The position numbers were made by a program, and so were the translations under genes. DNA of 64,000 nt, from assembly GCA_022711175.1 (NCBI GenBank), contig JAKLFM010000008.1, positions 1 to 64,000 on the forward strand, written 5' to 3'. The notes beneath the pieces are model-generated. The model did no database searches, had not been told where the DNA came from, and was given only the letters and a program-made list of their open reading frames with translations. Shown piece by piece: positions 1 through 64,000 of the stretch (within the stretch, counting starts at the first letter, position 1; each line of letters begins with the position of its first letter). Source of the stretch: Bacteroidota bacterium. GTDB taxonomy: Bacteria > Bacteroidota > Bacteroidia > Bacteroidales > UBA4417.

Positions 1-12
1 TCTACAAAAAGT

Positions 13-49
13 AAAAAAGCCTGTAATCATTTGATTTACAGGCTTTTTT
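13..49. terminator. Bidirectional intrinsic terminator downstream of tRNA-Asp
   Basis: Two perfectly complementary 14-base arms (13-26 and 36-49) with a 9-base loop. The outer part of the stem is an A run on one side and a T run on the other, so it can act as a rho-independent terminator in both directions. It lies just downstream of the minus-strand tRNA. Confidence 0.8.
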
Positions 50-61
50 GTTTAATGTAAG

Positions 62-135
62 CGGTCCGGACGGGACTCGAACCCGCGACCCCGTGCGTGA
101 CAGGCACGTATTCTAACCAACTGAACTACCGAACC
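62..135 (-). tRNA. tRNA-Asp (anticodon GTC)
   Basis: Read on the minus strand the sequence folds as a full cloverleaf of 74 bases. The acceptor stem is GGTTCGG/CCGGACC with one G-U pair, the anticodon stem is CGTGC/GCACG with loop CTGTCAC (anticodon GTC), and the T arm carries GGTTCGAGTCC. The discriminator base is G. The 3' CCA is not encoded: the next bases read CTT, so it must be added after transcription. This is a stand-alone tRNA gene followed by a strong terminator. Confidence 0.96.
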
Positions 136-231
136 GTTTTCAATGAACTTTGCTTCAATTGGAGCGCAAAGGTAATACTTTCCCGAAACATACAACCAGC
201 ATCTGAAAAAAAATATCTAAAACTCCGCCTC

Positions 232-3075
232 TCAACGATTACATATCGATTTAAAACTACAATAAACACAAATAGCCTGGTTATTAGTCTGTTGAAAAGT
301 TAATTCCGGTGCAAAGATGTCAAACAACAAACCTGTTAAATACGACTCAAAGTCAGAAAGCATCCCCTGGTCCAATATCTCCGACCTGCTGATGAGCACT
401 TTTTGCAAATATCGTCGTGGCATCTTTAATGCAATAATGCCACTCGTCAGTTTAACCGGTTCTGAATATGAACGATCATACATCCATGCATATGTGAGTA
501 ACTGAAGAACCTTCTGCGGCTTCTTCATTTCCGGAAGGGCCTGGATGCTTGGAAGTTCAAGTTCACGTTTGTCCAGCGATCCGGTCTTGTAGTCGATAAT
601 GCGCACTTGCCCGTCATAAGTATCAATCCGGTCGGCAATGCCTTTTATTTTTACCCGCAAAGGGACATCATTACCTTGTATATTTAGTTGAATATCAGAT
701 TCAAGCCTCTTTTCCAGATGTTGAATACGGATAAGTTGGTTGCCGGTTTTTGGCTCAAGTATTTCGGCTTCGGTTTCGAGCAATCGCCTTACCATATTCT
801 GAGCCATGTGGACAATAATCATATTTTTACCGGTTTCAAGGTCGCAATGGCTGAATAATGATCTGAATTCCTGTTTTACCACTTCGGCAGAGCTTGCAAT
901 CAGCGTTCTGACTATTTGAGAATCAACTGTTTTACCAACAAAAGGCTGATAAAGTTTTTGTAAAGCGCTGTGTACGGAAGTGCCAAGGATGCTGGCATCA
1001 ATGGTTTCGTCGATTGTATCGGGTTCGCTCAATCCCAGTATTGACGAAAAGTAAAACTGCAGGCCACAGTTCAGATACGTGCTCAGCATTGATGGAGAGA
1101 AACCCGATTGTGCAAGTTCGATCAGCCTTTGTGCGACAGTACTGTCCTTACTTATACTAATTGTATCATTGGCGACGGCAGGAGAGGGCATGCTTATCAC
1201 CCTTTCGATTATCTTTATGCCTGGATTGTAACGTGGGAGTTCATAAAGCATTTGTGTAATAAACCTGCTTTTTTCGCCGTTTCCCAATTCGTCCGATTCA
1301 GTATTATACAGCAGCCATGTGGTTTTTGCCCGCTGCAGCAGCCTGTAAAAATGGTAAGCAAATACTGCGTTATGCTCACGATAGCCTGGCAATGCAAAAG
1401 CCTGTCGGATATCGGCAGGTATAAATGAGTTTTGTAGTTTGCCTTTCGGTAGCAAGCCTTCATTCACCGATACCATGATAAGTGTTTCGAAATCCAGTGT
1501 GCGTGTTTCAAGAACACCCATGACCTGTAAGCCAGTTAAGGGTTCGCCATAAAATGGAAGACGCGCTGCTCCTGCAAGAGTCGCAAACAACACCCCCAGG
1601 GTTTCCATATCGATTTCTTCGGGCAATCCGCTGATGAGTTCCCGAACGTTTTGTAATACCAACGAAACGGAAAACAAGTATTCTTTGTCAATAGCTTCGG
1701 GTTTCAACTTTCGTTCAGTACCTGTAAAGCTGTTGCTGAGATATTGAACTATTTTTTGATGCAGTGCAAGCAAATCCGAAGGCGATACAAACGATTTTGA
1801 GAAACCGGGATCGAAGAGTTCGGCCAGTGGCTTTGAAAGAGTGCCAATGGCTTCCAATAATTCAATACCTGTATAAAAAGAATGATCAAGCACTTTTTCA
1901 ACATTCTTTAAGGAGAAAGAATCAGAACCTGAAGCACTTAACAAGTAAGGGTGTTTCAAAACCCGTAGAATATCGTCACGGTAATAACGATTAAATGGAG
2001 TATTATCATTTTTACCGGTAGATTTTTCAGCATGACTAACCAGTTGAAATACACTGTCGATAAGGGAGTATGCCGGTGTGAGTTTCAGTGGAAAGCCCAT
2101 TGTAACATTGAAATCGTCAATTTCACCGGGAATTGAATTAAGAAGCGGAATAAGCAAACCTTCGTCAACCAGCACAATTGCGATATTGTCCTTGTTGACA
2201 TGCTGCAACTTACGCAGTAAATGCCCTGCAAATTTAACCTGACCTATATTTTTAGGAATGCCGGCAATGTTAATCTCCCGGTCATCCGACTCATAATAGT
2301 CAGAGATCCAGTTCATCGGGCCAAATTGTTTACTGTCGCGGTACTTCCTCAGGAACAGTCCTGCTTCTGAATTCTTGTCGTCAACATAATATTTGTCGCC
2401 ATCCCAGTATATTCGGGTTTTTCCGGCTTTCATCAGGTAGTCGATAAGTTTCTCTTCAACAGGGGTAAGGGCATTGAAGCCTGCGAATACAATACCATTC
2501 CACTCATCAAATGAGGTATTCTCAATGTTTTCAATGAGCCGTCGAAAGGCCAATCCCAAATACGCCTGGTTGCTGTTAAGAAGTTCGGCTCTGAACTGTG
2601 CATAAAGAGGAGCAATGGAATTATAAAATTGCAGGTAGCTCTTCTCAAAATCAGTAAGAGGCTTTCCGTCGGGATTCCAGTGTTCAATTGCCTTTGCTTC
2701 AGTAAGGTAGCTGAAAACCGCAATTCCGTCAACAAGATATTGGTCTATTTCGTCAAAATCGGCAATGAGCCGGTTCCCCCACGCAATGAAGTCTCTAAGA
2801 GGCCGCGCTTTTTCATTCAGCTGCTGATGGTAAAGTTTGTAAAGGTTGATAATCAGTTCGGGCTGTCCGGCAATGGTAAGTCCTGACTTTAGCGCGACAA
2901 AATCCTCAATGGCTAAAACATGAGGCGACCACACAGGCTGGGTCAAATGCGTCGAAAGATAACGCCTGAAATACAAACCTGCCCTGCGATTTGGGAAAAC
3001 AATGCACAATCGGCTGATGTCAGTTCCATAAACATCGAAAAGTTCGTCGGCAAGTTGTTGCAGGAAAGGCTTCAT
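232..3075 (-). CDS. AddB-like PD-(D/E)XK nuclease / inactivated-helicase protein
   Basis: A 947-residue protein related to the AddB subunit of AddAB-type double-strand-break repair nucleases. The C-terminal PD-(D/E)XK nuclease is visible: His702 in GTSVHSALQ, Asp815 in GIADRID, and Asp828-x-Lys830 in IIDYKTG. Four cysteines placed as in the AddB iron-sulfur cluster are present (Cys670, Cys936, Cys939, Cys945). The N-terminus (IVFPNRRAGLYF) resembles a UvrD-like fold but lacks a recognisable Walker A motif, so the helicase half is probably structural. It starts 5 bases after the MurU-like gene ends and looks like the last gene of a four-gene operon. A partner AddA helicase is not in the window. 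The role in recombination is inferred from the family. Confidence 0.85.
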   Translation of the reverse strand: MKPFLQQLADELFDVYGTDISRLCIVFPNRRAGLYFRRYLSTHLTQPVWSPHVLAIEDFVALKSGLTIAGQPELIINLYKLYHQQLNEKARPLRDFIAWGNRLIADFDEIDQYLVDGIAVFSYLTEAKAIEHWNPDGKPLTDFEKSYLQFYNSIAPLYAQFRAELLNSNQAYLGLAFRRLIENIENTSFDEWNGIVFAGFNALTPVEEKLIDYLMKAGKTRIYWDGDKYYVDDKNSEAGLFLRKYRDSKQFGPMNWISDYYESDDREINIAGIPKNIGQVKFAGHLLRKLQHVNKDNIAIVLVDEGLLIPLLNSIPGEIDDFNVTMGFPLKLTPAYSLIDSVFQLVSHAEKSTGKNDNTPFNRYYRDDILRVLKHPYLLSASGSDSFSLKNVEKVLDHSFYTGIELLEAIGTLSKPLAELFDPGFSKSFVSPSDLLALHQKIVQYLSNSFTGTERKLKPEAIDKEYLFSVSLVLQNVRELISGLPEEIDMETLGVLFATLAGAARLPFYGEPLTGLQVMGVLETRTLDFETLIMVSVNEGLLPKGKLQNSFIPADIRQAFALPGYREHNAVFAYHFYRLLQRAKTTWLLYNTESDELGNGEKSRFITQMLYELPRYNPGIKIIERVISMPSPAVANDTISISKDSTVAQRLIELAQSGFSPSMLSTYLNCGLQFYFSSILGLSEPDTIDETIDASILGTSVHSALQKLYQPFVGKTVDSQIVRTLIASSAEVVKQEFRSLFSHCDLETGKNMIIVHMAQNMVRRLLETEAEILEPKTGNQLIRIQHLEKRLESDIQLNIQGNDVPLRVKIKGIADRIDTYDGQVRIIDYKTGSLDKRELELPSIQALPEMKKPQKVLQLLTYAWMYDRSYSEPVKLTSGIIALKMPRRYLQKVLISRSEILDQGMLSDFESYLTGLLFDIFAPELTFQQTNNQAICVYCSFKSICNR

Positions 3076-3080
3076 AGCAA

Positions 3081-3821
3081 TCAGAAGTTCTGGGACTCAG
3101 TTTGTTCGATATATTCGGATGCTTTTTGCAGGTCATTGGTCTTACCTAAATCAAACCACACATTACCGTTGTGAGGGAAACCCTTGATCTGATGCGAATT
3201 GCACAGTCGGAGATAAACATCGTTAATCGGGAAGCGGCCTGTTTCAGTCATCAATGCGAAAACCTCCGTATTGATCATGTGTATGCCGTTAAATGCCCAT
3301 GGTTGTATAGCGTCATGAGTGCCTGCCGCGATAATCTGCTCACCCGTTTTCACGTTTTTCCAACCCCGGAGCAGCATGTTATTGCTGAAGAGGAAATACC
3401 TTGAGGTTTCACGATTACTAACAACCAATGTTGCAAGTGCCTTTGAATGAGTATGGTATGTTGTGAGTTTTGAGAGGTCGATATCGGAAATTACATCCAC
3501 ATTATGCACCAGGAATGGCCGATTATCATCGAAAAACCAGGAAGCTTTCAGCAATCCGCCACCGGTTTCAAGGAGTTGGCCAGTTTCGTTGGAGAACTCA
3601 ATACGAATTCCGAAATGGTGTTTCGACGTAACAAAATCAATCACCTGATCAGCAAAATGATGAACATTGATGATGATTTCATTAAATCCTGCCGCAATCA
3701 GTTTCCTGATAACCCATTCAATCATGGGTTTGCCCGCAACTGGTACCATTGCTTTGGGTATGGTTTGTGTGAATGGCGCCAGGCGTGTTCCAAGACCGGC
3801 GGCAAATATCATGGCTTTCAT
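3081..3821 (-). CDS. MurU-like sugar-1-phosphate nucleotidyltransferase
   Basis: A 246-residue nucleotidyltransferase of the GlmU/RmlA superfamily. The N-terminal signature [19 protein letters not shown] holds the G-x-G-T-R nucleotide loop and the PKAM catalytic Lys. The size and the absence of a C-terminal left-handed beta-helix match MurU, which makes UDP-MurNAc from MurNAc-1-phosphate in the cell-wall recycling shortcut known from Pseudomonas. That assignment is supported by the upstream AmgK-like kinase in the same operon. Its ATG overlaps the stop of the preceding small gene (ATGA at 3818-3821), which indicates translational coupling. The exact substrate (MurNAc-1-P, GlcNAc-1-P or another sugar) cannot be read from the sequence. 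Confidence 0.82.
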
Positions 3822-4252
3822 GCTTCCGTGCCTTTCTGCCTGAAGTAGTTGCGCATCAGCACCTTTTTTAATTCACGATGGATAACCAGTTCAGTTACAA
3901 CTTCTGCCAAGCCCCAATCAGGATGCTGATCGCGTGCTATGGCAATATGGTCTTCTCCAAGATCAATATGATAGAGCAGAGATGCAAGTTTATGATAATC
4001 ATTCTCAAGCAGTTGGAGGATATATGCCGCCAGTTGCCTGAACATTTCCTCATAGGCAAGTTCGGTGTTGCCCGAAAAAATAACATCGAAACCAAACATG
4101 CCGAAATCTTTCTGAACTTGCCGGACTGTCTGGCTTATTATATCAGTTCGATGCTTATACAGCTCAATATCAAATTGTTCCACAGCTATTTTAATTTTGC
4201 CGGTTTGCAAACATGTTTTTCCTTCCGGGCAAATCTTCCGCACTTTTTGCAT
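3818..4252 (-). CDS. Small conserved-looking protein between AmgK-RapZ and MurU-like genes
   Basis: A 144-residue protein of unknown function. It contains a stretch ([15 protein letters not shown], then a leucine-rich section ending LLYHIDL) that reads as an alpha-helical domain. It has no signal peptide, membrane segment or metal motif. It overlaps the MurU-like gene by 4 bases and follows the kinase-RapZ gene by about 95 bases, so it is probably co-transcribed with both. The start is uncertain: the first ~27 residues are Cys/Lys-rich and less domain-like, and a GTG at about residue 28 (VEQFDIELY) is an alternative. No function is proposed. Confidence 0.6.
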
Positions 4253-4347
4253 TCATATTCCGGATTTTGCTGCTTATGTTTCAGTTTGTCAGCATCTTTT
4301 GTTTTACAGAGCGTTTTTGTCATACCGGGCTGATTATTGTCTGAAGC

Positions 4348-5805
4348 TCACTCATCGCTATTTGTTCCGTACTGTCCGGTTGTGGCGAGCTGCGTGTGAT
4401 TGAGCTGGATATTAACTGAATAGCGCTCTTCGAGGTAATGTGCAAGCTTTTCGGCACAATACACCGACCGGTGCTGCCCACCCGTGCACCCGAAGTTTAC
4501 CTGCAGATTCCTGAAACCCCGGTTTTGGTATTCAAGCACCGATTGCTCAACAATCCTGAACACATGCTGTAGATATTTAGCAACGGCAGGTTCGCGTTCA
4601 AGAAACTGGATAACCACCTGATCTTTTCCTGTAAGCGTTTTATAATGTTCGTACCTCCCGGGATTGGGCAGTGCGCGGCAGTCGAAGGTAAATCCACCCC
4701 CGTTGCCTGAATAATCGGGCGGAGGTACTTTTTTAAACGAAAAGCTGTTGATGTTAATCGTAAGTCCTTGGTATTGAACAGCTACAGGCGATTTTATCTC
4801 CAGTCCGGCCAATTGATCAAGTACTGCATGGAGAGTGGGCAGCGACGGTTGCAGTGATACATTTTGGAGAAACCAGCGCACATTGTCAATAGCAAATGGA
4901 ATGCTCTGCAGGAAGTGTGGCCGCCTTTCGTAATAGCCACGAAAACCATAGGCACCCATAACCTGCAGTAACCTTATGAGAACGAAGGCGTTGTATTTTG
5001 TGATGAATTCTTTTTCGTCAACTTTAGTATAGCGGTTAACATTTTCGAGGTACCAGTGCAGCAATTCATCGCGAAAATCATAGGGCAGGTTTGCCTTTAC
5101 CTGGAAGAGGAGCGATGCGAGGTCGTATTGCAGCGGTCCGCGCCTTCCGCCCTGGTAATCAATGAAGTAGGGATTGCCTTCATTGATCATGATATTGCGT
5201 GCCTGGAAGTCGCGGTACATAAAAAACCGATCGTCGGCTTGCAGAAGATAATGCGTAAGCTGTTCAAAATCATTTTCAAGAGCATATTCGTCAAAAGGAA
5301 TTTGCAACAACCTGAGAAAGAAATATTTGAAGTAATTTAAATCCCAATGCATCGAGCGTTCATCGAATTGCTGAACAGGGTAACAACATGAATAGTTGAT
5401 ATCTTTTCCGGCTACAACCTGGAATTCAGGAAGTATAGCAACCGTTTGGCGGTAAAGGTTCCGGGTATTCTCGGATGGCCGTTTCTCCGGATCATCGCGT
5501 TCAAGCAAATCGAGAAGTGATTCTGTACCCAGGTCACTCAACAGGTAAATGTCTTTCGAAGCATCTTCGGCATAAATTTCTGCCACCGGCAACCCTTTTT
5601 GCAGGAAATGTTTTGTAAACGAAAGAAAAGCTGCATTTTCCTGTTTTTCAGGACTATAAACGCCAATTGCCTGCCGCCAGTGGCCAAAAATGCGGTAATA
5701 CTGCCTGTAGGAACCTGCCTGGGGAAGTTTCTCTATTTCAATGCCTTCCTCACCCGACCAGCGTCGAAAAAGTTCTTTCAAGTCTTCTATGTGATTGCCT
5801 GCCAC
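4348..5805 (-). CDS. AmgK-like sugar kinase fused to a RapZ C-terminal domain
   Basis: A 485-residue two-domain protein. Residues about 1-330 form an aminoglycoside-phosphotransferase-like kinase: the catalytic loop is MYRDFQARN (Asp199, Asn204, with Tyr in place of the usual His) and the metal motif is IDYQGG. This is the AmgK family, which phosphorylates MurNAc/GlcNAc at C1. Residues about 350-480 match the C-terminal domain of RapZ, including FDCRALPNPG, LTGKD and GCTGGQHRS (439-447). In enterobacteria that domain binds GlcN6P, and the full protein guides RNase E to GlmZ. The N-terminal P-loop kinase domain of RapZ is missing. The start codon is GTG. It leads an operon with a small unknown and a MurU-like gene, so a joint role in amino-sugar recycling or its sensing is a reasonable inference. 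Confidence 0.85.
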   Translation of the reverse strand: MAGNHIEDLKELFRRWSGEEGIEIEKLPQAGSYRQYYRIFGHWRQAIGVYSPEKQENAAFLSFTKHFLQKGLPVAEIYAEDASKDIYLLSDLGTESLLDLLERDDPEKRPSENTRNLYRQTVAILPEFQVVAGKDINYSCCYPVQQFDERSMHWDLNYFKYFFLRLLQIPFDEYALENDFEQLTHYLLQADDRFFMYRDFQARNIMINEGNPYFIDYQGGRRGPLQYDLASLLFQVKANLPYDFRDELLHWYLENVNRYTKVDEKEFITKYNAFVLIRLLQVMGAYGFRGYYERRPHFLQSIPFAIDNVRWFLQNVSLQPSLPTLHAVLDQLAGLEIKSPVAVQYQGLTININSFSFKKVPPPDYSGNGGGFTFDCRALPNPGRYEHYKTLTGKDQVVIQFLEREPAVAKYLQHVFRIVEQSVLEYQNRGFRNLQVNFGCTGGQHRSVYCAEKLAHYLEERYSVNIQLNHTQLATTGQYGTNSDE

Positions 5806-5984
5806 TTTGTTGTGGTATTGATGTGAATTTTTTGTCGTGTTTTGTGATTGTACGAAAGTAGCACTTTTCAGGGTTTGAACTCGTGAATATTTTCGTAAGA
5901 ATAATCATTGTCAGCATTTCAGGATTACTTTTAGCCGATGATGTTTTTGGCATGTAAGCCGTATGTTTCGAAACTTAAAAAACT

Positions 5985-5992
5985 TATCTTTG
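5985..5992 (+). promoter_or_regulatory. Bacteroidota-type -7 element for the rubrerythrin gene
   Basis: TATCTTTG matches the Bacteroidota sigma-factor -7 consensus TAnnTTTG and lies 36 bases before the ATG at 6029. A clear -33 TTTG is not seen at the usual spacing. Confidence 0.5.
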
Positions 5993-6028
5993 TTTAAAAT
6001 CTGATGAAATTAATCAAGAAAGAATATT

Positions 6029-6529
6029 ATGGAAAGCAAAGCATTGGAAATACTGAAAATGGCGATTCTCATGGAAAAGCGGGGGAAAGCCTTTTACGAA
6101 AAAACCGCTGAACAGACGGACAGTCCCGAAGCGAAGAAGATTTTTCTCACGATGGCCGAAGAGGAAAAGGAGCATGTAGAATACCTTTCGAAACAGTTTT
6201 CGTATTACATCAAAGAAAAGCATTTTGCCAAGCCCGACACATCGGCTGATATATCGGATGAAATATCGGGTGAAATAATTAACAGCGAAATCGTTAAACA
6301 GATTTCGGCTGCAAGTTTTGAAGCGGCAGCTATTTCGGCCGCCATGGATTTTGAAACGCGTGCTGTTGAAGTTTACTCAAAGCGTGCCGCAGAGGCCGAT
6401 GATCCCAATGAGAAAGAGATGTATGCCTGGTTGGCTGAGTGGGAGCGGGGGCACCACAAAATCCTTCATGATCTGAACGAAGCCCTAAAGGAAAGTATTT
6501 GGTACGACAACCAGTTCTGGCCTTTTTAA
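6029..6529 (+). CDS. Rubrerythrin-family ferritin-like diiron protein
   Basis: A 166-residue soluble protein with the two-repeat Glu/His pattern of ferritin-like diiron proteins: MEKRGKAFYE and EEEKEH in the first helix pair, FETRAVEVY and EWERGHH in the second. Each half therefore supplies a Glu plus an E-x-x-H. In anaerobes rubrerythrin-type proteins reduce hydrogen peroxide or handle iron. The C-terminal rubredoxin (Cys4) domain of classical rubrerythrin is absent; the protein instead ends in an aromatic tail (IWYDNQFWPF). It is monocistronic, with its own promoter and a strong terminator just downstream. Its precise electron partner is unknown. Confidence 0.85.
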   Translation: MESKALEILKMAILMEKRGKAFYEKTAEQTDSPEAKKIFLTMAEEEKEHVEYLSKQFSYYIKEKHFAKPDTSADISDEISGEIINSEIVKQISAASFEAAAISAAMDFETRAVEVYSKRAAEADDPNEKEMYAWLAEWERGHHKILHDLNEALKESIWYDNQFWPF

Positions 6530-6554
6530 TAATCAGCCGGAAATAAACTTTGAG

Positions 6555-6585
6555 CACGGTTTGCCACTGGCAGACCGTGTTTTTT
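6555..6585 (+). terminator. Intrinsic terminator after the rubrerythrin gene
   Basis: An 11-bp stem (CACGGTTTGCC pairing with GGCAGACCGTG, one T-G pair) with a 3-base loop, followed by TTTTTT. Confidence 0.85.
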
Positions 6586-6639
6586 CGTTTTTGTGTTTGG
6601 ACGGTATAAGACTACCCCGGATTCTTAATTTCAAACCGA

Positions 6640-7503
6640 TTATTCTTTAACCAGTTTTACATTGAATTTTCTTGTTCCTGAGATTATCGTGCAGATATAT
6701 ATACCTGAACGTAAATGAGATATGTCTATTTCTCCGGAGGATTCCGCCAAATCATCAATAAGGAGAATTTGCCCTGAAATGTCGCTGAGGGTTATCTGAC
6801 AAGTTTTAATTCCCAGGATATTTTGTAATCTGAAGCTATGCTTTACAGGATTTGGAATTATGAGGAATAAGCTATTTGCCGGATGCTTTTCCGGTATTTC
6901 AACGGTTGTAATATCTGGTTCACCACAGGTTATGTCACCTTTCTTGTAATAAAACAGCGTGTTGGCTATCCAGTATCTTCCTAATGCACAGTAATAGTAC
7001 TCGTGCGAGTGTCCAATGCCTGCGCCATATTCATCTGTATAATAATCTGGTTCAAATCCGGCCCCGACCTGGTATGCGCAACCGTTTACCAGCGTATTGC
7101 AGAGCAGTGAGTCGTATAAAACATACTGATCATATTGAAAACCGGGATCATACCAGGCTATTGAGGAGTCGGGATTTGTATAGAAGGCGGTATCGGTATA
7201 TGTCCAGAAATTGTAAACAAGGTGCGGCCCTCCTGTCCAGTCAACCTGCGTAGAATAGCAATCGTGAAAGCGAATGTAAAATACCGAGTCGGAATTTGCA
7301 GAAGTATATTTGCCGCTTATTCTGATACGGTCAGCATTGGGTGAGATCGGAGTATAGCTTCCTGAAGCGGTAGTGCCTGTGGTGACAAATTGAAATTCGT
7401 CTCCGATATCAAAGTTGAACACTTCACTTATTTTCATAAGGCCCTGGGCATCTGAAAACAATACATTTGAAAGTGCGCAGAGAATCAGTATTGCTCTTCT
7501 CAT
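6640..7503 (-). CDS. Secreted protein of unknown function with T9SS sorting domain
   Basis: A 287-residue exported protein. It begins with a signal peptide (MRRAILILCALSNVLFSDAQ) and ends with a T9SS type A sorting domain of about 75 residues: the IIPNPVKHSF motif, a LSDISGQ strand, LRSGIYICTI and a final KLVKE. The middle part is rich in Tyr, Asp and Gly (for example a WYDPGFQYDQYVLYDS segment) and carries a few Cys that could form disulfides; I recognise no catalytic motif. T9SS cargo is exported across the outer membrane and either anchored or released. It is separated from hydF by about 85 bases and may be transcribed independently. Confidence 0.8.
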   Translation of the reverse strand: MRRAILILCALSNVLFSDAQGLMKISEVFNFDIGDEFQFVTTGTTASGSYTPISPNADRIRISGKYTSANSDSVFYIRFHDCYSTQVDWTGGPHLVYNFWTYTDTAFYTNPDSSIAWYDPGFQYDQYVLYDSLLCNTLVNGCAYQVGAGFEPDYYTDEYGAGIGHSHEYYYCALGRYWIANTLFYYKKGDITCGEPDITTVEIPEKHPANSLFLIIPNPVKHSFRLQNILGIKTCQITLSDISGQILLIDDLAESSGEIDISHLRSGIYICTIISGTRKFNVKLVKE

Positions 7504-7587
7504 ATTTTACAAGTGAATTGGTTAATGGTTAATACCTTGAAACTTGAAGCGCATTAAAGGTAAAAAAATGATCAATATTTCCTTGTC

Positions 7588-8814
7588 TTAGAGATAGTCC
7601 TCCGAAGCATTCTGAACCTTCACAAAAGGAGCAACAGCGCGATTGTAGATGCCGTGAACATAAGCGATAGCCATGCCATAATTCGTCACCGGTACACCAG
7701 CATCTGTTGCCGGTTTAAGCCTGTTTATCAATTGTTTACGGGTAATCATACAGCCTCCGCACTGAATCACGATGGCATAATCCTGAATTTTTCCCGGTAT
7801 TTCATTGAGCCCGGCCACCACCGTGTACTCAAGTTTTTTACCTGTAAAATTGCTCAGCCAGCGTGGGATTTTCACCCGCCCTATGTCGTCGCACGATACA
7901 TGATGGCTGCATGACTCAAGGATCAGGACTTTATCACCGTCTTTCAGCTTCGAAATATGAGGAGTTCCTTTGAGGTAATTCTGAAAATCGCCTTTTTGCC
8001 TTGCCAGCACAATGCTGAAACTCGTGAGAGGAATATATCTGGGAATAGAGGCATCCGCTTTAGGAAAAACCTGGCTGTCGGTAATGACGAGTGCCGGTTT
8101 GGGATCCATTTTTCTGATATAGGCATCAATCTCTCTTTCCTTACAAACTACAACCACACCATCATTATCGAGCACATCGCGTATAACCTGAACCTGTGGC
8201 AGTATCAGCCTGCCTTCGGGCGCTTCAATATCGATGGGTGTGATCAGCAATACGGTATCGCCGTAGGAGATAAGGTCACCCACCAGTGTATTGTGCCGCA
8301 TGGCCGATTCGGGCATAAACTTCCTTATAAGCCCTACTAACCTGTCAACTGCGGGAGAGTTGGAGCAGCTGAAATCAAGCACCTCGGTATTCAGCGAAGC
8401 TTTGATCAATCGTTGCGTTTCAGGATAAATTGAAGTAAGGTCTGATTTATTATGCACGACAAAAAACGGCACTTCAAATTCCCTGAACTCACTCACGAGT
8501 TCCTTTTCAAAAGCCCCGAAAGTGTTTTGAGCGATGATAAGTATAGCTAAATCAATGGTTTTAAGTATTTCTTTTGTTTTTGCAATACGTTTTTCGCCCA
8601 GTTGTCCGATGTCGTCAATACCTGCAGTATCGATCAGTACAACAGGTCCCAGCCCGTTGATTTCCATCACCTTGCGAACAGGATCGGTGGTGGTACCGGC
8701 AATTTCCGAAACAATGGCAACATCCTGGCCTGCAATGGTATTTATGAGCGAACTCTTCCCATTGTTACGCCGTCCGAAAATTCCGATCTGACCTCGTATT
8801 GACTTGGTTTTCAT
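7588..8814 (-). CDS. hydF: [FeFe]-hydrogenase H-cluster maturation GTPase HydF
   Basis: A 408-residue protein that matches HydF, the scaffold on which the 2Fe subcluster of [FeFe] hydrogenase is assembled. The N-terminal GTPase has a P-loop (GRRNNGKSS, 14-22), a switch (TTTDPV, 41-46) and IDTAG. The C-terminal cluster-binding domain has the HydF signature C-x-H (302-304) followed after 47 residues by C-G-G-C (352-355), which binds a [4Fe-4S] cluster. It starts 17 bases after the aspartate ammonia-lyase gene and is surely in the same operon. HydE, HydG and the hydrogenase itself are not in the window, so they must lie elsewhere. Its presence indicates fermentative H2 metabolism. Confidence 0.95.
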   Translation of the reverse strand: MKTKSIRGQIGIFGRRNNGKSSLINTIAGQDVAIVSEIAGTTTDPVRKVMEINGLGPVVLIDTAGIDDIGQLGEKRIAKTKEILKTIDLAILIIAQNTFGAFEKELVSEFREFEVPFFVVHNKSDLTSIYPETQRLIKASLNTEVLDFSCSNSPAVDRLVGLIRKFMPESAMRHNTLVGDLISYGDTVLLITPIDIEAPEGRLILPQVQVIRDVLDNDGVVVVCKEREIDAYIRKMDPKPALVITDSQVFPKADASIPRYIPLTSFSIVLARQKGDFQNYLKGTPHISKLKDGDKVLILESCSHHVSCDDIGRVKIPRWLSNFTGKKLEYTVVAGLNEIPGKIQDYAIVIQCGGCMITRKQLINRLKPATDAGVPVTNYGMAIAYVHGIYNRAVAPFVKVQNASEDYL

Positions 8815-8831
8815 TACGTTAGTTTTGTGCG

Positions 8832-10292
8832 TTATAGAAGTACATCATTTATGGAGTAGCCAGTCTTCAATAAGTTTTCCGGTTTAAGTGCTTTCTTCAT
8901 CACCCTGTCGCTCACCAGCCCCAGCATTTCATTGGCTTCGTAAACATCCACCAAATGTTCTTTCATGCATTTAGCAAGCTGGGCTGATTTCTCATATCCG
9001 ATATAGGCAACCAGTGCTGTAGTTATTGACGGGCTTGAGAAAAGCCTTGCCGTGGTTGCTTCCTTGCTTACGGTTAGTCCTTCGAGCATGTTTTCTCTGA
9101 TTGTTCGTCCAGCCGCTGTCAGCAGCTTAATGCTCTCGATGATGGCACAGCCAATAACCGGCAGGTAAGCATTCAAATCCAGGCATCCAAGAGCACTTAA
9201 CGAGCTGATCAACTGATCATTGCTATACACTTTATGCGAGGCGCTCACAACAAATTCTGGAATCACAGGGTTTACTTTCCCAGGCATGATGCTGCTTCCT
9301 ACCTGCCTGGCCGGCAGCGTTATTTCACGATGGCCGGTATCGGCAGCAAGCAGGCGCAGATCCGATACCATTTTTTCGAGATTCACAGCATACGACTTAA
9401 GGATGGCATGAACCTCAACCAGCGAATCGAGATTGTTTGTGGCATCGGGTAGATTCTCGCCCCGGGCAACCGGAAGCCCCGTAAGTTGTTGTAAAACAGG
9501 TACTACCTCCATGATGAAGAATTGCGGAACGGTCATTCCGGTGCCGATAGCACTGCCTCCAAGATTCACAACTTTAATCCGTTCAAAACACTTCGAAACG
9601 CGCCACCAGTCTCTTGAAAGCGCTTCGCTGTATGTGCTGAAAAGCTTGCCGTATGACGAAGGAACGGCTTCCTGCATTTGTGTATAAGCAATGCGCAATA
9701 CATTACGGTATTTACCTTCGAGTGCCTCCACCGATTGCCTTAGGTAGTTAATGCTGTCTTCGAGGCCGGTAAGTAACTGCATCACAGCGATCTTCAGTGC
9801 TGTGGGAATTACGTCGTTGGTTGATTGGAAGATATTTGCCGATTCAATAGGATGCACATGACTATAATCACCCGGTACGAAGCCAAGTTTGAGCAGGGCA
9901 GCATTGGCAATGATCTCGTTCACGTTCATGTTGATGCTCGTTCCGGCACCGCCACTTACGGCAGGAACAATAAAATGATCAAAATACATGCCTTCCGACA
10001 CTTCACCGGCTGCTTCGGTCATTGCATCGGACGTATCATTCGCGATAACAGGAAAGTTAAACGATTGGTCAGGATATTTGATTTCAACAGCTGTTTTAAA
10101 CTTCAGGTACGTTATGTAGCAAGCTTTTTTAACGACTCCAACTGCTTTGTACCACTCAACCGGGAATGTGGTTTCGTCAGGAAAATTGCTCCTGGCGCGC
10201 AATGCATGTATTCCGTATAACGCATTGGCAGGAACCGGCATGTTTCCCAGCGAATCACTTTCGGTACGATATTTCTGATCTTTTTCTTTCAT
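8832..10292 (-). CDS. aspA: Aspartate ammonia-lyase (fumarase/aspartase superfamily)
   Basis: A fumarase/aspartase-superfamily lyase of about 486 residues. The superfamily signature GSSIMPGKVNPVIPE, which carries the catalytic Ser of the SS loop, is intact, and GGAGTSINMNVNEI plus STNDVIPTALKIAV match the substrate-binding regions. Aspartase rather than fumarase is favoured by overall resemblance and by the hydF neighbour. I chose ATG at 10292 over a TTG two codons upstream. It catalyses L-aspartate to fumarate plus ammonium. Its placement directly before hydF is striking because the nitrogen of the H-cluster bridging amine comes from ammonium; this link is an inference. Anaerobic fumarate supply is the alternative role. 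Confidence 0.85.
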   Translation of the reverse strand: MKEKDQKYRTESDSLGNMPVPANALYGIHALRARSNFPDETTFPVEWYKAVGVVKKACYITYLKFKTAVEIKYPDQSFNFPVIANDTSDAMTEAAGEVSEGMYFDHFIVPAVSGGAGTSINMNVNEIIANAALLKLGFVPGDYSHVHPIESANIFQSTNDVIPTALKIAVMQLLTGLEDSINYLRQSVEALEGKYRNVLRIAYTQMQEAVPSSYGKLFSTYSEALSRDWWRVSKCFERIKVVNLGGSAIGTGMTVPQFFIMEVVPVLQQLTGLPVARGENLPDATNNLDSLVEVHAILKSYAVNLEKMVSDLRLLAADTGHREITLPARQVGSSIMPGKVNPVIPEFVVSASHKVYSNDQLISSLSALGCLDLNAYLPVIGCAIIESIKLLTAAGRTIRENMLEGLTVSKEATTARLFSSPSITTALVAYIGYEKSAQLAKCMKEHLVDVYEANEMLGLVSDRVMKKALKPENLLKTGYSINDVLL

Positions 10293-10313
10293 GCACAATA
10301 TTTCACTCCAAAC

Positions 10314-11021
10314 TTACTGCTTTTTGCCTTGATTTTTCTTTTCGTTTCTAACTTTTAGCGACCTGTAATCCGAGAGTTTTTCATTGAGTTGCTTCATATT
10401 GGTGGCTGCAATTGTTAAAATACCGTCGCTATCGGAACTTACTGATATGAGATAATCCTGATCACCGGCATTGAGGTCGTAATTGAGGTAAGTTACTCCG
10501 GGACTATCCGATTCTTTAATTTTCGAGGCTTTCCGACTCCTCACCAGATACTCTTCTGATTTTAAGAGTCCTGAGCTGTTGGCAATTGAATCGGCCCAAT
10601 GTCTTGCCGAATCAGGTGATGAAATGTAAACAAGGGTAATGGAGTTAAAGCCTTCACCGGGGCGGTCAACCGAGGTTTCCTGCGAAAGGGCGGAATCGAG
10701 CAACATTCCTTCAGGCTCAAACAAGCCAAGTTCCTTTGCCCATCGTGGAAGTGAGTAAGCCTGGTGCAATCCGCCCAACTCGACCGAAACCTCCTGGTAT
10801 GCTTTTTCTAATCGGCTTTTATACTTCACGTATTCTTTGTATTTCACCAGTCCCGCATGATACTTCTTTTCGAGAGCCAGCAATCCTGTTTCCACCGAAT
10901 CGAGAGCAATTTTGAGGGAATCAATTCTTTGCTGTTCTCTGTTTGCTTCAGGCACCCTTTTGCATGAAATCAGAGGCAAAAACAATACTGTTAAAAAAAG
11001 TATAATGTTCTTTTTCAGCAT
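10314..11021 (-). CDS. Lipoprotein with coiled-coil segment, unknown function
   Basis: A lipoprotein of about 235 residues. From the ATG at 11021 the N-terminus reads MLKKNIILFLTVLFLPLISC, a typical lipoprotein signal with lipobox LISC; a longer reading frame adds 11 residues that would disrupt this, so the internal start is preferred. The first 100 mature residues are charged and heptad-like (REQQRIDSLKIALDSVETGLLALEK is part of it) and probably form a coiled coil. The C-terminal half contains a beta-rich module with SYLVRSRKAS-like and YLISVSSDSDG strands. It lies 22 bases before aspA and probably starts that operon. I do not recognise the family. Confidence 0.65.
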   Translation of the reverse strand: MLKKNIILFLTVLFLPLISCKRVPEANREQQRIDSLKIALDSVETGLLALEKKYHAGLVKYKEYVKYKSRLEKAYQEVSVELGGLHQAYSLPRWAKELGLFEPEGMLLDSALSQETSVDRPGEGFNSITLVYISSPDSARHWADSIANSSGLLKSEEYLVRSRKASKIKESDSPGVTYLNYDLNAGDQDYLISVSSDSDGILTIAATNMKQLNEKLSDYRSLKVRNEKKNQGKKQ

Positions 11022-11230
11022 AGCATGCCAGTTTTTATAATACAAATGCTTCAAAATGAATGAATAGTTCTTTTTAGCGCATCAATAATACAAAATCTGT
11101 GACCGAGATGCAAAATTTTCTGCATGCAAAGGGAGAAATGTTTGGAAATCAGAACCAGGATATGCTAAGATTAGGAGTCGAATTTCTTAATTTTAGTGCG
11201 TAGAATTTACCAGACATACAATTCATTACT

Positions 11231-12238
11231 ATGAAATACAGGCAATTAGGGAATTCGGGCTTATATGTTTCGGAACTTTGTTTTGGAGTCATGACATTTT
11301 CTGGAGAGAATCCTGACGAAAAAGGTTCGACAGATCAGAAACATGCAGATGAATTGATAAGTAGGGCGTTGGGCCTTGGCATTAATTTTTTTGATACGGC
11401 TGATGTTTATGCCGGTGGACAATCGGAGATCCTTCTTGGCAAAGCGCTGGGCAGCAGACGAAAAGATGCGGTTGTGGCGACAAAAGTCCGTTTTGCTATG
11501 AGCGATAATCCTAATGACTGCGGCCTGTCAAGGCACCATATCATCGAGGGTTGCCATGCCAGCCTGAAGCGGCTCGGAACCGATTATATAGACCTTTACC
11601 AGATTCATAGCTATGATCCGGGTACTCCGCTTGAAGAAACATTACGCACGCTCGATGACCTTGTGCATGGAGGAAAAGTCAGGTACATTGGTTGTTCTAA
11701 TCTCACCGCATGGCAAACGATGAAAGCACTGGCTATTTCTGATAAGCTGAACCTTGAAAAGTTCATCACGACGCAGCTTTATTATTCTATCGGCGCCCGC
11801 GACATCGAACAGGAACTGACGCCACTCTGCCTTGATCAGAAGTTGGGAATCCTTTGCTGGAGCCCGCTTTCAGGCGGTTTTTTCACCGGCAAATTCCGAA
11901 AGGACAAAGCTGCGCCTCAAGGTACGCGCCGAAGCGATCCGACTGCCAAAAGCATGAAATACTGGCCTGTGGATGAGGAGAAAGGATTTGAAATCGTAAG
12001 CCTGCTTGAAAAAATCGGGACAAAATACCAAAAAACCATCGCCCAGACTGCGCTCAACTGGTTGCTGCAGAAACTGGCTGTAAGTTCAGTCATTATCGGG
12101 GCCAGGAACCTTTCACAATTAAATGAAAATGTTGGAGCTTCCGGCTGGAAACTTCAGGAAGAAGACATAGTACTGCTTGACGAAATCAGCGCACAACCGC
12201 TTCGCTATCCGATGTGGCACCAGAAATACTCAGATTAG
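11231..12238 (+). CDS. Aldo/keto reductase
   Basis: A 335-residue NADPH-dependent aldo/keto reductase. All four catalytic-tetrad positions are visible: Asp and Tyr in FFDTADVY, Lys in VVATKVRF and His in LYQIHSYD. The C-terminal cofactor-binding segment SSVIIGARNLSQLNEN is present. The closest characterised proteins are YajO/YghZ-like reductases of aldehydes and ketones; the physiological substrate cannot be told. It is transcribed alone, convergent to the FTCD gene with a gap of only about 30 bases and no visible terminator. The region 11055-11230 upstream contains an AT-rich TAATTTTA (11188-11195) that may be a degenerate -7 element. Confidence 0.9.
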   Translation: MKYRQLGNSGLYVSELCFGVMTFSGENPDEKGSTDQKHADELISRALGLGINFFDTADVYAGGQSEILLGKALGSRRKDAVVATKVRFAMSDNPNDCGLSRHHIIEGCHASLKRLGTDYIDLYQIHSYDPGTPLEETLRTLDDLVHGGKVRYIGCSNLTAWQTMKALAISDKLNLEKFITTQLYYSIGARDIEQELTPLCLDQKLGILCWSPLSGGFFTGKFRKDKAAPQGTRRSDPTAKSMKYWPVDEEKGFEIVSLLEKIGTKYQKTIAQTALNWLLQKLAVSSVIIGARNLSQLNENVGASGWKLQEEDIVLLDEISAQPLRYPMWHQKYSD

Positions 12239-12267
12239 AGTTATCTGTTGAAATAAACACCGTGATT

Positions 12268-13962
12268 TTACCTGATCTTTGATTCCACAATTTTCAGGAT
12301 TTCAGCTTCCCTATTCATAGTTTTTGACTGGATGTCAGAACCTTCTGAAAGTATTTGTTCCACAAAAGCTTTGTCTTTCAGTCCCGAAGCATTGATCTTC
12401 ACATTCAGGAAGGCGCCCATCACCGCCGAGCGGGCAGCCAGAGCACCTACACCCGCATCCGAGACAGAGTTTGGATTTCCTGTCTCTGCCATCGCCCGGA
12501 TCACCTCCATGCTTTCGAACGACTTCTTCATCACCCTGAACGGGATTTCAATGGCATAACGTGTAGCTTCCTGAATGGCATGATCGCGGGCAGCTTTCTC
12601 GGTATCACTGCCTTTGGGTAGTCCTAAAGCGTCCATAATCCGGTTGAATGCCCTGGTGTCTTCATCGATGAGGAAAAGCAGTTCATCCTTTATCTGCTGC
12701 CCTTTATCGGCCCAGTTGCTGAATTCTTCCCAGCGGTTGTCCCAGCCGGGTTTGTGGCTCGACAAATTTGCTACCATGGTAGCCAGCGAGATGCCAAAGG
12801 CGCCCATGGCTGCCGAAACCGATCCGCCACCTGGAGCAGGTGATTCGGAAGCTGTTTCATCGGCAAAACCGGCAACAGTAAGATCGACAAGTTTTTTTTG
12901 AGAATGATCGGCCAACAGGTATTCGATGATTTTTTCCTTGGGATTGAACGGCTTCAGATCATCAAGGCCAAGCGACTTGACGGCAATTTTCACCAGTTCG
13001 GCTTCCGACACGCCCACTGAGCGTTGTTGCTTGCGAAGGAAATATTTTCCGGCATCCAGCATCGCTTTCAAAGGTATCAACCCTACAAGTTCCGACCCTG
13101 TGACCCGCAAACCACGTTCCTGCGCTTTTTTACAGGCTTCCTCAAAGGCAACATGAACCGGTGTAATGCTGATATTTGTAAGGTTGATTGAAACTTGTGC
13201 GATTCCGTATTCCTCGATATACCAGCCAATGGCTTTGCATGCTTTCAGCGAACCGGAAATCCAGATTTCGTTACCATTTTCATCTCTCTTAATTTTCCCT
13301 GTCACGGTGTTACCTTCGCGTACGGGGCGGCCTTTCTCACGAATATCAAAGGCAACAGCATTCGCGCGACGGGTCGAAGTTGTGTTGAGATTTACATTGT
13401 ATGCCACCAGGAAATCGCGTGCGCCAACTGCAGTAGCGCCTGTCACAGCAACTTTTTCGTTGAATTCGGCCGGGCCAAAGTCAGGTTTCCAGTGGGGGTC
13501 AGCAAGTTTTTTTGCCAGTCCTTCGTACTCACCCGAGCGGTTGTTGGCTAAATTTCGGCGTTCCCCGGTGAAAGCCGCGTTTTCATAGCAATACACAGGA
13601 ATCCCCAACTCACTGCCGATCCGCTCAGCCAGCCTGCGGGCATAAGCCACCGTTTCTTCCATGGTGATGCCTGCCACAGGGACCAGCGGACAAACATCGG
13701 TTGCCCCGAAGCGAGGATGCTCCCCTTTGTGGAAGCGCATATCGATCACTTCCGAAGCTTTTTTCACAGCCTGGAAGGCAGCTTCTATGACTGCATCCGG
13801 TTCACCTACAAACGTCACAACGGTGCGGTTGGTAGCAGCGCCCGGGTCAACATCCAGCAACCTTACGCCTTCAACGGCTTCAACCTGGTCGGTGATCTGT
13901 TTGATAACGGCCATATTGCGGCCTTCGCTGAAATTGGGAACACATTCGATGAGTTGTTTCAT
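12268..13962 (-). CDS. ftcD: Bifunctional glutamate formimidoyltransferase / formimidoyl-THF cyclodeaminase
   Basis: A 564-residue fusion of two folate enzymes, arranged as in mammalian FTCD. The N-terminal formiminotransferase (about 1-300) opens with MKQLIECVPNFSEGRN and contains HKGEHPRFGATDVCPLVPV. The C-terminal cyclodeaminase (about 350-564) contains ESPAPGGGSVSAAMGA and a helical bundle. Together they move the formimino group of N-formimino-L-glutamate (the product of histidine breakdown) to tetrahydrofolate and release ammonia, giving methenyl-THF. Other hut genes are not nearby. A clear -7 element lies upstream at 14009-14016. A diverged copy of its first ~80 codons plus the promoter lies at 21758-22085, so this locus has been a donor or paralog in a rearrangement. 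Confidence 0.95.
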   Translation of the reverse strand: MKQLIECVPNFSEGRNMAVIKQITDQVEAVEGVRLLDVDPGAATNRTVVTFVGEPDAVIEAAFQAVKKASEVIDMRFHKGEHPRFGATDVCPLVPVAGITMEETVAYARRLAERIGSELGIPVYCYENAAFTGERRNLANNRSGEYEGLAKKLADPHWKPDFGPAEFNEKVAVTGATAVGARDFLVAYNVNLNTTSTRRANAVAFDIREKGRPVREGNTVTGKIKRDENGNEIWISGSLKACKAIGWYIEEYGIAQVSINLTNISITPVHVAFEEACKKAQERGLRVTGSELVGLIPLKAMLDAGKYFLRKQQRSVGVSEAELVKIAVKSLGLDDLKPFNPKEKIIEYLLADHSQKKLVDLTVAGFADETASESPAPGGGSVSAAMGAFGISLATMVANLSSHKPGWDNRWEEFSNWADKGQQIKDELLFLIDEDTRAFNRIMDALGLPKGSDTEKAARDHAIQEATRYAIEIPFRVMKKSFESMEVIRAMAETGNPNSVSDAGVGALAARSAVMGAFLNVKINASGLKDKAFVEQILSEGSDIQSKTMNREAEILKIVESKIR

Positions 13963-14008
13963 ATCTTATTGAATATCATTGTATTAATCAAAGAAACCAA
14001 TCGTGGCG

Positions 14009-14016
14009 CAAAGGTA
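14009..14016 (-). promoter_or_regulatory. Bacteroidota-type -7 element of ftcD
   Basis: On the minus strand TACCTTTG fits TAnnTTTG exactly and lies about 47 bases before the ftcD ATG. The same element, with its flanks, is preserved in the partial copy at 22043-22050, which supports a functional role. Confidence 0.6.
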
Positions 14017-14234
14017 GCAATATTAGCAAGACTGGAAATCCAGATTTTTCGACATTAAATACTGGATGGAATTAAATGGTTTACATACAGGAATCGGTTG
14101 ATCCAGATTAAAAAATCTTCGGAGAAAAATCTATTTGCAATTAGCAAAGCACCAACATGGTAAAGATTGCAAATCTGCATCAGCTATGGAGAATGATAAC
14201 AGTCGCCTTTGATCTCCGATCTGTTTCGTCCAGG

Positions 14235-14801
14235 ATCTGTGACCGAGTATGGTTTGAGGCGCTGCTTTTCATGAAGGCGATACTCTCAGTCATACGAACA
14301 ATCGTATTGTCAGCCGGTACAAAAGCATCTGCACCGAAAACAAACCCGCATAACTTCATATCGAAACCACTGTTTTTGTTGCCAGAGATGCCGGTTTTCG
14401 GAACGGGCCTGTTAGTCACGGATACAAAGCTACTCGTCATCAGGTCTGACCTTCGGGTTTTAATGTCGAAGTCAGCGGCTTTAAAAACAAAGCTGCCGGT
14501 TTTATAGTCGAATCTACCCGGCTTCAAAACAAAGCCTCCGGTCATCAGGACAAAGCTTTCTGTCAACAATACAAAGCCGCCGGTTTCTATAACAGAGATT
14601 GCGGTTTCTCAGTCGGAGCCGCCTGCCTTCAGGTCAGGAGGTCAAAACATCAGGTCAGAGCCGTCGGTCATCAATACAAAGCTGCCGGTTTTTAAAACAG
14701 GGATGGCGGCCGTCAGGTCAAAGCTGCCTGTCATCAAAACAATGACGCCAGCGCCGGCCACAAAGTTGCCGGCATTAGAAATAAAGCTTCCGCCCGCTGA
14801 A
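14235..14801. repeat. Degenerate 21-bp tandem array (about 20 clear plus 7 faded units)
   Basis: From 14382 to 14801 the sequence divides cleanly into 20 consecutive 21-base units that commonly begin ACAAAGC, have GCCGG near the middle and end in TCAAA, TCAGG or similar. The register never slips: unit starts at 14424, 14487 and 14781 are exact multiples of 21 apart. To the left, to about 14235, the same register continues in fainter form. Because 21 is divisible by 3, both strands show open stretches. On the minus strand (14180-14569 is stop-free) it reads as a seven-residue repeat of the type x-F-V-x-K-T-G. Farther right the same minus-strand frame is broken by TGA codons. It may be a decayed repeat gene or a non-coding minisatellite. 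Confidence 0.75.
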
Positions 14802-14819
14802 AAATGCCGCTATACATAC

Positions 14820-14898
14820 TGACAACACTGTTTGCCATACTTACCAGCCCGGCATATCATCAGCCAAAGCCGGCTGCCTGCCTGATGGAGTGTTGTCA
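14820..14898. repeat. Inverted repeat with GC-rich interior next to the 21-bp array
   Basis: TGACAACACT at 14820-14829 is exactly complementary to AGTGTTGTCA at 14889-14898, with a smaller internal pair (AGCCCGGC with GCCGGCT-like bases). It abuts the end of the tandem array. It has no T run, so it is not a typical terminator. The remaining 14899-15165 shows no gene; it ends in the AT-rich leader of the C25 gene. Confidence 0.45.
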
Positions 14899-15165
14899 AC
14901 TTATGCACTCTCCGTATGTCTGATTGTATATGGCATTCATTTTTTATACAGCAGTTTTAGCTCCAGTAACAACTTCGCTTCGTGATTGAAATAAACGAAA
15001 GATTCATCCTACAGGCTTGTTTATTATCCCACACAAACTGTTTGTTGATTGAAATGAATCATGGACCCTGTTTGCAAAATTGAAAGAAATTATAGTTGAA
15101 TCCAATCTGTTCGTTAAAAACGGTAATAAATAAGTTATATTTACCTAATTTAAATCTTTGAAGCT

Positions 15166-18100
15166 ATGAAACAAATTGTTTTTATTATTACCCTGATTAT
15201 CTGCTCATTGAATTCTATCTGCCAGATTAATCACTCCGAAAGATTTTCAATTTATGATTTTCTCATGCATGATACCCTATGCCCTGATAATCAAACATAC
15301 ACCTGCTTTCCGGCATCTCTTGAAGCGACGCTTTCTCAACCAGGGCAACCTGCATTACCAACGGTATCCATGAATTTTCTCATTCCTACTTCATGCATAA
15401 TTGATAGCATTGTAATTTCAGAGGAAGACACAATAAACATAACCTTGAACCATAAAATTTTCCCTTTTCAGCCGCCTGCCCCAAGTTGTAGCACTTGTCC
15501 TCCGGCAGGTTTTAGAAGTATGGATTCTTCAATATACTTTAGCAACTTGGTTTATCCTTCCGTTAACAACTGCTCATTTAGCGGATTTTGGCATAAAGCC
15601 CGGATTCTCACCGTCCAGATATGCCCCTTCAGGTACTATCCCTTGTCAAATAATTTGGTTTTAAATAATACAATGACCATCAATATTTATTACACGGAAA
15701 AAGAAGGAAGCGAGGCGACACAAAAGGTGAATATGACCAATAGTTTTTATTCTGAATTTACCACATCATTAAGCAAAATGGTTGAGAATCCTTCGTCAAT
15801 TGAAGAATTTGTAAAAGGAATTGAAGTTGTTGAATCCAAGCCTAAAGACATACCAAATTTGCCCACTTATGATTATGTAATAATTGCACCTTCTGCCTTC
15901 ATTATTACAACACCAATGAACACCTTTATTGAGTGGAAGAAAAAGAAGGGGATAGATATTGGTGCTATTTCATTAACTGATGCTTATAATTACGTGGACA
16001 CAAATAATATTAGCACTGACAATATTGGAAACGATAATACCAATTATCCTAATAATCAAAGCATTGCTGATAATGCCGCAAAATTGAGAATGTATTTAAA
16101 GGCCATATATGATAGTAGTGGTTGCAGGCAAATATTACTCGTTGGAGATCAGAACAGGATACCGGTTCGCAAATATTATGCACACCATAATCCGGATGCT
16201 ATTCCACCTGTAACTCCATCTTATGCTATTACCGACAAATACTACGCCGATTTCAACAGCGACTATGCGGTTGATGCAAATAATGACTGGGGAGAAATAA
16301 CTTCAATTTCAAGCCCTAGTATTGGTGATAAAGTTGACTGGTATCCTGAAGCTTATATTGGACGCATCCCATGTTCTACTGTTGATCAATTTGGCGTTTG
16401 GGTTGATAAGATTATCAATTACGAGACGAATCCCGGAAATGGTGATGCCTCCTACCTGAAACGGTTTGTTATAACTATGGCTGATGAGCCTCAAAAATAT
16501 ATATTAAACTACTTTCCATCTACATTAACCAATCTCAGTTTTTTTGATAAAACAGAATTTAAGGAATTACCTTATTATTACAGTTCTCCGCCCACTTCTC
16601 CATATGGACAGACTATTATTTCTTCACTTAATACTTCTCCGGCAGGCTGGTGGACATGGGACAACCATGGTGATCCCTATGATTTTTTAACAATGACTGA
16701 TAGTGTTCATAGATCCACAATTAGTTGGATTAATTCATCAGGTAGCTCTTATGGTCTTCTTAATTTGTCAAATTTAAATAAATACGGGATCATTTCTTCG
16801 AATTGCTGCCTTGTGGCAAATTTCGAGGCCGACGATAACATGTTAGATGCTTCCATCTTCAACAACCAGGGAGGATCTGTGGCATTTTCCGGTAATACCG
16901 ATGTAGGTTGGACCCTTTATGGGCAATCAAAGCTTTCCAAACTTTCTTCAATTCTTAATTCTTGCCATCAAGGCGGCGACCAGTCATTAACCCGTTTATG
17001 CGCGGCAGAATGGGAATGGTATAAATTAAAATCGTCATATGTAATCTATAATTACGAAACCTACCTCACCAACAATTTCTTCGGCGACCCTGATATGATG
17101 TATTACACCAAAGAACCGGTTAGAATTGATGCGGATTTATCATCACGACATATTGATGCCAGTGTCAATAATACTTATCAGGTAACCATTAATAACTTAC
17201 CAGGTGGCCGTCATGCAATCGTTTGTTTGTATAAACCGGCTGATGGACTGCAACCTGAATTCCAGGATACTATTGATGTAACTCAGGTAAATCATCAATG
17301 TGTTGCAACTTTCAATATTCCCGCCAATACGCTTAGTACAGGTATAATGTATGTAACTGCAACCTCTTTTGATATGATGCCTTTTATGGATGAAATCCTT
17401 ATTTCGCCGGGTTGCACAAAAAACAATAATGCTGAAACAATATTGGTGAATACTACCTATCCGGCCGGAAATCCTGTTTTTAAAGATCGTGATGTCATTG
17501 TAAAAGCCGGGGCAACACTAACAATATATGGTGAAGTATATTTTGTGCCGAATGCAAGGATTATTGTTGAACCCGGTGCGCGGCTGGTTGTTGATGGCGG
17601 TACAATAAGCGCCTCGTGTGAAGAGCTTTGGCAGGGTATTGAAGTTTGGGGTAATGCCACTCTTTCACAGGCACCTGCTTCAAATCAGGGTTGGGTTAAG
17701 ATGATCAACGGAGCCCTGATCGAAAATGCCAAAATAGGGGTAGCTACATACAGGAAGGATGGCCAGATTATCAATTATAATTATACCGGAGGGATTGTCC
17801 AGGCTTATAATACCACATTTCGAAATTGCAGCCATGGGGTAATGTTTTATCCATACGAAAACAGGAACCTGTTTGGCAGTATTTATGGCAATGTTTCCGG
17901 TTTCGGTAATTGTACTTTTGAAGTAAACAACAATTATACAGGTACTGATACAATTAAAAACATAGTATCGTTAGATCAGGTAAGGGGGGTGGATTTTGGC
18001 GCGTGTAAATTTGTAAATAACTACACATCAGCCATAGCTGATTCGATCACTGGTATTTATTCTTATAACAGTGGCTTTGGTGTCTATAGCCTGTGCAACA

Positions 18101-19998
18101 GCAACGTTATTCCCTGTGATGATACTACTCACAGCGAATTTAGCGGCCTGAAATACGGCATTAAAGCGATTAGCAGCGGGGTATTAAAGTATATCAAAAT
18201 TGATGACTGCTTGTTTTCAGACAATCTCAGGAGTGTGTATTTAAGTGGTATAACAGCGCCAAGTGTTAATAGAAATTTAATTACCACAAAAGTATCAACG
18301 TCTCAGGCTAATACTTCATGCGGCATTTATCTGAATAATTGTAACGGATATTCGGTCCAGGAAAATAAAATAACGGGCCATTATCCTTCAGGCATATTAG
18401 GTAATAGCTACGAAACCGGTATCGTTATCAACAACTCAGGCACTGACCCCAACGAAATTTATAATAATACCTTTACCGGACTGCAAAACGGCATCACCGC
18501 CCAGGACGATAACCGGGGGCTGGTATGCAAGTGTAATGATTACAAAAGTGTAAAAACTGACCAGAGTGTTCTGATAACCGGAGGCAGTAGTAATACAATT
18601 GGCATAGCTCTGTATCAGGGTGATTCTCTTTCGATTACTGGTCTTGCAGGAAATACATTTTCACAACGCAATCAGAGCAGTGGGACATATGATTTGTATA
18701 ACCAAGGGGCAAGATTCAAATATTACCATCATTCAAATACTCCAACTAAAAGGCTTAAACCAGAATACTTTAATAATAATTACGCGAAAGAATGGAATAC
18801 TTACTTCTATGATAAACAGACTTCCTGCCTATCTAAACTGAACAGTGGAGGTAGTGACCTTGAAGAAATGAAGGTTGAATTGCAATCAACTTCGACAAGT
18901 GTCCAACAGAAAGAAACTGAACTTCAGGCATTGGTAGATGGTGGAGCTACTGAGCAGACCACGGAAGATATTTTTTACAGTATTCCACCTGAAGCATTGA
19001 TGCTCCGTGATGAGTTACTGACTAAATCGCCTTACCTGAGCGATACCGTGATGCAATCGGCCGCTGCCAATGAGTTTGTGCTACCAAATGTTATGATCAG
19101 GGATATACTTGTAGCCAACCCACAATCCGCTTCAAGTGAGCCGGTACTTAATGAATTGGATAAACGCATTGAGCCGATGCCCGAGGATTTGTACAACCAG
19201 ATTTTAGATGCCGAATCGGCTTATTCTCCTTTCGAAATTCGCGAAATGGAACTGGCATCATTAAAAGCGAAACAATCCTGGTTGTTCAACTCAATTGTTG
19301 CGTATTATTTGAGTGATACCACGGGATCTCTCGGCGACAGTCTCAATGTTGCACTTCAAAATGCGCCATTTCCTGAAGGCAGGTATCTGCTTGCCTTAAA
19401 GCAGATGACTGAAAACGATACCATGGCCGCAACATCTACTCTACAGGACATCTCAACTTCATTCGAACTATCCAGTGAACAACAGGCAACACTTACCGAT
19501 TACCTGAACTATTTCGAAATACTTAAAGATATAAACAGAGATACCCTGCCTGGTACAAAAACAGATAGCACCCAAACTGCTTTCTTATTGGCTTTGATGG
19601 AAATTGTTAATGAATCGGTAAAGTCATACATTCGAAATATTCTAATTGCCAACGAGGTTATTACCTACGAAGAACCGTATTTATTTGCAGATGAATTAAA
19701 AGCCAGCCGCATTCGAAAACCAAATATTACCAAGAATGAAGAGGATGCAGTGCTGCAGATCAGCCCTAATCCAGCAACTGGATACTTTATTGTAAAATAC
19801 GACCTCAAAAATCAGATTGCACCTGCTGCAATAGAAGTTGTATCCATCCATGGCCAGGTGTTGCTCAAAAAACTGTTAAATAAAAACAGAGACCAATTTG
19901 TTGTTCCGTTAATAGGTTTTTCACCAGACATTTATATTGTCTCGATTAGAGTTAGAGAACAGGTGCTTGATAATTGCAGGTTAATAGTTGTTAAATAA
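15166..19998 (+). CDS. Gingipain-like C25 cysteine peptidase with beta-helix region and T9SS sorting domain
   Basis: A 1610-residue secreted protein. It has a signal peptide (MKQIVFIITLIICSLNSICQ), then a propeptide-like region. A peptidase C25 domain covers about residues 230-640: it includes ILLVGDQNRIPVRKYY, a catalytic His501 in WDNHGDPYD and a Cys pair 547-548 in SSNCCLVANF, of which Cys548 aligns best with the gingipain nucleophile. A right-handed beta-helix-type region follows (about 740-1190, starting near VIVKAGATLTIYGE, with EELWQGIEVWGNATL). Next is a helical, acidic stretch, and finally a T9SS type A domain (ISPNPATGYFIV to the terminal RLIVVK). It is likely a surface or secreted protease. 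A 55-bp piece of this gene (17618-17672) recurs at 21703-21757. Confidence 0.88.
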   Translation: MKQIVFIITLIICSLNSICQINHSERFSIYDFLMHDTLCPDNQTYTCFPASLEATLSQPGQPALPTVSMNFLIPTSCIIDSIVISEEDTINITLNHKIFPFQPPAPSCSTCPPAGFRSMDSSIYFSNLVYPSVNNCSFSGFWHKARILTVQICPFRYYPLSNNLVLNNTMTINIYYTEKEGSEATQKVNMTNSFYSEFTTSLSKMVENPSSIEEFVKGIEVVESKPKDIPNLPTYDYVIIAPSAFIITTPMNTFIEWKKKKGIDIGAISLTDAYNYVDTNNISTDNIGNDNTNYPNNQSIADNAAKLRMYLKAIYDSSGCRQILLVGDQNRIPVRKYYAHHNPDAIPPVTPSYAITDKYYADFNSDYAVDANNDWGEITSISSPSIGDKVDWYPEAYIGRIPCSTVDQFGVWVDKIINYETNPGNGDASYLKRFVITMADEPQKYILNYFPSTLTNLSFFDKTEFKELPYYYSSPPTSPYGQTIISSLNTSPAGWWTWDNHGDPYDFLTMTDSVHRSTISWINSSGSSYGLLNLSNLNKYGIISSNCCLVANFEADDNMLDASIFNNQGGSVAFSGNTDVGWTLYGQSKLSKLSSILNSCHQGGDQSLTRLCAAEWEWYKLKSSYVIYNYETYLTNNFFGDPDMMYYTKEPVRIDADLSSRHIDASVNNTYQVTINNLPGGRHAIVCLYKPADGLQPEFQDTIDVTQVNHQCVATFNIPANTLSTGIMYVTATSFDMMPFMDEILISPGCTKNNNAETILVNTTYPAGNPVFKDRDVIVKAGATLTIYGEVYFVPNARIIVEPGARLVVDGGTISASCEELWQGIEVWGNATLSQAPASNQGWVKMINGALIENAKIGVATYRKDGQIINYNYTGGIVQAYNTTFRNCSHGVMFYPYENRNLFGSIYGNVSGFGNCTFEVNNNYTGTDTIKNIVSLDQVRGVDFGACKFVNNYTSAIADSITGIYSYNSGFGVYSLCNSNVIPCDDTTHSEFSGLKYGIKAISSGVLKYIKIDDCLFSDNLRSVYLSGITAPSVNRNLITTKVSTSQANTSCGIYLNNCNGYSVQENKITGHYPSGILGNSYETGIVINNSGTDPNEIYNNTFTGLQNGITAQDDNRGLVCKCNDYKSVKTDQSVLITGGSSNTIGIALYQGDSLSITGLAGNTFSQRNQSSGTYDLYNQGARFKYYHHSNTPTKRLKPEYFNNNYAKEWNTYFYDKQTSCLSKLNSGGSDLEEMKVELQSTSTSVQQKETELQALVDGGATEQTTEDIFYSIPPEALMLRDELLTKSPYLSDTVMQSAAANEFVLPNVMIRDILVANPQSASSEPVLNELDKRIEPMPEDLYNQILDAESAYSPFEIREMELASLKAKQSWLFNSIVAYYLSDTTGSLGDSLNVALQNAPFPEGRYLLALKQMTENDTMAATSTLQDISTSFELSSEQQATLTDYLNYFEILKDINRDTLPGTKTDSTQTAFLLALMEIVNESVKSYIRNILIANEVITYEEPYLFADELKASRIRKPNITKNEEDAVLQISPNPATGYFIVKYDLKNQIAPAAIEVVSIHGQVLLKKLLNKNRDQFVVPLIGFSPDIYIVSIRVREQVLDNCRLIVVK

Positions 19999-20003
19999 TT
20001 GGT

Positions 20004-20047
20004 AAGGCTTCTGTGTATGTTTTTACACAGGAGCCTTTAATTTTCTT
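20004..20047 (+). terminator. Intrinsic terminator between the two large T9SS genes
   Basis: Arms AAGGCTTCTGTGTA (20004-20017) and TACACAGGAGCCTT (20024-20037) form a 14-bp stem with one T-G pair and a 6-base loop, followed by a T-rich tract. The next gene begins only a few bases later, so that gene needs either readthrough or an internal promoter. Confidence 0.75.
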
Positions 20048-20052
20048 TTATC

Positions 20053-21624
20053 ATGAAAACATTTTTGTTTGTAATTTTAATACTCTCTGGCCAGTTCGTT
20101 TACGCCCAATCCTGGCTACGATATTACGGCCAGGGGCAAAACGCTATCGCCTGGAATGTAACTGAACAATACGACAAAGGCTACCTGATTGCAGGAAGTA
20201 TAAATTTATCAACTTATTCCTGGTTAGTAAAGACTGATGTAAATGGCAATGTGCTATGGGATAAAAAGTTTGGTAACGGTAATTATATTACAGTTCTAAT
20301 GAATGTTGAACAAACAACTGATGGAGGTTTTATCCTATGCGGTTCATCACTGAAATTATCATCTAATGATGCATTTATAATCAAATTAAATCCATGTGCC
20401 GAAGTTGAGTGGTGTAAAATACTTGAAGTGCCAAATAATTTTGAAAATGGCATTAAAGTAAAGCAGTCGTCTGACGGGGGATATATAGTGTTGACTGCCT
20501 ATTATCCAACCACCCCCGAATCCAATATTTCGTTGTTTAAATTTAACTCTACAGGTGATCTTGTATGGCGTCAATTCTATCCTCATGCTAATTATTATAA
20601 TGATGACCAACCATGTGATCTCTTGACTGACGGTGATGGATACCTTATAACTGCTTCACGCTATGCACCCGATTCAGGCACAAATTCACCTCAGATTATT
20701 AGGAGCTACTTTGTTAAAACCGATACTGCCGGGAATAAAATATGGGACCTGGTTTATGGCACCAATAACCATTACTATAGCGATGTTTGGGAAACAACTA
20801 AAAATAGTAAAGATAAATATTATCATTCCTGCACCCATTCAGCTACAAATGGAACAAATCCCGGGCTTATCTGGATCAGCCATAACGGGAGCGAGTCAGG
20901 AGATAAGGATATTTTTGAAACCGGTAGTCCAAATTTCTGTGGACTTTCAACCATCACAATGCTTCATGATACAAACCTGGTGTTCTTTGGAGGTTTCACC
21001 ATCAATGACACTTTCCAGTGGCAAGCCCTTAAAACTGATACAATAGGCAATATAATCAAGTCCAGTAGTATTCCTGAAGTAATCGTTCATAGCTCCACAA
21101 CTAAAACTTTTGACGATAAATTTGTTACAGTTGGTGTGGACACTTATAACAATATATTTAGAATTGTCGCTTTAAAAGTCAACTCCAACCTGGAATACGA
21201 CAGCATATACACCCAACCCTTTACCTACGACAGCCTTTGCCCGCACCCCATTGTAAGCGATACCATAGACCCTGATTGTGATAACGTTTATGTAAGCGTA
21301 GATGAGCCTTTCAAAAAACCGGAAACAACTCAGTTAAAGGTATATCCAAACCCAACCGATAAATTACTAATAGTAGAGTTGCCCAAATACCTTGTGGTAA
21401 GCAATACAAGCGGCAATATACCTGCCACTACCATTTATCATCAATGGTCGTCAGCTATGCTGCAAGCTATTGATTTACAGGGGAAAGTTGTTATAAAGCA
21501 GGGAGTTACCAATACCGGCGTACCATTACAATTGGATGTTTCAAGGCTGCCGGCGGGGATGTACCAGTTCAGGTTGTTGTACCGGGGGAAACAGGCGGCG
21601 GGGAGCAAAGTGGTGGTGAAATAA
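20053..21624 (+). CDS. Secreted beta-propeller-like protein with T9SS sorting domain
   Basis: A 523-residue exported protein with a signal peptide (MKTFLFVILILSGQFVYAQ). The mature part contains repeated blades of the type W-x-x-Y-G, YDKGYLIAGS, LVKTDVNGNVLWDKKFG and TTDGGFILCGSS, spaced about 45-55 residues. These are typical of Bacteroidota beta-propeller surface proteins; their role is usually binding rather than catalysis. The C-terminus is a T9SS type A sorting domain (KVYPNPTDKLLIVELP, LQAIDLQGKVV, LPAGMYQFRLLYRG, ending KVVVK). It follows the C25 peptidase gene by 54 bases across a terminator-like hairpin. The ligand is unknown. Confidence 0.82.
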   Translation: MKTFLFVILILSGQFVYAQSWLRYYGQGQNAIAWNVTEQYDKGYLIAGSINLSTYSWLVKTDVNGNVLWDKKFGNGNYITVLMNVEQTTDGGFILCGSSLKLSSNDAFIIKLNPCAEVEWCKILEVPNNFENGIKVKQSSDGGYIVLTAYYPTTPESNISLFKFNSTGDLVWRQFYPHANYYNDDQPCDLLTDGDGYLITASRYAPDSGTNSPQIIRSYFVKTDTAGNKIWDLVYGTNNHYYSDVWETTKNSKDKYYHSCTHSATNGTNPGLIWISHNGSESGDKDIFETGSPNFCGLSTITMLHDTNLVFFGGFTINDTFQWQALKTDTIGNIIKSSSIPEVIVHSSTTKTFDDKFVTVGVDTYNNIFRIVALKVNSNLEYDSIYTQPFTYDSLCPHPIVSDTIDPDCDNVYVSVDEPFKKPETTQLKVYPNPTDKLLIVELPKYLVVSNTSGNIPATTIYHQWSSAMLQAIDLQGKVVIKQGVTNTGVPLQLDVSRLPAGMYQFRLLYRGKQAAGSKVVVK

Positions 21625-21702
21625 GAAAAGAAATGAATCGAAGCGAAATAAGAATTAGAAATAGAAGTCATGTAGCGCACGTGTTACAAAAGCGCGCGAG
21701 CG

Positions 21703-21757
21703 GTGAAGAGCTTTGGCAGGGTATTGAAGTTTGGGGTAATGCCACTCTTCCACAGGC
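21703..21757 (+). repeat. 55-bp copy of an internal piece of the C25 peptidase gene
   Basis: This segment is identical to 17618-17672 at 54 of 55 bases (T to C at one position). In the donor it encodes EELWQGIEVWGNATL of the beta-helix region. Here it is out of context, joined directly to the ftcD-derived block on its right. The sequence to its left (21625-21702) is unlike its neighbours and contains a GCGCGCGAGCGG tract. Confidence 0.9.
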
Positions 21758-22085
21758 CCTTTGTGATAGCGCATATCAATCACTTCCGAAGCCTTTTTCA
21801 CAGCCTGGAAGGCGGCTTCGATAACGGCTTCAGGTTCACCCACAAACGTCACGACAGTGCGGTTGGTAGCAGCCCCCGGGTCAACGTCGAGTAATCTTAC
21901 ACCTTCAACGGTTTCAACCTGGTCGGTGATCTGTTTTATAACGGCCATACTGCTACCTTCGCTGAAATTGGGAACACATTTGATGAGTTGTTTCATATAC
22001 TGTTGAATATCATTGTTTTAATCAAATTTACCAATCGTGGCGCAAAGGTAGCAATATTAGCGGGACTGGAAATCCTGATTTTTCA
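21758..22085 (-). pseudogene. Truncated diverged copy of the 5' end and promoter of ftcD
   Basis: On the minus strand this block copies the first ~80 codons of ftcD together with about 90 bases of upstream sequence (compare 13725-14050). By eye roughly 85-90 percent of bases agree and most coding differences are at third positions. The translated start MKQLIKCVPNFSEGSSMAVI is intact and in frame for about 80 codons, after which the frame runs into the copied C25 fragment and unrelated sequence. The gene is therefore a 3'-truncated relic. Synonymous-biased divergence suggests the source was a once-functional second ftcD rather than a fresh copy of the one at 12.3-14.0 kb. The -7 element at 22043-22050 is preserved. 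Confidence 0.85.
22043..22050 (-). promoter_or_regulatory. Copied ftcD -7 element upstream of the relic
   Basis: TACCTTTG on the minus strand, identical to the ftcD element at 14009-14016 and embedded in the same flank. It could still drive transcription of the relic toward the end of the T9SS propeller gene. Confidence 0.5.
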
Positions 22086-22181
22086 TGACAACGCTGATCC
22101 GAAAATTTCTCTATTGATTTATAACACTTTTTTTACTAAATTCGGCTATCTTAAACAATTGTTATAAATCGTTTACACCCA

Positions 22182-23246
22182 ATGCGTAAAACATTCAGGA
22201 TTATTGCGATAGCGCTGTTAATCCTCATTTTGTTCTATATCGGATTTTCGGTCATTAGCTGGAAAGTGCAGCCTGTAGCTGAAGCCGGAATTTTTATTGA
22301 ACGTACAGGCACAGCCATTGCCATGACCGGAGCTGGGGCTCGTATCGTGCAGGAGGTTGCGCTTCTTGAACAATTGCAGAAAACAGGCTGGATAAAGAAA
22401 CCCTGTTTTATCTCAGGCACGAGTTCCGGTGCACTTAACACTGTAATGCTGAATGCAATCCTTGCCAGGAAATTTTCCTGGGACCGTTACCATAACATTC
22501 TCTTTAACCTGAGAAGTGAGGACATTTTCACAAGAGATGGTAACAAGATTCCGCTTAATACTGACCCCCTTAATACGCTGCTCACTCGCACCATCAGGGA
22601 CAGCCTGGGTTTCGACAGCCTTGGCAGCCTGCCCTACCCGAGTTCAATTTCGATCACCGACATCCGCGTACTTCCTTTAGCAACAAGAACATACAGGATG
22701 AGCAATGTCAGGATGAATGGTGAAAGCGATCCTTCGCTCAGCCTGGTTGACGTACTGATGGCTTCCACGGCAATACCGGTGATATTTCCGCCGGCCCGGC
22801 TTGATATCGGCAAGCTTAAGCTTGTTACAACTTTTATCGACGGAGGTGTTGCCGAAGACCATATTCCTTATCAGGCTGTGATTCAATATGAAAAATATCG
22901 AGGCCTGGGAGTTGATACACTGATCATTATCAGCCGGAAATGTGATACTACATCACAACTCAGCAGTGAAATGGAGAGCCTCGGTGCAAAGGACAGGCAA
23001 TTATTTGAGAAAATCGGTATCAGGATCGAAAACATGGCCTATGAAGGCTTTATCAGGCAGATGAAAGCACTCCAGACGAATTACCCTGAACTGGCAGCAC
23101 ATACTTTTATTTATATTCCTGATTTTGAAGAGAATTTCCATCTGCTCGATTTTAACCAGATGAAAGAGCAATACGAAATCACAGCAAAATGGGCAAAATC
23201 CCACAAACCGGTTCCTTTGGATGAATACCTGGAAAATGTGAAATGA
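22182..23246 (+). CDS. Patatin-like phospholipase, membrane-anchored
   Basis: A 354-residue patatin-family acyl hydrolase. An N-terminal hydrophobic segment (residues about 6-26) suggests an inner-membrane anchor or uncleaved signal. The oxyanion-type loop is MTGAGARIV, the nucleophile elbow is ISGTSSG (G-x-S-x-G), and the second catalytic element is FIDGGVAEDH (D-G-G). These form the Ser-Asp dyad of patatins, which cleave fatty acids from phospholipids or other lipids. The canonical glycine-rich GGGxRG loop is altered (GAGARI). It is a single gene, downstream of the mosaic relic. The substrate and cellular role are not known. Confidence 0.82.
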   Translation: MRKTFRIIAIALLILILFYIGFSVISWKVQPVAEAGIFIERTGTAIAMTGAGARIVQEVALLEQLQKTGWIKKPCFISGTSSGALNTVMLNAILARKFSWDRYHNILFNLRSEDIFTRDGNKIPLNTDPLNTLLTRTIRDSLGFDSLGSLPYPSSISITDIRVLPLATRTYRMSNVRMNGESDPSLSLVDVLMASTAIPVIFPPARLDIGKLKLVTTFIDGGVAEDHIPYQAVIQYEKYRGLGVDTLIIISRKCDTTSQLSSEMESLGAKDRQLFEKIGIRIENMAYEGFIRQMKALQTNYPELAAHTFIYIPDFEENFHLLDFNQMKEQYEITAKWAKSHKPVPLDEYLENVK

Positions 23247-23595
23247 TTTTTCAAAGAGTCAAATGAAATCATTATGACATCTTTAGTTCGATTCACCATC
23301 ATTATTCGCTCTGTGAAACTCGGTGGCTTCTTTGTAGTCCCGATAACTTTCGGGATATGTGTAACAGCCATTTATAAAAGCTTAATTACAGCATAATCTG
23401 ATCATTATTCCGGCTTAATAAACCCAAGCATGCATTGCCTTTTTGGGTAGTTTATAGATTTGGCTCGTTATATCTTAACTGAAAATCACAATGTTAAATA
23501 TCCTAATTTTTACAAAAGTCCAGTTTCGGTTTCTGTCTCCCACCGGAATCCCTACCTTTATGCCTGAAATTTCCAAAGCATAACAATCTCAAACC
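23247..23595. other. Gene-free stretch with dispersed-repeat-like hairpin and GH97 promoter
   Basis: No gene is seen. At 23338-23355 TCCCGA and TCGGGA form a 6-bp hairpin around a 6-base loop, and the preceding sequence (about 23309-23333) resembles the short intergenic repeats common in Bacteroidota genomes. The right end holds a promoter-like element. Confidence 0.4.
23530..23560 (+). promoter_or_regulatory. Putative Bacteroidota promoter of the GH97 gene
   Basis: TTTC at 23530-23533 as -33 element, 19 bases, then TACCTTTA at 23553-23560, one base off TAnnTTTG. The ATG follows 35 bases later. Confidence 0.45.
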
Positions 23596-25572
23596 ATGCG
23601 TAATACATTAAAAATCACCCTACTGGCTGCATTAGCCCTATTGATCTCACAATCATTTGCTGCAAAAACAGAAAAGCCTGTGTTAACAGTTTCACCAGAT
23701 GGAAAAATCGTTATCAGCCTTACACTAGCAGAAACGCCCGTTATCTCTATCACATACGGCGGAGAGAGCATCCTTTCACCCTCAGCTCAAAGTCTTGATA
23801 TCCGTGAATTTCCCGCCGCTTATCAAAATCCGAAAATCAGGAAAATCATTACCCGTACGGTTGACGAGGTGATCATAGCACCGGTAGCCGAAAAACGTAG
23901 CAGCATCCCTGATCACTACAACGAAACCGAGGTCTGGTTCAGGAGCAACTGCGGCATCAGGCTGCGGGCATATAACGATGGCGCTGCCTGGCGTTTCATC
24001 ACCAAACTTCCTGATAGTGTGACCATTAATAATGAATCCCTTACTCTCTCAATGGCAAACTCCGACTCTCTATTCTTTGGAGAGGAAGACAATTTCCATT
24101 CGCACAGCGAAAGATTTTATCCCATTAAATCAGCAGCCGAAATCACCGGTAAACAGATGTGTGTATTGCCGGCCGTTTTCCGCAAAAGCAATGGCATTAT
24201 CGCAGCATTCACCGAAGCCGACCTGCTCGATTACCCCGGACTTTATCTTGGAGGAACCGCAGCAGGAACAGCCACATTTAAAGGGATTTTACCACAAGCC
24301 GCTGCCACTGAAAAAGTAAGCGACGACAGGCGAAGCTACCTCGTTGACACCCGGCATGACTATATTGCCCGCACCACCGGAACACGGGAATACCCGTGGA
24401 GGGTTTTCGGAATCAGTGCAAACGACGCCAAACTGCTTGAAAATGATATTGTTTACCGCCTTGGAAGTCCCTGTAAAATAAAAGAAACCGGGTGGATTAA
24501 GCCCGGCAAGGTTGCCTGGGACTGGTGGAACGACTGGAACATCTACAATGTGCCTTTCAAAGCCGGAATTAACACGGACACTTACAAGTACTACATTGAT
24601 TTTGCTTCAGCTAATAAGCTTGAAAATGTGATCTTCGACGAAGGATGGTCGGCGAACGACGACTTAGATAAAATAAATCCCGACATGGATATGGATGCAT
24701 TGTTTGCTTACGCGAAACAGAAAAATGTCAGGATCATTCTCTGGGTAACAGGGCGAGCCCTTCAGGATAAATTTTACGCCTCTCTCGACAAGTTCGAAAA
24801 ATGGGGATGTGCCGGCATTAAGATGGATTTCATGATTCGCGACGATCAGCGTATGGTTAACTTTTATGAGAAAGTAGCTTCCGAAACTGCCAAACGTCAC
24901 ATGCTTGCCGACTTTCACGGATCGTACAAACCAACAGGATTAAGCCGTACTTATCCGAACCAGCTTACCCGCGAAGGTGTAAGAGGCATGGAAAACGACA
25001 AATGGAGCGACGGCATCACTCCCGCACACGATTGTACGCTGCCTTTTACCAGGATGTTTGCCGGCCCGATGGATTATACTCCCGGAGCCATGATCAATGC
25101 TACGAAGAAGAACTTCACCATCTCCTGGAGTGAGCCCATGAGCCAGGGAACCCGCTGCCATGAGTTTGCCAAGTACGTCATATTCGAAAGTCCGTTGCAG
25201 ATGCTGTGCGATGCACCCACAAACTACATGCGTGAACCCGAAACGATGAAATTTCTTACACCAGTGCCAACAACCTGGGACGAAACCATTGGACTGGATG
25301 CAAAAATCGGGCACTATGTTGCCGTTGCCCGCCGGCACGGAGACATCTGGTATATAGGTACAATGACCGACTGGACTCCCCGAAGTCTCAATATCGATTT
25401 GTCATTCCTTGGAGAAGGAAAATATAAGCTCGAATGCTGGTACGATGGCCCGAATGCCGACCGCAAAGCCAGTGATTACCTCCTGGCTGAAAAGCAAGTT
25501 GACAAATCTTCAAAACTGAAGATTAACATGGCACCGGGCGGTGGGTATGTCGCCCGGATCACAAAACTTTAA
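23596..25572 (+). CDS. Glycoside hydrolase family 97, retaining alpha-galactosidase type
   Basis: A 658-residue secreted enzyme with a signal peptide ending near SFAAK. It has the GH97 layout: an N-terminal beta-sandwich, a TIM barrel (about 290-560, with KVAWDWWNDWNIYN and VIFDEGW), and a C-terminal beta domain. In GH97 the inverting alpha-glucosidases (SusB) carry a base Glu in the segment HE-x-x-x-PTG. Here that segment is DFHGSYKPTG, without Glu, while Asp411 in GIKMDFM sits where the retaining alpha-galactosidase BT1871 has its nucleophile. I therefore call it the retaining type; the exact sugar is inferred. It precedes another secreted enzyme by 46 bases and forms a likely two-gene operon. 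Confidence 0.85.
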   Translation: MRNTLKITLLAALALLISQSFAAKTEKPVLTVSPDGKIVISLTLAETPVISITYGGESILSPSAQSLDIREFPAAYQNPKIRKIITRTVDEVIIAPVAEKRSSIPDHYNETEVWFRSNCGIRLRAYNDGAAWRFITKLPDSVTINNESLTLSMANSDSLFFGEEDNFHSHSERFYPIKSAAEITGKQMCVLPAVFRKSNGIIAAFTEADLLDYPGLYLGGTAAGTATFKGILPQAAATEKVSDDRRSYLVDTRHDYIARTTGTREYPWRVFGISANDAKLLENDIVYRLGSPCKIKETGWIKPGKVAWDWWNDWNIYNVPFKAGINTDTYKYYIDFASANKLENVIFDEGWSANDDLDKINPDMDMDALFAYAKQKNVRIILWVTGRALQDKFYASLDKFEKWGCAGIKMDFMIRDDQRMVNFYEKVASETAKRHMLADFHGSYKPTGLSRTYPNQLTREGVRGMENDKWSDGITPAHDCTLPFTRMFAGPMDYTPGAMINATKKNFTISWSEPMSQGTRCHEFAKYVIFESPLQMLCDAPTNYMREPETMKFLTPVPTTWDETIGLDAKIGHYVAVARRHGDIWYIGTMTDWTPRSLNIDLSFLGEGKYKLECWYDGPNADRKASDYLLAEKQVDKSSKLKINMAPGGGYVARITKL

Positions 25573-25618
25573 CATAAAAGAAGTCAGAGAAATCCAGGTA
25601 ACACAACCTACGGCACCG

Positions 25619-27811
25619 ATGAAAAAAGTTGTTGCAATCACCTTGCTGACAATCCTGTTTTGTTCGGCAAAAGCCCAGGAAAAACCAGAAAGTATCCTGT
25701 CTCAGCTTCAGTCAAAACCAGCGTTTACATCGACCGAGGACTGGCTGATCAGCGGAAACGCATACAAAGCCGGAGTTTACAAAGGTTCCGGCCCGTATGA
25801 CCTGGTAATCACCAATGGGCTTATCGAGCGCTGTTTTCGCATAAGCCCTTCACTCGCTTGTTACAGTTTCCGCAACCATGCTACCGGACAGGAGATGATG
25901 AGGGCAGTTAAGCCTGAAGCCGGGATCACAATTGATGGGAAGGATGTTTTCGCCGGCGGCCTGAATGGCCAGTTTGAATACGGCTACCTGAAATATGAAT
26001 GGCTCGATACCTTTACTGCTGCCGGAGATTTCATGCTTGAAGGCTTTACGGTTAACGACATCAAGCCATACATGGAATGGAAACCTGTGAGGTGGATTCC
26101 CGACTATGTATGGCCTCCCAAAGGCAAAGAACTTACTTTTGAAATGGTTGGTTCAACTGCTGCCGCCAGGGACATTTCACTCCGGATTCACTACGAAATC
26201 TACGATGGCATTCCTTTGGTATGTAAATGGTTGGAAATAATCAACAAAAGCAGCAAACAAGTGTCTGTCGATAAAGTGAGCAGCGAAATACTGGCTGTTG
26301 TTGAGGAAGAAGTCTCTGTTGATAAGATGAACCAGTGGAAAACGCCAAACATATGCGTAACCAGCAACTACAGCTTTATGGGAATGACCGGCGCCTCAGC
26401 CGATAGGGTAACCAACTGGCTTACCGACAGCACATACACTTCTCAGGTGAACTATGAACGTAAAACACCCTGTCTGCTGGTTTGTAAGCCCCCAATTGGA
26501 CCCGGGGTGGAACTAGCACCAGGACAGCATTATACCTCTATTCGTGTATGGGAATTAATTTACGATTCCTATGACAGGGAAAGAAAAGGGCTCGCAGAGC
26601 GACGCTTGTACAGGACTGTTTCACCCTGGGTGCTCGAAAATCCTGTTTTCCTGCATCTTACTTCCACTGATCCTGAAGTTATCCACGAGGCAGTTGAGCA
26701 ATGCAAAAATACAGGCTTCGAAATGATTATCCTGAGCTTCGGAAGCGGCTTAAATATGGAAAGCAACGATTCTGCCTATATCCGCAAATTTAGAAACATC
26801 ACTGATGATTGCAACCGCAATGGCATCGAACTTGGCGGTTACTCACTGCTGGCAAGCCGCAGGATAAATGACCAGGAGGATGTTATCAACCCATCAACCG
26901 GAAAGACAGGCGGTGCTGTTTTCGGTAACTCACCCTGCCTTGAAAGTAACTGGGGCCGGCAATACTTCGAAAATCTTAGGCATTTCATCAATTCCACCGG
27001 GTTTTCATTGCTTGAGCACGACGGTTCATATCCCGGTGACGTTTGCGCCTCTCTGCAGCATCCGGGCCACAAGGGATTGAACGATTCCCAATGGAGACAA
27101 TGGGAAACGGTCACAGCTTTCTATGCATGGTGCCGAAGCAAAGATATATATCTGAACGTTCCCGACTGGTATTTCCTTGCAGGTTCAAATAAAACAGGGG
27201 TAGGATACCGTGAGACAAACTGGTCACTGCCGCGCGACAGGCAACTGGTGCTGGGCAGGCAGAATATTTACGACGGAACATGGGGAAAGACACCATCCAT
27301 GGGCTGGACATTCGTGCCACTGGTCGAATACCAGGGTGGAGGAGAGGCTGCAACTCTTGAACCGTTATCAGAACATCTGAAAGATTATGAAGCCCACCTG
27401 TTTCAGAATTTCGGGGCCGGGGTGCAGGCCTGTTACAGGGGATTCAGGTTGTATGATACGGAAGAAACGAGGCAAGTGGTCTCAAAATGGGTGGAATGGT
27501 ATAAAAAATACCGGCTTATTCTCAATTCGGACATCATTCACCTGCGAAGGGCCGATGGACGCGATTGGGACGGTTTTATGCACGTGAATCCTTTGCTTCG
27601 CGAAAAAGCCATGATCCTCCTGTTCAATCCGTTGAAGGAGGAAATTACCCGGCAAATCACTTTGCCATTGTACTATGCAGGCCTGAAGGGGAATGAAAAA
27701 ATCAGGGAGAAGGAAGGCAAGCCCTCACCCATCAGCCTGAATAACAAAAGCGAGGCATTTATTGAGGTGAAAATTCCTGCTGAGGGCTTTACGTGGCTTG
27801 TTGTCGAGTAA
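25619..27811 (+). CDS. Secreted glycosidase-like protein, family not assigned
   Basis: A protein of about 730 residues. From the ATG at 25619 it begins with a clean signal peptide (MKKVVAITLLTILFCSAKAQ); a longer frame from 25541 overlaps the GH97 gene and is not preferred. The N-terminal half is a beta-sandwich rich in aromatic residues. The C-terminal half looks like a TIM barrel with conserved acidic and aromatic clusters (FSLLEHDGSYPGDV, WSLPRDRQLVLGRQ, MGWTFVPLVEYQGGG). It resembles clan GH-D alpha-galactosidase-like proteins in overall organisation, but I do not see the diagnostic GH36 motifs. Context (GH97, then the fucose genes) suggests release of alpha-linked galactose or fucose. 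The catalytic acid pair could include the Asp residues of EHDGSYPGD. Confidence 0.6.
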   Translation: MKKVVAITLLTILFCSAKAQEKPESILSQLQSKPAFTSTEDWLISGNAYKAGVYKGSGPYDLVITNGLIERCFRISPSLACYSFRNHATGQEMMRAVKPEAGITIDGKDVFAGGLNGQFEYGYLKYEWLDTFTAAGDFMLEGFTVNDIKPYMEWKPVRWIPDYVWPPKGKELTFEMVGSTAAARDISLRIHYEIYDGIPLVCKWLEIINKSSKQVSVDKVSSEILAVVEEEVSVDKMNQWKTPNICVTSNYSFMGMTGASADRVTNWLTDSTYTSQVNYERKTPCLLVCKPPIGPGVELAPGQHYTSIRVWELIYDSYDRERKGLAERRLYRTVSPWVLENPVFLHLTSTDPEVIHEAVEQCKNTGFEMIILSFGSGLNMESNDSAYIRKFRNITDDCNRNGIELGGYSLLASRRINDQEDVINPSTGKTGGAVFGNSPCLESNWGRQYFENLRHFINSTGFSLLEHDGSYPGDVCASLQHPGHKGLNDSQWRQWETVTAFYAWCRSKDIYLNVPDWYFLAGSNKTGVGYRETNWSLPRDRQLVLGRQNIYDGTWGKTPSMGWTFVPLVEYQGGGEAATLEPLSEHLKDYEAHLFQNFGAGVQACYRGFRLYDTEETRQVVSKWVEWYKKYRLILNSDIIHLRRADGRDWDGFMHVNPLLREKAMILLFNPLKEEITRQITLPLYYAGLKGNEKIREKEGKPSPISLNNKSEAFIEVKIPAEGFTWLVVE

Positions 27812-27849
27812 CCAACGGTTTAAGCGCTTAAAGCGCAAATCCACAAGTC

Positions 27850-28671
27850 TTAATCAACCAGCAGCACTTTGTGAGAGGTGGCTACACCGTTTATTCTTAA
27901 TACGATGAAATAGATGCCTGAGGACATCCTGGAGTTATTCTCATTTTTCCCGTCCCATGTCAGTTCATAGCTGCCGGCTGTCAGCACGTCATTTGCCAAA
28001 ACTGCAATCATTTTGCCCGATTGATCAGTGACATACGCCTGCAATTGCGACGATTTTTGAAGTTCGAATCTCACTTTTACGCTTTCGCTGAAAGGATTCG
28101 GAAAAACGGAAATGTTAGAATTCCAGGCTATTGCTTCTTCTACACCAACACCATCGGGTACCCAGTCGAGTACGATATTGCTGAAGTAGGTCAGGTTGGC
28201 TGGTGTAAGGTGCAGAGATGATGTACTTTTTGTGAATTCGACCGACATATAAGGCCCGGCCGGCTGTCCGCTTGCCGAATTCTGGCTTGTATATTCTGCC
28301 CAAACCTGGTAAACGCCGTCAGCCATCAGGTTTCCTGAATAATCCTTTCCATCCCAGGTAATGGTATGGGTTTGATGCGTGGAGAGCGTTGCACCGGTAA
28401 TGGCATTGGTCGTATTGCCGCCTGAGTTGTTCTTCCACTTAACAAGATGCTGTTTTCTTGTATTGGCCATTACTTTGCATGATTTAACAAAGTTACCCTG
28501 GCTGTCCTTAATCCAGATTGCCAGCACATGCTTTGGCGAGTAACCTGTATTATTGCTTATGGTTTTAACAGTGAAGGTTGCCGTACCAGTGGTTGATTGT
28601 GCTGATAAGCAAGTTGTTGTAAAAAGCAGGATGAATGATAATGTAACTGGCAGCAAGAATTTATTGCTCAT
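27850..28671 (-). CDS. Secreted DUF2271/FlgD-like protein with T9SS-type C-terminus
   Basis: A protein of about 273 residues from the ATG at 28671 (MSNKFLLPVTLSFILLFTTTCLSAQ is the signal peptide; an upstream ATG at 28716 adds an unlikely 15 residues). The first half matches the DUF2271 pattern: KHVLAIWIKDSQGNFVKSC, then TITWDGKDYSGNLMADGVYQVWAEY, a predicted periplasmic or extracellular beta-sandwich. The C-terminus is a FlgD-Ig/T9SS type A domain (VFPNPFSESVKVRFEL, TWDGKNENNSRMSSGIYFIVL, ending KVLLVD). It is convergent to the glycosidase gene and divergent from the fucose operon. No catalytic function is evident. Confidence 0.75.
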   Translation of the reverse strand: MSNKFLLPVTLSFILLFTTTCLSAQSTTGTATFTVKTISNNTGYSPKHVLAIWIKDSQGNFVKSCKVMANTRKQHLVKWKNNSGGNTTNAITGATLSTHQTHTITWDGKDYSGNLMADGVYQVWAEYTSQNSASGQPAGPYMSVEFTKSTSSLHLTPANLTYFSNIVLDWVPDGVGVEEAIAWNSNISVFPNPFSESVKVRFELQKSSQLQAYVTDQSGKMIAVLANDVLTAGSYELTWDGKNENNSRMSSGIYFIVLRINGVATSHKVLLVD

Positions 28672-28693
28672 AATGAAGGTATTTTTTAAGTTG

Positions 28694-28701
28694 CAAATGT
28701 A
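28694..28701 (-). promoter_or_regulatory. -7 element for the DUF2271-like gene
   Basis: TACATTTG on the minus strand, a perfect TAnnTTTG. It sits 22 bases upstream of the ATG at 28671, which supports that start over the ATG at 28716. The latter would lie upstream of the element. Confidence 0.55.
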
Positions 28702-28839
28702 TCCATTATTCATCATATATAATATATTGAATATAACAAAGTTTCAACCTCTTTAGATTGATAATAAATTTTAGAAAGTCGTATAACAGGGTCTCAAAAT
28801 GTTGTAAACTTGCCATCAAACAATAAAACCAAGATTCCA

Positions 28840-29472
28840 ATGCCTCATGTAACCGACAGTCACCTGCGTGCATTTGTTGATGCTGCTCACCGCATAGGTA
28901 CACACCAGCTTTTGCTCTGTAGCAGCGGAAATCTCTCGTGGCGAATCAATGATCAAACATTGCTGATTTCCCAAACGGGGAGTTGGCTGCCTTATCTAAC
29001 CAAAGATCAGATCTGTATTGCAAACATGCTCGACGGCGTGGTGCTGAACAATGTCAAGCCCTCGATGGACAGTGGTTTCCATTTTGGTGTACTGCGCGAG
29101 CGGAAGGATATGAACGTGGTTCTGCATTTTCAATCGCTCTATGCCACCACCCTGGCTTGTATGCCTGATCCGCCCAGGAATTTCAATGTGGTAAATGAAG
29201 TTCCAGTTTACATCGGTCCTATTGCCATGCTGGATTATATATGTCCGGGATCGCCTGAAATCGGCAGAATGGTTACTGATGCTATGCGCAGGCACAACCT
29301 AGTGGTTCTGCGTAACCACGGGCAGGTGGTGGTTGGAAGGGACTTCGACGAAGTAATTCAGCGTGCTCTTTTCTTTGAACTTGCCTGCGGCATTATCATG
29401 CGCAGCAACAACCAGGCGACCAGGCTCTCTGACGAACAAGTTCGTGAAATGGAGAAATATATGCAGAAATAG
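28840..29472 (+). CDS. fucA: Class II aldolase (probable L-fuculose-1-phosphate aldolase)
   Basis: A 210-residue class II aldolase/adducin-family protein; ATG at 28840 is chosen over a TTG 10 codons upstream. The family landmarks are SSGNLSWRI (substrate phosphate region), LHFQSLYATT and LRNHGQVVVG. In the fucose operon it should split L-fuculose-1-phosphate to dihydroxyacetone phosphate and L-lactaldehyde. Two residues deviate from the E. coli FucA pattern by my alignment: the second His of the zinc H-x-H pair is Gln98 (HFQ), and the catalytic Glu position reads Asp77. His96 and His159 are retained. Either the metal site differs in this subgroup or the protein has another activity. It is the first gene of the operon. 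Confidence 0.75.
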   Translation: MPHVTDSHLRAFVDAAHRIGTHQLLLCSSGNLSWRINDQTLLISQTGSWLPYLTKDQICIANMLDGVVLNNVKPSMDSGFHFGVLRERKDMNVVLHFQSLYATTLACMPDPPRNFNVVNEVPVYIGPIAMLDYICPGSPEIGRMVTDAMRRHNLVVLRNHGQVVVGRDFDEVIQRALFFELACGIIMRSNNQATRLSDEQVREMEKYMQK

Positions 29473-29529
29473 ATGCTCGCCCGGAACTCTCCGGTACAAA
29501 TACTAATACTAATTTACAAAACATTTATA

Positions 29530-31305
29530 ATGAACCGTTTAAAAGGCTCATTTCCTCTTGTTGGAATACGTCCGGTTATTGATGGCCGTCGCAAAGGTGT
29601 TCGCGAATCGCTCGAAGGCCAGACGATGAATATGGCCCGCAACGCTGCCAATCTTATCTCATCATCCTTACAATATCCCGACGGATCACCCGTACAATGC
29701 ATTATAGCCGATACATGTATTGGCGGTGTAGCTGAGGCTGCCGATTGTGCGGAGAAATTTTCACGTAATGGCGTGGGCGTTTCGCTTACTGTCACTCCTT
29801 GCTGGTGTTACGGCAACGAGGTGATGGATGCCGATCCCTTTATTCCCAAAGCGATTTGGGGCTTTAACGGAACGGAGCGTCCCGGCGCTGTTTATCTTGC
29901 TGCTGCTCTTGCCGGTTACGCCCAAAAAGGTTTGCCGGCATTCGGAATTTATGGCCACGATGTGCAGGATGCCGGTGATCAGTCCATTCCTGAAGATGTG
30001 AAGGAAAAAATCCTACGCTTCACCAAAGCAGCGCTCGCCGTCGCCTATATGAAAGGTAAATCGTATTTGTCACTCGGTTCAGTTTCGATGGGCATTGCCG
30101 GTTCGGTGGTTGATCCGGCTTTTTTCTGCGATTATCTTGGTGTGCGGAACGAGTATGTGGATATGGTAGAGTTTGTCCGTAGGATGGAAGAAGGTATTTT
30201 CGATCAGTCTGAATATGAAAAAGCTCTTACCTGGACTAAAAAACACTGCCACGAAGGTACTGATTTGAATTCCAATCCATTACCTGTTGAACGGAAAGAG
30301 AAGATTTGGGAAACAGTGGTAAAAATGACTCTTATTGCCCGTGATCTCATGATCGGCAACCCTGAACTCGCAAAAATCGGGTTTGGTGAAGAAGCATTGG
30401 GACACAACGCCATACTCGCCGGTTTCCAGGGGCAACGCCACTGGACTGACTTTATGCCGAACGGCGATTTCATGGAGGCAATACTCAACAGTTCGTTTGA
30501 CTGGAACGGAATCAGGCAGGTTTATCTCCTGGCGACCGAAAATGACTCGTTGAATGGCGTTGCCATGCTTTTTGGCCATTTGCTGACAAATACTGCCCAA
30601 ATGTTCAGCGATGTAAGAACCTACTGGAGCCCTGACGCTGTGAAACGTGTCACAGGTAAAACGCTTGAAGGCGCAGCCGCAAACGGCATCATACATCTGA
30701 TTAATTCGGGAGCTTCGTCACTCGATTTTGCCGGCAGGCAGGAGATCAATGGAAAACCTGCAATCAAGCCATTCTGGCAAATCACACCCGAAGAAGCAGG
30801 TAAATGCCTTAGTCATACCAGCTGGCCATCGGCCACTCTTGAATATTTCCGCGGAGGCGGATTCTCCAGCGAATTCACATCACGCGGAGGTATGCCTGTT
30901 ACAATGAGCAGGGTAAATCTTGTAAAAGGCCAGGGGCCGGTTCTCCAGCTCGCTGAAGGATGGACTGTTGAATTACCCGGAGAAATCAATAGTATACTCA
31001 CCGAACGAACAGATCCAACGTGGCCCACAACATGGTTCGCTCCAAGGCTTAACGGCAGCGGCGCCTTTACTGATGTTTACTCGGTAATGGCCAACTGGGG
31101 CGCTAACCATGGTGCCATCAGTTACGGACACATTGGTGCTGACCTTATTGCACTGGCTTCGATACTGCGCATCCCTGTATGTATGCACAATGTAAAAACC
31201 ACTGACATTTTCAGGCCGGCTGCCTGGAGTGCTTTCGGCACTACCGATTTCGAAGGAGCCGACTACAGGGCTTGCAAGAATTTCGGTCCTCTTTACGGAA
31301 AATAA
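29530..31305 (+). CDS. fucI: L-fucose isomerase
   Basis: A 591-residue protein, the same length as E. coli FucI. The start ATG at 29530 ([19 protein letters not shown]) is chosen over an upstream in-frame start. The active-site segment [18 protein letters not shown] and YCGLRNE-like substrate strand ([14 protein letters not shown]) are clearly visible; the family binds Mn2+ through Glu, Asp and His, and the Asp in ENDSLNG fits. It converts L-fucose to L-fuculose. It lies 57 bases after the aldolase and 16 bases before the kinase, so these genes are co-transcribed. Confidence 0.95.
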
Positions 31306-31321
31306 TTTCAAGACAGGAATT

Positions 31322-32803
31322 ATGGAAAACGCCATCCTGGTCCTTGATTGTGGTGCTACAAATGTCCGCGCTGTTGCTGTTGACCCGGAAGGCAATCTCA
31401 TTGCTTCGTATTCACTTCCATCCACATCGCATCCTGATCCGGATTTTGCCGGTGGTTTGATTTGGGATGTAGATGAAATCTGGAGAAATTTAGTAATCTG
31501 CGCCAAAGCTGTTGCCGGTGATCTCGGGAAATTCAGAATTGCGGCAGTTACATTAACAACTTTTGGAGTGGATGGCGCTGCTATGAAAAAGGACGGATCG
31601 CTCTGCCACCCGGTCATTTCATGGCAATGCAGCCGAACCTTACCGGTGATGGAAACGATCGGCAGGTACATTTCACCCGAAAAGTTGTCGGCAATATCGG
31701 GCTTGCAGCCATACCACTACAATACAATCAGCAAACTTGTATGGCTAAAGGAAAACCGGCCAGAGGTTATAGCCGGCATGGATTATTATGTACTGATGCC
31801 ATCCATATTTCTTAATAAACTGAGCGGAGAATATGTTACCGATGCCACCATGGCGGGCACTACCATGCTCACCGACCTGAATCGCCGTTGCTTTTCCGAA
31901 GAAATTCTTTCTTCCATCGGGATGAATAGAAACATATTTCCTCCTCTTGTTGAACCCGGTACTATTGTTGGCAAAGTTACCATGAAAGCAGCAGGTGAAT
32001 TGGGGATTCCTGCAGGCATCCCTGTAGTAGCTACCGGCCACGATACCCAATTCGCGGTGTTTGGTTCGGGTGCGGGAATCAACCAACCAGTGCTCAGTTC
32101 AGGCACATGGGAAATCTTGACTGCCCGTTCTCCTGTCAGCAATCTGAAAATTCCACCTCCATCAGCAGGCATTACCATCGAACTCGATGCCATCAAGGGT
32201 TTTGTAGATATTGGAATGCAGTGGGTTGCATCGGGAGTACTCGAATGGATGGGCAATCTGCTCTTCAGCGATGTGTTGAATGATCGTAACCGGTACTCGA
32301 CAATGATTGCCGAAGCCGAAAAAGTGCCTCCGGGAAGCGCAGGAGTAAATGTATTGCCCGAACTCTACGAAGGCGGGTTTGTGCCATCAAAAGGCATAAT
32401 TTCAGGACTTACAAAGGGTGCAACCCGGGCACACATTTACCGTGCAACCCTCGAATCCTTAGCATTTTACTCAAGGTCAGCCCTGCAATCATTACAATCA
32501 ACCGGCGGTTTTTATCCGGAATTTTTATGGGCAGTTGGAGGCGGAACAAAAAACCGCTTATGGAACCAGATACGCGCTGATGTGCTTCAAATACCTTTCA
32601 GGGCAATACAACAGAGCGAAACCACCGTGCTGGGAGCTGCCATGTTTGCCATGACGGCAGTTGGCATGTATACATCAGCAAATGAGGCTGTTCAGGCAAT
32701 TAAAAACCCTTACGATACCTACTTTCCCGGAAACAAAGCAGTAACCTACGACCGGTTATTTTCAGATTATAACACTCAATGGCTGACCAGGTGGCACAGC
32801 TGA
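31322..32803 (+). CDS. fucK: FGGY-family sugar kinase (probable L-fuculokinase)
   Basis: A 493-residue kinase of the FGGY family. Start ATG at 31322 (MENAILVLDCGATNVRAVAV) is used; a longer open frame overlaps fucI and is unlikely. The N-terminal phosphate-binding loop is DCGATNVRAV and the C-terminal nucleotide motif is WAVGGGTKNRLWNQIRADV. The central segment ATGHDTQFAVFGSGAG carries the conserved catalytic Asp. By operon position it should phosphorylate L-fuculose. FGGY kinases for fuculose and rhamnulose are hard to tell apart by motif alone; fucI and fucP neighbours decide it. Confidence 0.88.
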   Translation: MENAILVLDCGATNVRAVAVDPEGNLIASYSLPSTSHPDPDFAGGLIWDVDEIWRNLVICAKAVAGDLGKFRIAAVTLTTFGVDGAAMKKDGSLCHPVISWQCSRTLPVMETIGRYISPEKLSAISGLQPYHYNTISKLVWLKENRPEVIAGMDYYVLMPSIFLNKLSGEYVTDATMAGTTMLTDLNRRCFSEEILSSIGMNRNIFPPLVEPGTIVGKVTMKAAGELGIPAGIPVVATGHDTQFAVFGSGAGINQPVLSSGTWEILTARSPVSNLKIPPPSAGITIELDAIKGFVDIGMQWVASGVLEWMGNLLFSDVLNDRNRYSTMIAEAEKVPPGSAGVNVLPELYEGGFVPSKGIISGLTKGATRAHIYRATLESLAFYSRSALQSLQSTGGFYPEFLWAVGGGTKNRLWNQIRADVLQIPFRAIQQSETTVLGAAMFAMTAVGMYTSANEAVQAIKNPYDTYFPGNKAVTYDRLFSDYNTQWLTRWHS

Positions 32804-32819
32804 AATAACTCATTTGTCA

Positions 32820-33977
32820 ATGGCTGAAAATTCTAATAAAAAAGTTTTTGTCACCGGCTGTTTCGATATGCTGCACAGTGGCCATGTAGCATTTATGCGT
32901 GAAGCTGCTGAATACGGCGATCTTTACGTTTGCATTGGCTCCGACGCAACCATCCATAACCTGAAAGGTCGCTATACCGTTAACTCGCAGGAAGAACGGA
33001 AATACATGATCGAATCGCTGCGTTGCGTGAAGGAATGCCGCATCAATACCGGAAGTGGGATAATAGATTTTGAAAACGAGCTGAAAGATATCATGCCGGA
33101 TATGTTCGTTGTGAACGAGGACGGCCACACTCCGTCAAAGGAAGCAATGTGCAACGAAATGGGCATCGAGTACAAAGTGCTCAAGCGCATTCCTTATGCC
33201 GACCTCCCGGCCCGTTCTACCACTGCCTTGCGCAATGTTTGCCGCATTCCTTACAGGATCGACCTAGCCGGCGGCTGGCTTGATCAGCCGTTTGTTTCAA
33301 AATTCTACCCCGGGTCAGTGATTACTATCAGTATTGAACCTACCATAGAATTCAACCATCGTTCGGGAATGGCATCGAGTACCCGGCGAAAAGCCATTGA
33401 GTTATGGCGGACGGAAATTCCGCATGGCGATCCCGATCAACTGGCAAGGTTGCTTTTTAGCTTTGAGAATCCACCAGGAACAAAAGAAATCGCCGGTTCG
33501 CAGGACTCGCTCGGTATTGTTTATCCCGGCCTTAACAAACATTATTACGACAACAACTACTGGCCTTCGAATACTCAAAGCATTCAGGATGAGGATATTC
33601 TGTCGTGGCTCGAAAACCATCTCTACCTTGTGACGCTTGGTCCCAGGGTAAGCGAATATTCTGTAATCGATAACACAAACATCACCACTGAAGGTGCAAA
33701 GGCACTCGCTGTTGCAACCGATGCCTGCTGGAACGCCATTCTAAACAAGGATATTTCAGCCTTCGGAAAAGCCTTTCGTGAATCGTTCGAAGCGCAGGTA
33801 GCCATGTTCCCTAATATGGCCGATAAGGAGATTTACGATATCATTGATCAGTATAAGCACATGGCGAAAGGCTGGAAGCTTTCGGGTGCCGGTGGTGGTG
33901 GCTATCTCATTATGGTTGCCGACCAACCTGTGGATGAAGCCATGCAGATAAGGATCAGGCGACAGAACGGCTTATAA
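32820..33977 (+). CDS. Fused HxGH nucleotidyltransferase and GHMP-type sugar kinase
   Basis: A 385-residue two-domain enzyme; ATG at 32820 is preferred over a TTG two codons upstream. Residues 1-130 form a cytidylyltransferase-like domain with GCFDMLHSGH (13-22), the HxGH motif of TagD/RfaE-C enzymes. Residues 140-385 form a GHMP kinase: IPYRIDLAGGWLD (143-155, as in HddA and the kinase half of Fkp), an ATP loop SGMASST (182-188) and a C-terminal SGAGGGG (355-361). It therefore looks able to phosphorylate a sugar and transfer a nucleotide to it, as Fkp does for fucose but with an unrelated nucleotidyltransferase. It sits inside the fucose operon between the kinase and FucP. Whether it salvages fucose, or acts on another sugar, is open. 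Confidence 0.75.
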   Translation: MAENSNKKVFVTGCFDMLHSGHVAFMREAAEYGDLYVCIGSDATIHNLKGRYTVNSQEERKYMIESLRCVKECRINTGSGIIDFENELKDIMPDMFVVNEDGHTPSKEAMCNEMGIEYKVLKRIPYADLPARSTTALRNVCRIPYRIDLAGGWLDQPFVSKFYPGSVITISIEPTIEFNHRSGMASSTRRKAIELWRTEIPHGDPDQLARLLFSFENPPGTKEIAGSQDSLGIVYPGLNKHYYDNNYWPSNTQSIQDEDILSWLENHLYLVTLGPRVSEYSVIDNTNITTEGAKALAVATDACWNAILNKDISAFGKAFRESFEAQVAMFPNMADKEIYDIIDQYKHMAKGWKLSGAGGGGYLIMVADQPVDEAMQIRIRRQNGL

Positions 33978-34017
33978 ATAACAAATTATAAATAACTGAA
34001 TACCAACATACTGCAAT

Positions 34018-35262
34018 ATGACAAAAACCAAGCTCACAACCAGGGAGTTCATGCTGCCGTTTATTATGATCACCTCGCTGTTTTTCCTGTGGGGGCTTGC
34101 ACACGGCATGGTGGACACACTCGACAAACATTTTCAGCAGATTTTGCACCTGCATAAATGGCAGTCGAGTTTCATACAGTTCTCTCTTTATGGTGCTTAT
34201 TTCACAATGGCATTGCCTGCCGGCTATTTCATGAGGAAATTCGGCTATAAGAAAGGCATTATTTTCGGCTTATCGCTTTTTGCGCTTGGGGCTTTCATGA
34301 TTGCCGGTACCACTTCGTTTGAATCGTTCTGGGTATTCCTTATCTGCCTTTTTGTTCTTGGATGTGGCCTTGCCACCCTCGAAACGGCAGCTAATCCTTA
34401 CACCACCAAACTCGGCCCCGGTGAGTCGGCCGAACAGCGAATCAACTTTTCGCAGTCGTTCAACGGGCTGGCATGGGTAATAGGCCCGCTCATCGCATTG
34501 AGCATCTATGGCAACCAAAGCCACGTTGAAGGCGAAAAGATGGTTTCACTCATCCTCCCGCTGGGTATCATCGGCCTGGTTGTATTGACAGTTGCCCTGG
34601 TTTTCATCAGGCTACCGTTGCCTGAAATCTCCGAAGAGGATGCTGCTATTGCTCACGGCACGCATGTTTCGGGCGTTGAAGAAAAACCTTCGTTTTTTAT
34701 CCCGCTCATCAAACAGCCGCATTTCGTGATGGGTGTAATCGCACAATTCTGTTATGTTGCCGCACAAACAGGAGTGTTCAGTTACCTGATCAATTTCGTG
34801 ACCGACGAAGGGCAATACCCGCGTTTCGACGTAAAATATGCTCCTTATTTCCTTTCAATAGGCTTTGCTCTGTTTATGATTGGCCGGCTGACAGGCAGTT
34901 ACCTGATGGGGCTGGCAAAACCAACAAAATTGCTGGCAATCTATGCAACGCTATGCTGCCTGCTGCTTCCTGTGGTAAGCGCAAAACTTGGCTGGATTTC
35001 GGTGATCTCGCTCTATGGCGTATTCTTCTTCATGTCCATCATGTTCCCGACTATTTTTGCTCTTGGCATAAAAGATCTTGGGCCAAAAACCAAGAAAGCT
35101 TCATCGTTTCTCGTAATGGCGATTGTTGGAGGAGCTGTATTTCCACCATTGATGGGCTATATTTCCGATGTGCACGGCATGTCGAAAGGCTTCCTGGTGC
35201 CCATCCCGCTCTTCCTCTTCATCCTATACTACGCGCTGAAAGGCCACCAGGTTAAAGTTTAA
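34018..35262 (+). CDS. fucP: L-fucose:H+ symporter FucP (MFS)
   Basis: A 414-residue major-facilitator transporter with about 12 hydrophobic helices. The FucP/HppY-type landmarks are there: an N-terminal WGLAHGMVDTLDKHFQ segment and CGLATLETAANPYTTKLGP, where the Glu corresponds to the proton-coupling Glu of E. coli FucP. It imports L-fucose across the inner membrane. It lies 40 bases after the nucleotidyltransferase-kinase fusion and 35 bases before the fucosidase, within the same operon. Confidence 0.92.
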   Translation: MTKTKLTTREFMLPFIMITSLFFLWGLAHGMVDTLDKHFQQILHLHKWQSSFIQFSLYGAYFTMALPAGYFMRKFGYKKGIIFGLSLFALGAFMIAGTTSFESFWVFLICLFVLGCGLATLETAANPYTTKLGPGESAEQRINFSQSFNGLAWVIGPLIALSIYGNQSHVEGEKMVSLILPLGIIGLVVLTVALVFIRLPLPEISEEDAAIAHGTHVSGVEEKPSFFIPLIKQPHFVMGVIAQFCYVAAQTGVFSYLINFVTDEGQYPRFDVKYAPYFLSIGFALFMIGRLTGSYLMGLAKPTKLLAIYATLCCLLLPVVSAKLGWISVISLYGVFFFMSIMFPTIFALGIKDLGPKTKKASSFLVMAIVGGAVFPPLMGYISDVHGMSKGFLVPIPLFLFILYYALKGHQVKV

Positions 35263-35297
35263 AAACCTCACTAACAGTTATTTAATAACCAAAAACC

Positions 35298-36737
35298 ATG
35301 AGAAAGATTCTTTTTTTCAGCCTTCTTATTACTTTAAGTTCATACTGCCTGAATGCGCAGGAACATGAATCGCCCTACATCAGGCCAACCGATCCATTGG
35401 TAAAAGCAAACCTCGACGAATGGCAGGACCTGAAATTCGGAATTTTCATGCACTGGGGAACATACAGCCAGTGGGGAATTGTGGAATCGTGGAGCCTGTG
35501 CCCTGAAGACGAAGGCTGGACACAACGCCGGGGAGAATATTCTTCCGACTACTTCACTTATAAAAAAGCATACGAAAACTTGCAAACAACCTTCAACCCG
35601 GTGGATTTTAATCCTGACAAATGGGCCAATGCAGCCAAAGAAGCCGGATTTAAATATGTTGTGTTCACATTCAAGCATCACGACGGTTTTTGCATGTTCG
35701 ATACCAAACAAACCGATTACAAGATCACTTCGCCGAAAGATCCTTTTCATACCAATCCTAAGGCCAATGCAGGGCTTGAAGTCGCAAAAGCCTTTCGTGA
35801 CAAGGGATTTAAAGTAGGCGCCTATTTCTCGAAACCCGACTGGAAATGCCCCGATTACTGGTGGTCGTATTTTCCGCCCAAAGACCGCAATGTGAATTAC
35901 GATCCGGCTAAATATCCGCAGCGCTGGAATGCCTTTAAAGACTTCACATACAAGCAGATAGAGGAGATACTGACCGGTTACGGCAAAATCGATATCCTTT
36001 GGCTCGACGGCGGTTGGGTTCGCCCGTTGAAAACTGTTGACAAGAACGTGGACTGGCAGAGGGGAATTGTTTATGACCAGGATATTGATATGGCCAGGAT
36101 TGCAGCGATGGGACGGAAAAATCAACCGGGACTTATCGTAGTTGACCGTTCGGTAGGCACTGAATTTGAGAATTATCGCACACCTGAGCAGCAAATACCA
36201 GACAAACCGCTCGACTATCCCTGGGAAACCTGCATGACCATGGGTTACTCGTGGTCATACGTGCCGGGTGACACCTACAAATCCGTTTGGACGATCGTGC
36301 ACAACCTGGTGGATATTGTTGCCAAGGGCGGAAACTACCTGCTCAACATCGGCCCCAGCCCGCTGGGCGACTATGATCCTGTTGCTTACGACCGGCTGAA
36401 GGGAATTGGTGAGTGGATGAAAGTAAACGGCAATGCTATTTATGCAACACGTCCGGTTGCTCCGTACAAGGAAGGCAATATCTGCTACACCAAAACGAAG
36501 GCCGACGTTGTGAATGCCATCTACCTTGCTGCCGAAAATGAGAACACAATGCCCGAAACCATTGTCATCAAGGGAATTACGCCGAAGAAAAAGGCTGATA
36601 TCACGCTGCTTGGCGCCAAAGGCGAACTAAAATGGAAAACTAAAAACGGTGCGACAACCATTGAAATCCCTTCGAAGCTGCGTGAGAATCCTCCGTGCAA
36701 GCACGCGTGGACTTTTCAGATCAGCGAAGTCCAATAA
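35298..36737 (+). CDS. Alpha-L-fucosidase, GH29
   Basis: A 479-residue secreted enzyme with signal peptide MRKILFFSLLITLSSYCLNAQ. The GH29 barrel is evident: KFGIFMHWGTYSQWG near the start, FTFKHHDGFCMFD, and the nucleophile Asp237 in ILWLDGGW. A C-terminal beta-sandwich follows from about residue 390. Retaining GH29 enzymes remove alpha-linked L-fucose from glycans, feeding FucP. It is the last gene of the fucose operon, followed by a bidirectional terminator. The linkage preference (1,2 or 1,3/4) cannot be told with confidence. Confidence 0.93.
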   Translation: MRKILFFSLLITLSSYCLNAQEHESPYIRPTDPLVKANLDEWQDLKFGIFMHWGTYSQWGIVESWSLCPEDEGWTQRRGEYSSDYFTYKKAYENLQTTFNPVDFNPDKWANAAKEAGFKYVVFTFKHHDGFCMFDTKQTDYKITSPKDPFHTNPKANAGLEVAKAFRDKGFKVGAYFSKPDWKCPDYWWSYFPPKDRNVNYDPAKYPQRWNAFKDFTYKQIEEILTGYGKIDILWLDGGWVRPLKTVDKNVDWQRGIVYDQDIDMARIAAMGRKNQPGLIVVDRSVGTEFENYRTPEQQIPDKPLDYPWETCMTMGYSWSYVPGDTYKSVWTIVHNLVDIVAKGGNYLLNIGPSPLGDYDPVAYDRLKGIGEWMKVNGNAIYATRPVAPYKEGNICYTKTKADVVNAIYLAAENENTMPETIVIKGITPKKKADITLLGAKGELKWKTKNGATTIEIPSKLRENPPCKHAWTFQISEVQ

Positions 36738-36741
36738 TTGG

Positions 36742-36771
36742 TTTCACGCAAAGAGGCGCGAAGGCGCAAAG
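36742..36771. repeat. Short degenerate CGCAAAG-type intergenic repeat
   Basis: TTTCACGCAAAG, then AGGCGCGAAG and GCGCAAAGC, give three near copies of a 9-10-base CGCAAAG unit. This kind of tract is widespread between genes of many Bacteroidota. Confidence 0.5.
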
Positions 36772-36786
36772 CATTATTGACCACAT

Positions 36787-36828
36787 AAAAAAAGAAACCC
36801 GGCTATTTGACCGGGCTTTTCTTTTTAT
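36787..36828. terminator. Bidirectional terminator between the fucosidase and FKBP genes
   Basis: AAAAAAGAAACCCGG and CCGGGCTTTTCTTTTT form a long stem with one bulge and an 8-base loop. A and T runs on the two sides fit use by both convergent genes. Confidence 0.8.
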
Positions 36829-36841
36829 CGTTTATCAGATT

Positions 36842-37609
36842 TTATTCCTGATCGGGTTGTTCGGCGGCTCCGCCTTTTTCAACGCTCAGCAGTTCCACTT
36901 CGAAAATAAGCGCGGAACCGGCGGGAATGGGGCCTTGTTTCTGGTTGCCATAACCGAGGTCGGGAGGAATAAAAAGCATATAGGTTGCTCCGGGTTTCAT
37001 GAGTTTTACGCCTTCTGACCAGCCGGGAATCACGCCGTTAACGGGGAATTTGGCAGGTTCGCCACGCTCGCGCGATGAGTCGAAAACGGTGCCGTCGAGC
37101 AGTTTGCCCACATAATGAACTTCAACCACATCGGTATCTGACGGTGAATCGCCATTGCCTTCCTTGATGATGGCATATTGCAGGCCGCTGGCTGTTTCTA
37201 CAACACCGGGTTTGGTTTTATTTTCGGCAAAAAACTGCTTGTTAGCTTCAATTGTTTGTGTTAGCTCGGCAGCTTCACGATCCTGGCGTTCTTTCATCAG
37301 TTTCTGATTCCAAGTTTGGAATATCTGCATGATCTCTTCCTGTGTGAAAAGTGTATCGGCGCTGCTCATCACATCTTTCATCCCGCGGCTCAGCATATCA
37401 TAATTTATTTCCACGTTATTCTTGCGGAAACTCCTCACAATATCGGTGCCGATGATATAACTCACGGTATCGGTGCTATTCAGCATCTGAAGGGGTGCGG
37501 CGGCTTCTTTTTTCGATTTTTTACACTTCTTTTCTTTTTTCTGGGCATAAACAGATGTGCCACCGGCGATCAGCGCCAGCATCAGTATAACAACGGTTAT
37601 TTTCTTCAT
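36842..37609 (-). CDS. FKBP-type peptidyl-prolyl cis-trans isomerase (Mip-like), exported
   Basis: A 255-residue exported FKBP. The signal peptide is MKKITVVILMLALIAGGTSVYAQ. An N-terminal alpha-helical dimerisation segment (about 45-150) precedes the FKBP domain (about 155-245), which shows VEVHYVGKLLDGTVFDSS, FPVNGVIPGWSEG and FIPPDLGYGNQ. Mip/FkpA-type proteins accelerate proline isomerisation and assist folding of periplasmic and outer-membrane proteins. The mature N-terminus is very Lys-rich (KKEKKCKKSKKE). It is monocistronic, with a -7 element upstream. Confidence 0.9.
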   Translation of the reverse strand: MKKITVVILMLALIAGGTSVYAQKKEKKCKKSKKEAAAPLQMLNSTDTVSYIIGTDIVRSFRKNNVEINYDMLSRGMKDVMSSADTLFTQEEIMQIFQTWNQKLMKERQDREAAELTQTIEANKQFFAENKTKPGVVETASGLQYAIIKEGNGDSPSDTDVVEVHYVGKLLDGTVFDSSRERGEPAKFPVNGVIPGWSEGVKLMKPGATYMLFIPPDLGYGNQKQGPIPAGSALIFEVELLSVEKGGAAEQPDQE

Positions 37610-37629
37610 CTTGATTTATTTGTGAGGCG

Positions 37630-37637
37630 CAAAAGTA
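37630..37637 (-). promoter_or_regulatory. -7 element of the FKBP gene
   Basis: TACTTTTG on the minus strand, a perfect TAnnTTTG 20 bases upstream of the ATG at 37609. Confidence 0.55.
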
Positions 37638-37717
37638 GTGATTTACGGCAACTGTAACGTTAAGAAATGTGAAAAGTTGGGAATCCGTGCTCTGCCAGAG
37701 TCAGCATTAAATTCTAT

Positions 37718-38713
37718 TTATTGCTTGATAAACTTCCCCACTTCCACCGTTTTATCATTGCTCAGCCGGACGAAATAGAGGCCGGGTGGGAGTGTACTTA
37801 TTTCGATCACAGTGTCCTGATGCACAGTTTCAACTGACATGACCAACTCCCCGGCACTGTTCATAATGGTCAATGTTCCTGTAACCGGCGGGCATGATGT
37901 ACTGACAACAACAAATTGAGAGGCAGGATTTGGAAAAAAAGCGAGGCTTGCGGTTTTGGCACCGGCTTCTCCGATGCCGATAGCGCATGCATTCACAACC
38001 TCTTCGCTGCTGTTGCACCCGGCTGCATTGTCGTGAAGTATAACATCATCAGCCGATTGTGACAAGTAGCCGCAAATGCTTTTTACATCGCAAACCGTAA
38101 GTGAATCATTGTCAATAATATAAATGCTCTCAATTTTTGTACCTTCAATATTGTCAATCCCAGCCAGGCTTTTGAGCGATTGGTTCTGGAATATCCAAAG
38201 TCCTCCGCCTATAGAAGTCACCTTTTCAAGCCCGGCAAGAGAAGAAAGCCCGTGGCTATAGCCGATATGCAGACCCTGCCCGATTGATTCAAGCTTTTGG
38301 AACCCGGTAAGACTGGTAAGCGACTCATTGAAAAAAATATACAGGTAACCACCAATATTTTCCAGGTTTTTCAGCCCGTCTAAACTTACGAGAGAGGTAT
38401 TATTTTCAATATGCAGCAAGCCATCAATTGAGGTAACATGTTCAAGTCCCGAAAGCGATACCAGCTTATGATTGAATGAAATGTACAGGTCCCCGCCGAA
38501 GGAGGTGAGGGTGTACAGACTATCGAGACTCGTGATTTCATTTCCGTATATGTTCACATTGCCTTCAATTCTGGAACATCCGGGATAATTCGCCGGGAAG
38601 CTGTCTATCTCGGCCTGGGTTGCAAATTCGATTCCTCCCGGCAAGCAACCCTGAGGAAACGCGGAGTATGCTGACATGAATAGTACAGCGAGAAAAGTCA
38701 TTACTTTCTTCAT
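37718..38713 (-). CDS. Secreted receptor-L-domain/LRR-like protein with T9SS sorting domain (paralog 1)
   Basis: A protein of about 331 residues from the ATG at 38713 (MKKVMTFLAVLFMSAYSAFPQ signal peptide). The mature protein opens with GCLPGGIEFATQAEID and then has 24-residue repeats of the form L-x-S-L-x-G-L-x-x-L-x-x-I-G-G-x-L-x-I, typical of receptor-L-domain/LRR-like solenoids used for binding. It ends with a T9SS type A domain (FFPNPASQFVVVS, STLPPGLYFVRLSND, ending GKFIKQ). A Cys-rich region (about 215-250) separates the repeats from the sorting domain. The downstream partner at 38768-40267 has the same design and almost the same ends. Ligand unknown. Confidence 0.82.
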   Translation of the reverse strand: MKKVMTFLAVLFMSAYSAFPQGCLPGGIEFATQAEIDSFPANYPGCSRIEGNVNIYGNEITSLDSLYTLTSFGGDLYISFNHKLVSLSGLEHVTSIDGLLHIENNTSLVSLDGLKNLENIGGYLYIFFNESLTSLTGFQKLESIGQGLHIGYSHGLSSLAGLEKVTSIGGGLWIFQNQSLKSLAGIDNIEGTKIESIYIIDNDSLTVCDVKSICGYLSQSADDVILHDNAAGCNSSEEVVNACAIGIGEAGAKTASLAFFPNPASQFVVVSTSCPPVTGTLTIMNSAGELVMSVETVHQDTVIEISTLPPGLYFVRLSNDKTVEVGKFIKQ

Positions 38714-38767
38714 AATCAAATATTTAAACAATTACGCTTACTCTGTATAATTCTATTTTTAAAAGGC

Positions 38768-40267
38768 TCATTGTTTCACAAATTTCCCCACTTCCACTGT
38801 TTTATCATTACTGAGGCGGACAAAATAGAGGCCGGGTGGGAGGGTAGAAATATTGATTGATGTTGTATTTTCATCACTTTTAGTGGAAATCATTTCCTCT
38901 CCACTTGCGTTGAAAATGCTGACAAGGCTGCCGTCCGGGCAGGGAGACCCAACAGTAATCACTGAGCTTGCCGGGTTTGGGACTACTAAGAGGTATTTTA
39001 TTGTTTCAGGCTCGCTGATTGAAAGATGTTCACACGCTTCTTCAACTTCCTGCCTTGATAGACAACCTTCAGCATTGCTCGCGATCGAAACATTGGCTGA
39101 TGGCAGAGCTAAATAATCACAAACACTCTTTATGGCACATTCTGCTAAACATTTATTATTCATGATTTTCAATATTTGAATGTTATTTGCGTCGATATTT
39201 GAAATTGCAGAAATATCCAGCAGCCTGTTATTATTAAATATGACAATATCACTACTATCCAGATTTATAAGATTGTCTAAGCCTGACAGGCTGGTTATTC
39301 CAAAATTATACTGGATTAAAACGTCTCCGTTTACTGTTTGTAAATTTTGCAGTCCGTTGAAATCTGTTAATGAATCATTAAATGAAATATTCAGGTCGCC
39401 ACCAATGGATGCAATGCTGTCGAACCCTGCCAGGTTTGGTATTGATATATTATTCTTAAACGAAAGGTTACCGGGTATGTTATTGATACCTATCAGACTC
39501 TCAATACTCTGCAGATTGAAACATTTATCGATTGTCAGCCCGTTGCCAATGTATTGCAAATTCTCAAGTCCATTAAGATTTACAAGCTCATTGCAGAGAC
39601 TAATTTTCAATGATCCTCCAATTGAATCTAAAGAAGATAATGCTGAGATATCAGACATAAAATGGTTCGTGGTGAGGGTAAGGTTATTCCCTACAGAAGA
39701 TAAATTATCCAGTCCATTTAGATTCTGAAGTGAATAGTTCTCATTAATATATAGATCTTCACCAATTGTCTGTAATGCCTCTAACCCGGAACAATTAACA
39801 AGGTAGAAATTGTTATCTACATAAAGAGTACCAACTATGGTGTTCAGGTTATCTAAACCCTCAAAATTTAGAAGATTTACGTTGTAGTTGATTAAAAAGT
39901 TGTCGCCAATAGTTGTAAGATTGCTCAAGCCTTCCAGATTCACCAGTGAATCACAGGCGGCTATCATCAGATTTCTATTGATTTTTACCAGGTTGTTTAA
40001 ACCGTTGAGATTTTTCAACCTTCTGCAGTCTATTTCGAGGTAGCCGCCTATAGAATCCAAAGAATTCAAGCCTTCCAGATTAGTAATATCGCCTGAATAC
40101 AATATTTCAACTGATCCTTCAATATAAGAGCACCCCGGGTAATTGATCTGGAAACTGTCAATCTGTGCTTGGGTTGTAAATTCTATTCCATCAGGCAAAC
40201 AGCCCTGAGAAAACGCAGAACATGCTGATATCAACAACGCCGCTAGGAGAAAAATCACCTTTTTCAT
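38768..40267 (-). CDS. Secreted receptor-L-domain/LRR-like protein with T9SS sorting domain (paralog 2)
   Basis: A protein of about 499 residues from the ATG at 40267 (MKKVIFLLAALLISACSAFSQ signal peptide); a longer frame from 40402 adds 45 residues upstream of the promoter-like element and is rejected. It has the same GCLPDGIEFTTQAQID opening as paralog 1, more 24-residue solenoid repeats (for example ISALSSLDSIGGSLKI), and the same T9SS type A end (STLPPGLYFVRLSND, ending KFVKQ). The extra length is made of additional repeats. The two genes lie 54 bases apart and are likely products of tandem duplication and repeat expansion. Confidence 0.82.
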   Translation of the reverse strand: MKKVIFLLAALLISACSAFSQGCLPDGIEFTTQAQIDSFQINYPGCSYIEGSVEILYSGDITNLEGLNSLDSIGGYLEIDCRRLKNLNGLNNLVKINRNLMIAACDSLVNLEGLSNLTTIGDNFLINYNVNLLNFEGLDNLNTIVGTLYVDNNFYLVNCSGLEALQTIGEDLYINENYSLQNLNGLDNLSSVGNNLTLTTNHFMSDISALSSLDSIGGSLKISLCNELVNLNGLENLQYIGNGLTIDKCFNLQSIESLIGINNIPGNLSFKNNISIPNLAGFDSIASIGGDLNISFNDSLTDFNGLQNLQTVNGDVLIQYNFGITSLSGLDNLINLDSSDIVIFNNNRLLDISAISNIDANNIQILKIMNNKCLAECAIKSVCDYLALPSANVSIASNAEGCLSRQEVEEACEHLSISEPETIKYLLVVPNPASSVITVGSPCPDGSLVSIFNASGEEMISTKSDENTTSINISTLPPGLYFVRLSNDKTVEVGKFVKQ

Positions 40268-40331
40268 GACTGAATACTTTGATAATAAGCTGCTAAAAAA
40301 ATGTCTCCTCAACCGATCATTAAACCAATCC

Positions 40332-40339
40332 CAAATATA
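40332..40339 (-). promoter_or_regulatory. -7 element of L-domain paralog 2
   Basis: TATATTTG on the minus strand, a perfect TAnnTTTG, 64 bases upstream of the preferred ATG at 40267. Confidence 0.5.
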
Positions 40340-40463
40340 ATAAATTTCCGCATAAATATTTTTATCAAATAATGCAATAAACCCAACAAATAAATACTTC
40401 AATCGTTATTCATCTGACATATTTCCTGCGTATTTTAGGTATTTGTTTCACACATCCTTCCCC

Positions 40464-41021
40464 ATGGGTCCACAGTCTGATTTTCAGCACGATACAATAC
40501 CAACCCTCTTTACCGAAAGGCTGATTATGAGGCCATTTGCCGTAACCGACGGGCCAATTGTAAGGGAGCTTGCCGGAAATGTAAAAGTTGCCGAAAACAC
40601 CCTCAACATGCCGTACCCATACCCGGAAGGCGAAGCGGAGAAATGGATTGCTACCCACAATGCCGAATTCATCGAAAAGCGAAACCTTGTTCTTGCCATC
40701 TGCAATAAGGACAACAGCTTGCTGATTGGCTGTATCGGATTGCAATTTAACCTGGCGCTTGGCAATGCCGAACTTGGTTACTGGATTGGCGAACCTTACT
40801 GGAACAAAGGTTATGCTACCGAGGCGGCCCGGGCAATGATCCGGTACGGATTTAAAAAGCTTGGGCTGCATAAGATTTTCGCCAATGTGTATGTTACCAA
40901 TCCCGCTTCGGCAAAAGTTCTTAAAAACTGCGGCATGAAACAGGAAGGTTATCTCGAAAAACACATCCGTCACTGGGGCAGCTATAAGGACATCCTGGTT
41001 TTCGGGGTTACTTCGGTATGA
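40464..41021 (+). CDS. GNAT-family N-acetyltransferase (RimJ/RimL-like)
   Basis: A 185-residue acetyltransferase; ATG at 40464 is chosen over an upstream TTG. RimJ/RimL-type features are TERLIMRPF at the start, LGYWIGEPYWNKGYATEAARAMI, which covers the acetyl-CoA-binding motif (Q/R-x-x-G-x-G/A variant), and NPASAKVLKNCGMKQEGYL near the end. Such enzymes acetylate ribosomal proteins, other N-termini or small molecules; the target is not known. It is a single gene followed by a palindromic element. Confidence 0.85.
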   Translation: MGPQSDFQHDTIPTLFTERLIMRPFAVTDGPIVRELAGNVKVAENTLNMPYPYPEGEAEKWIATHNAEFIEKRNLVLAICNKDNSLLIGCIGLQFNLALGNAELGYWIGEPYWNKGYATEAARAMIRYGFKKLGLHKIFANVYVTNPASAKVLKNCGMKQEGYLEKHIRHWGSYKDILVFGVTSV

Positions 41022-41076
41022 AAATAGATCATCAATAAACAACATAGTCACAAAGATTTCAAAGGAGGAACGACAT

Positions 41077-41313
41077 TATGAAAATTTCACTGGTTTTCGA
41101 GGGAAGGCTCGTTGCGCCGGACATTTGCAAGCGATACAGAAGCCTGCGCTGGCATGTGTGTCGGTGCGGCTTGTGTCGCGTTGAAGAGCCGAACCGTAGA
41201 AAACAAGAACTACTTTCACGAGCACCACAATATGAGCAAGATGCGAGTAAATTTTCATAAAGTCTTGACTTTTTCTTTGTTACTTTCTTTTGTGGCAAGA
41301 CAAAAGAAAGTAA
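41077..41313. repeat. Palindromic, MITE-like intergenic element with a possible 60-residue ORF
   Basis: TATGAAAATTT at 41077-41087 is exactly inverted at 41249-41259. It is followed by a perfect 14-bp hairpin (TTACTTTCTTTTGT 41280-41293, loop GGCAAG, ACAAAAGAAAGTAA 41300-41313). The interior is GC-richer than its surroundings. The hairpin type (a ...TTTGT-GGCAAG-ACAAA... stem) is of the sort found as dispersed intergenic sequence in Bacteroidota; I could not check copy number. Within it an ATG at 41078 is preceded by AAAGGAGG (41061-41068), an unusually good Shine-Dalgarno for this phylum. It opens a 60-residue frame with Cys at positions near 17, 28, 30 and 33. Coding status is uncertain. 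Confidence 0.55.
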
Positions 41314-41425
41314 TTAGTTATCTGAAGTTTAAGTAATCGACGCTCAAGTTATCCAGAAAATATTTGCAACATTAGAAAGTGCCTATCTGCCCAATCTATC
41401 AAATAAACAATAACTGATTACGCCC

Positions 41426-44400
41426 ATGAAAAAAGCTCTCTATCTTCTTATGCTTACCGCTATTGTGCTGGCATCCTGTACCAACCAACGGACCATCAGG
41501 GTAAAAAAGACCAACTTCGACCCCGAAGCGCAACGGGGACAGAACCTCGTCTTCACCTTTAACCATGAGCTTATTTCCGATTCGGCACTCCTGAACAAAT
41601 GGGATACAACTGTTTATATAAAGTTTGAACCTGCCATAAAAGGGCGTTTCATGTGGACGGGCAAGGCGGAAATCACTTTCTCACCATCGCAGTTGCTGGC
41701 GCCGAGCACCGATTTCAAAGCAACACTTACAGATGCCCTCCTCAAATACAGCAAGAAAAATCCCGGGGTTGACAGCAAGCCACTGGCATTCCATACGCCA
41801 TACATTACACTCGAAACCATAAGCAGCTACTGGGCTTTGGGCACTGATCCACTGTCAACCATCGAAGTGCGATTGCTGCTATCGTTCAACGGGCCGGTTT
41901 CGCCTTCACAACTGGCCTCCGTCACTACTGTGGAAGTTAACGGTAAACCAATGACATACAGAATAATAACTCAAAGCGATGCCGAAGTGATGGAGCTGGC
42001 TTTCACTGACCAGGCGCAGACGCCCGACGAGGTTTCGAATGGCAAAATAACCTTTGGCAAAGGTCTGTCATGTGTGGGCAGTGCATACAAAACCACTGAA
42101 CCTATTGTAAAGGAGTTCACTGTACCATCGAAAGAGAAACTTTCCATCACCGATATCTCGCCCGATTTTGAAAACGGCGGAGGAGTAATTTATATCACAA
42201 CTACGCAGCCGCTTTTGGATGAGGGACTTACTGAGCTTATTACGGTTGATCCTGCCGTGAGTTTTACTACCGAAATACTTCCAAATGGCGTAAAACTCAA
42301 AGGATCTTTCCTGGCAAGCCAGGCTTATACCGTAAGAATTTTGCCTTCGCTGAAAAGTGTTTTTGGCCGCGAACTGGGGGAAGAATACGTGCAAACGGTT
42401 GCCTTCGGCACTCCTGAACCATACCTTGCATTTGCCGAAAAGAATGCCCTTTACCTTTCGACCAAAGGATCGCGAAACCTGGGCGTAAACATTATCAACA
42501 TTCCCGAAGTGCGTGTGAGTGTTTTTAAGGTGTACGAAAACAACCTTCAGCATTACATGCGCCGGGGACAGGAATGGCGCTGGGATTACGAGGACGATGA
42601 GTATTACGACTATGTTACATACCCTTTTGATGAGGATTACGGTCGCCAGGTGATGAGCAAAGTGATCAAAACAAGGTCGTTGCCAAAATCAGGAAATATC
42701 TCGCTGCTCAACATCGACCTCGCCGATTTCCAGGTGACCGACAATTTCAGGGGAATGTATGTAGTAAAGGCTGAATCGGTTGACAGGCGCTGGCTGCAGG
42801 ATGCCGTGATGGTCTCGCTCTCCGACCTTGGCATTATCGTTAAAGAAGGAACCGACGATATACTCGTGTTCGTTAATTCGCTGAGCGATGCATCGCCGGT
42901 GAAAGGTGCGAAAATTGACTTTTACAGTTCCAACAACCAGAAAATATACAGCGTTAATACCGACAGCCGTGGCGCCGCATTGCTGAAGAATATCAAAACA
43001 CAGTCGCCGGGATTCAAGCTGAGTATGGTGACGGCCGATTACCAGGGCGATTTCAATTTCATCCTCTTCAATTCTTCGCAGGTTGAAACTTCCCGTTTCG
43101 ACGTTGGCGGCAAACGCACCAATAACCTCAACTACGATGTGTTTCTGTACGGCGACCGTGACTTGTACCGGCCCGGCGACACCGTTTATTACAATACGAT
43201 CGTCAGGACACTGCAATGGCAAACAGTAAAAGATTTGCCCTTGAAAATAAGAGTTTTAGCACCTAATGGCAAGGAATACCAAAGCCAGCGTAAACAACTC
43301 AGTGCAAGCGGCTCCGCTTCGGGATTGTTTTTTATACCTCCGGCAGCAATGACAGGAACATACTCCATCGAAGTGTTTTCATCGAACAATGTACTGTTGG
43401 CTTCGCGTCGTATCGCGGTGGAGGAGTTCATGCCCGACAGGATAAAAGTCGCGGTAAAAACTGATAAAACCGTTTACAATTCCGGTGAAGCAATTGTTGC
43501 AGCCATTCAGGCTGATAACCTGTATGGAACGCCCGCTGCCAACCGCAAGTATGAAACCGAACTGCGGCTTTCGCGTAAAAGCCTGAAACCGAAAGCATTT
43601 CCCGATTACAAATTCACGGTTGAATCGAAAAATATGCCTTACCTGACAACCATCAGCAGTAGCGGAGTCACCGATGCCGATGGCAAAGCCGTGCAGACAA
43701 TCAAGCCTGATGCCTACGAAAGTATCGGCATTCTGGATGGAACGCTCTTCACCACCGTTTTTGATGAAACCGGCAGGCCGGTAAACCGACTGAGCAGGAT
43801 CGAAATTCAAACTCAACCGGTTTTTATAGGGATTAAAAACTTCGACAGTTGGGTTAGCACCCGGAAACCATTGAATTTCAAGCTTATCGCCGTAAACCGT
43901 GACGGAAAAGCGCAAGGCAATGTGCAGGCTCAGGTTGTTATTTCGCACCATAAATATGAAACGGTGATTGAACGCGACGGTAACCGCTACCGTTATGTTT
44001 CGCAGCAAAAGGAAACCGTGGAGTTATCGAAAACGGTGAACATTTCATCGTCCGGTTTGTTAGTGCCGTTCACCCCTGCACAGTCAGGTGAGTATAGTGT
44101 AAAAGTGATGCTGCCCGGTAGTCAGAACTTTGTTGCCTCCTCGTTTTATGCCTATGGCTGGAACGACACCGATTATACCTCCTTTGAAGTGAACCGCGAA
44201 GGCGAGGTGACCATCTCGGCCGACAAGGAGCTTTACCAGCCCGGCAACAAAGCAAAACTCCTGTTCAGCACGCCTTTCGATGGCAAAATGCTTGTCACTT
44301 TTTCACGAAACAACGTATTGGAATACAAATACATAGATGTTAAAAATAAATCAGCAAGCCTGGTACTCGATGTTTCGGATCAGCACCTGCCGAATGTATA

Positions 44401-46840
44401 TGTTGAAGCCACCCTGTTCAAGAAAATAACCGATACCGAAATGCCCCTCACTGTGGCCCATGGCGTGGTTTCGGTTAAAGTTGATGATCCAAAGACCAAG
44501 GCTGAAATCGCAATTAAAGCACCCGACAGATCGCGGTCGTCAACAAAACAACTCATTACCATCAATACCCTTCCCAATGCCGAAGTGACTGTAGCAGTGG
44601 TGGACGAAGGAATCCTGCAGGTTACGGGATACCCGACGCCCGATCCTCATGGATGGTTTTTCCAGAAACGTGCCCTCGAAGTTTCATCCTACGATGTTTA
44701 CGGACAATTGTTCCCCGAAATGCGCCGTTCAGGTTCCAGTCCTGCCGGTAGCGAGGCCTTCGACCTGGCAAGGCGCATCAATCCGCTCACATCCAAAAGG
44801 GTAAAGCTTATTTCGAAGTGGAGCGGAGTCCTCAAATCGGACGGCAAAGGACAGGTGAGTTTCCCGGTTGATATTCCGCAATTCTCAGGAGCCCTGCGTG
44901 TTATGGCTGTAGCATATAAAGAAGACCGGTTTGGCTCGGCCGAAAAAACAATACGTGTTGCCGACCCGGTTATCATCAGTTCGGCATTGCCGCGGTTTAT
45001 GAGTCCCGGCGACAAAGTGACAATGCTGGTAAACCTCACGAACACCACCAACACTGCTGCCAAAGCATCCATTGATGTTTCGGCAAACATTCCGTTGTCA
45101 GTTTCTGGAAATTCTAAACAATCGGCAACCCTCGAAGTGAACCGCGAGCAGGCTTTCACTTTTGAAATTGCCGCAGGAAATGGCATCGGGAATGGGGTTG
45201 TGAATGTGACGGTGAATGCTATGGGACAAAAGTTCACCGAAAAAATTGAGTTGCCTGTCAGGCCTGCATCGGGTCTTACTTTTATCACTGGTTCAGGTAT
45301 GGTGAAAGGGGGCAGTTCAGCAACACTTCAAACTATCAAGGAATTGATGCCACAAGGTGTACGGTCACGCTTACTGCTAAGCAAATCTCCGGCTGCCGAA
45401 TACCTGAAGAATCTCAGCGATCTTATCCGTTATCCCTACGGCTGCATGGAACAAACGGTGTCGGCGGCTTTCCCGCAACTTTACCTGCGCGACCTTGCCG
45501 CCTCGGCACATCAGCAGCTTATTGCCCCTGCCGACGACCGTTTCGGAACACCCGAAAACAACATTCAGCAGGCGATTTACATGGTTGAGGCACACCAGTT
45601 GTACAACGGCGGTTTCCCGATGTGGCAAAGCGGCGGCGCCGACCAGTGGTGGATTTCGGCATATATTGCCCACTTCCTCACCGAAGCGCAGAAAGCCGGC
45701 TACCAGACCAACGATCTGGTACTCTCCAATGCCTTGAAATACCTCGAACAAAAGGTGAAAAACAGGCAGATGGAAACTTATTTCTACACAAGCGCTTCGG
45801 GCGTTATTTCCTCAGTAACTACTCCGGCGCAGGAAATCTTTTATTCGCTGTATGTGCTTGCATTGGCCGACAGGGCGCAGATTCCCACGATGAACTTCTA
45901 TAAATCGGAGGCCGGTAATCTTACTTCCGAGAGCCGCTACCTGCTTGCAGCAGCTTACATGATTGCCGGCGACCGCCGCAGTTACCAGGCCGTTCTGCCT
46001 CTGGCATTCGGGACTTCAAAAATTCAATCGCTGGCAGGCCGCTCGTTTGCTTCCTATCTCCGCGACCGCGCCATTGCCCTCAACGCGCTGCTCGAAGCTG
46101 ATCCCAATAATCCGCAGGTTGGCCTGCTGCTTCAAACTATCGGCAGGGAGATGAAGCAGCAACGATATCTCACCACACAGGAAAACGCTTTTTGTATGAC
46201 AGCCATTGGGAAGTTTGCCCGTAAAAATGCCGGTACTGATGTAAAAGCCGGCATCACCATCGGGGGCAAACAAGCCAAACCTTTCACCGGTGACGACCTG
46301 GTGTTTACTGACAATCTCTCTTCGGCAAAAGCCACGATCACGGCCACCGGCAACGGAAACCTTTATTATTTCTATGAGCTTTCGGGCATACCTTACAAGC
46401 CTGCCACCGGCGACGAAGATCATTCCATTAAGGTGCGCAAGCAGTTCCTGAACCGCGACGGGCAGGCGATCGACGGGAGTTCATTTAAAGTTAACGACCT
46501 GGTAATCATAAAAATAACAGCAGAAACCGATGGTGGTAAAACCATTGAAAATGTTGCCATCACCGATTTATTGCCGGCCTGTTTCGAAAATGAGAACTCT
46601 CGTTTGCTCGCCGAACGTAGTTACCCCTGGCAGTCGAACGCTACTACTCCTGACTACCAGGACATTCGCGACGACAGGGTGAGTTTCTTCACAACCCTGA
46701 GCGGCAGCGTATCAACTTTTTACTACACAATAAGAGTGGTGAACAAAGGAAGCTATACCATGGGGCCGGTGAGCGCCGATGCCATGTACAATCCCGCTTA
46801 CAGGTCGGTATCGGGGAGCAGGGTTGTGAGAGTGGAATAG
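41426..46840 (+). CDS. Alpha-2-macroglobulin family lipoprotein with intact thioester
   Basis: A 1804-residue lipoprotein: signal MKKALYLLMLTAIVLASC with lipobox Cys18. The MG-type beta domains fill the first ~1100 residues, including the MG2-like YRPGDTVYYNTIVR and the bait-region-adjacent SRKPLNFKLIAVN stretches. The thioester motif Y-G-C1340-M-E-Q1343 is intact, followed by the alpha-helical thioester domain (GGFPMWQSGGADQWW and so on) and a C-terminal receptor-binding-like domain. Bacterial A2Ms trap external proteases by covalent attachment and are often paired with PbpC; no pbpC is adjacent here. It is preceded by the palindromic element and followed, after a gap of about 160 bases, by rseC. 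Confidence 0.92.
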   Translation: MKKALYLLMLTAIVLASCTNQRTIRVKKTNFDPEAQRGQNLVFTFNHELISDSALLNKWDTTVYIKFEPAIKGRFMWTGKAEITFSPSQLLAPSTDFKATLTDALLKYSKKNPGVDSKPLAFHTPYITLETISSYWALGTDPLSTIEVRLLLSFNGPVSPSQLASVTTVEVNGKPMTYRIITQSDAEVMELAFTDQAQTPDEVSNGKITFGKGLSCVGSAYKTTEPIVKEFTVPSKEKLSITDISPDFENGGGVIYITTTQPLLDEGLTELITVDPAVSFTTEILPNGVKLKGSFLASQAYTVRILPSLKSVFGRELGEEYVQTVAFGTPEPYLAFAEKNALYLSTKGSRNLGVNIINIPEVRVSVFKVYENNLQHYMRRGQEWRWDYEDDEYYDYVTYPFDEDYGRQVMSKVIKTRSLPKSGNISLLNIDLADFQVTDNFRGMYVVKAESVDRRWLQDAVMVSLSDLGIIVKEGTDDILVFVNSLSDASPVKGAKIDFYSSNNQKIYSVNTDSRGAALLKNIKTQSPGFKLSMVTADYQGDFNFILFNSSQVETSRFDVGGKRTNNLNYDVFLYGDRDLYRPGDTVYYNTIVRTLQWQTVKDLPLKIRVLAPNGKEYQSQRKQLSASGSASGLFFIPPAAMTGTYSIEVFSSNNVLLASRRIAVEEFMPDRIKVAVKTDKTVYNSGEAIVAAIQADNLYGTPAANRKYETELRLSRKSLKPKAFPDYKFTVESKNMPYLTTISSSGVTDADGKAVQTIKPDAYESIGILDGTLFTTVFDETGRPVNRLSRIEIQTQPVFIGIKNFDSWVSTRKPLNFKLIAVNRDGKAQGNVQAQVVISHHKYETVIERDGNRYRYVSQQKETVELSKTVNISSSGLLVPFTPAQSGEYSVKVMLPGSQNFVASSFYAYGWNDTDYTSFEVNREGEVTISADKELYQPGNKAKLLFSTPFDGKMLVTFSRNNVLEYKYIDVKNKSASLVLDVSDQHLPNVYVEATLFKKITDTEMPLTVAHGVVSVKVDDPKTKAEIAIKAPDRSRSSTKQLITINTLPNAEVTVAVVDEGILQVTGYPTPDPHGWFFQKRALEVSSYDVYGQLFPEMRRSGSSPAGSEAFDLARRINPLTSKRVKLISKWSGVLKSDGKGQVSFPVDIPQFSGALRVMAVAYKEDRFGSAEKTIRVADPVIISSALPRFMSPGDKVTMLVNLTNTTNTAAKASIDVSANIPLSVSGNSKQSATLEVNREQAFTFEIAAGNGIGNGVVNVTVNAMGQKFTEKIELPVRPASGLTFITGSGMVKGGSSATLQTIKELMPQGVRSRLLLSKSPAAEYLKNLSDLIRYPYGCMEQTVSAAFPQLYLRDLAASAHQQLIAPADDRFGTPENNIQQAIYMVEAHQLYNGGFPMWQSGGADQWWISAYIAHFLTEAQKAGYQTNDLVLSNALKYLEQKVKNRQMETYFYTSASGVISSVTTPAQEIFYSLYVLALADRAQIPTMNFYKSEAGNLTSESRYLLAAAYMIAGDRRSYQAVLPLAFGTSKIQSLAGRSFASYLRDRAIALNALLEADPNNPQVGLLLQTIGREMKQQRYLTTQENAFCMTAIGKFARKNAGTDVKAGITIGGKQAKPFTGDDLVFTDNLSSAKATITATGNGNLYYFYELSGIPYKPATGDEDHSIKVRKQFLNRDGQAIDGSSFKVNDLVIIKITAETDGGKTIENVAITDLLPACFENENSRLLAERSYPWQSNATTPDYQDIRDDRVSFFTTLSGSVSTFYYTIRVVNKGSYTMGPVSADAMYNPAYRSVSGSRVVRVE

Positions 46841-46924
46841 GTTGTTCTGCCGCTCTTTTGACGTTGCAGATGCAATTTCATCCGGAAATTTGCTTTCAGG
46901 CCAAAATCAGAAAGCCTGATTCAA

Positions 46925-46932
46925 TACTTTTG
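46925..46932 (+). promoter_or_regulatory. -7 element upstream of rseC
   Basis: TACTTTTG, a perfect TAnnTTTG 67 bases before the ATG of rseC. No good -33 box is visible. Confidence 0.45.
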
Positions 46933-46999
46933 TCCCGCCGGTAGAAGTTCAGTAATGAACCGCCACAACGACTATTTATTTTTGACCTGAGCAGCCACT

Positions 47000-47440
47000 A
47001 TGAAAGCTGATATTTCGCACGAAGGAACCATCACAAGCATTACTGATAAAGTGGTCAGGGTGCAGATTGTATCGCAGTCGGCCTGCTCGTCGTGCCGGGC
47101 TAAGGGAATGTGTGCCGCGTTTGATATGAGCGAGAAGGAGGTTGAAGTGAAAAATGATCACAAATATGCACTCAAAGCCGGCGACCATGTTGATCTTGTA
47201 ATGACCCAAACCATGGGCAATAAAGCGGTAGTACTAGGGTATTTCCTGCCATTTTTGCTGGTCTTGCTAACGCTCATCATTACTTCTCAATTCATGGGCG
47301 AACTCTATGCAGGTTTGGTTTCGCTGGCTGTGCTGGCACCCTATTACCTGTTGCTTTATCTGCTCAAAGACCGTTTGAGCAACACATTCGATTTCAGGGT
47401 GAAACTATTGCAGGAAGCTATTTCACCGGTTGAAAGTTAA
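47000..47440 (+). CDS. rseC: RseC/MucC-family SoxR-reducing-system protein
   Basis: A 146-residue protein of the RseC family. The N-terminal cytoplasmic part has a four-Cys cluster (SACSSCRAKGMCAAF) that can hold an iron-sulfur cluster, followed by two transmembrane helices (about 74-95 and 100-122). RseC is linked to the Rnf/Rsx complex in E. coli, where both keep SoxR reduced, and in many Bacteroidota it directly precedes rnfB. Here rnfB begins 2.9 kb downstream, with a lipoprotein gene and a glycosyltransferase gene between. All three intervening genes point the same way. Confidence 0.88.
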   Translation: MKADISHEGTITSITDKVVRVQIVSQSACSSCRAKGMCAAFDMSEKEVEVKNDHKYALKAGDHVDLVMTQTMGNKAVVLGYFLPFLLVLLTLIITSQFMGELYAGLVSLAVLAPYYLLLYLLKDRLSNTFDFRVKLLQEAISPVES

Positions 47441-47608
47441 TCTTTGGCCAGAGTGCTTTTTTACCGTTGTTCCACTCGTTGATAAAACATATAAGGGCAG
47501 ATTCTGAAAACTAAGAGTCTGAAAGCCTGAAAATCAATTCACAAACATAGACGTAATTTGTTAATCCGAAAATCCGGGTGTAATGCTTTTTCTATTGGAG
47601 AAAGGTAG

Positions 47609-47616
47609 TAATTTTG
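47609..47616 (+). promoter_or_regulatory. -7 element of the 47652 lipoprotein gene
   Basis: TAATTTTG, a perfect TAnnTTTG, 35 bases before the ATG at 47652. Confidence 0.5.
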
Positions 47617-47651
47617 CCGGGTTTTACTAAACTGTATAAAATCAAAATCCA

Positions 47652-48218
47652 ATGAAAAGACTAATTGCTTTTTTAGCTGCTGCGGCGCTTATTTCAGCTT
47701 GTTCAAACAATGGCGGTAATAATCAGAAAGCTTCAGAGAACAATAATCAAAACCATATTGAGATCACAAATGATATGGAGAATGCCCTCAGTATGATACC
47801 ATCGTGGTATAACGAAAATCATGTGATTAAGATGAGCGAACCTCCCGCCCATTCAGGATCATATGCGTGTATCACAGATGAAACCCTGCAATACAGTTAT
47901 ACATTTAAGGAATTATTGAAAAATATCAACGAAGGAGTTCCCAAATTGGTCACGGTTTCTGGTTGGATGTATGCCACTGAGCCAAATCCTGTAATCTCCA
48001 TCATCTGCAATGTTGATGAAAATAAAAAATCGATCAGCTGGAAAGCAGTGCCACTTAAGGATGAACTTAACGAAGCCGGAAAATGGGTGGAGTTTACTGC
48101 TAACTTTTATTACAACGATGTGCAGTTGAAGCCGGAGAATGAACTCGGGATATTGGCCTGGAACCAGGACAAGAAGACAGTGTATATTGACGATCTCAAA
48201 ATAACCCTCGAGTATTAA
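47652..48218 (+). CDS. Lipoprotein with carbohydrate-binding-like jelly-roll fold, unknown function
   Basis: A 188-residue lipoprotein: signal MKRLIAFLAAAALISAC with lipobox ISAC, followed by a low-complexity Asn/Gln linker (NNGGNNQKASENNNQN). The rest reads as a single beta-sandwich, with strands such as SGSYACITDETLQYSYTF, VTVSGWMYA and KTVYIDDLKITLEY. The last of these strands, YIDDLKI, is typical of carbohydrate-binding module-like jelly rolls. I see no catalytic motif. It has its own promoter and lies between rseC and rnfB, where a gene is normally not found. Its role is unknown. Confidence 0.7.
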   Translation: MKRLIAFLAAAALISACSNNGGNNQKASENNNQNHIEITNDMENALSMIPSWYNENHVIKMSEPPAHSGSYACITDETLQYSYTFKELLKNINEGVPKLVTVSGWMYATEPNPVISIICNVDENKKSISWKAVPLKDELNEAGKWVEFTANFYYNDVQLKPENELGILAWNQDKKTVYIDDLKITLEY

Positions 48219-48412
48219 TTTTTCAGCCAATCATACTACTGACCTGGCTATAGACAGATAAATCTCCTTTGAAAAGCAATGTTCATAAGCAGAGTTTTCG
48301 CTTAAGGGGAATCTTGTACGATTTGAATCGGTACAGGTTTATGATACTTACTGAAAATGAACATTTTACTCCGTAGCCAGAACCTAGAATACTTAGGATA
48401 AATTCCATCAAA

Positions 48413-49966
48413 ATGATCAATAAGCGGATTAATTCAAATTGGTTTGTCAACCTTATTTTTATATTGGTTCTGGCAGGATTAAGCTGGTACTTCAATTTTG
48501 ATGAAACTTTTTTTAAGCCTCCTCAATCGGTGCATACATGGCGGCAGACTAACAGCCTGTCGATGACGCAGATGTACTACCAGTATAACCTTCCGTTCTT
48601 TCAACCCGAGATCCAGAATCAGAACAGTGATCATGGAATGAGCGGTAAATCAGTCGGCGAGTTTCCAGTCATTTACTTTTTAATGGCCAAGATATGGCAG
48701 ATTTTCGGGAAATCGGAAGCAACCTATCGCATTATTCAGTGGCTGATTCTTCTCACCGGATGTTTCTTTCTTTTCAGATTACTCATTCCGTTAACCGGAA
48801 ATGCAGTAAGGGCGGGATTTATCAGCCTGCTTGTTGTGACATCGCCAATGTTCATCTTTTATGGTCCTAACTTTCTGCCCGATGCGCCTGCACTATCTTT
48901 CACTTTTATTGCCTGGTATCTTTTGTACAGGTTCACACAAAGCCGAAAAGCCTGGCTGCTGTGGGTGGCTTCAGTTTTTATGTTCCTTGCGCTGACGCTC
49001 AAAATCACAACAGGTGTGAGCATTGCTGCGATTGGCTTCTGGATGTTGTTCGAAACCCTGTTCATAGCTCCTGAAAAGCGGATTTTCAATTTCCGTTTTA
49101 TTCACTACATTCCTTTTATCATAGGGCTTGCAGCCACTTTTGCCTGGTACAGGTATGTTACCTACTATACCGAACTGCATGGAGGCCACTTCTCTGTATT
49201 CGGTACCTGGCCTATCTGGCGTTTGAACCACGATCAGATATTGAAAGTAGTTGATGGTGTCAGGCAAATTTACTTCCGTGAATATTTCAGTCCCGTTTTA
49301 CAATATATAACAATCGCTGTATGGGTATTCATGTTATTCAGGATCAGGAAGATACATCCTTTTCTTGGTTTTCTTCTCATTGTCATGCAAATTGGTTTTC
49401 TGGCAGTTTATGCTCTGTGGTTCCAACTCCTCGAAGCGCATGACTATTACCTCATTTCCCAGATGCAATCGTTTGTGATCGTCTGGATTGTATTTTTTAT
49501 ATACCTGAAAGATAAAAAGTGGTGGAATCATTGGCTGACAGGTATTGTTCTTGTAGCTGCGATTGCAATACTCGCCCACGACGGAATGTTTCGCCATACC
49601 CAACGATACATAGGCTGGATGAATGAACACTATACGAAGCACCTCGAAGCGCTTACCGAAATCGAACCTTATTTTCAGCAATGGGGTATAGGTACAGAAG
49701 ACAAAGTAATATCCATTCCTGATAACGCCATGGTCGGTTCGTTGTACTACATGGACAGAAAAGGATATATTAATTTTGGAAACGATTTCACCAAAGAGGA
49801 AACCTTCAGGCAGCGAATAAATGACGGAGCCAAATACCTGATTGTTATTGATACATCAGTGCTCCGTCAGCCGGTTGTCAGGAAATTTGCCACAGATTCT
49901 ATAGGATCATACCGGAATGTTGTGGCATACAGGCTTAAATCGTCTGTGATGATCCGCCGATACTGA
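48413..49966 (+). CDS. GT-C-type glycosyltransferase, integral membrane
   Basis: A 517-residue polytopic membrane protein with about 10-12 hydrophobic segments. The first periplasmic loop carries NFDETFFKPPQSVHTWRQTNS, with an acidic residue where GT-C enzymes (GT39/ArnT/PMT class) bind the polyprenyl-phosphate donor. A C-terminal soluble domain of about 130 residues follows from about 390. GT-C enzymes move sugars from polyprenyl-phosphate to proteins or lipids on the outer face of the inner membrane. In the Bacteroidota such enzymes could serve O-glycosylation or lipid A-type modification; the acceptor here is unknown. It lies alone before the rnf promoter. Confidence 0.8.
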   Translation: MINKRINSNWFVNLIFILVLAGLSWYFNFDETFFKPPQSVHTWRQTNSLSMTQMYYQYNLPFFQPEIQNQNSDHGMSGKSVGEFPVIYFLMAKIWQIFGKSEATYRIIQWLILLTGCFFLFRLLIPLTGNAVRAGFISLLVVTSPMFIFYGPNFLPDAPALSFTFIAWYLLYRFTQSRKAWLLWVASVFMFLALTLKITTGVSIAAIGFWMLFETLFIAPEKRIFNFRFIHYIPFIIGLAATFAWYRYVTYYTELHGGHFSVFGTWPIWRLNHDQILKVVDGVRQIYFREYFSPVLQYITIAVWVFMLFRIRKIHPFLGFLLIVMQIGFLAVYALWFQLLEAHDYYLISQMQSFVIVWIVFFIYLKDKKWWNHWLTGIVLVAAIAILAHDGMFRHTQRYIGWMNEHYTKHLEALTEIEPYFQQWGIGTEDKVISIPDNAMVGSLYYMDRKGYINFGNDFTKEETFRQRINDGAKYLIVIDTSVLRQPVVRKFATDSIGSYRNVVAYRLKSSVMIRRY

Positions 49967-50304
49967 GATAATCCTTTACAGCGTTTATTCTTTTTCAGGC
50001 CCAAACAGAGTATTTCTGATAATTGATAACCTGAATGTTATCGCTTTACGAGCATCTCCCAATTTAAACCCTTTCTAAAAATATCATCAAAGCCTTATTG
50101 GTATTGATATATATAGAAATTTTCATGTTAATTCATTAACATTAGAGGTTCTAATTATCAATAAATCAGTGCAATAGAAGCAATAAAAAACAGGCAAATA
50201 TCTTTCACCATTCGCGCAATAGTATTTACATTTGCCCGCGTTAAGAGCCAAAGGCACACATTGCCAGGCTTCAGCAGGTTGATCATTTACAAAGGAGGCT
50301 AATC
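49967..50304. other. Rnf operon control region with two inverted repeats
   Basis: Gene-free. Two operator-like palindromes are seen: GATAAC and GTTATC (50025-50042, 6-base spacer), and ATGTTAAT and ATTAACAT (50125-50142, perfect 8+8 with 2-base spacer). The promoter elements follow. Confidence 0.5.
50203..50234 (+). promoter_or_regulatory. Putative promoter of the rnf operon
   Basis: TTTC at 50203-50206 as -33 element, a 20-base spacer and TACATTTG at 50227-50234, a perfect TAnnTTTG with the spacing known for Bacteroidota. A strong Shine-Dalgarno (AAAGGAGG, 50291-50298) precedes the rnfB GTG. Confidence 0.6.
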
Positions 50305-51171
50305 GTGAATCAGGCCGTTTTGTTCGCTGTCATTACACTGGGTGTTATTGGGATTGCTTCGGCAGCAATTCTGTTCATAGTAGCACAAAAATTCAAGGTT
50401 ATTGAAGATCCCCGCATTGATGAAGTAGCCGATGCCCTGCCCGGCGCCAACTGCGGAGGTTGCGGATATGCCGGTTGCCGCAATTTTGCCGAAAAAATAG
50501 TGAGCGCAGGTTCGCTCGAAAATCTTAACTGCCCTGTCGGCGGCAGTAACGTGATGAAGCAGGTTGCCGCTATTATGGGGCTTGTAGCCGAGGAGAAAGA
50601 TCCGATGGTGGCCGTGCTACGCTGCAATGGTTCTTTTGCTCACGCACCTAAAAAAGTGGTTTACGACGGCGCCCTCAATTGCCAGTTTGCCAATGCCCTG
50701 TACACTGGCGAAAGCGGCTGCCCCAATGGTTGCCTCGGCCTGGGCGACTGTGTTGATTCGTGTGCTTTCGATGCCATGTACATTGACGAAGCTACAGGGC
50801 TGCCGGTAATTATTGAAGATAAATGCACATCCTGCGGCGCCTGCGTTAAAGCGTGTCCGCGCCATATAATCGAATTGCGTAAAAAAGGTCCCAAAAGCAA
50901 ACGCATTTTCGTGTGTTGTGTAAATACCGAAAAAGGCGCCGTTGCACGCAAAAATTGTGAAGTAGCCTGCATAGGCTGCGGTAAATGTGTGAAAGTGTGC
51001 AACTTTGAGGCCATCACCATGGAGAACAACCTGGCATACATCAACTTCGAAAAATGTACCCTTTGCAGGAAATGCGTTGAAGAGTGTCCTACCAATGCCA
51101 TCCATGAGCTTAACTTCAAACCGCGTGCGCCCAAACACCCTGCTGATAAACAGGAAGAAGTTGTGGCCTGA
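50305..51171 (+). CDS. rnfB: Rnf complex ferredoxin-binding subunit RnfB
   Basis: A 288-residue protein. A single N-terminal helix anchors it in the membrane (residues about 4-26). It is followed by the RnfB-type cluster site ANCGGCGYAGCRNFAE with a further Cys (NCP), and then by two or more ferredoxin-type [4Fe-4S] pairs (CTSCGACVKACPRH, CTLCRKCVEECPTN, and an intermediate set). RnfB receives electrons from reduced ferredoxin. The start is GTG, supported by AAAGGAGG eight to nine bases upstream. It is the first gene of rnfBCDGEA, and the Rnf complex couples ferredoxin oxidation to NAD+ reduction and ion transport. Confidence 0.95.
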   Translation: MNQAVLFAVITLGVIGIASAAILFIVAQKFKVIEDPRIDEVADALPGANCGGCGYAGCRNFAEKIVSAGSLENLNCPVGGSNVMKQVAAIMGLVAEEKDPMVAVLRCNGSFAHAPKKVVYDGALNCQFANALYTGESGCPNGCLGLGDCVDSCAFDAMYIDEATGLPVIIEDKCTSCGACVKACPRHIIELRKKGPKSKRIFVCCVNTEKGAVARKNCEVACIGCGKCVKVCNFEAITMENNLAYINFEKCTLCRKCVEECPTNAIHELNFKPRAPKHPADKQEEVVA

Positions 51172-51227
51172 TCGCTGATTTTCAAAGAAATACCTTACAT
51201 ACAGGAACAATATCACAGGCATATAAC

Positions 51228-52559
51228 ATGCTGAAAACATTCAAAAAAGGCGGCGTGCATCCGCACGAAAACAAGCTCTCTGCCGATAAGCAGGTTCAGA
51301 TGCTACCCCCGCCGCTAAAAGTGTACATCCCTTTGGGACAAAGTCTTGGCGCACCCGCCAGGCCGCTTGTTGACAAAGGCGCTGAAGTGAAAACCGGTCA
51401 GCTTATTGCCAAAGGCGAATCATTCATATCCGCTAATGTCCATTCAAGCGTTTCCGGCAAAGTGGTGAAAATCGACGATATCACCGATACCAGCGGTTAT
51501 CGCCGCAAGGCTGTTTTTATTGAAACCGCAGGCGACGACTGGATTGATACCATTGACCGCAGCCAAACAATCGTGCGCGAATGCAAACTTTCGCAACAGG
51601 AGATCATCCGCAAAATCAATGAAATGGGCATCGTTGGGCTGGGAGGAGCAACTTTCCCATCGCATGTTAAGCTGTCGGTTCCCGAAGGGAAAAAAGCCCA
51701 AACCCTTATCATTAATGGCGTTGAATGTGAGCCTTACCTCACTGCCGACCACCGGCTGATGCTCGAAAGAGGGGAGGAGATACTGGTAGGCATCACCATC
51801 CTTATGAAAGCCCTGGGCGTTAACAAAGCAGTGATCGGTATTGAAAACAACAAACCCGATGCCATCGCCCATATGCAAAAATTGGCTGCTGACTTCAAAG
51901 GCATTGACATTGTTGCCCTGAAAGTCAAATACCCGCAGGGTGCCGAGAAACAGCTCATCAAAGCCGTTACCGGACGGGAAGTTCCTTCGCAGAAACTGCC
52001 TATTGAGGTTGGTTGTGTGGTGAATAACGTAGGTACTGCCTTTGCCGTTTATGAAGCTGTTCAGAAGAATAAGCCCCTTTTCGAACGGGTTGTTACCGTT
52101 ACAGGCAAGAATGTTGCCTCTCCGTCTAATTTCCTTGTGCGCATCGGGACGCCCGTTGCCGACCTTATCGAAAAAGCGGGTGGAGTTCCCGAAAACACGG
52201 GTAAAATCATCAGCGGCGGGCCTATGATGGGCAAAGCGCTCAACTCAACCGAAATACCGGTTGTAAAAGGCACCTCGGGAATTCTTCTTTTCCCCGAAAG
52301 TGATTCAAAACGGGTAAAGGTTCAGCCTTGTATCCGCTGTGCCAAGTGCGTTTCGGCCTGTCCTATGGGTTTGGAGCCATATCTTCTCGAACGCGAAGTA
52401 AACGCTGCCTTATGGGATGAAGCCGAAACCGACCGCGTGATGGATTGTATGGAATGCGGTAGTTGCCAGTTTACATGCCCTTCGGGCCGTCCGCTGCTCG
52501 ATTACCTCAGGCTGGGGAAAAATAAAGTCGGTCAGATCATTCGTTCACGAACCAAATAA
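51228..52559 (+). CDS. rnfC: Rnf complex NADH-binding subunit RnfC
   Basis: A 443-residue soluble subunit. The N-terminal part resembles Nuo51-type NADH/FMN binding folds (LGGATFPSHVK, INGVECEPYLTADHRLM), and two [4Fe-4S] motifs lie near the C-terminus (CIRCAKCVSACPMG and CMECGSCQFTCPSG). RnfC exchanges electrons with NAD(H) and docks on the membrane part. It starts 56 bases after rnfB. Confidence 0.96.
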   Translation: MLKTFKKGGVHPHENKLSADKQVQMLPPPLKVYIPLGQSLGAPARPLVDKGAEVKTGQLIAKGESFISANVHSSVSGKVVKIDDITDTSGYRRKAVFIETAGDDWIDTIDRSQTIVRECKLSQQEIIRKINEMGIVGLGGATFPSHVKLSVPEGKKAQTLIINGVECEPYLTADHRLMLERGEEILVGITILMKALGVNKAVIGIENNKPDAIAHMQKLAADFKGIDIVALKVKYPQGAEKQLIKAVTGREVPSQKLPIEVGCVVNNVGTAFAVYEAVQKNKPLFERVVTVTGKNVASPSNFLVRIGTPVADLIEKAGGVPENTGKIISGGPMMGKALNSTEIPVVKGTSGILLFPESDSKRVKVQPCIRCAKCVSACPMGLEPYLLEREVNAALWDEAETDRVMDCMECGSCQFTCPSGRPLLDYLRLGKNKVGQIIRSRTK

Positions 52560-52563
52560 AGCT

Positions 52564-53559
52564 ATGCAGTTACTCACCATATCAGGATCGCCGCATGTAC
52601 ATGGCGATCAGAGTGTTAAAAAGATCATGTGGGGCGTGGTGGTAGCATTGATACCGGCTATGCTCGTTTCGTTCTGGTATTTCGGACTGGGGGCGCTATT
52701 GTCAATTTGCGTCGCTGTAGCCACCTGTATTACAGTGGAATACCTGGTTGCGAAATTTATTCTCAAACAGGAACCATCCATCAGCGACGGCTCAGCAATC
52801 ATCACCGGCATATTGCTGGCTTTCAATGTTCCCAGCAACCTGCCCTGGTGGGAGCTTGTAATTGGCAGCGTTTTTGCCATTGCGGTAGTCAAAATGTCCT
52901 TCGGCGGCCTCGGTAAAAACCCTTTTAATCCTGCACTTGCAGGACGTGTTTTTATGCTGATTTCTTTCCCTGTTGATATGACCAGTTGGCCGTTGCCCGT
53001 TCAAAACCGAATGGTTATTGTTGATGCGCTTACCGGGCCAACAGCCCTCGGAACGCTGAGCGAAGGCATTAAGAATGGTGAAACGGTTTCGCAACTGGCC
53101 TCAAAACTACCCGATTACACTCACCTCATGATGGGAAATATCGGCGGGTCGCTGGGGGAAGTATCGGCCATAGCATTGCTCATAGGCGGTATTTATATGA
53201 TCTGGCGAAAGATTATCTCCTGGCACATTCCCGTGTCCTACCTGCTTACTGTGTTCCTGTTTACAGGCCTTCTATGGCTTATTAATCCTGAAAGGTATAT
53301 CGATCCCGTATTTCACCTTCTTGCCGGTGGATTGATCCTTGGAGCGGTTTTCATGGCTACCGACATGGTTACATCACCCATGACTACCAAAGGGATGCTG
53401 ATCTTCGGGTTGGGATGCGGCCTGCTCACTGTATTAATACGTGTTTGGGGATCATACCCCGAAGGTGTTTCGTTCGCAATACTCATTATGAATGCTGTAA
53501 CACCATTGCTCAACAAATACATAAAGCCTGTACGCTTTGGTGAAAAGGTTAAAGCGTAA
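52564..53559 (+). CDS. rnfD: Rnf complex flavinylated membrane subunit RnfD
   Basis: A 331-residue protein with about 8-10 transmembrane helices. It contains the segment DALTGPTALGTL, which matches the RnfD/NqrB flavinylation site where a Thr carries covalent FMN. It is in the operon 4 bases after rnfC. With RnfG it passes electrons through the membrane. Confidence 0.95.
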   Translation: MQLLTISGSPHVHGDQSVKKIMWGVVVALIPAMLVSFWYFGLGALLSICVAVATCITVEYLVAKFILKQEPSISDGSAIITGILLAFNVPSNLPWWELVIGSVFAIAVVKMSFGGLGKNPFNPALAGRVFMLISFPVDMTSWPLPVQNRMVIVDALTGPTALGTLSEGIKNGETVSQLASKLPDYTHLMMGNIGGSLGEVSAIALLIGGIYMIWRKIISWHIPVSYLLTVFLFTGLLWLINPERYIDPVFHLLAGGLILGAVFMATDMVTSPMTTKGMLIFGLGCGLLTVLIRVWGSYPEGVSFAILIMNAVTPLLNKYIKPVRFGEKVKA

Positions 53560-53593
53560 AAATTATCAATGAACTATTTAAGAGTGTAACACG

Positions 53594-54208
53594 ATGTCGA
53601 AAAAGCTGGAATCAACACTCAAAAACATGATCCTATGCCTGCTGCTGATTTCAGTAGCCATGGCAGGGGCGCTGGGTTTCGTGTATGGCATGACCAAAGA
53701 ACCCATTGAGAAGGCAAATAAAGCCAAGGAAATACAAGCTGTCAAGGATGTTTTACCGGAGTTTGACAACGATCCTACCATAGATGCAAAGGAAATGGAA
53801 GGACTCAGGTTTTATTTCGCAACCAAGGCAGGGCAACCAGTAGGCTGTGCTGTGAAAACCTTTACCGAAAAAGGTTTCAGCGGCCATTTCGAAATGATGG
53901 TTGGATTTAAACCAGATGGTTCGGTCAATAAGATAGTGGTGCTCGAACATAAGGAAACACCGGGTTTGGGTTCAAAAATGAAAGAACCAAAATTCGCCGG
54001 TCAGTTCAATGGCCTCAATATCGGAACATTGAAAGACAAGTTGCTGAAAGTGAAAAAGGACGGCGGAACCGTTGATGCCATCACTGCAGCAACCATCAGT
54101 TCCCGCGCTTATTGCGACGGTGTTCAGAAAGCCTATAACCTCTATATGAATAAAATGCACACGGCAGCAGAACAGGTAGCTGATACCACGAAAGGAGTGA
54201 CAAAATGA
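53594..54208 (+). CDS. rnfG: Rnf complex covalently flavinylated subunit RnfG
   Basis: A 204-residue protein with one N-terminal transmembrane helix (about 10-30) and a periplasmic FMN-binding domain. The site VDAITAATISS is the S/T-x-A-T flavinylation motif (canonical SGAT, here TAAT), with FMN expected on the final Thr. VLEHKETPGLGSK is the conserved segment of the FMN-bind fold. Its stop overlaps the start of rnfE (ATGA). The apbE flavin transferase needed to load FMN is not in the window. Confidence 0.94.
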   Translation: MSKKLESTLKNMILCLLLISVAMAGALGFVYGMTKEPIEKANKAKEIQAVKDVLPEFDNDPTIDAKEMEGLRFYFATKAGQPVGCAVKTFTEKGFSGHFEMMVGFKPDGSVNKIVVLEHKETPGLGSKMKEPKFAGQFNGLNIGTLKDKLLKVKKDGGTVDAITAATISSRAYCDGVQKAYNLYMNKMHTAAEQVADTTKGVTK

Positions 54209-54801
54209 GTGTTTTAAAAAATTTCACCAACGGACTGATAAAAGAGAACCCCACTTTTGTGCTGGTACTTGGCACCTGTCCGACCCTTGCGGTGACAACA
54301 GCAGCCATGAACGGCATCGGAATGGGCGCCGCGACAACATTTGTGCTGGTTTGTTCCAATGTGATGATCGCTGCGCTTAAAAATGTTATCCCCGACAAAG
54401 TGCGCATCGCGGCATTTATTGTTATTATCGCCACTTTCGTCACCATTGTTGACCTGGTAATGAAAGCTTACACCCCTGACCTTTACAAAACACTGGGCAT
54501 TTTTATCCCGCTCATTGTAGTAAACTGTATCATACTTGGCCGTGCCGAAGCTTTCGCACAAAAGAACAACGTAATACCGGCATTACTTGACGGCCTTGGT
54601 ATGGGACTGGGCTTTACACTGGCCATAACCCTCATGGGGTCAATTCGCGAAATCCTGGGAAACGGTTCGGTTTTCGATATCAGGCTAATATCGCAGGAAG
54701 CCAAAACTATCCTTATCTTCATACTGCCTCCGGGGGCTTTTATCACGTATGGCTACCTCATCGCCATTATGAACAACATCAAGCGCAAGTATTCTATCTG
54801 A
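54205..54801 (+). CDS. rnfE: Rnf complex integral membrane subunit RnfE
   Basis: A 198-residue polytopic protein with six hydrophobic helices. The RnfE/NqrD pattern is visible in ENPTFVLVLGTCPTLAVTT and NCIILGRAEAFA. The Cys in the helix GTCPTLA is the kind that, with its partner in RnfA, holds the intramembrane [2Fe-2S] cluster in RnfA/E and NqrD/E. It overlaps rnfG by 4 bases and lies 47 bases before rnfA. Confidence 0.95.
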   Translation: MSVLKNFTNGLIKENPTFVLVLGTCPTLAVTTAAMNGIGMGAATTFVLVCSNVMIAALKNVIPDKVRIAAFIVIIATFVTIVDLVMKAYTPDLYKTLGIFIPLIVVNCIILGRAEAFAQKNNVIPALLDGLGMGLGFTLAITLMGSIREILGNGSVFDIRLISQEAKTILIFILPPGAFITYGYLIAIMNNIKRKYSI

Positions 54802-54848
54802 TGATTCAATGTGTTGATAAGCAATATATTAAATAAAAAACACAGAAC

Positions 54849-55424
54849 ATGGAACTCATTAAAATCGTCATATTAGCACTCATTGTCAATAATGTTGTTC
54901 TGGCACAGTTTCTCGGCATATGTCCGTTCCTGGGCGTTTCGAACAAGGTGGGCACATCCATTGGCATGGGCGCCGCGGTTATCTTTGTAATGGCGCTTGC
55001 AAACCTCGTAACATACCTGATACAGAACTTCATACTGGTGCCGCTGCACATCGAATTTATGCAGACCATTACCTTTATCTTCATTATTGCCTTTCTTGTG
55101 CAGGTTGTTGAGATCATTCTCAAAAAGTCTGCGCCTTCGTTGTACCAGGCACTGGGTATCTACCTGCCGCTGATCACTACCAACTGCGCTGTGCTCGGTA
55201 TTGCCATACTTGCTGTTCAAAAAGATTATAATCTTCTGTCGAGTGTAATTTATGCAGCCTCCATTGCTGCCGGTTTTACGCTGGCGCTTATCCTCATGGC
55301 AGGCATCCGCGAGCAGCTCGAACTGAACGGTTATCCTAAAGGCATGAAAGGATTCCCGCTATCGCTCATCACTGCAGGATTGCTGTCGCTTGCTTTTATG
55401 GGTTTTGCCGGTTTGGTGAAGTAG
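54849..55424 (+). CDS. rnfA: Rnf complex integral membrane subunit RnfA
   Basis: A 191-residue protein with six hydrophobic helices. NNVVLAQFLGICPFLGVSNK at the N-terminus and TTNCAVLGIAIL in the middle match RnfA/NqrE. The Cys in LGICPFLG is the cluster ligand partner of RnfE. It ends the rnfBCDGEA operon. Confidence 0.95.
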   Translation: MELIKIVILALIVNNVVLAQFLGICPFLGVSNKVGTSIGMGAAVIFVMALANLVTYLIQNFILVPLHIEFMQTITFIFIIAFLVQVVEIILKKSAPSLYQALGIYLPLITTNCAVLGIAILAVQKDYNLLSSVIYAASIAAGFTLALILMAGIREQLELNGYPKGMKGFPLSLITAGLLSLAFMGFAGLVK

Positions 55425-55463
55425 TATCGGCCGTCCTGGCATCCTGTCGAAATAGCAAACAAC

Positions 55464-55495
55464 TTTCAGGCGTTGGTTCAAAATGCCTATTTTTG
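55464..55495 (+). promoter_or_regulatory. Putative promoter of the FtsE-like gene
   Basis: TTTC at 55464-55467, a 20-base spacer and TATTTTTG at 55488-55495, a perfect TAnnTTTG. The gene begins 18 bases later, so it need not depend on rnf readthrough. Confidence 0.5.
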
Positions 55496-55513
55496 GCGTA
55501 AGATATACGGCAT

Positions 55514-56200
55514 ATGGACAATCAGGCTATCATCTCGCTCAGCAACGCTTTTATTTACCAGAAAAACATTCTCATTCTTTCGGATGTTTCGCTCTCGATC
55601 AATCATGGTGAATTTGTTTACCTTATCGGAAAAACCGGTACAGGGAAAAGCAGCCTGTTAAAAACATTGTATGCCGAATTGCCGCTGAAAGAAGGCGAAG
55701 GCGAGGTAGCAGGTTACAACCTGAAAGAACTGAAGCGTAAGGATATCCCTTATCTGAGACGAAAAATCGGTATCGTATTCCAGGATTTCCAGTTGCTGAA
55801 CGATCGAAGTGTGAATGATAACCTTACGTTCGTAATGAAGGCTACCGGCTGGAAAGACCAGGATGCCATGCGCCACCGTATGAACGAAGTGCTTGATAAA
55901 GTGGGACTTATCACGAAGGGATTTAAAATGCCGCACCAGCTTTCGGGTGGTGAGCAGCAGAGGGTCTCAATAGCCCGGGCGTTGATCAACGACCCCGATC
56001 TGATACTTGCCGATGAACCTACCGGTAATCTCGATCCCGAAACTTCGGAGGGTATTATGCAGTTGCTTTTCGATATACGAAAAACCGGCCGCGCCATTTT
56101 TATGGCTACCCACAATTACAATATGATCGACAAATTTCCTTCGCGCACGGTTCGTTGCGAAGGTGGCCGGGTAAACGATTCGGCTAATTCAACTCACTGA
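55514..56200 (+). CDS. ftsE: ABC transporter ATP-binding protein, FtsE-like
   Basis: A 228-residue ABC ATPase. Walker A is GKTGTGKSS, the Q-loop is FQDFQLL, the signature is LSGGEQQR and Walker B is LILADEPT, followed by the His-switch ATHNY. The overall sequence and size fit FtsE, which with FtsX regulates peptidoglycan hydrolases at the septum. No ftsX is adjacent; the convergent alaS starts 11 bases past its stop. Other ABC ATPases of this size (for example LolD) are less likely but not excluded without a search. Confidence 0.82.
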   Translation: MDNQAIISLSNAFIYQKNILILSDVSLSINHGEFVYLIGKTGTGKSSLLKTLYAELPLKEGEGEVAGYNLKELKRKDIPYLRRKIGIVFQDFQLLNDRSVNDNLTFVMKATGWKDQDAMRHRMNEVLDKVGLITKGFKMPHQLSGGEQQRVSIARALINDPDLILADEPTGNLDPETSEGIMQLLFDIRKTGRAIFMATHNYNMIDKFPSRTVRCEGGRVNDSANSTH

Positions 56201-56211
56201 TTTAAGAGAAC

Positions 56212-58821
56212 TTAGCTTATTATACTCCGGGCTAGCTCAAAAGCTTTGCCTAATCCTGAAGCATCTTTGCCGCCCGCTGTGGCATAGTTCGGCTGCCCGC
56301 CGCCGCCACCCTGAATATTTTTAGCAAGCTCACGCACAATCTGCCCGGCATTGAGTTTGCGTTCGGCCACAAGGTTATCCGAAATCATCACGGTAAGACC
56401 TGCTTTCCCATCGGTTTCGTTTCCGAGGACCAGGAAAAGGTTGTCAATTTTTGCTTTCAGGGAAAATGCCAGGTCTTTCACTGCCTGCGCGTCCAGATCA
56501 ACTTTTGTGGCAATAAAATTAATGCCACTGATATTTTCGGCTTCGGCGGCAAGTTCATCCTTTAACTTCCCTGCTTTTTCGGCATTGAGCGATTCGAGTT
56601 GCTTTTTGAGTTCAGCCTGCTGATCAATGAGTTGTTGAACAGCATAAAGCGGATCGCCGGGGTTTTTCACCAGCGACTTTAATTGTTCCACTACAGCAAG
56701 TTGCGAATTAATGAACTCTTCGGCTTTGTCGGCAGTAATGGCTTCGATTCGCCTGACACCGGCTGCTATCGCACTTTCGCTTACGATTTTAAACAGACCG
56801 ATTTGTCCGGTTGCCGGTACATGGGTTCCGCCGCAAAGCTCCACTGAATTACCGAATCGCACAACACGAACCGTATCACCATATTTTTCGCCGAAAAAGG
56901 CAAGCGCACCCATCTGTTTCGCTGCATCCATGGTAATGGAACGGTGTTCATCGAGGTGAGTATTTTGCCGGATAAGCCTGTTTACCGTTTTTTCAACATC
57001 GGCAATCTCGGTGGTGGTAAGTTTCTGAAAATGAGAAAAATCAAAACGCAGGTAATCGGGCCCGACGAATGAACCTTTCTGCTCAACGTGGCTGCCTAAT
57101 ATATCGCGCAAGGCATGATGCAGCATATGAGTTGCCGAATGATTATTGGCGGTCAGCGTTCGTTTATGTGTATCAACCACAGCCCTGAAATCAGCTGACG
57201 GGTCGGCAGGCATTTTTTCAACCAAGTGAACTGTCAACCCATGTTCTTTTTTAGTATCGATGATTTCGATACGCTCAGCCGCCGATTCGATAAAACCGGT
57301 ATCACCAACCTGTCCTCCGCTTTCGGCATAAAAGGGAGTTTTATCGAATACAAGCTGAAATATCTCTTTACCTTTTGCAATTACCTTGCGGTAAGAAGTA
57401 ATCTTTACGCCGGTATCGGTTGAGTCGTACCCAACAAATTGGCTGCCTGTGGCCGGAATCAATTCTACCCAATCGTCGGTTTCAACGGCTGCGTCTTTAC
57501 GCGAGCGGTTTTTTTGCTCTTCGAGGCGAACCTGGAAACCTGCCATATCAACAGTCCAATCCAGTTCGCGGCTCATGAGCTGGGTCAGGTCGATGGGGAA
57601 ACCGTACGTATCGTAAAGTTCAAAAGCAAAATCGCCGGCGATGATTTTTGTATTGGCCTGTGAATTAACATATTGCTGAAACTTTTGAATTCCAATGGCA
57701 AGTGTCCTCAAAAACGACAGCTCTTCTTCATGAATAACCTTATGAATGAGTTGTGCCTGGCTGTTCAACTCGGGAAACTGTTCCCCCATCTGCTCTTGAA
57801 GCACAGGTAACAGTTTGAAAATGAAAGGTTCACGCACGTTCAGGAACGAGTATGCATATCGCACAGACCTGCGCAAAATCCTCCTGATCACATATCCGGC
57901 TTTTACATTGGAGGGCAATTGGCCGTCGGCAATGGCAAAGGATACGGCACGCAGATGGTCGGCAATAACGCGCATTGCAACATCGCTTTTTGGTGAAAAG
58001 CCATAGTCGATACCTGAAAGTTTGGATATTTCGGCGATGATTGGCGTGAAAATGTCGGTGTCGTAATTGCTCTGTTTGCCCTGCAATACCATGCAAAGTC
58101 TTTCGAATCCCATGCCGGTGTCAACATGTTTTGCAGGAAGCGGCACAAGCGAACCGTTGGCAAGGCGGTTAAACTGTATGAAAACGTTGTTCCAGATTTC
58201 GATCACCTGCGGATGGTCCTTGTTGATGAGCGTATGGCCAGGCACTTTTGCGCGATCGTCGTTATTGCGGATATCGACATGAATCTCGGAGCAAGGCCCG
58301 CAAGGTCCGGTATCGCCCATTTCCCAGAAGTTGTCCTTCTTGGAACCATGCAGGATTCGGTCTTCGGCAATCCAGTTTTTCCAGATATCAGATGCTTCAG
58401 TGTCAGCAGGCAGATTGTCATTTGCATCGCCGCCAAACACGGTGACATAGAGCCTCGAAGGGTCAATTTTATAAACAACAGTAAGCAGTTCCCAAGCCCA
58501 GGCAATGGCTTCTTTCTTGAAATAATCGCCAAACGACCAGTTGCCCAGCATCTCAAACATGGTGTGATGATAGGTGTCGTGCCCCACTTCTTCGAGGTCG
58601 TTGTGTTTGCCCGAAACGCGGAGGCATTTTTGGGTATCGGCAATACGGCTGTGCTTTACAGGCGCCATACCGAGAAAAATGTCCTTGAACTGGTTCATGC
58701 CCGCATTGGTAAACATAAGCGTAGGGTCGTTTTTGATAACCATAGGGGCCGAAGGAACAATGGCATGTTGTTTTGAGGCAAAGAAGTCGAGGAAAATGCG
58801 GCGAATTTCTGATGAAGTCAT
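56212..58821 (-). CDS. alaS: Alanyl-tRNA synthetase
   Basis: An AlaRS of about 869 residues from the ATG at 58821 (MTSSEIRRIFLDFFASKQH). The class II catalytic core, MFTNAGMNQFKDIFLG and GPCGPCSEIHVD are evident. The editing domain has HSATHMLHHALR and the Zn-type CGGTHVPATG, and the C-Ala domain ends with GGGGGQPNYATAGG. An in-frame ATG at 58875 lies only 3 bases downstream of a perfect -7 element (58878-58885), so it would precede or touch the transcript start; the downstream ATG is therefore preferred. It charges tRNA-Ala. Confidence 0.95.
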   Translation of the reverse strand: MTSSEIRRIFLDFFASKQHAIVPSAPMVIKNDPTLMFTNAGMNQFKDIFLGMAPVKHSRIADTQKCLRVSGKHNDLEEVGHDTYHHTMFEMLGNWSFGDYFKKEAIAWAWELLTVVYKIDPSRLYVTVFGGDANDNLPADTEASDIWKNWIAEDRILHGSKKDNFWEMGDTGPCGPCSEIHVDIRNNDDRAKVPGHTLINKDHPQVIEIWNNVFIQFNRLANGSLVPLPAKHVDTGMGFERLCMVLQGKQSNYDTDIFTPIIAEISKLSGIDYGFSPKSDVAMRVIADHLRAVSFAIADGQLPSNVKAGYVIRRILRRSVRYAYSFLNVREPFIFKLLPVLQEQMGEQFPELNSQAQLIHKVIHEEELSFLRTLAIGIQKFQQYVNSQANTKIIAGDFAFELYDTYGFPIDLTQLMSRELDWTVDMAGFQVRLEEQKNRSRKDAAVETDDWVELIPATGSQFVGYDSTDTGVKITSYRKVIAKGKEIFQLVFDKTPFYAESGGQVGDTGFIESAAERIEIIDTKKEHGLTVHLVEKMPADPSADFRAVVDTHKRTLTANNHSATHMLHHALRDILGSHVEQKGSFVGPDYLRFDFSHFQKLTTTEIADVEKTVNRLIRQNTHLDEHRSITMDAAKQMGALAFFGEKYGDTVRVVRFGNSVELCGGTHVPATGQIGLFKIVSESAIAAGVRRIEAITADKAEEFINSQLAVVEQLKSLVKNPGDPLYAVQQLIDQQAELKKQLESLNAEKAGKLKDELAAEAENISGINFIATKVDLDAQAVKDLAFSLKAKIDNLFLVLGNETDGKAGLTVMISDNLVAERKLNAGQIVRELAKNIQGGGGGQPNYATAGGKDASGLGKAFELARSIIS

Positions 58822-58877
58822 TGATTTGTAGCTTGTTTCTGTTAAATTTATAGGCTGTAAGAGTTCATCCGTCATTT

Positions 58878-58885
58878 CAAATATA
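58878..58885 (-). promoter_or_regulatory. -7 element of alaS
   Basis: TATATTTG on the minus strand, a perfect TAnnTTTG. Its position rules against the ATG at 58875 as the start of alaS. A TTG 16 bases upstream is a possible -33 box, though the spacing is short. Confidence 0.55.
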
Positions 58886-58965
58886 AATGACAGATAATGA
58901 ACAACATGTATTCCTGCATTAACAAAAGTTAAGAAGAAAAGGAGCGCAAATTTACGTTAAATAAT

Positions 58966-58973
58966 TAATTTTG
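58966..58973 (+). promoter_or_regulatory. -7 element of the M23 peptidase gene
   Basis: TAATTTTG, a perfect TAnnTTTG, 69 bases before the ATG at 59043. It is divergent from the alaS promoter, and the two regulate from the same intergenic region. Confidence 0.5.
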
Positions 58974-59042
58974 CCCGCAAAGGCCTTATTCCTGTGAGTT
59001 TCATGACCTTTTAAACCTGATTGATTCACATCTTAAAACGCA

Positions 59043-60014
59043 ATGGCTAAAGTAAGATACCAGTTTAATACAAAATCGCTCAAGATTGAGCGGGTTAGTG
59101 TTACCTTGAAAGACCGGCTAAAAAGGCTGTTAAGTTCACTGGCATTCGGACTTGTATTTGGCGGTGTCGGTCTCATTGTTCTCTATAACTTTTTTGCTTC
59201 ACCTCGCGAGAAAGCCATGCAACGCGAAGTGGAACAATATAAACTGCAGTATAAAATTTTAAACGACCGCTTAGACCAGGTTCAGCAGGTTCTCAGCGAT
59301 CTGCAGGATCGTGACGACAATATTTACAGGGTGATCTTTGAAACGGAGCCTATACCGTCGTCGGTTCGTAAAGCCGGTTACGGGGGCGCAAACAGATATT
59401 CGCGGCTCGAAGGTTACAACAATTCGGAAATCATTACAAATACCACGAAAAAGCTGGACGCAATAACCAGCCAGTTGTATGTGCAATCAAAATCGTACGA
59501 TGAAGTTTTCAAACTTGCCAAGTCGAAGGAGAAAATGATTGCTTCGATACCTGCTGTTCAACCTGTTGATATCAGCGACATGAGGAGAATAGGCTCGTTT
59601 TTTGGTTACCGTACCGACCCGTTTTATAAGGTGACCAAGATGCACCAGGGAATTGACTTCACAGCGCCTATCGGCACCCCGGTATATTCCACCGGCGACG
59701 GGGTTGTAACCGAGGCGGAGTACAACAAAGGTGGTTATGGAAATGTGATAAAGGTGAGCCACGGGTATGGCTACGATACTTATTATGCACATCTTTCGAG
59801 GATTAAAGCAAGGAAAGGGCAAAAAGTGAAACGCGGGGAAGTAATCGGTTATGTTGGCAACACCGGTAAATCAACCGCTCCTCACCTGCATTACGAAGTT
59901 CATTTGAGAGGAACACCCGTAAATCCAATCTACTATTTCTTCAACGATATTACCTCGCAGGAATATGCCGCTATGATTGAAATGTCGTCGAAGCCATCAC
60001 AAACAATGGATTAA
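59043..60014 (+). CDS. M23/LytM family zinc peptidase, membrane-anchored
   Basis: A 323-residue protein. A short cytoplasmic N-terminus, one transmembrane helix (about 33-55), a coiled-coil segment (QYKLQYKILNDRLDQVQQVL) and a C-terminal LytM domain (about 190-300) are seen. The zinc and catalytic motifs are H-x(3)-D in MHQGIDF and H-L-H in APHLHYEVHL. M23 peptidases of this arrangement cut peptide cross-links of peptidoglycan or regulate amidases. The neighbourhood alaS, M23 and MerR is one I associate with Bacteroidota. Confidence 0.9.
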   Translation: MAKVRYQFNTKSLKIERVSVTLKDRLKRLLSSLAFGLVFGGVGLIVLYNFFASPREKAMQREVEQYKLQYKILNDRLDQVQQVLSDLQDRDDNIYRVIFETEPIPSSVRKAGYGGANRYSRLEGYNNSEIITNTTKKLDAITSQLYVQSKSYDEVFKLAKSKEKMIASIPAVQPVDISDMRRIGSFFGYRTDPFYKVTKMHQGIDFTAPIGTPVYSTGDGVVTEAEYNKGGYGNVIKVSHGYGYDTYYAHLSRIKARKGQKVKRGEVIGYVGNTGKSTAPHLHYEVHLRGTPVNPIYYFFNDITSQEYAAMIEMSSKPSQTMD

Positions 60015-60106
60015 AAGGCCTGTAGCTCAGAGTAGTGGCAGGAGAACAATCACAAAACTACCATTAACCATAAACTATCGACCATTACCCTTTTACCCCA
60101 CTCCCG

Positions 60107-60448
60107 ATGACACTGCGAAAGGAAAAAGTAGGACGATTGTATTACCGCATGGGCGAGGTGGCCGAAATATTTGGTGTAAAACCTTCGTTAATAAGATTTT
60201 ACGAAACCGAATTTGATATTATCAAACCACACCGCAATAAAAAGGGGAATCGACTATTTACACAGCAGGATGTGGACAATTTTCATAAGATATTTTACCT
60301 GGTGAAGGAAAAAGGGTTCACTATCGAAGGCGCCAAATCAAGGCTAAAGGAGCAGCATAGCGAACCTGCCGGCGATTCGGCAGTGCTCGATACCCTCAGG
60401 CACATGAAGCGATTCCTGCTGGAGTTGCGCAATGAGTTGGGTGAGTAG
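60107..60448 (+). CDS. MerR-family transcriptional regulator
   Basis: A 113-residue protein. The N-terminal winged helix-turn-helix reads YRMGEVAEIFGVKPSLIRFYE, followed by KKGNRLFTQQDVDNF and a short helix. The family binds operators in which the -35 and -10 boxes are spaced by 19-20 bases; the effector is not known. There are no Cys residues for metal sensing. It is 92 bases after the M23 gene and probably in the same transcript. No operator could be identified. Confidence 0.88.
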   Translation: MTLRKEKVGRLYYRMGEVAEIFGVKPSLIRFYETEFDIIKPHRNKKGNRLFTQQDVDNFHKIFYLVKEKGFTIEGAKSRLKEQHSEPAGDSAVLDTLRHMKRFLLELRNELGE

Positions 60449-60493
60449 TAGCTACCCATAGTTAATTCACAATACCGGGTATAAATCAGGGAA

Positions 60494-61468
60494 TTATATA
60501 TACTTGCTGTTAACAAGGTAGTTCTGAACGTAATCAGTCACCCCGTCTTCCAAAGAGTGGAAACTTAGATCCGTGCTGAGGTTCTGCTGCAGTTTGCTCA
60601 TGTCGGCTTCGGTGAAATACTGGTATTTATCGCGGATATCTGCAGGAGTATCAATAAATTCAATGTTTTCGGGTTTGCCAAGCGCCGCAAAAACAGCTTT
60701 GGCAAGATGCAGAAACGCCCTGGCATTGCCGGTTCCCAGGTTATACAGCCCGGCATCCGGTTTTTTATCCATAACATTCACAAGCAAATTCACCACATCC
60801 TTCACATACACAAAATCGCGGAGCTGCATTCCATCCTCGAAGCCGGGATGATGTGACCTAAAAAGCCGCACTTTACCGGTTTCGTTTATTTGTCTGAATG
60901 AGTGGAATATAACCGATGCCATCCTGCCCTTGTGGTATTCGTTCGGCCCGTAAACATTAAAAAACTTCATTCCCGCCCAAAACGGGGGCGTTTTGGTCTG
61001 CTGCAGCACCCATTTATCGAATTCATTTTTCGAAACCCCATAAGGATTTAATGGCTTTAGTTTATCAACTATCCTGTGATCATCGCGGTAACCGTGTTCG
61101 CCCATTCCGTATGTAGCTGCTGACGAGGCATACAGCAGCGGAATGCCATACGCTGTGCATGCACTCCACATTTCGCGGGAATAGTTTAGATTGAGTCTTT
61201 CGAGCACTTCCCACTTGAATTCGGTTGTGTCGGTGCGGGCGCCAAGGTGAAACACCGAGTCAACTTCATGAGCATGTTGCTTTAACCAGGCGAAAAACTC
61301 GTCGCGGTGTACCTTGCCGGCTGTTATCTTGTTCTCAAGATTCAGGTTTTTGGCTGGATTGCTGAAGTCATCCACCACAATAATATTTTCGAAACCTGCA
61401 GCATTGAGTTCCTGAACGAGGCAACTGGCAATGAATCCGGCAGCACCTGTAACAATAATGTACGACAT
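60494..61468 (-). CDS. hldD: ADP-L-glycero-D-manno-heptose 6-epimerase
   Basis: A 324-residue short-chain epimerase. The Rossmann motif is TGAAGFIAS (7-15), in which the third Gly of GxxGxxG is Ala14. The catalytic Tyr-x-x-x-Lys is NPYGVSKNEFD. The overall pattern (FFNVYGPNEYHKGRMASVIFH) is typical of HldD (RfaD), which flips C6 of ADP-heptose for the lipopolysaccharide core. It stands alone, convergent to the MerR gene. Confidence 0.9.
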   Translation of the reverse strand: MSYIIVTGAAGFIASCLVQELNAAGFENIIVVDDFSNPAKNLNLENKITAGKVHRDEFFAWLKQHAHEVDSVFHLGARTDTTEFKWEVLERLNLNYSREMWSACTAYGIPLLYASSAATYGMGEHGYRDDHRIVDKLKPLNPYGVSKNEFDKWVLQQTKTPPFWAGMKFFNVYGPNEYHKGRMASVIFHSFRQINETGKVRLFRSHHPGFEDGMQLRDFVYVKDVVNLLVNVMDKKPDAGLYNLGTGNARAFLHLAKAVFAALGKPENIEFIDTPADIRDKYQYFTEADMSKLQQNLSTDLSFHSLEDGVTDYVQNYLVNSKYI

Positions 61469-61513
61469 CAGTGTTTTTTTTACAAAGTTAATGCTTAGGG
61501 CTTAGTCATGCGG

Positions 61514-63148
61514 TCAATTCACAACGATTTCGCTCACAAACAGCCACGCCGGTTTGCCGGCACCCGGATGGCCTTCGGGACAAACGCCTGTATTTATTGC
61601 TTTTACGCGTACAAACCGTGCACTTGTGATCGGGAAAGTGCTCAAGAGTGTCACAGGTGATCCCCCGATAGCACCTAAGGTCAAACCAGTATCGGCTGTG
61701 CCGGCAGGCTGCCATTCTGCTCCGTCGGTGGAGGTGAAAAACTCAACGGCTGAGGGCAGAAATATCCAGTTCTCAGGCTGATACATAACCGTAATCCCGA
61801 TGCCCGTGAGGTTGCGTTTACGGCCAAAGTCAATGGTAGCTTCAAAATCAGTCCCTTCGAAGCCCATCCAGGCACTGCCGGTAAAATCTTCTGTGCCCTT
61901 GTCTCCGTCAAGCAAACCCACGACACCCTGACCGGGGTACTTCGAAGAGGGCGCAGTTTCGAGTGAAATAGAACTGATGCCTTTTACTATGTTCACTCTT
62001 ACAACTATGGGCTCACTCACCGAATTGTTTGCAATGGCCACAGCGGTGAGTGTTATGGGTGTGGCAAGCAGCAGCGGTTCCTGGTACTTTCGCGATTTGA
62101 TGTCAGGTATGCTTCCGTCGAGCGTGTAATGAATTTCTGCATTCGCAAGCTTACAGCTCAGTATTGCGGGCTGAGGTGTTAAATAGATACCATTGCTCAC
62201 AGAGCATTTTACTTTCGGGACGTAGCTGTTATAGATTCTTTTGCTGTAAATATTATTTCTCTGGAAAGCTTCATCCATCGGCACGCCGGTCCATTCAACA
62301 GGGGTTTTTAGTCCAAAGAGCGAAGCAATGGTAGGTGCCGTGTTGTCGTGGTTATTCGGGTTTTGCAGGACGATGTTTTTCCTGATGCCGGGCCCACTAA
62401 TTATCCAGGGAACTTCGAGTTCAGTCATACTTTCGCCACCATGGCCAAAGTTCAGGCCGCCATGATCGGAAGTTATGATGAATACCGTGTTTTGAAGGAT
62501 GCCGGCATATTGCACCGAATCAAAAAGCCGCCTTATTTCGCCATCCACTTCGCTGATCGCTTCGTAATATGCCGGAGTATTAAATCCTTTTTCATGGCCG
62601 GTTTCATCGGGAAAACCGTAATAAATGAAACTAAAATATGGCCGGTTTTTTATGATATAGGAGGATGCGGCATCCGTAACAGCCTGGGTACCTTTAACAT
62701 AAACCATCGTGTCGGTGGTTCTCTTGTTGATATATGTCCCCAGCCAGTCCCAATCGTAAAACATACAGGTATTCGCGAAAGGTTTTTGCTTGCGGATAAG
62801 CGTAAAGATGGAAGTAAAATAGCCTTCACTATCCTTCACGGTGGGTGAAATTCGTTTATTCGTAAGCTTCCAGTTATTGGATGTAACCCCATGCTGTTCG
62901 GGACCTGCACCTGAAAGTATGGTCGCCCAGTTTGGTGCGCTCACTGTTGGCATCACACCTCTTGTTATGAGTGAAACAGCGCCTTTTGCAACCAATTCAT
63001 CCATAAAAGGAGTTGAAGCATACTGAAAGGCTTCAGCCGATACACCATCAATGCCGATTAGAATAACATGCTGAACAACAGATTGTTTACTTTGACAATA
63101 AGCCTGAATTCCAGCCAATAGCAAAAAAACTGTGATGATGTTCTTCAT
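61514..63148 (-). CDS. Secreted type I phosphodiesterase/alkaline-phosphatase-superfamily enzyme with chitobiase-like and F5/8 C-type tail
   Basis: A protein of about 544 residues from the ATG at 63148 (MKNIITVFLLLAGIQAYCQ signal peptide). Residues about 25-330 form an alkaline-phosphatase/nucleotide-pyrophosphatase core: IGIDGVS (metal Asp34), MPTVSAPNW with Ser70 in the nucleophile position, DETGHEKGF, and ITSDHGG. A CHB_HEX_C-type module (IHYTLDGSIPDIKSRKY) and an F5/8 C-type jelly roll (WMGFEGTDFEATIDFG, SEIVVN at the end) follow. The substrate is unknown; a phosphate-bearing glycan or nucleotide is plausible. The following gene ends with the same two modules. Confidence 0.8.
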   Translation of the reverse strand: MKNIITVFLLLAGIQAYCQSKQSVVQHVILIGIDGVSAEAFQYASTPFMDELVAKGAVSLITRGVMPTVSAPNWATILSGAGPEQHGVTSNNWKLTNKRISPTVKDSEGYFTSIFTLIRKQKPFANTCMFYDWDWLGTYINKRTTDTMVYVKGTQAVTDAASSYIIKNRPYFSFIYYGFPDETGHEKGFNTPAYYEAISEVDGEIRRLFDSVQYAGILQNTVFIITSDHGGLNFGHGGESMTELEVPWIISGPGIRKNIVLQNPNNHDNTAPTIASLFGLKTPVEWTGVPMDEAFQRNNIYSKRIYNSYVPKVKCSVSNGIYLTPQPAILSCKLANAEIHYTLDGSIPDIKSRKYQEPLLLATPITLTAVAIANNSVSEPIVVRVNIVKGISSISLETAPSSKYPGQGVVGLLDGDKGTEDFTGSAWMGFEGTDFEATIDFGRKRNLTGIGITVMYQPENWIFLPSAVEFFTSTDGAEWQPAGTADTGLTLGAIGGSPVTLLSTFPITSARFVRVKAINTGVCPEGHPGAGKPAWLFVSEIVVN

Positions 63149-63253
63149 GCTGATAGCCAATTTTATCGTATCTATTTGGTTTTAAGGGACATTAGCCAGA
63201 AATTCCGGCTGGTCAAAATGCTTCACAACTTCCGAAAAAGCGAGGCAAAAGGG

Positions 63254-64000
63254 TTACCTCACGATAATCTCATCGGCAAACATCCAGCAGGGTTGTCCCT
63301 GGTTTTCGTGCCATACAGGCAATTTCCCGGTGTTCACAGCAGTAACTTTTATGTACCTGGCCGTTACGCCTTTTTGTTCGGATGTAAAATCGCGATCGGC
63401 TTTGCCCTTTGTTGGGGCGGGATCGGTAACAAAAGTATCTGCGAGGTTCCAGGTTTTACCATCGGGACTCGTATAGTATTTAACTTCAACAGGATACATT
63501 ACCCATGCGGCAATATCCTGTACGAATGTGGTATTGATGGAATTGATCGTTTCCGGTTTGAGAAGATCAACCACCACTTCCATGTCGGTGCCTTCATAGC
63601 CCTGCCAGCCTACTTTAAATGATTTTCCGCCCTCAATGCCATCGGTGAGTGCGTTTTTACCAGTGCCTGGATATTTGAAACTATATGGTTTAATGATCGT
63701 TACAGGTTTTCCTGATGCTTTATGTTCAACCACTTCGCATTCGGTTGGATTACCTGCAACCTGGCCGTTTTTCACCAATACCGCCTTTATTGTTGAAGTG
63801 TTTGCTACGGAAAAAGGAGCTGTGTAGATCGCTGATCCGGCTGAAGGCGCGGTGCCGTCGGTTGTGTAATGAATGGTGTAACCTGTAGCTTCGCTGCTGA
63901 TTTTCACAAGATTACGGTTGTTAACAGTATCACGGAGGGTGGTAATTTCGGTACGGAGAGAACCTTTTGAATAATTTATTCTCATCAAATCCAGTCTCTC
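63254..64000 (-). CDS. C-terminal part of a secreted glycan-active protein (probably GH20-type), cut by the window edge
   Basis: The reading frame is open to the window edge (64000) and ends at 63254; about 248 residues are seen. They comprise a CHB_HEX_C-type module (IHYTTDGTAPSAGSAIY) and an F5/8 C-type module (VGWQGYEGTDMEVVVDL, FADEIIVR at the end). This tail is most often found on beta-N-acetylhexosaminidases of GH20, so the missing N-terminal part is probably such an enzyme; this is an inference. An in-frame TTG/ATG near 63985 is not taken as the true start. The two modules are clearly related to those of the neighbouring phosphodiesterase-like protein. Confidence 0.7.
   Translation of the reverse strand, partial: ERLDLMRINYSKGSLRTEITTLRDTVNNRNLVKISSEATGYTIHYTTDGTAPSAGSAIYTAPFSVANTSTIKAVLVKNGQVAGNPTECEVVEHKASGKPVTIIKPYSFKYPGTGKNALTDGIEGGKSFKVGWQGYEGTDMEVVVDLLKPETINSINTTFVQDIAAWVMYPVEVKYYTSPDGKTWNLADTFVTDPAPTKGKADRDFTSEQKGVTARYIKVTAVNTGKLPVWHENQGQPCWMFADEIIVR

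What the first reader, a model, noticed from the sequence alone, without database searches (positions are those of the whole stretch)
14235..14801. A 21-bp tandem array in strict register with latent heptapeptide coding
At least 20 consecutive 21-base units keep exact phase from 14382 to 14801, fading out to the left. The minus strand reads as repeated x-F-V-x-K-T-G; a stop-free stretch (14180-14569) holds about 14 heptads, but further units on the same frame contain TGA. The unit is not a plain microsatellite and has no spacer structure. It may be a decayed repeat-protein gene, a protein-binding array or a minisatellite with a strain-variable copy number.
Basis: seen in the sequence. Interest (0 to 1): 0.6.

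Follow-up and report, generated by a model that had tools for sequence, protein, structure and literature searches.

The report
Orphan 21-bp phased DNA-repeat array
The repeat is real, and it is a partnerless, partly decayed copy of 21-bp DNA arrays found across the Bacteroidota phylum beside genes for an uncharacterised helical protein; their pattern of conservation suggests a protein-binding track along one face of the DNA rather than a protein gene.

Summary
In detail: about 24 units of 21 bp keep exact phase from about 14297 to 14800, far beyond shuffled sequence. The heptapeptide reading does not hold for this copy: its minus frame has two stops where 1.7 are expected without selection.

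Related arrays form a phylum-wide class. A gene for an all-helical protein ("21-AP", no Pfam or NCBIfam model for that domain) usually has a 21-bp array beside it, mostly upstream: 30 of 47 loci in the order at a strict cut-off and 9 of 10 elsewhere in the phylum, against 1 of 40 and 0 of 19 control loci. Unit sequences differ per locus; the period does not.

Over 39 arrays, conservation within the unit peaks at 10.5 bp (z about 8), one DNA turn, with nothing at 3 bp. There is no palindromy, RNA structure or similarity between half-units. The best reading is a directional protein-binding lattice on one DNA face.

The window copy lacks the partner gene, lies in a 7.7-kb segment absent from the nearest relative held, and shows little constraint itself. 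The binder and the cellular role are inferred, not shown.

The parts
14360..14800 (-). Core of the array, 21 units of 21 bp without indels; the sense strand (that of related arrays relative to their partner gene) is minus, consensus about GCAGCTTTGTCTTGAAGACCG
   Evidence: Lag-21 identity and unit table; same-sense similarity to arrays on C21, C5 and G015:C100, none in the opposite sense
14297..14359 (-). Three degraded units, the fading left edge of the array
   Evidence: Unit table and model hit 14298-14357, E .002
14051..21756 (.). Accessory 7.7-kb segment that carries the array; absent from the closest relative held, G004
   Evidence: Blastn: in G004 the matches to window 11370-14050 and 21757-30000 share one 328-bp stretch and nothing lies between
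13723..14050 (-). Left flank: 5' end of the intact FTCD gene plus leader, one copy of a 328-bp direct duplication
   Evidence: Self-blast 89 percent; 92 percent to G004
21757..22084 (-). Right flank: second copy, a truncated FTCD start (about 81 codons); the native upstream region continues from here

Best explanation
The feature is an orphan, partly decayed member of a Bacteroidota-wide class of 21-bp direct-repeat DNA arrays that normally sit beside, mostly upstream of, a gene for an all-helical protein (called 21-AP here). Shown by computation: the association, the fixed 21-bp period with locus-specific units, and a conservation pattern with two different, non-palindromic cores about one helical turn (10.5 bp) apart in each unit, so that the conserved cores of an array lie on one face of the DNA. 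Inferred: a protein (the neighbouring 21-AP or a partner specific to the locus) binds the units directionally as a lattice, and so controls the adjacent gene or marks the site as a nucleoprotein landmark. In the window the array lies in a 7.7-kb accessory segment, has no 21-AP gene beside it, and appears to be drifting.
For: Array real. Related arrays by unit sequence in the same genome and by same-sense comparison (z 6.9, 4.6, 4.3). Association with 21-AP found by the protein alone: period 21 best in 46 of 47 loci of the order, 30 above .45 and 27 of these upstream, against 1 of 40 controls; 9 of 10 loci in other parts of the phylum against 0 of 19 controls. Helical phasing: 10.5-bp component z 8.2 over 39 arrays, 4.4 in the genus and 6.9 outside, 3-bp component z -2.3. 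Half-units unlike each other, composition not phased; no palindromy, no RNA fold. Arrays more conserved at synonymous sites than the adjacent gene. Orphan state: no 21-AP hit on the window contig or remnant in the window.
Against: The window array by itself shows weak column structure (P .085) and no clear 10.5-bp peak. Binding has not been shown, and 21-AP proteins are not notably basic and resemble only generic helical bundles. A few loci have no array, or one downstream, and two of the downstream ones are 7-bp repeats. The open frames in six genus arrays need a separate explanation. Period 11 (A-form RNA) cannot be told from 10.5 with a 21-bp unit.
Confidence: 0.6

Rival explanations
1. A decayed gene for a heptapeptide-repeat protein: the arrays encode a fast-evolving repeat protein made from one operon with 21-AP, and the window holds a pseudogene of it.
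For: In C17, C162, C15, C5, C24 and G015:C100 one sense frame is stop-free where 4.6-7.4 stops are expected (P .0055 or less each at period 21; three of these share ancestry), and it stayed open after divergence (P .005-.01). Shared F-V-x-x-T/A motif; in C90 and G015:C100 the frame runs into a longer ORF with a common C-terminal stretch.
Against: No third-position excess and dN close to dS, with low dS; no 3-bp component in column conservation; pLDDT 28 from a 4-row alignment; frameshifts in the C1 copy; outside the genus 13 of 20 arrays have no stop-free sense frame and 9 have stops in all six. In the window 2 stops against 1.7 expected.
Confidence: 0.15
2. A neutral minisatellite made by slippage, kept by nothing; the 21-bp length and the position next to 21-AP genes are accidents of a mutational hotspot.
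For: Units of the window copy are diverged, with little column structure; orphan arrays occur elsewhere in G004.
Against: The period is always 21 while sequences are unrelated; association against controls; strong column heterogeneity and 10.5-bp phasing in most arrays.
Confidence: 0.15
3. A BrickBuilt-like MITE: a mobile element whose body is a tandem repeat.
For: The array lies in an accessory segment; two G004 arrays abut what look like transposon ends.
Against: No plausible terminal inverted repeats around the window array. BrickBuilt has one shared 23-nt unit with leader and tail (PMC4596501), whereas here units differ per locus and the period is 21.
Confidence: 0.05

Closest known systems
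BrickBuilt minisatellite/MITE of Porphyromonas gingivalis (PMC4596501)
   Same: Intergenic head-to-tail array without spacers, many copies per genome, in the same phylum
   Different: 23-nt unit with one shared sequence, leader and tail with inverted ends, no partner gene reported in the passages read; here 21 bp, unit differs per locus, partner gene, no inverted ends
Plasmid iterons and centromere-like direct-repeat arrays (general knowledge, no test here)
   Same: Directional repeats of about two helical turns beside a gene, read by a protein from one DNA face
   Different: Those belong to replication or partition genes; 21-AP resembles neither by Pfam, and no copy was found on 72,556 plasmids
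TAACTGA heptamer direct repeats (PMC4679880)
   Same: Intergenic tandem repeats, unit length dividing 21, many near start codons, a few cases in Bacteroidetes
   Different: A fixed 7-bp sequence, mostly 2-6 copies per set; here a 21-bp unit with no common sequence and no 7-bp sub-period in the window array

Membership tests
21-bp array class defined here (array beside a 21-AP gene) | Head-to-tail 21-bp period without spacers over many units | tested here: met
21-bp array class defined here (array beside a 21-AP gene) | Unit related to arrays that do sit beside a 21-AP gene | tested here: met
   Same-sense z 4.6 to C5 and 4.3 to G015:C100; model hit to C90, E 3e-5
21-bp array class defined here (array beside a 21-AP gene) | 21-AP gene adjacent | tested here: not met
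   No hit on the contig and no remnant in the window; hence 'orphan'
21-bp array class defined here (array beside a 21-AP gene) | 10.5-bp phased conservation in the copy itself | tested here: inconclusive
   10.5-bp share .18, column heterogeneity P .085
Protein-coding heptad repeat | Frame kept open beyond chance in this copy | tested here: not met
   2 stops against 1.7 expected on minus, 1 against 1.5 on plus
BrickBuilt MITE | 23-nt unit | tested here: not met
   Period 21
BrickBuilt MITE | Terminal inverted repeats around the array | tested here: not met
   Only two short pairs: one joins the two gene starts, one has an arm inside the array
CRISPR | Constant repeats with unique spacers | tested here: not met
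   No spacer structure; units are contiguous
Iteron or partition array | Bound by the product of the adjacent gene; acts in replication or partition | not testable with these tools
   Needs binding and stability assays

The most novel reading that the evidence does not exclude
Bacteroidota carry a so far undescribed two-part locus: a fast-diverging 21-bp DNA lattice and a helical protein that reads it, each locus with its own 'address', multiplied within genomes (12 copies in G004) as a set of orthogonal protein-DNA recognition systems.
Probability: 0.3. Interest if true: 0.85.

Novelty: new variant of a known kind. Interest (0 to 1): 0.6.

Why it matters
A phylum-wide pairing of a fixed-period DNA array with an unnamed protein family is unusual: the period is conserved while the sequence is not. 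If each protein recognises its own array, this would be a natural library of orthogonal DNA-binding systems in a phylum that is important in gut and marine habitats. It also warns that heptapeptide ORFs called over such arrays may be annotation artefacts.

Tried and rejected
Rfam: only a chance-level hit. Pfam and NCBIfam on the heptad ORFs: nothing significant. Blastn of the array in 60 relatives and in phages: no match beyond itself. A link of the array to the C25 peptidase: homologues in G011 and G014 have no 21-bp array in the flank fetched (only about 360-640 bp of upstream DNA existed for G011). Structured RNA and palindromic sites: not supported. Phased A-tracts: not supported. Foldseek and VIA-align on the 21-AP model: only generic helical bundles, no E below .001 and Z below 9; the list includes an S23-family chain at Z 8.2, which is no evidence at this level. 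Mantel test of protein against unit similarity: r .20, P .01, compatible with co-evolution but equally with plain linkage. 21-AP on plasmids and phages: none. MAFFT of overlapping units slid out of register and was discarded. Literature searches found no description of these arrays; the library lacks most subscription journals.

Full report
Observation. The array is real. Lag-21 identity is .44 over 14171-14830 against about .25 elsewhere. The best 300-bp window scores .54, where thirty Markov sequences of 64 kb never passed .375 for any period. About 24 units follow one another without an indel from 14297 to 14800, clear from 14360 on.

Setting. The window is part of a 70-kb contig of a 3.6-Mb draft genome. 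Its order contains a genome whose public record is labelled Bacteroidales. The array lies between an intact FTCD gene and a gingipain-like C25 peptidase gene that ends in a T9SS sorting domain. Against the closest relative held, G004, the window has a 7.7-kb extra segment (14051-21756), flanked by a 328-bp direct duplication of the FTCD start; the native upstream region continues at the right copy. The array lies inside that segment. No other genome searched matched the array by blastn.

Relatives. A sequence model of the array found related arrays on contigs C21 and C90 of the same genome, and a pattern match led to another on C5. C5, C90, C162 and several G004 loci had the same neighbour: a protein of about 310 residues, called 21-AP here. 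Its helical domain of about 210 residues has no Pfam or NCBIfam model; many members carry a C-terminal CarboxypepD_reg domain. There are 6 copies in G000 and 12 in G004. AlphaFold gives a confident all-helical model (pLDDT 95) with no clear structural relative.

Association. Loci gathered by the protein alone were scanned for tandem periods. In the order, 21 was the best of periods 17-25 in 46 of 47 loci; 30 loci scored above .45, 27 of them with the array upstream. One of 40 control loci (FTCD and peptidase homologues) did so, and that was a low-complexity acidic ORF. Elsewhere in the phylum 9 of 10 loci had an array, against 0 of 19 loci that matched only the common CarboxypepD_reg domain. 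Distances to the gene were 78-518 bp in those nine. Unit sequences differ from locus to locus. In 800 kb of G004 there were seven 21/42-bp arrays, three near a 21-AP gene and one just upstream of a different ORF, so orphans are not rare.

Protein or DNA? Inside the genus, six arrays keep one sense frame open beyond chance, so some translation is likely there. But the best-aligned family shows no third-position excess while its 21-AP genes do. dN and dS are .20/.26.25/.26 and .28/.37 for arrays, against .23/.83.30/1.03 and .20/.81 for the genes, so array synonymous sites are about three times more conserved. The predicted product has pLDDT 28 (from only four sequences). Gene conversion between arrays could also lower dS and is not excluded. 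I read the open frames as leaders kept translatable ahead of the gene, not as a repeat protein; this is inference.

Helical phasing. For 39 arrays I took the conservation of each of the 21 columns and its Fourier components. The 10.5-bp component stands out (z 8.2; 4.4 in the genus, 6.9 outside); the 3-bp component is below expectation (z -2.3) and is the leading one in no array. The result holds for arrays of 12 or more units (z 8.0). A coding 72-bp repeat in the window, used as a control, does show a 3-bp signal (P .017 with only 3 units; a second one with 2 units P .11). Base composition is not phased and the two half-units are unrelated, so the signal is two different cores one turn apart, repeated every two turns: all on one face. 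There is no palindromy and no RNA fold. This is what a directional, sequence-specific protein lattice would leave. Which protein binds is not shown, and a period of 11 cannot be separated from 10.5 with this unit length.

The window copy. It shares unit and sense with C21, C5 and G015:C100 and has no 21-AP gene or remnant beside it. It shows no stop avoidance on either strand and weak column structure. It is best described as an orphan in decay; the class it belongs to is the interesting part.

Known kinds. BrickBuilt of P. gingivalis (PMC4596501) is the nearest described repeat found, but differs in unit length, shared sequence and transposon ends. TAACTGA repeats (PMC4679880) are a fixed heptamer. 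Iterons and centromere-like arrays resemble the layout from general knowledge, but membership was not testable. The literature search was limited to openly licensed papers.

Noticed in passing
window 13723-14050 and 21757-22084: 328-bp direct duplication of the FTCD 5' end around a 7.7-kb segment absent from G004; could be integration of a circle by recombination within FTCD.
   Followed up: partly
window 17618-17672 and 21703-21757: A 55-bp piece of the C25 peptidase gene is repeated (98 percent) exactly at the right junction of the extra segment.
   Followed up: no
window 37996-38310 and 39111-39763: 72-bp period inside two minus-strand ORFs, with a 3-bp conservation signal in one: probably a real 24-residue protein repeat.
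   Followed up: partly
L107, L109, L112, L115: Recurrent operon: XRE/ImmA-like gene, PIN-like gene, a small gene ending in a 'RPxLGxSPP' motif, then the 21-AP gene; looks like a toxin-antitoxin or stress module (names are my own reading; no Pfam hit for the middle genes).
   Followed up: partly
G004:C15:219268-220350 and G004:C24:173108-173834 (L156-L157, L181): Two 21-bp arrays end right at the same sequence, TTTTTTGGACACTCCC, next to a transposase gene in the second case; insertion elements may prefer these arrays.
   Followed up: no
G004:C15:322327 and G004:C24:72556: Two 42-bp-period arrays with nearly the same unit at distant sites, neither near a 21-AP gene.
   Followed up: no
G004:C15:407354-408512: A 21/42-bp array just upstream of a 224-residue ORF that is not a clear 21-AP; perhaps a second family that uses such arrays.
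   Followed up: no
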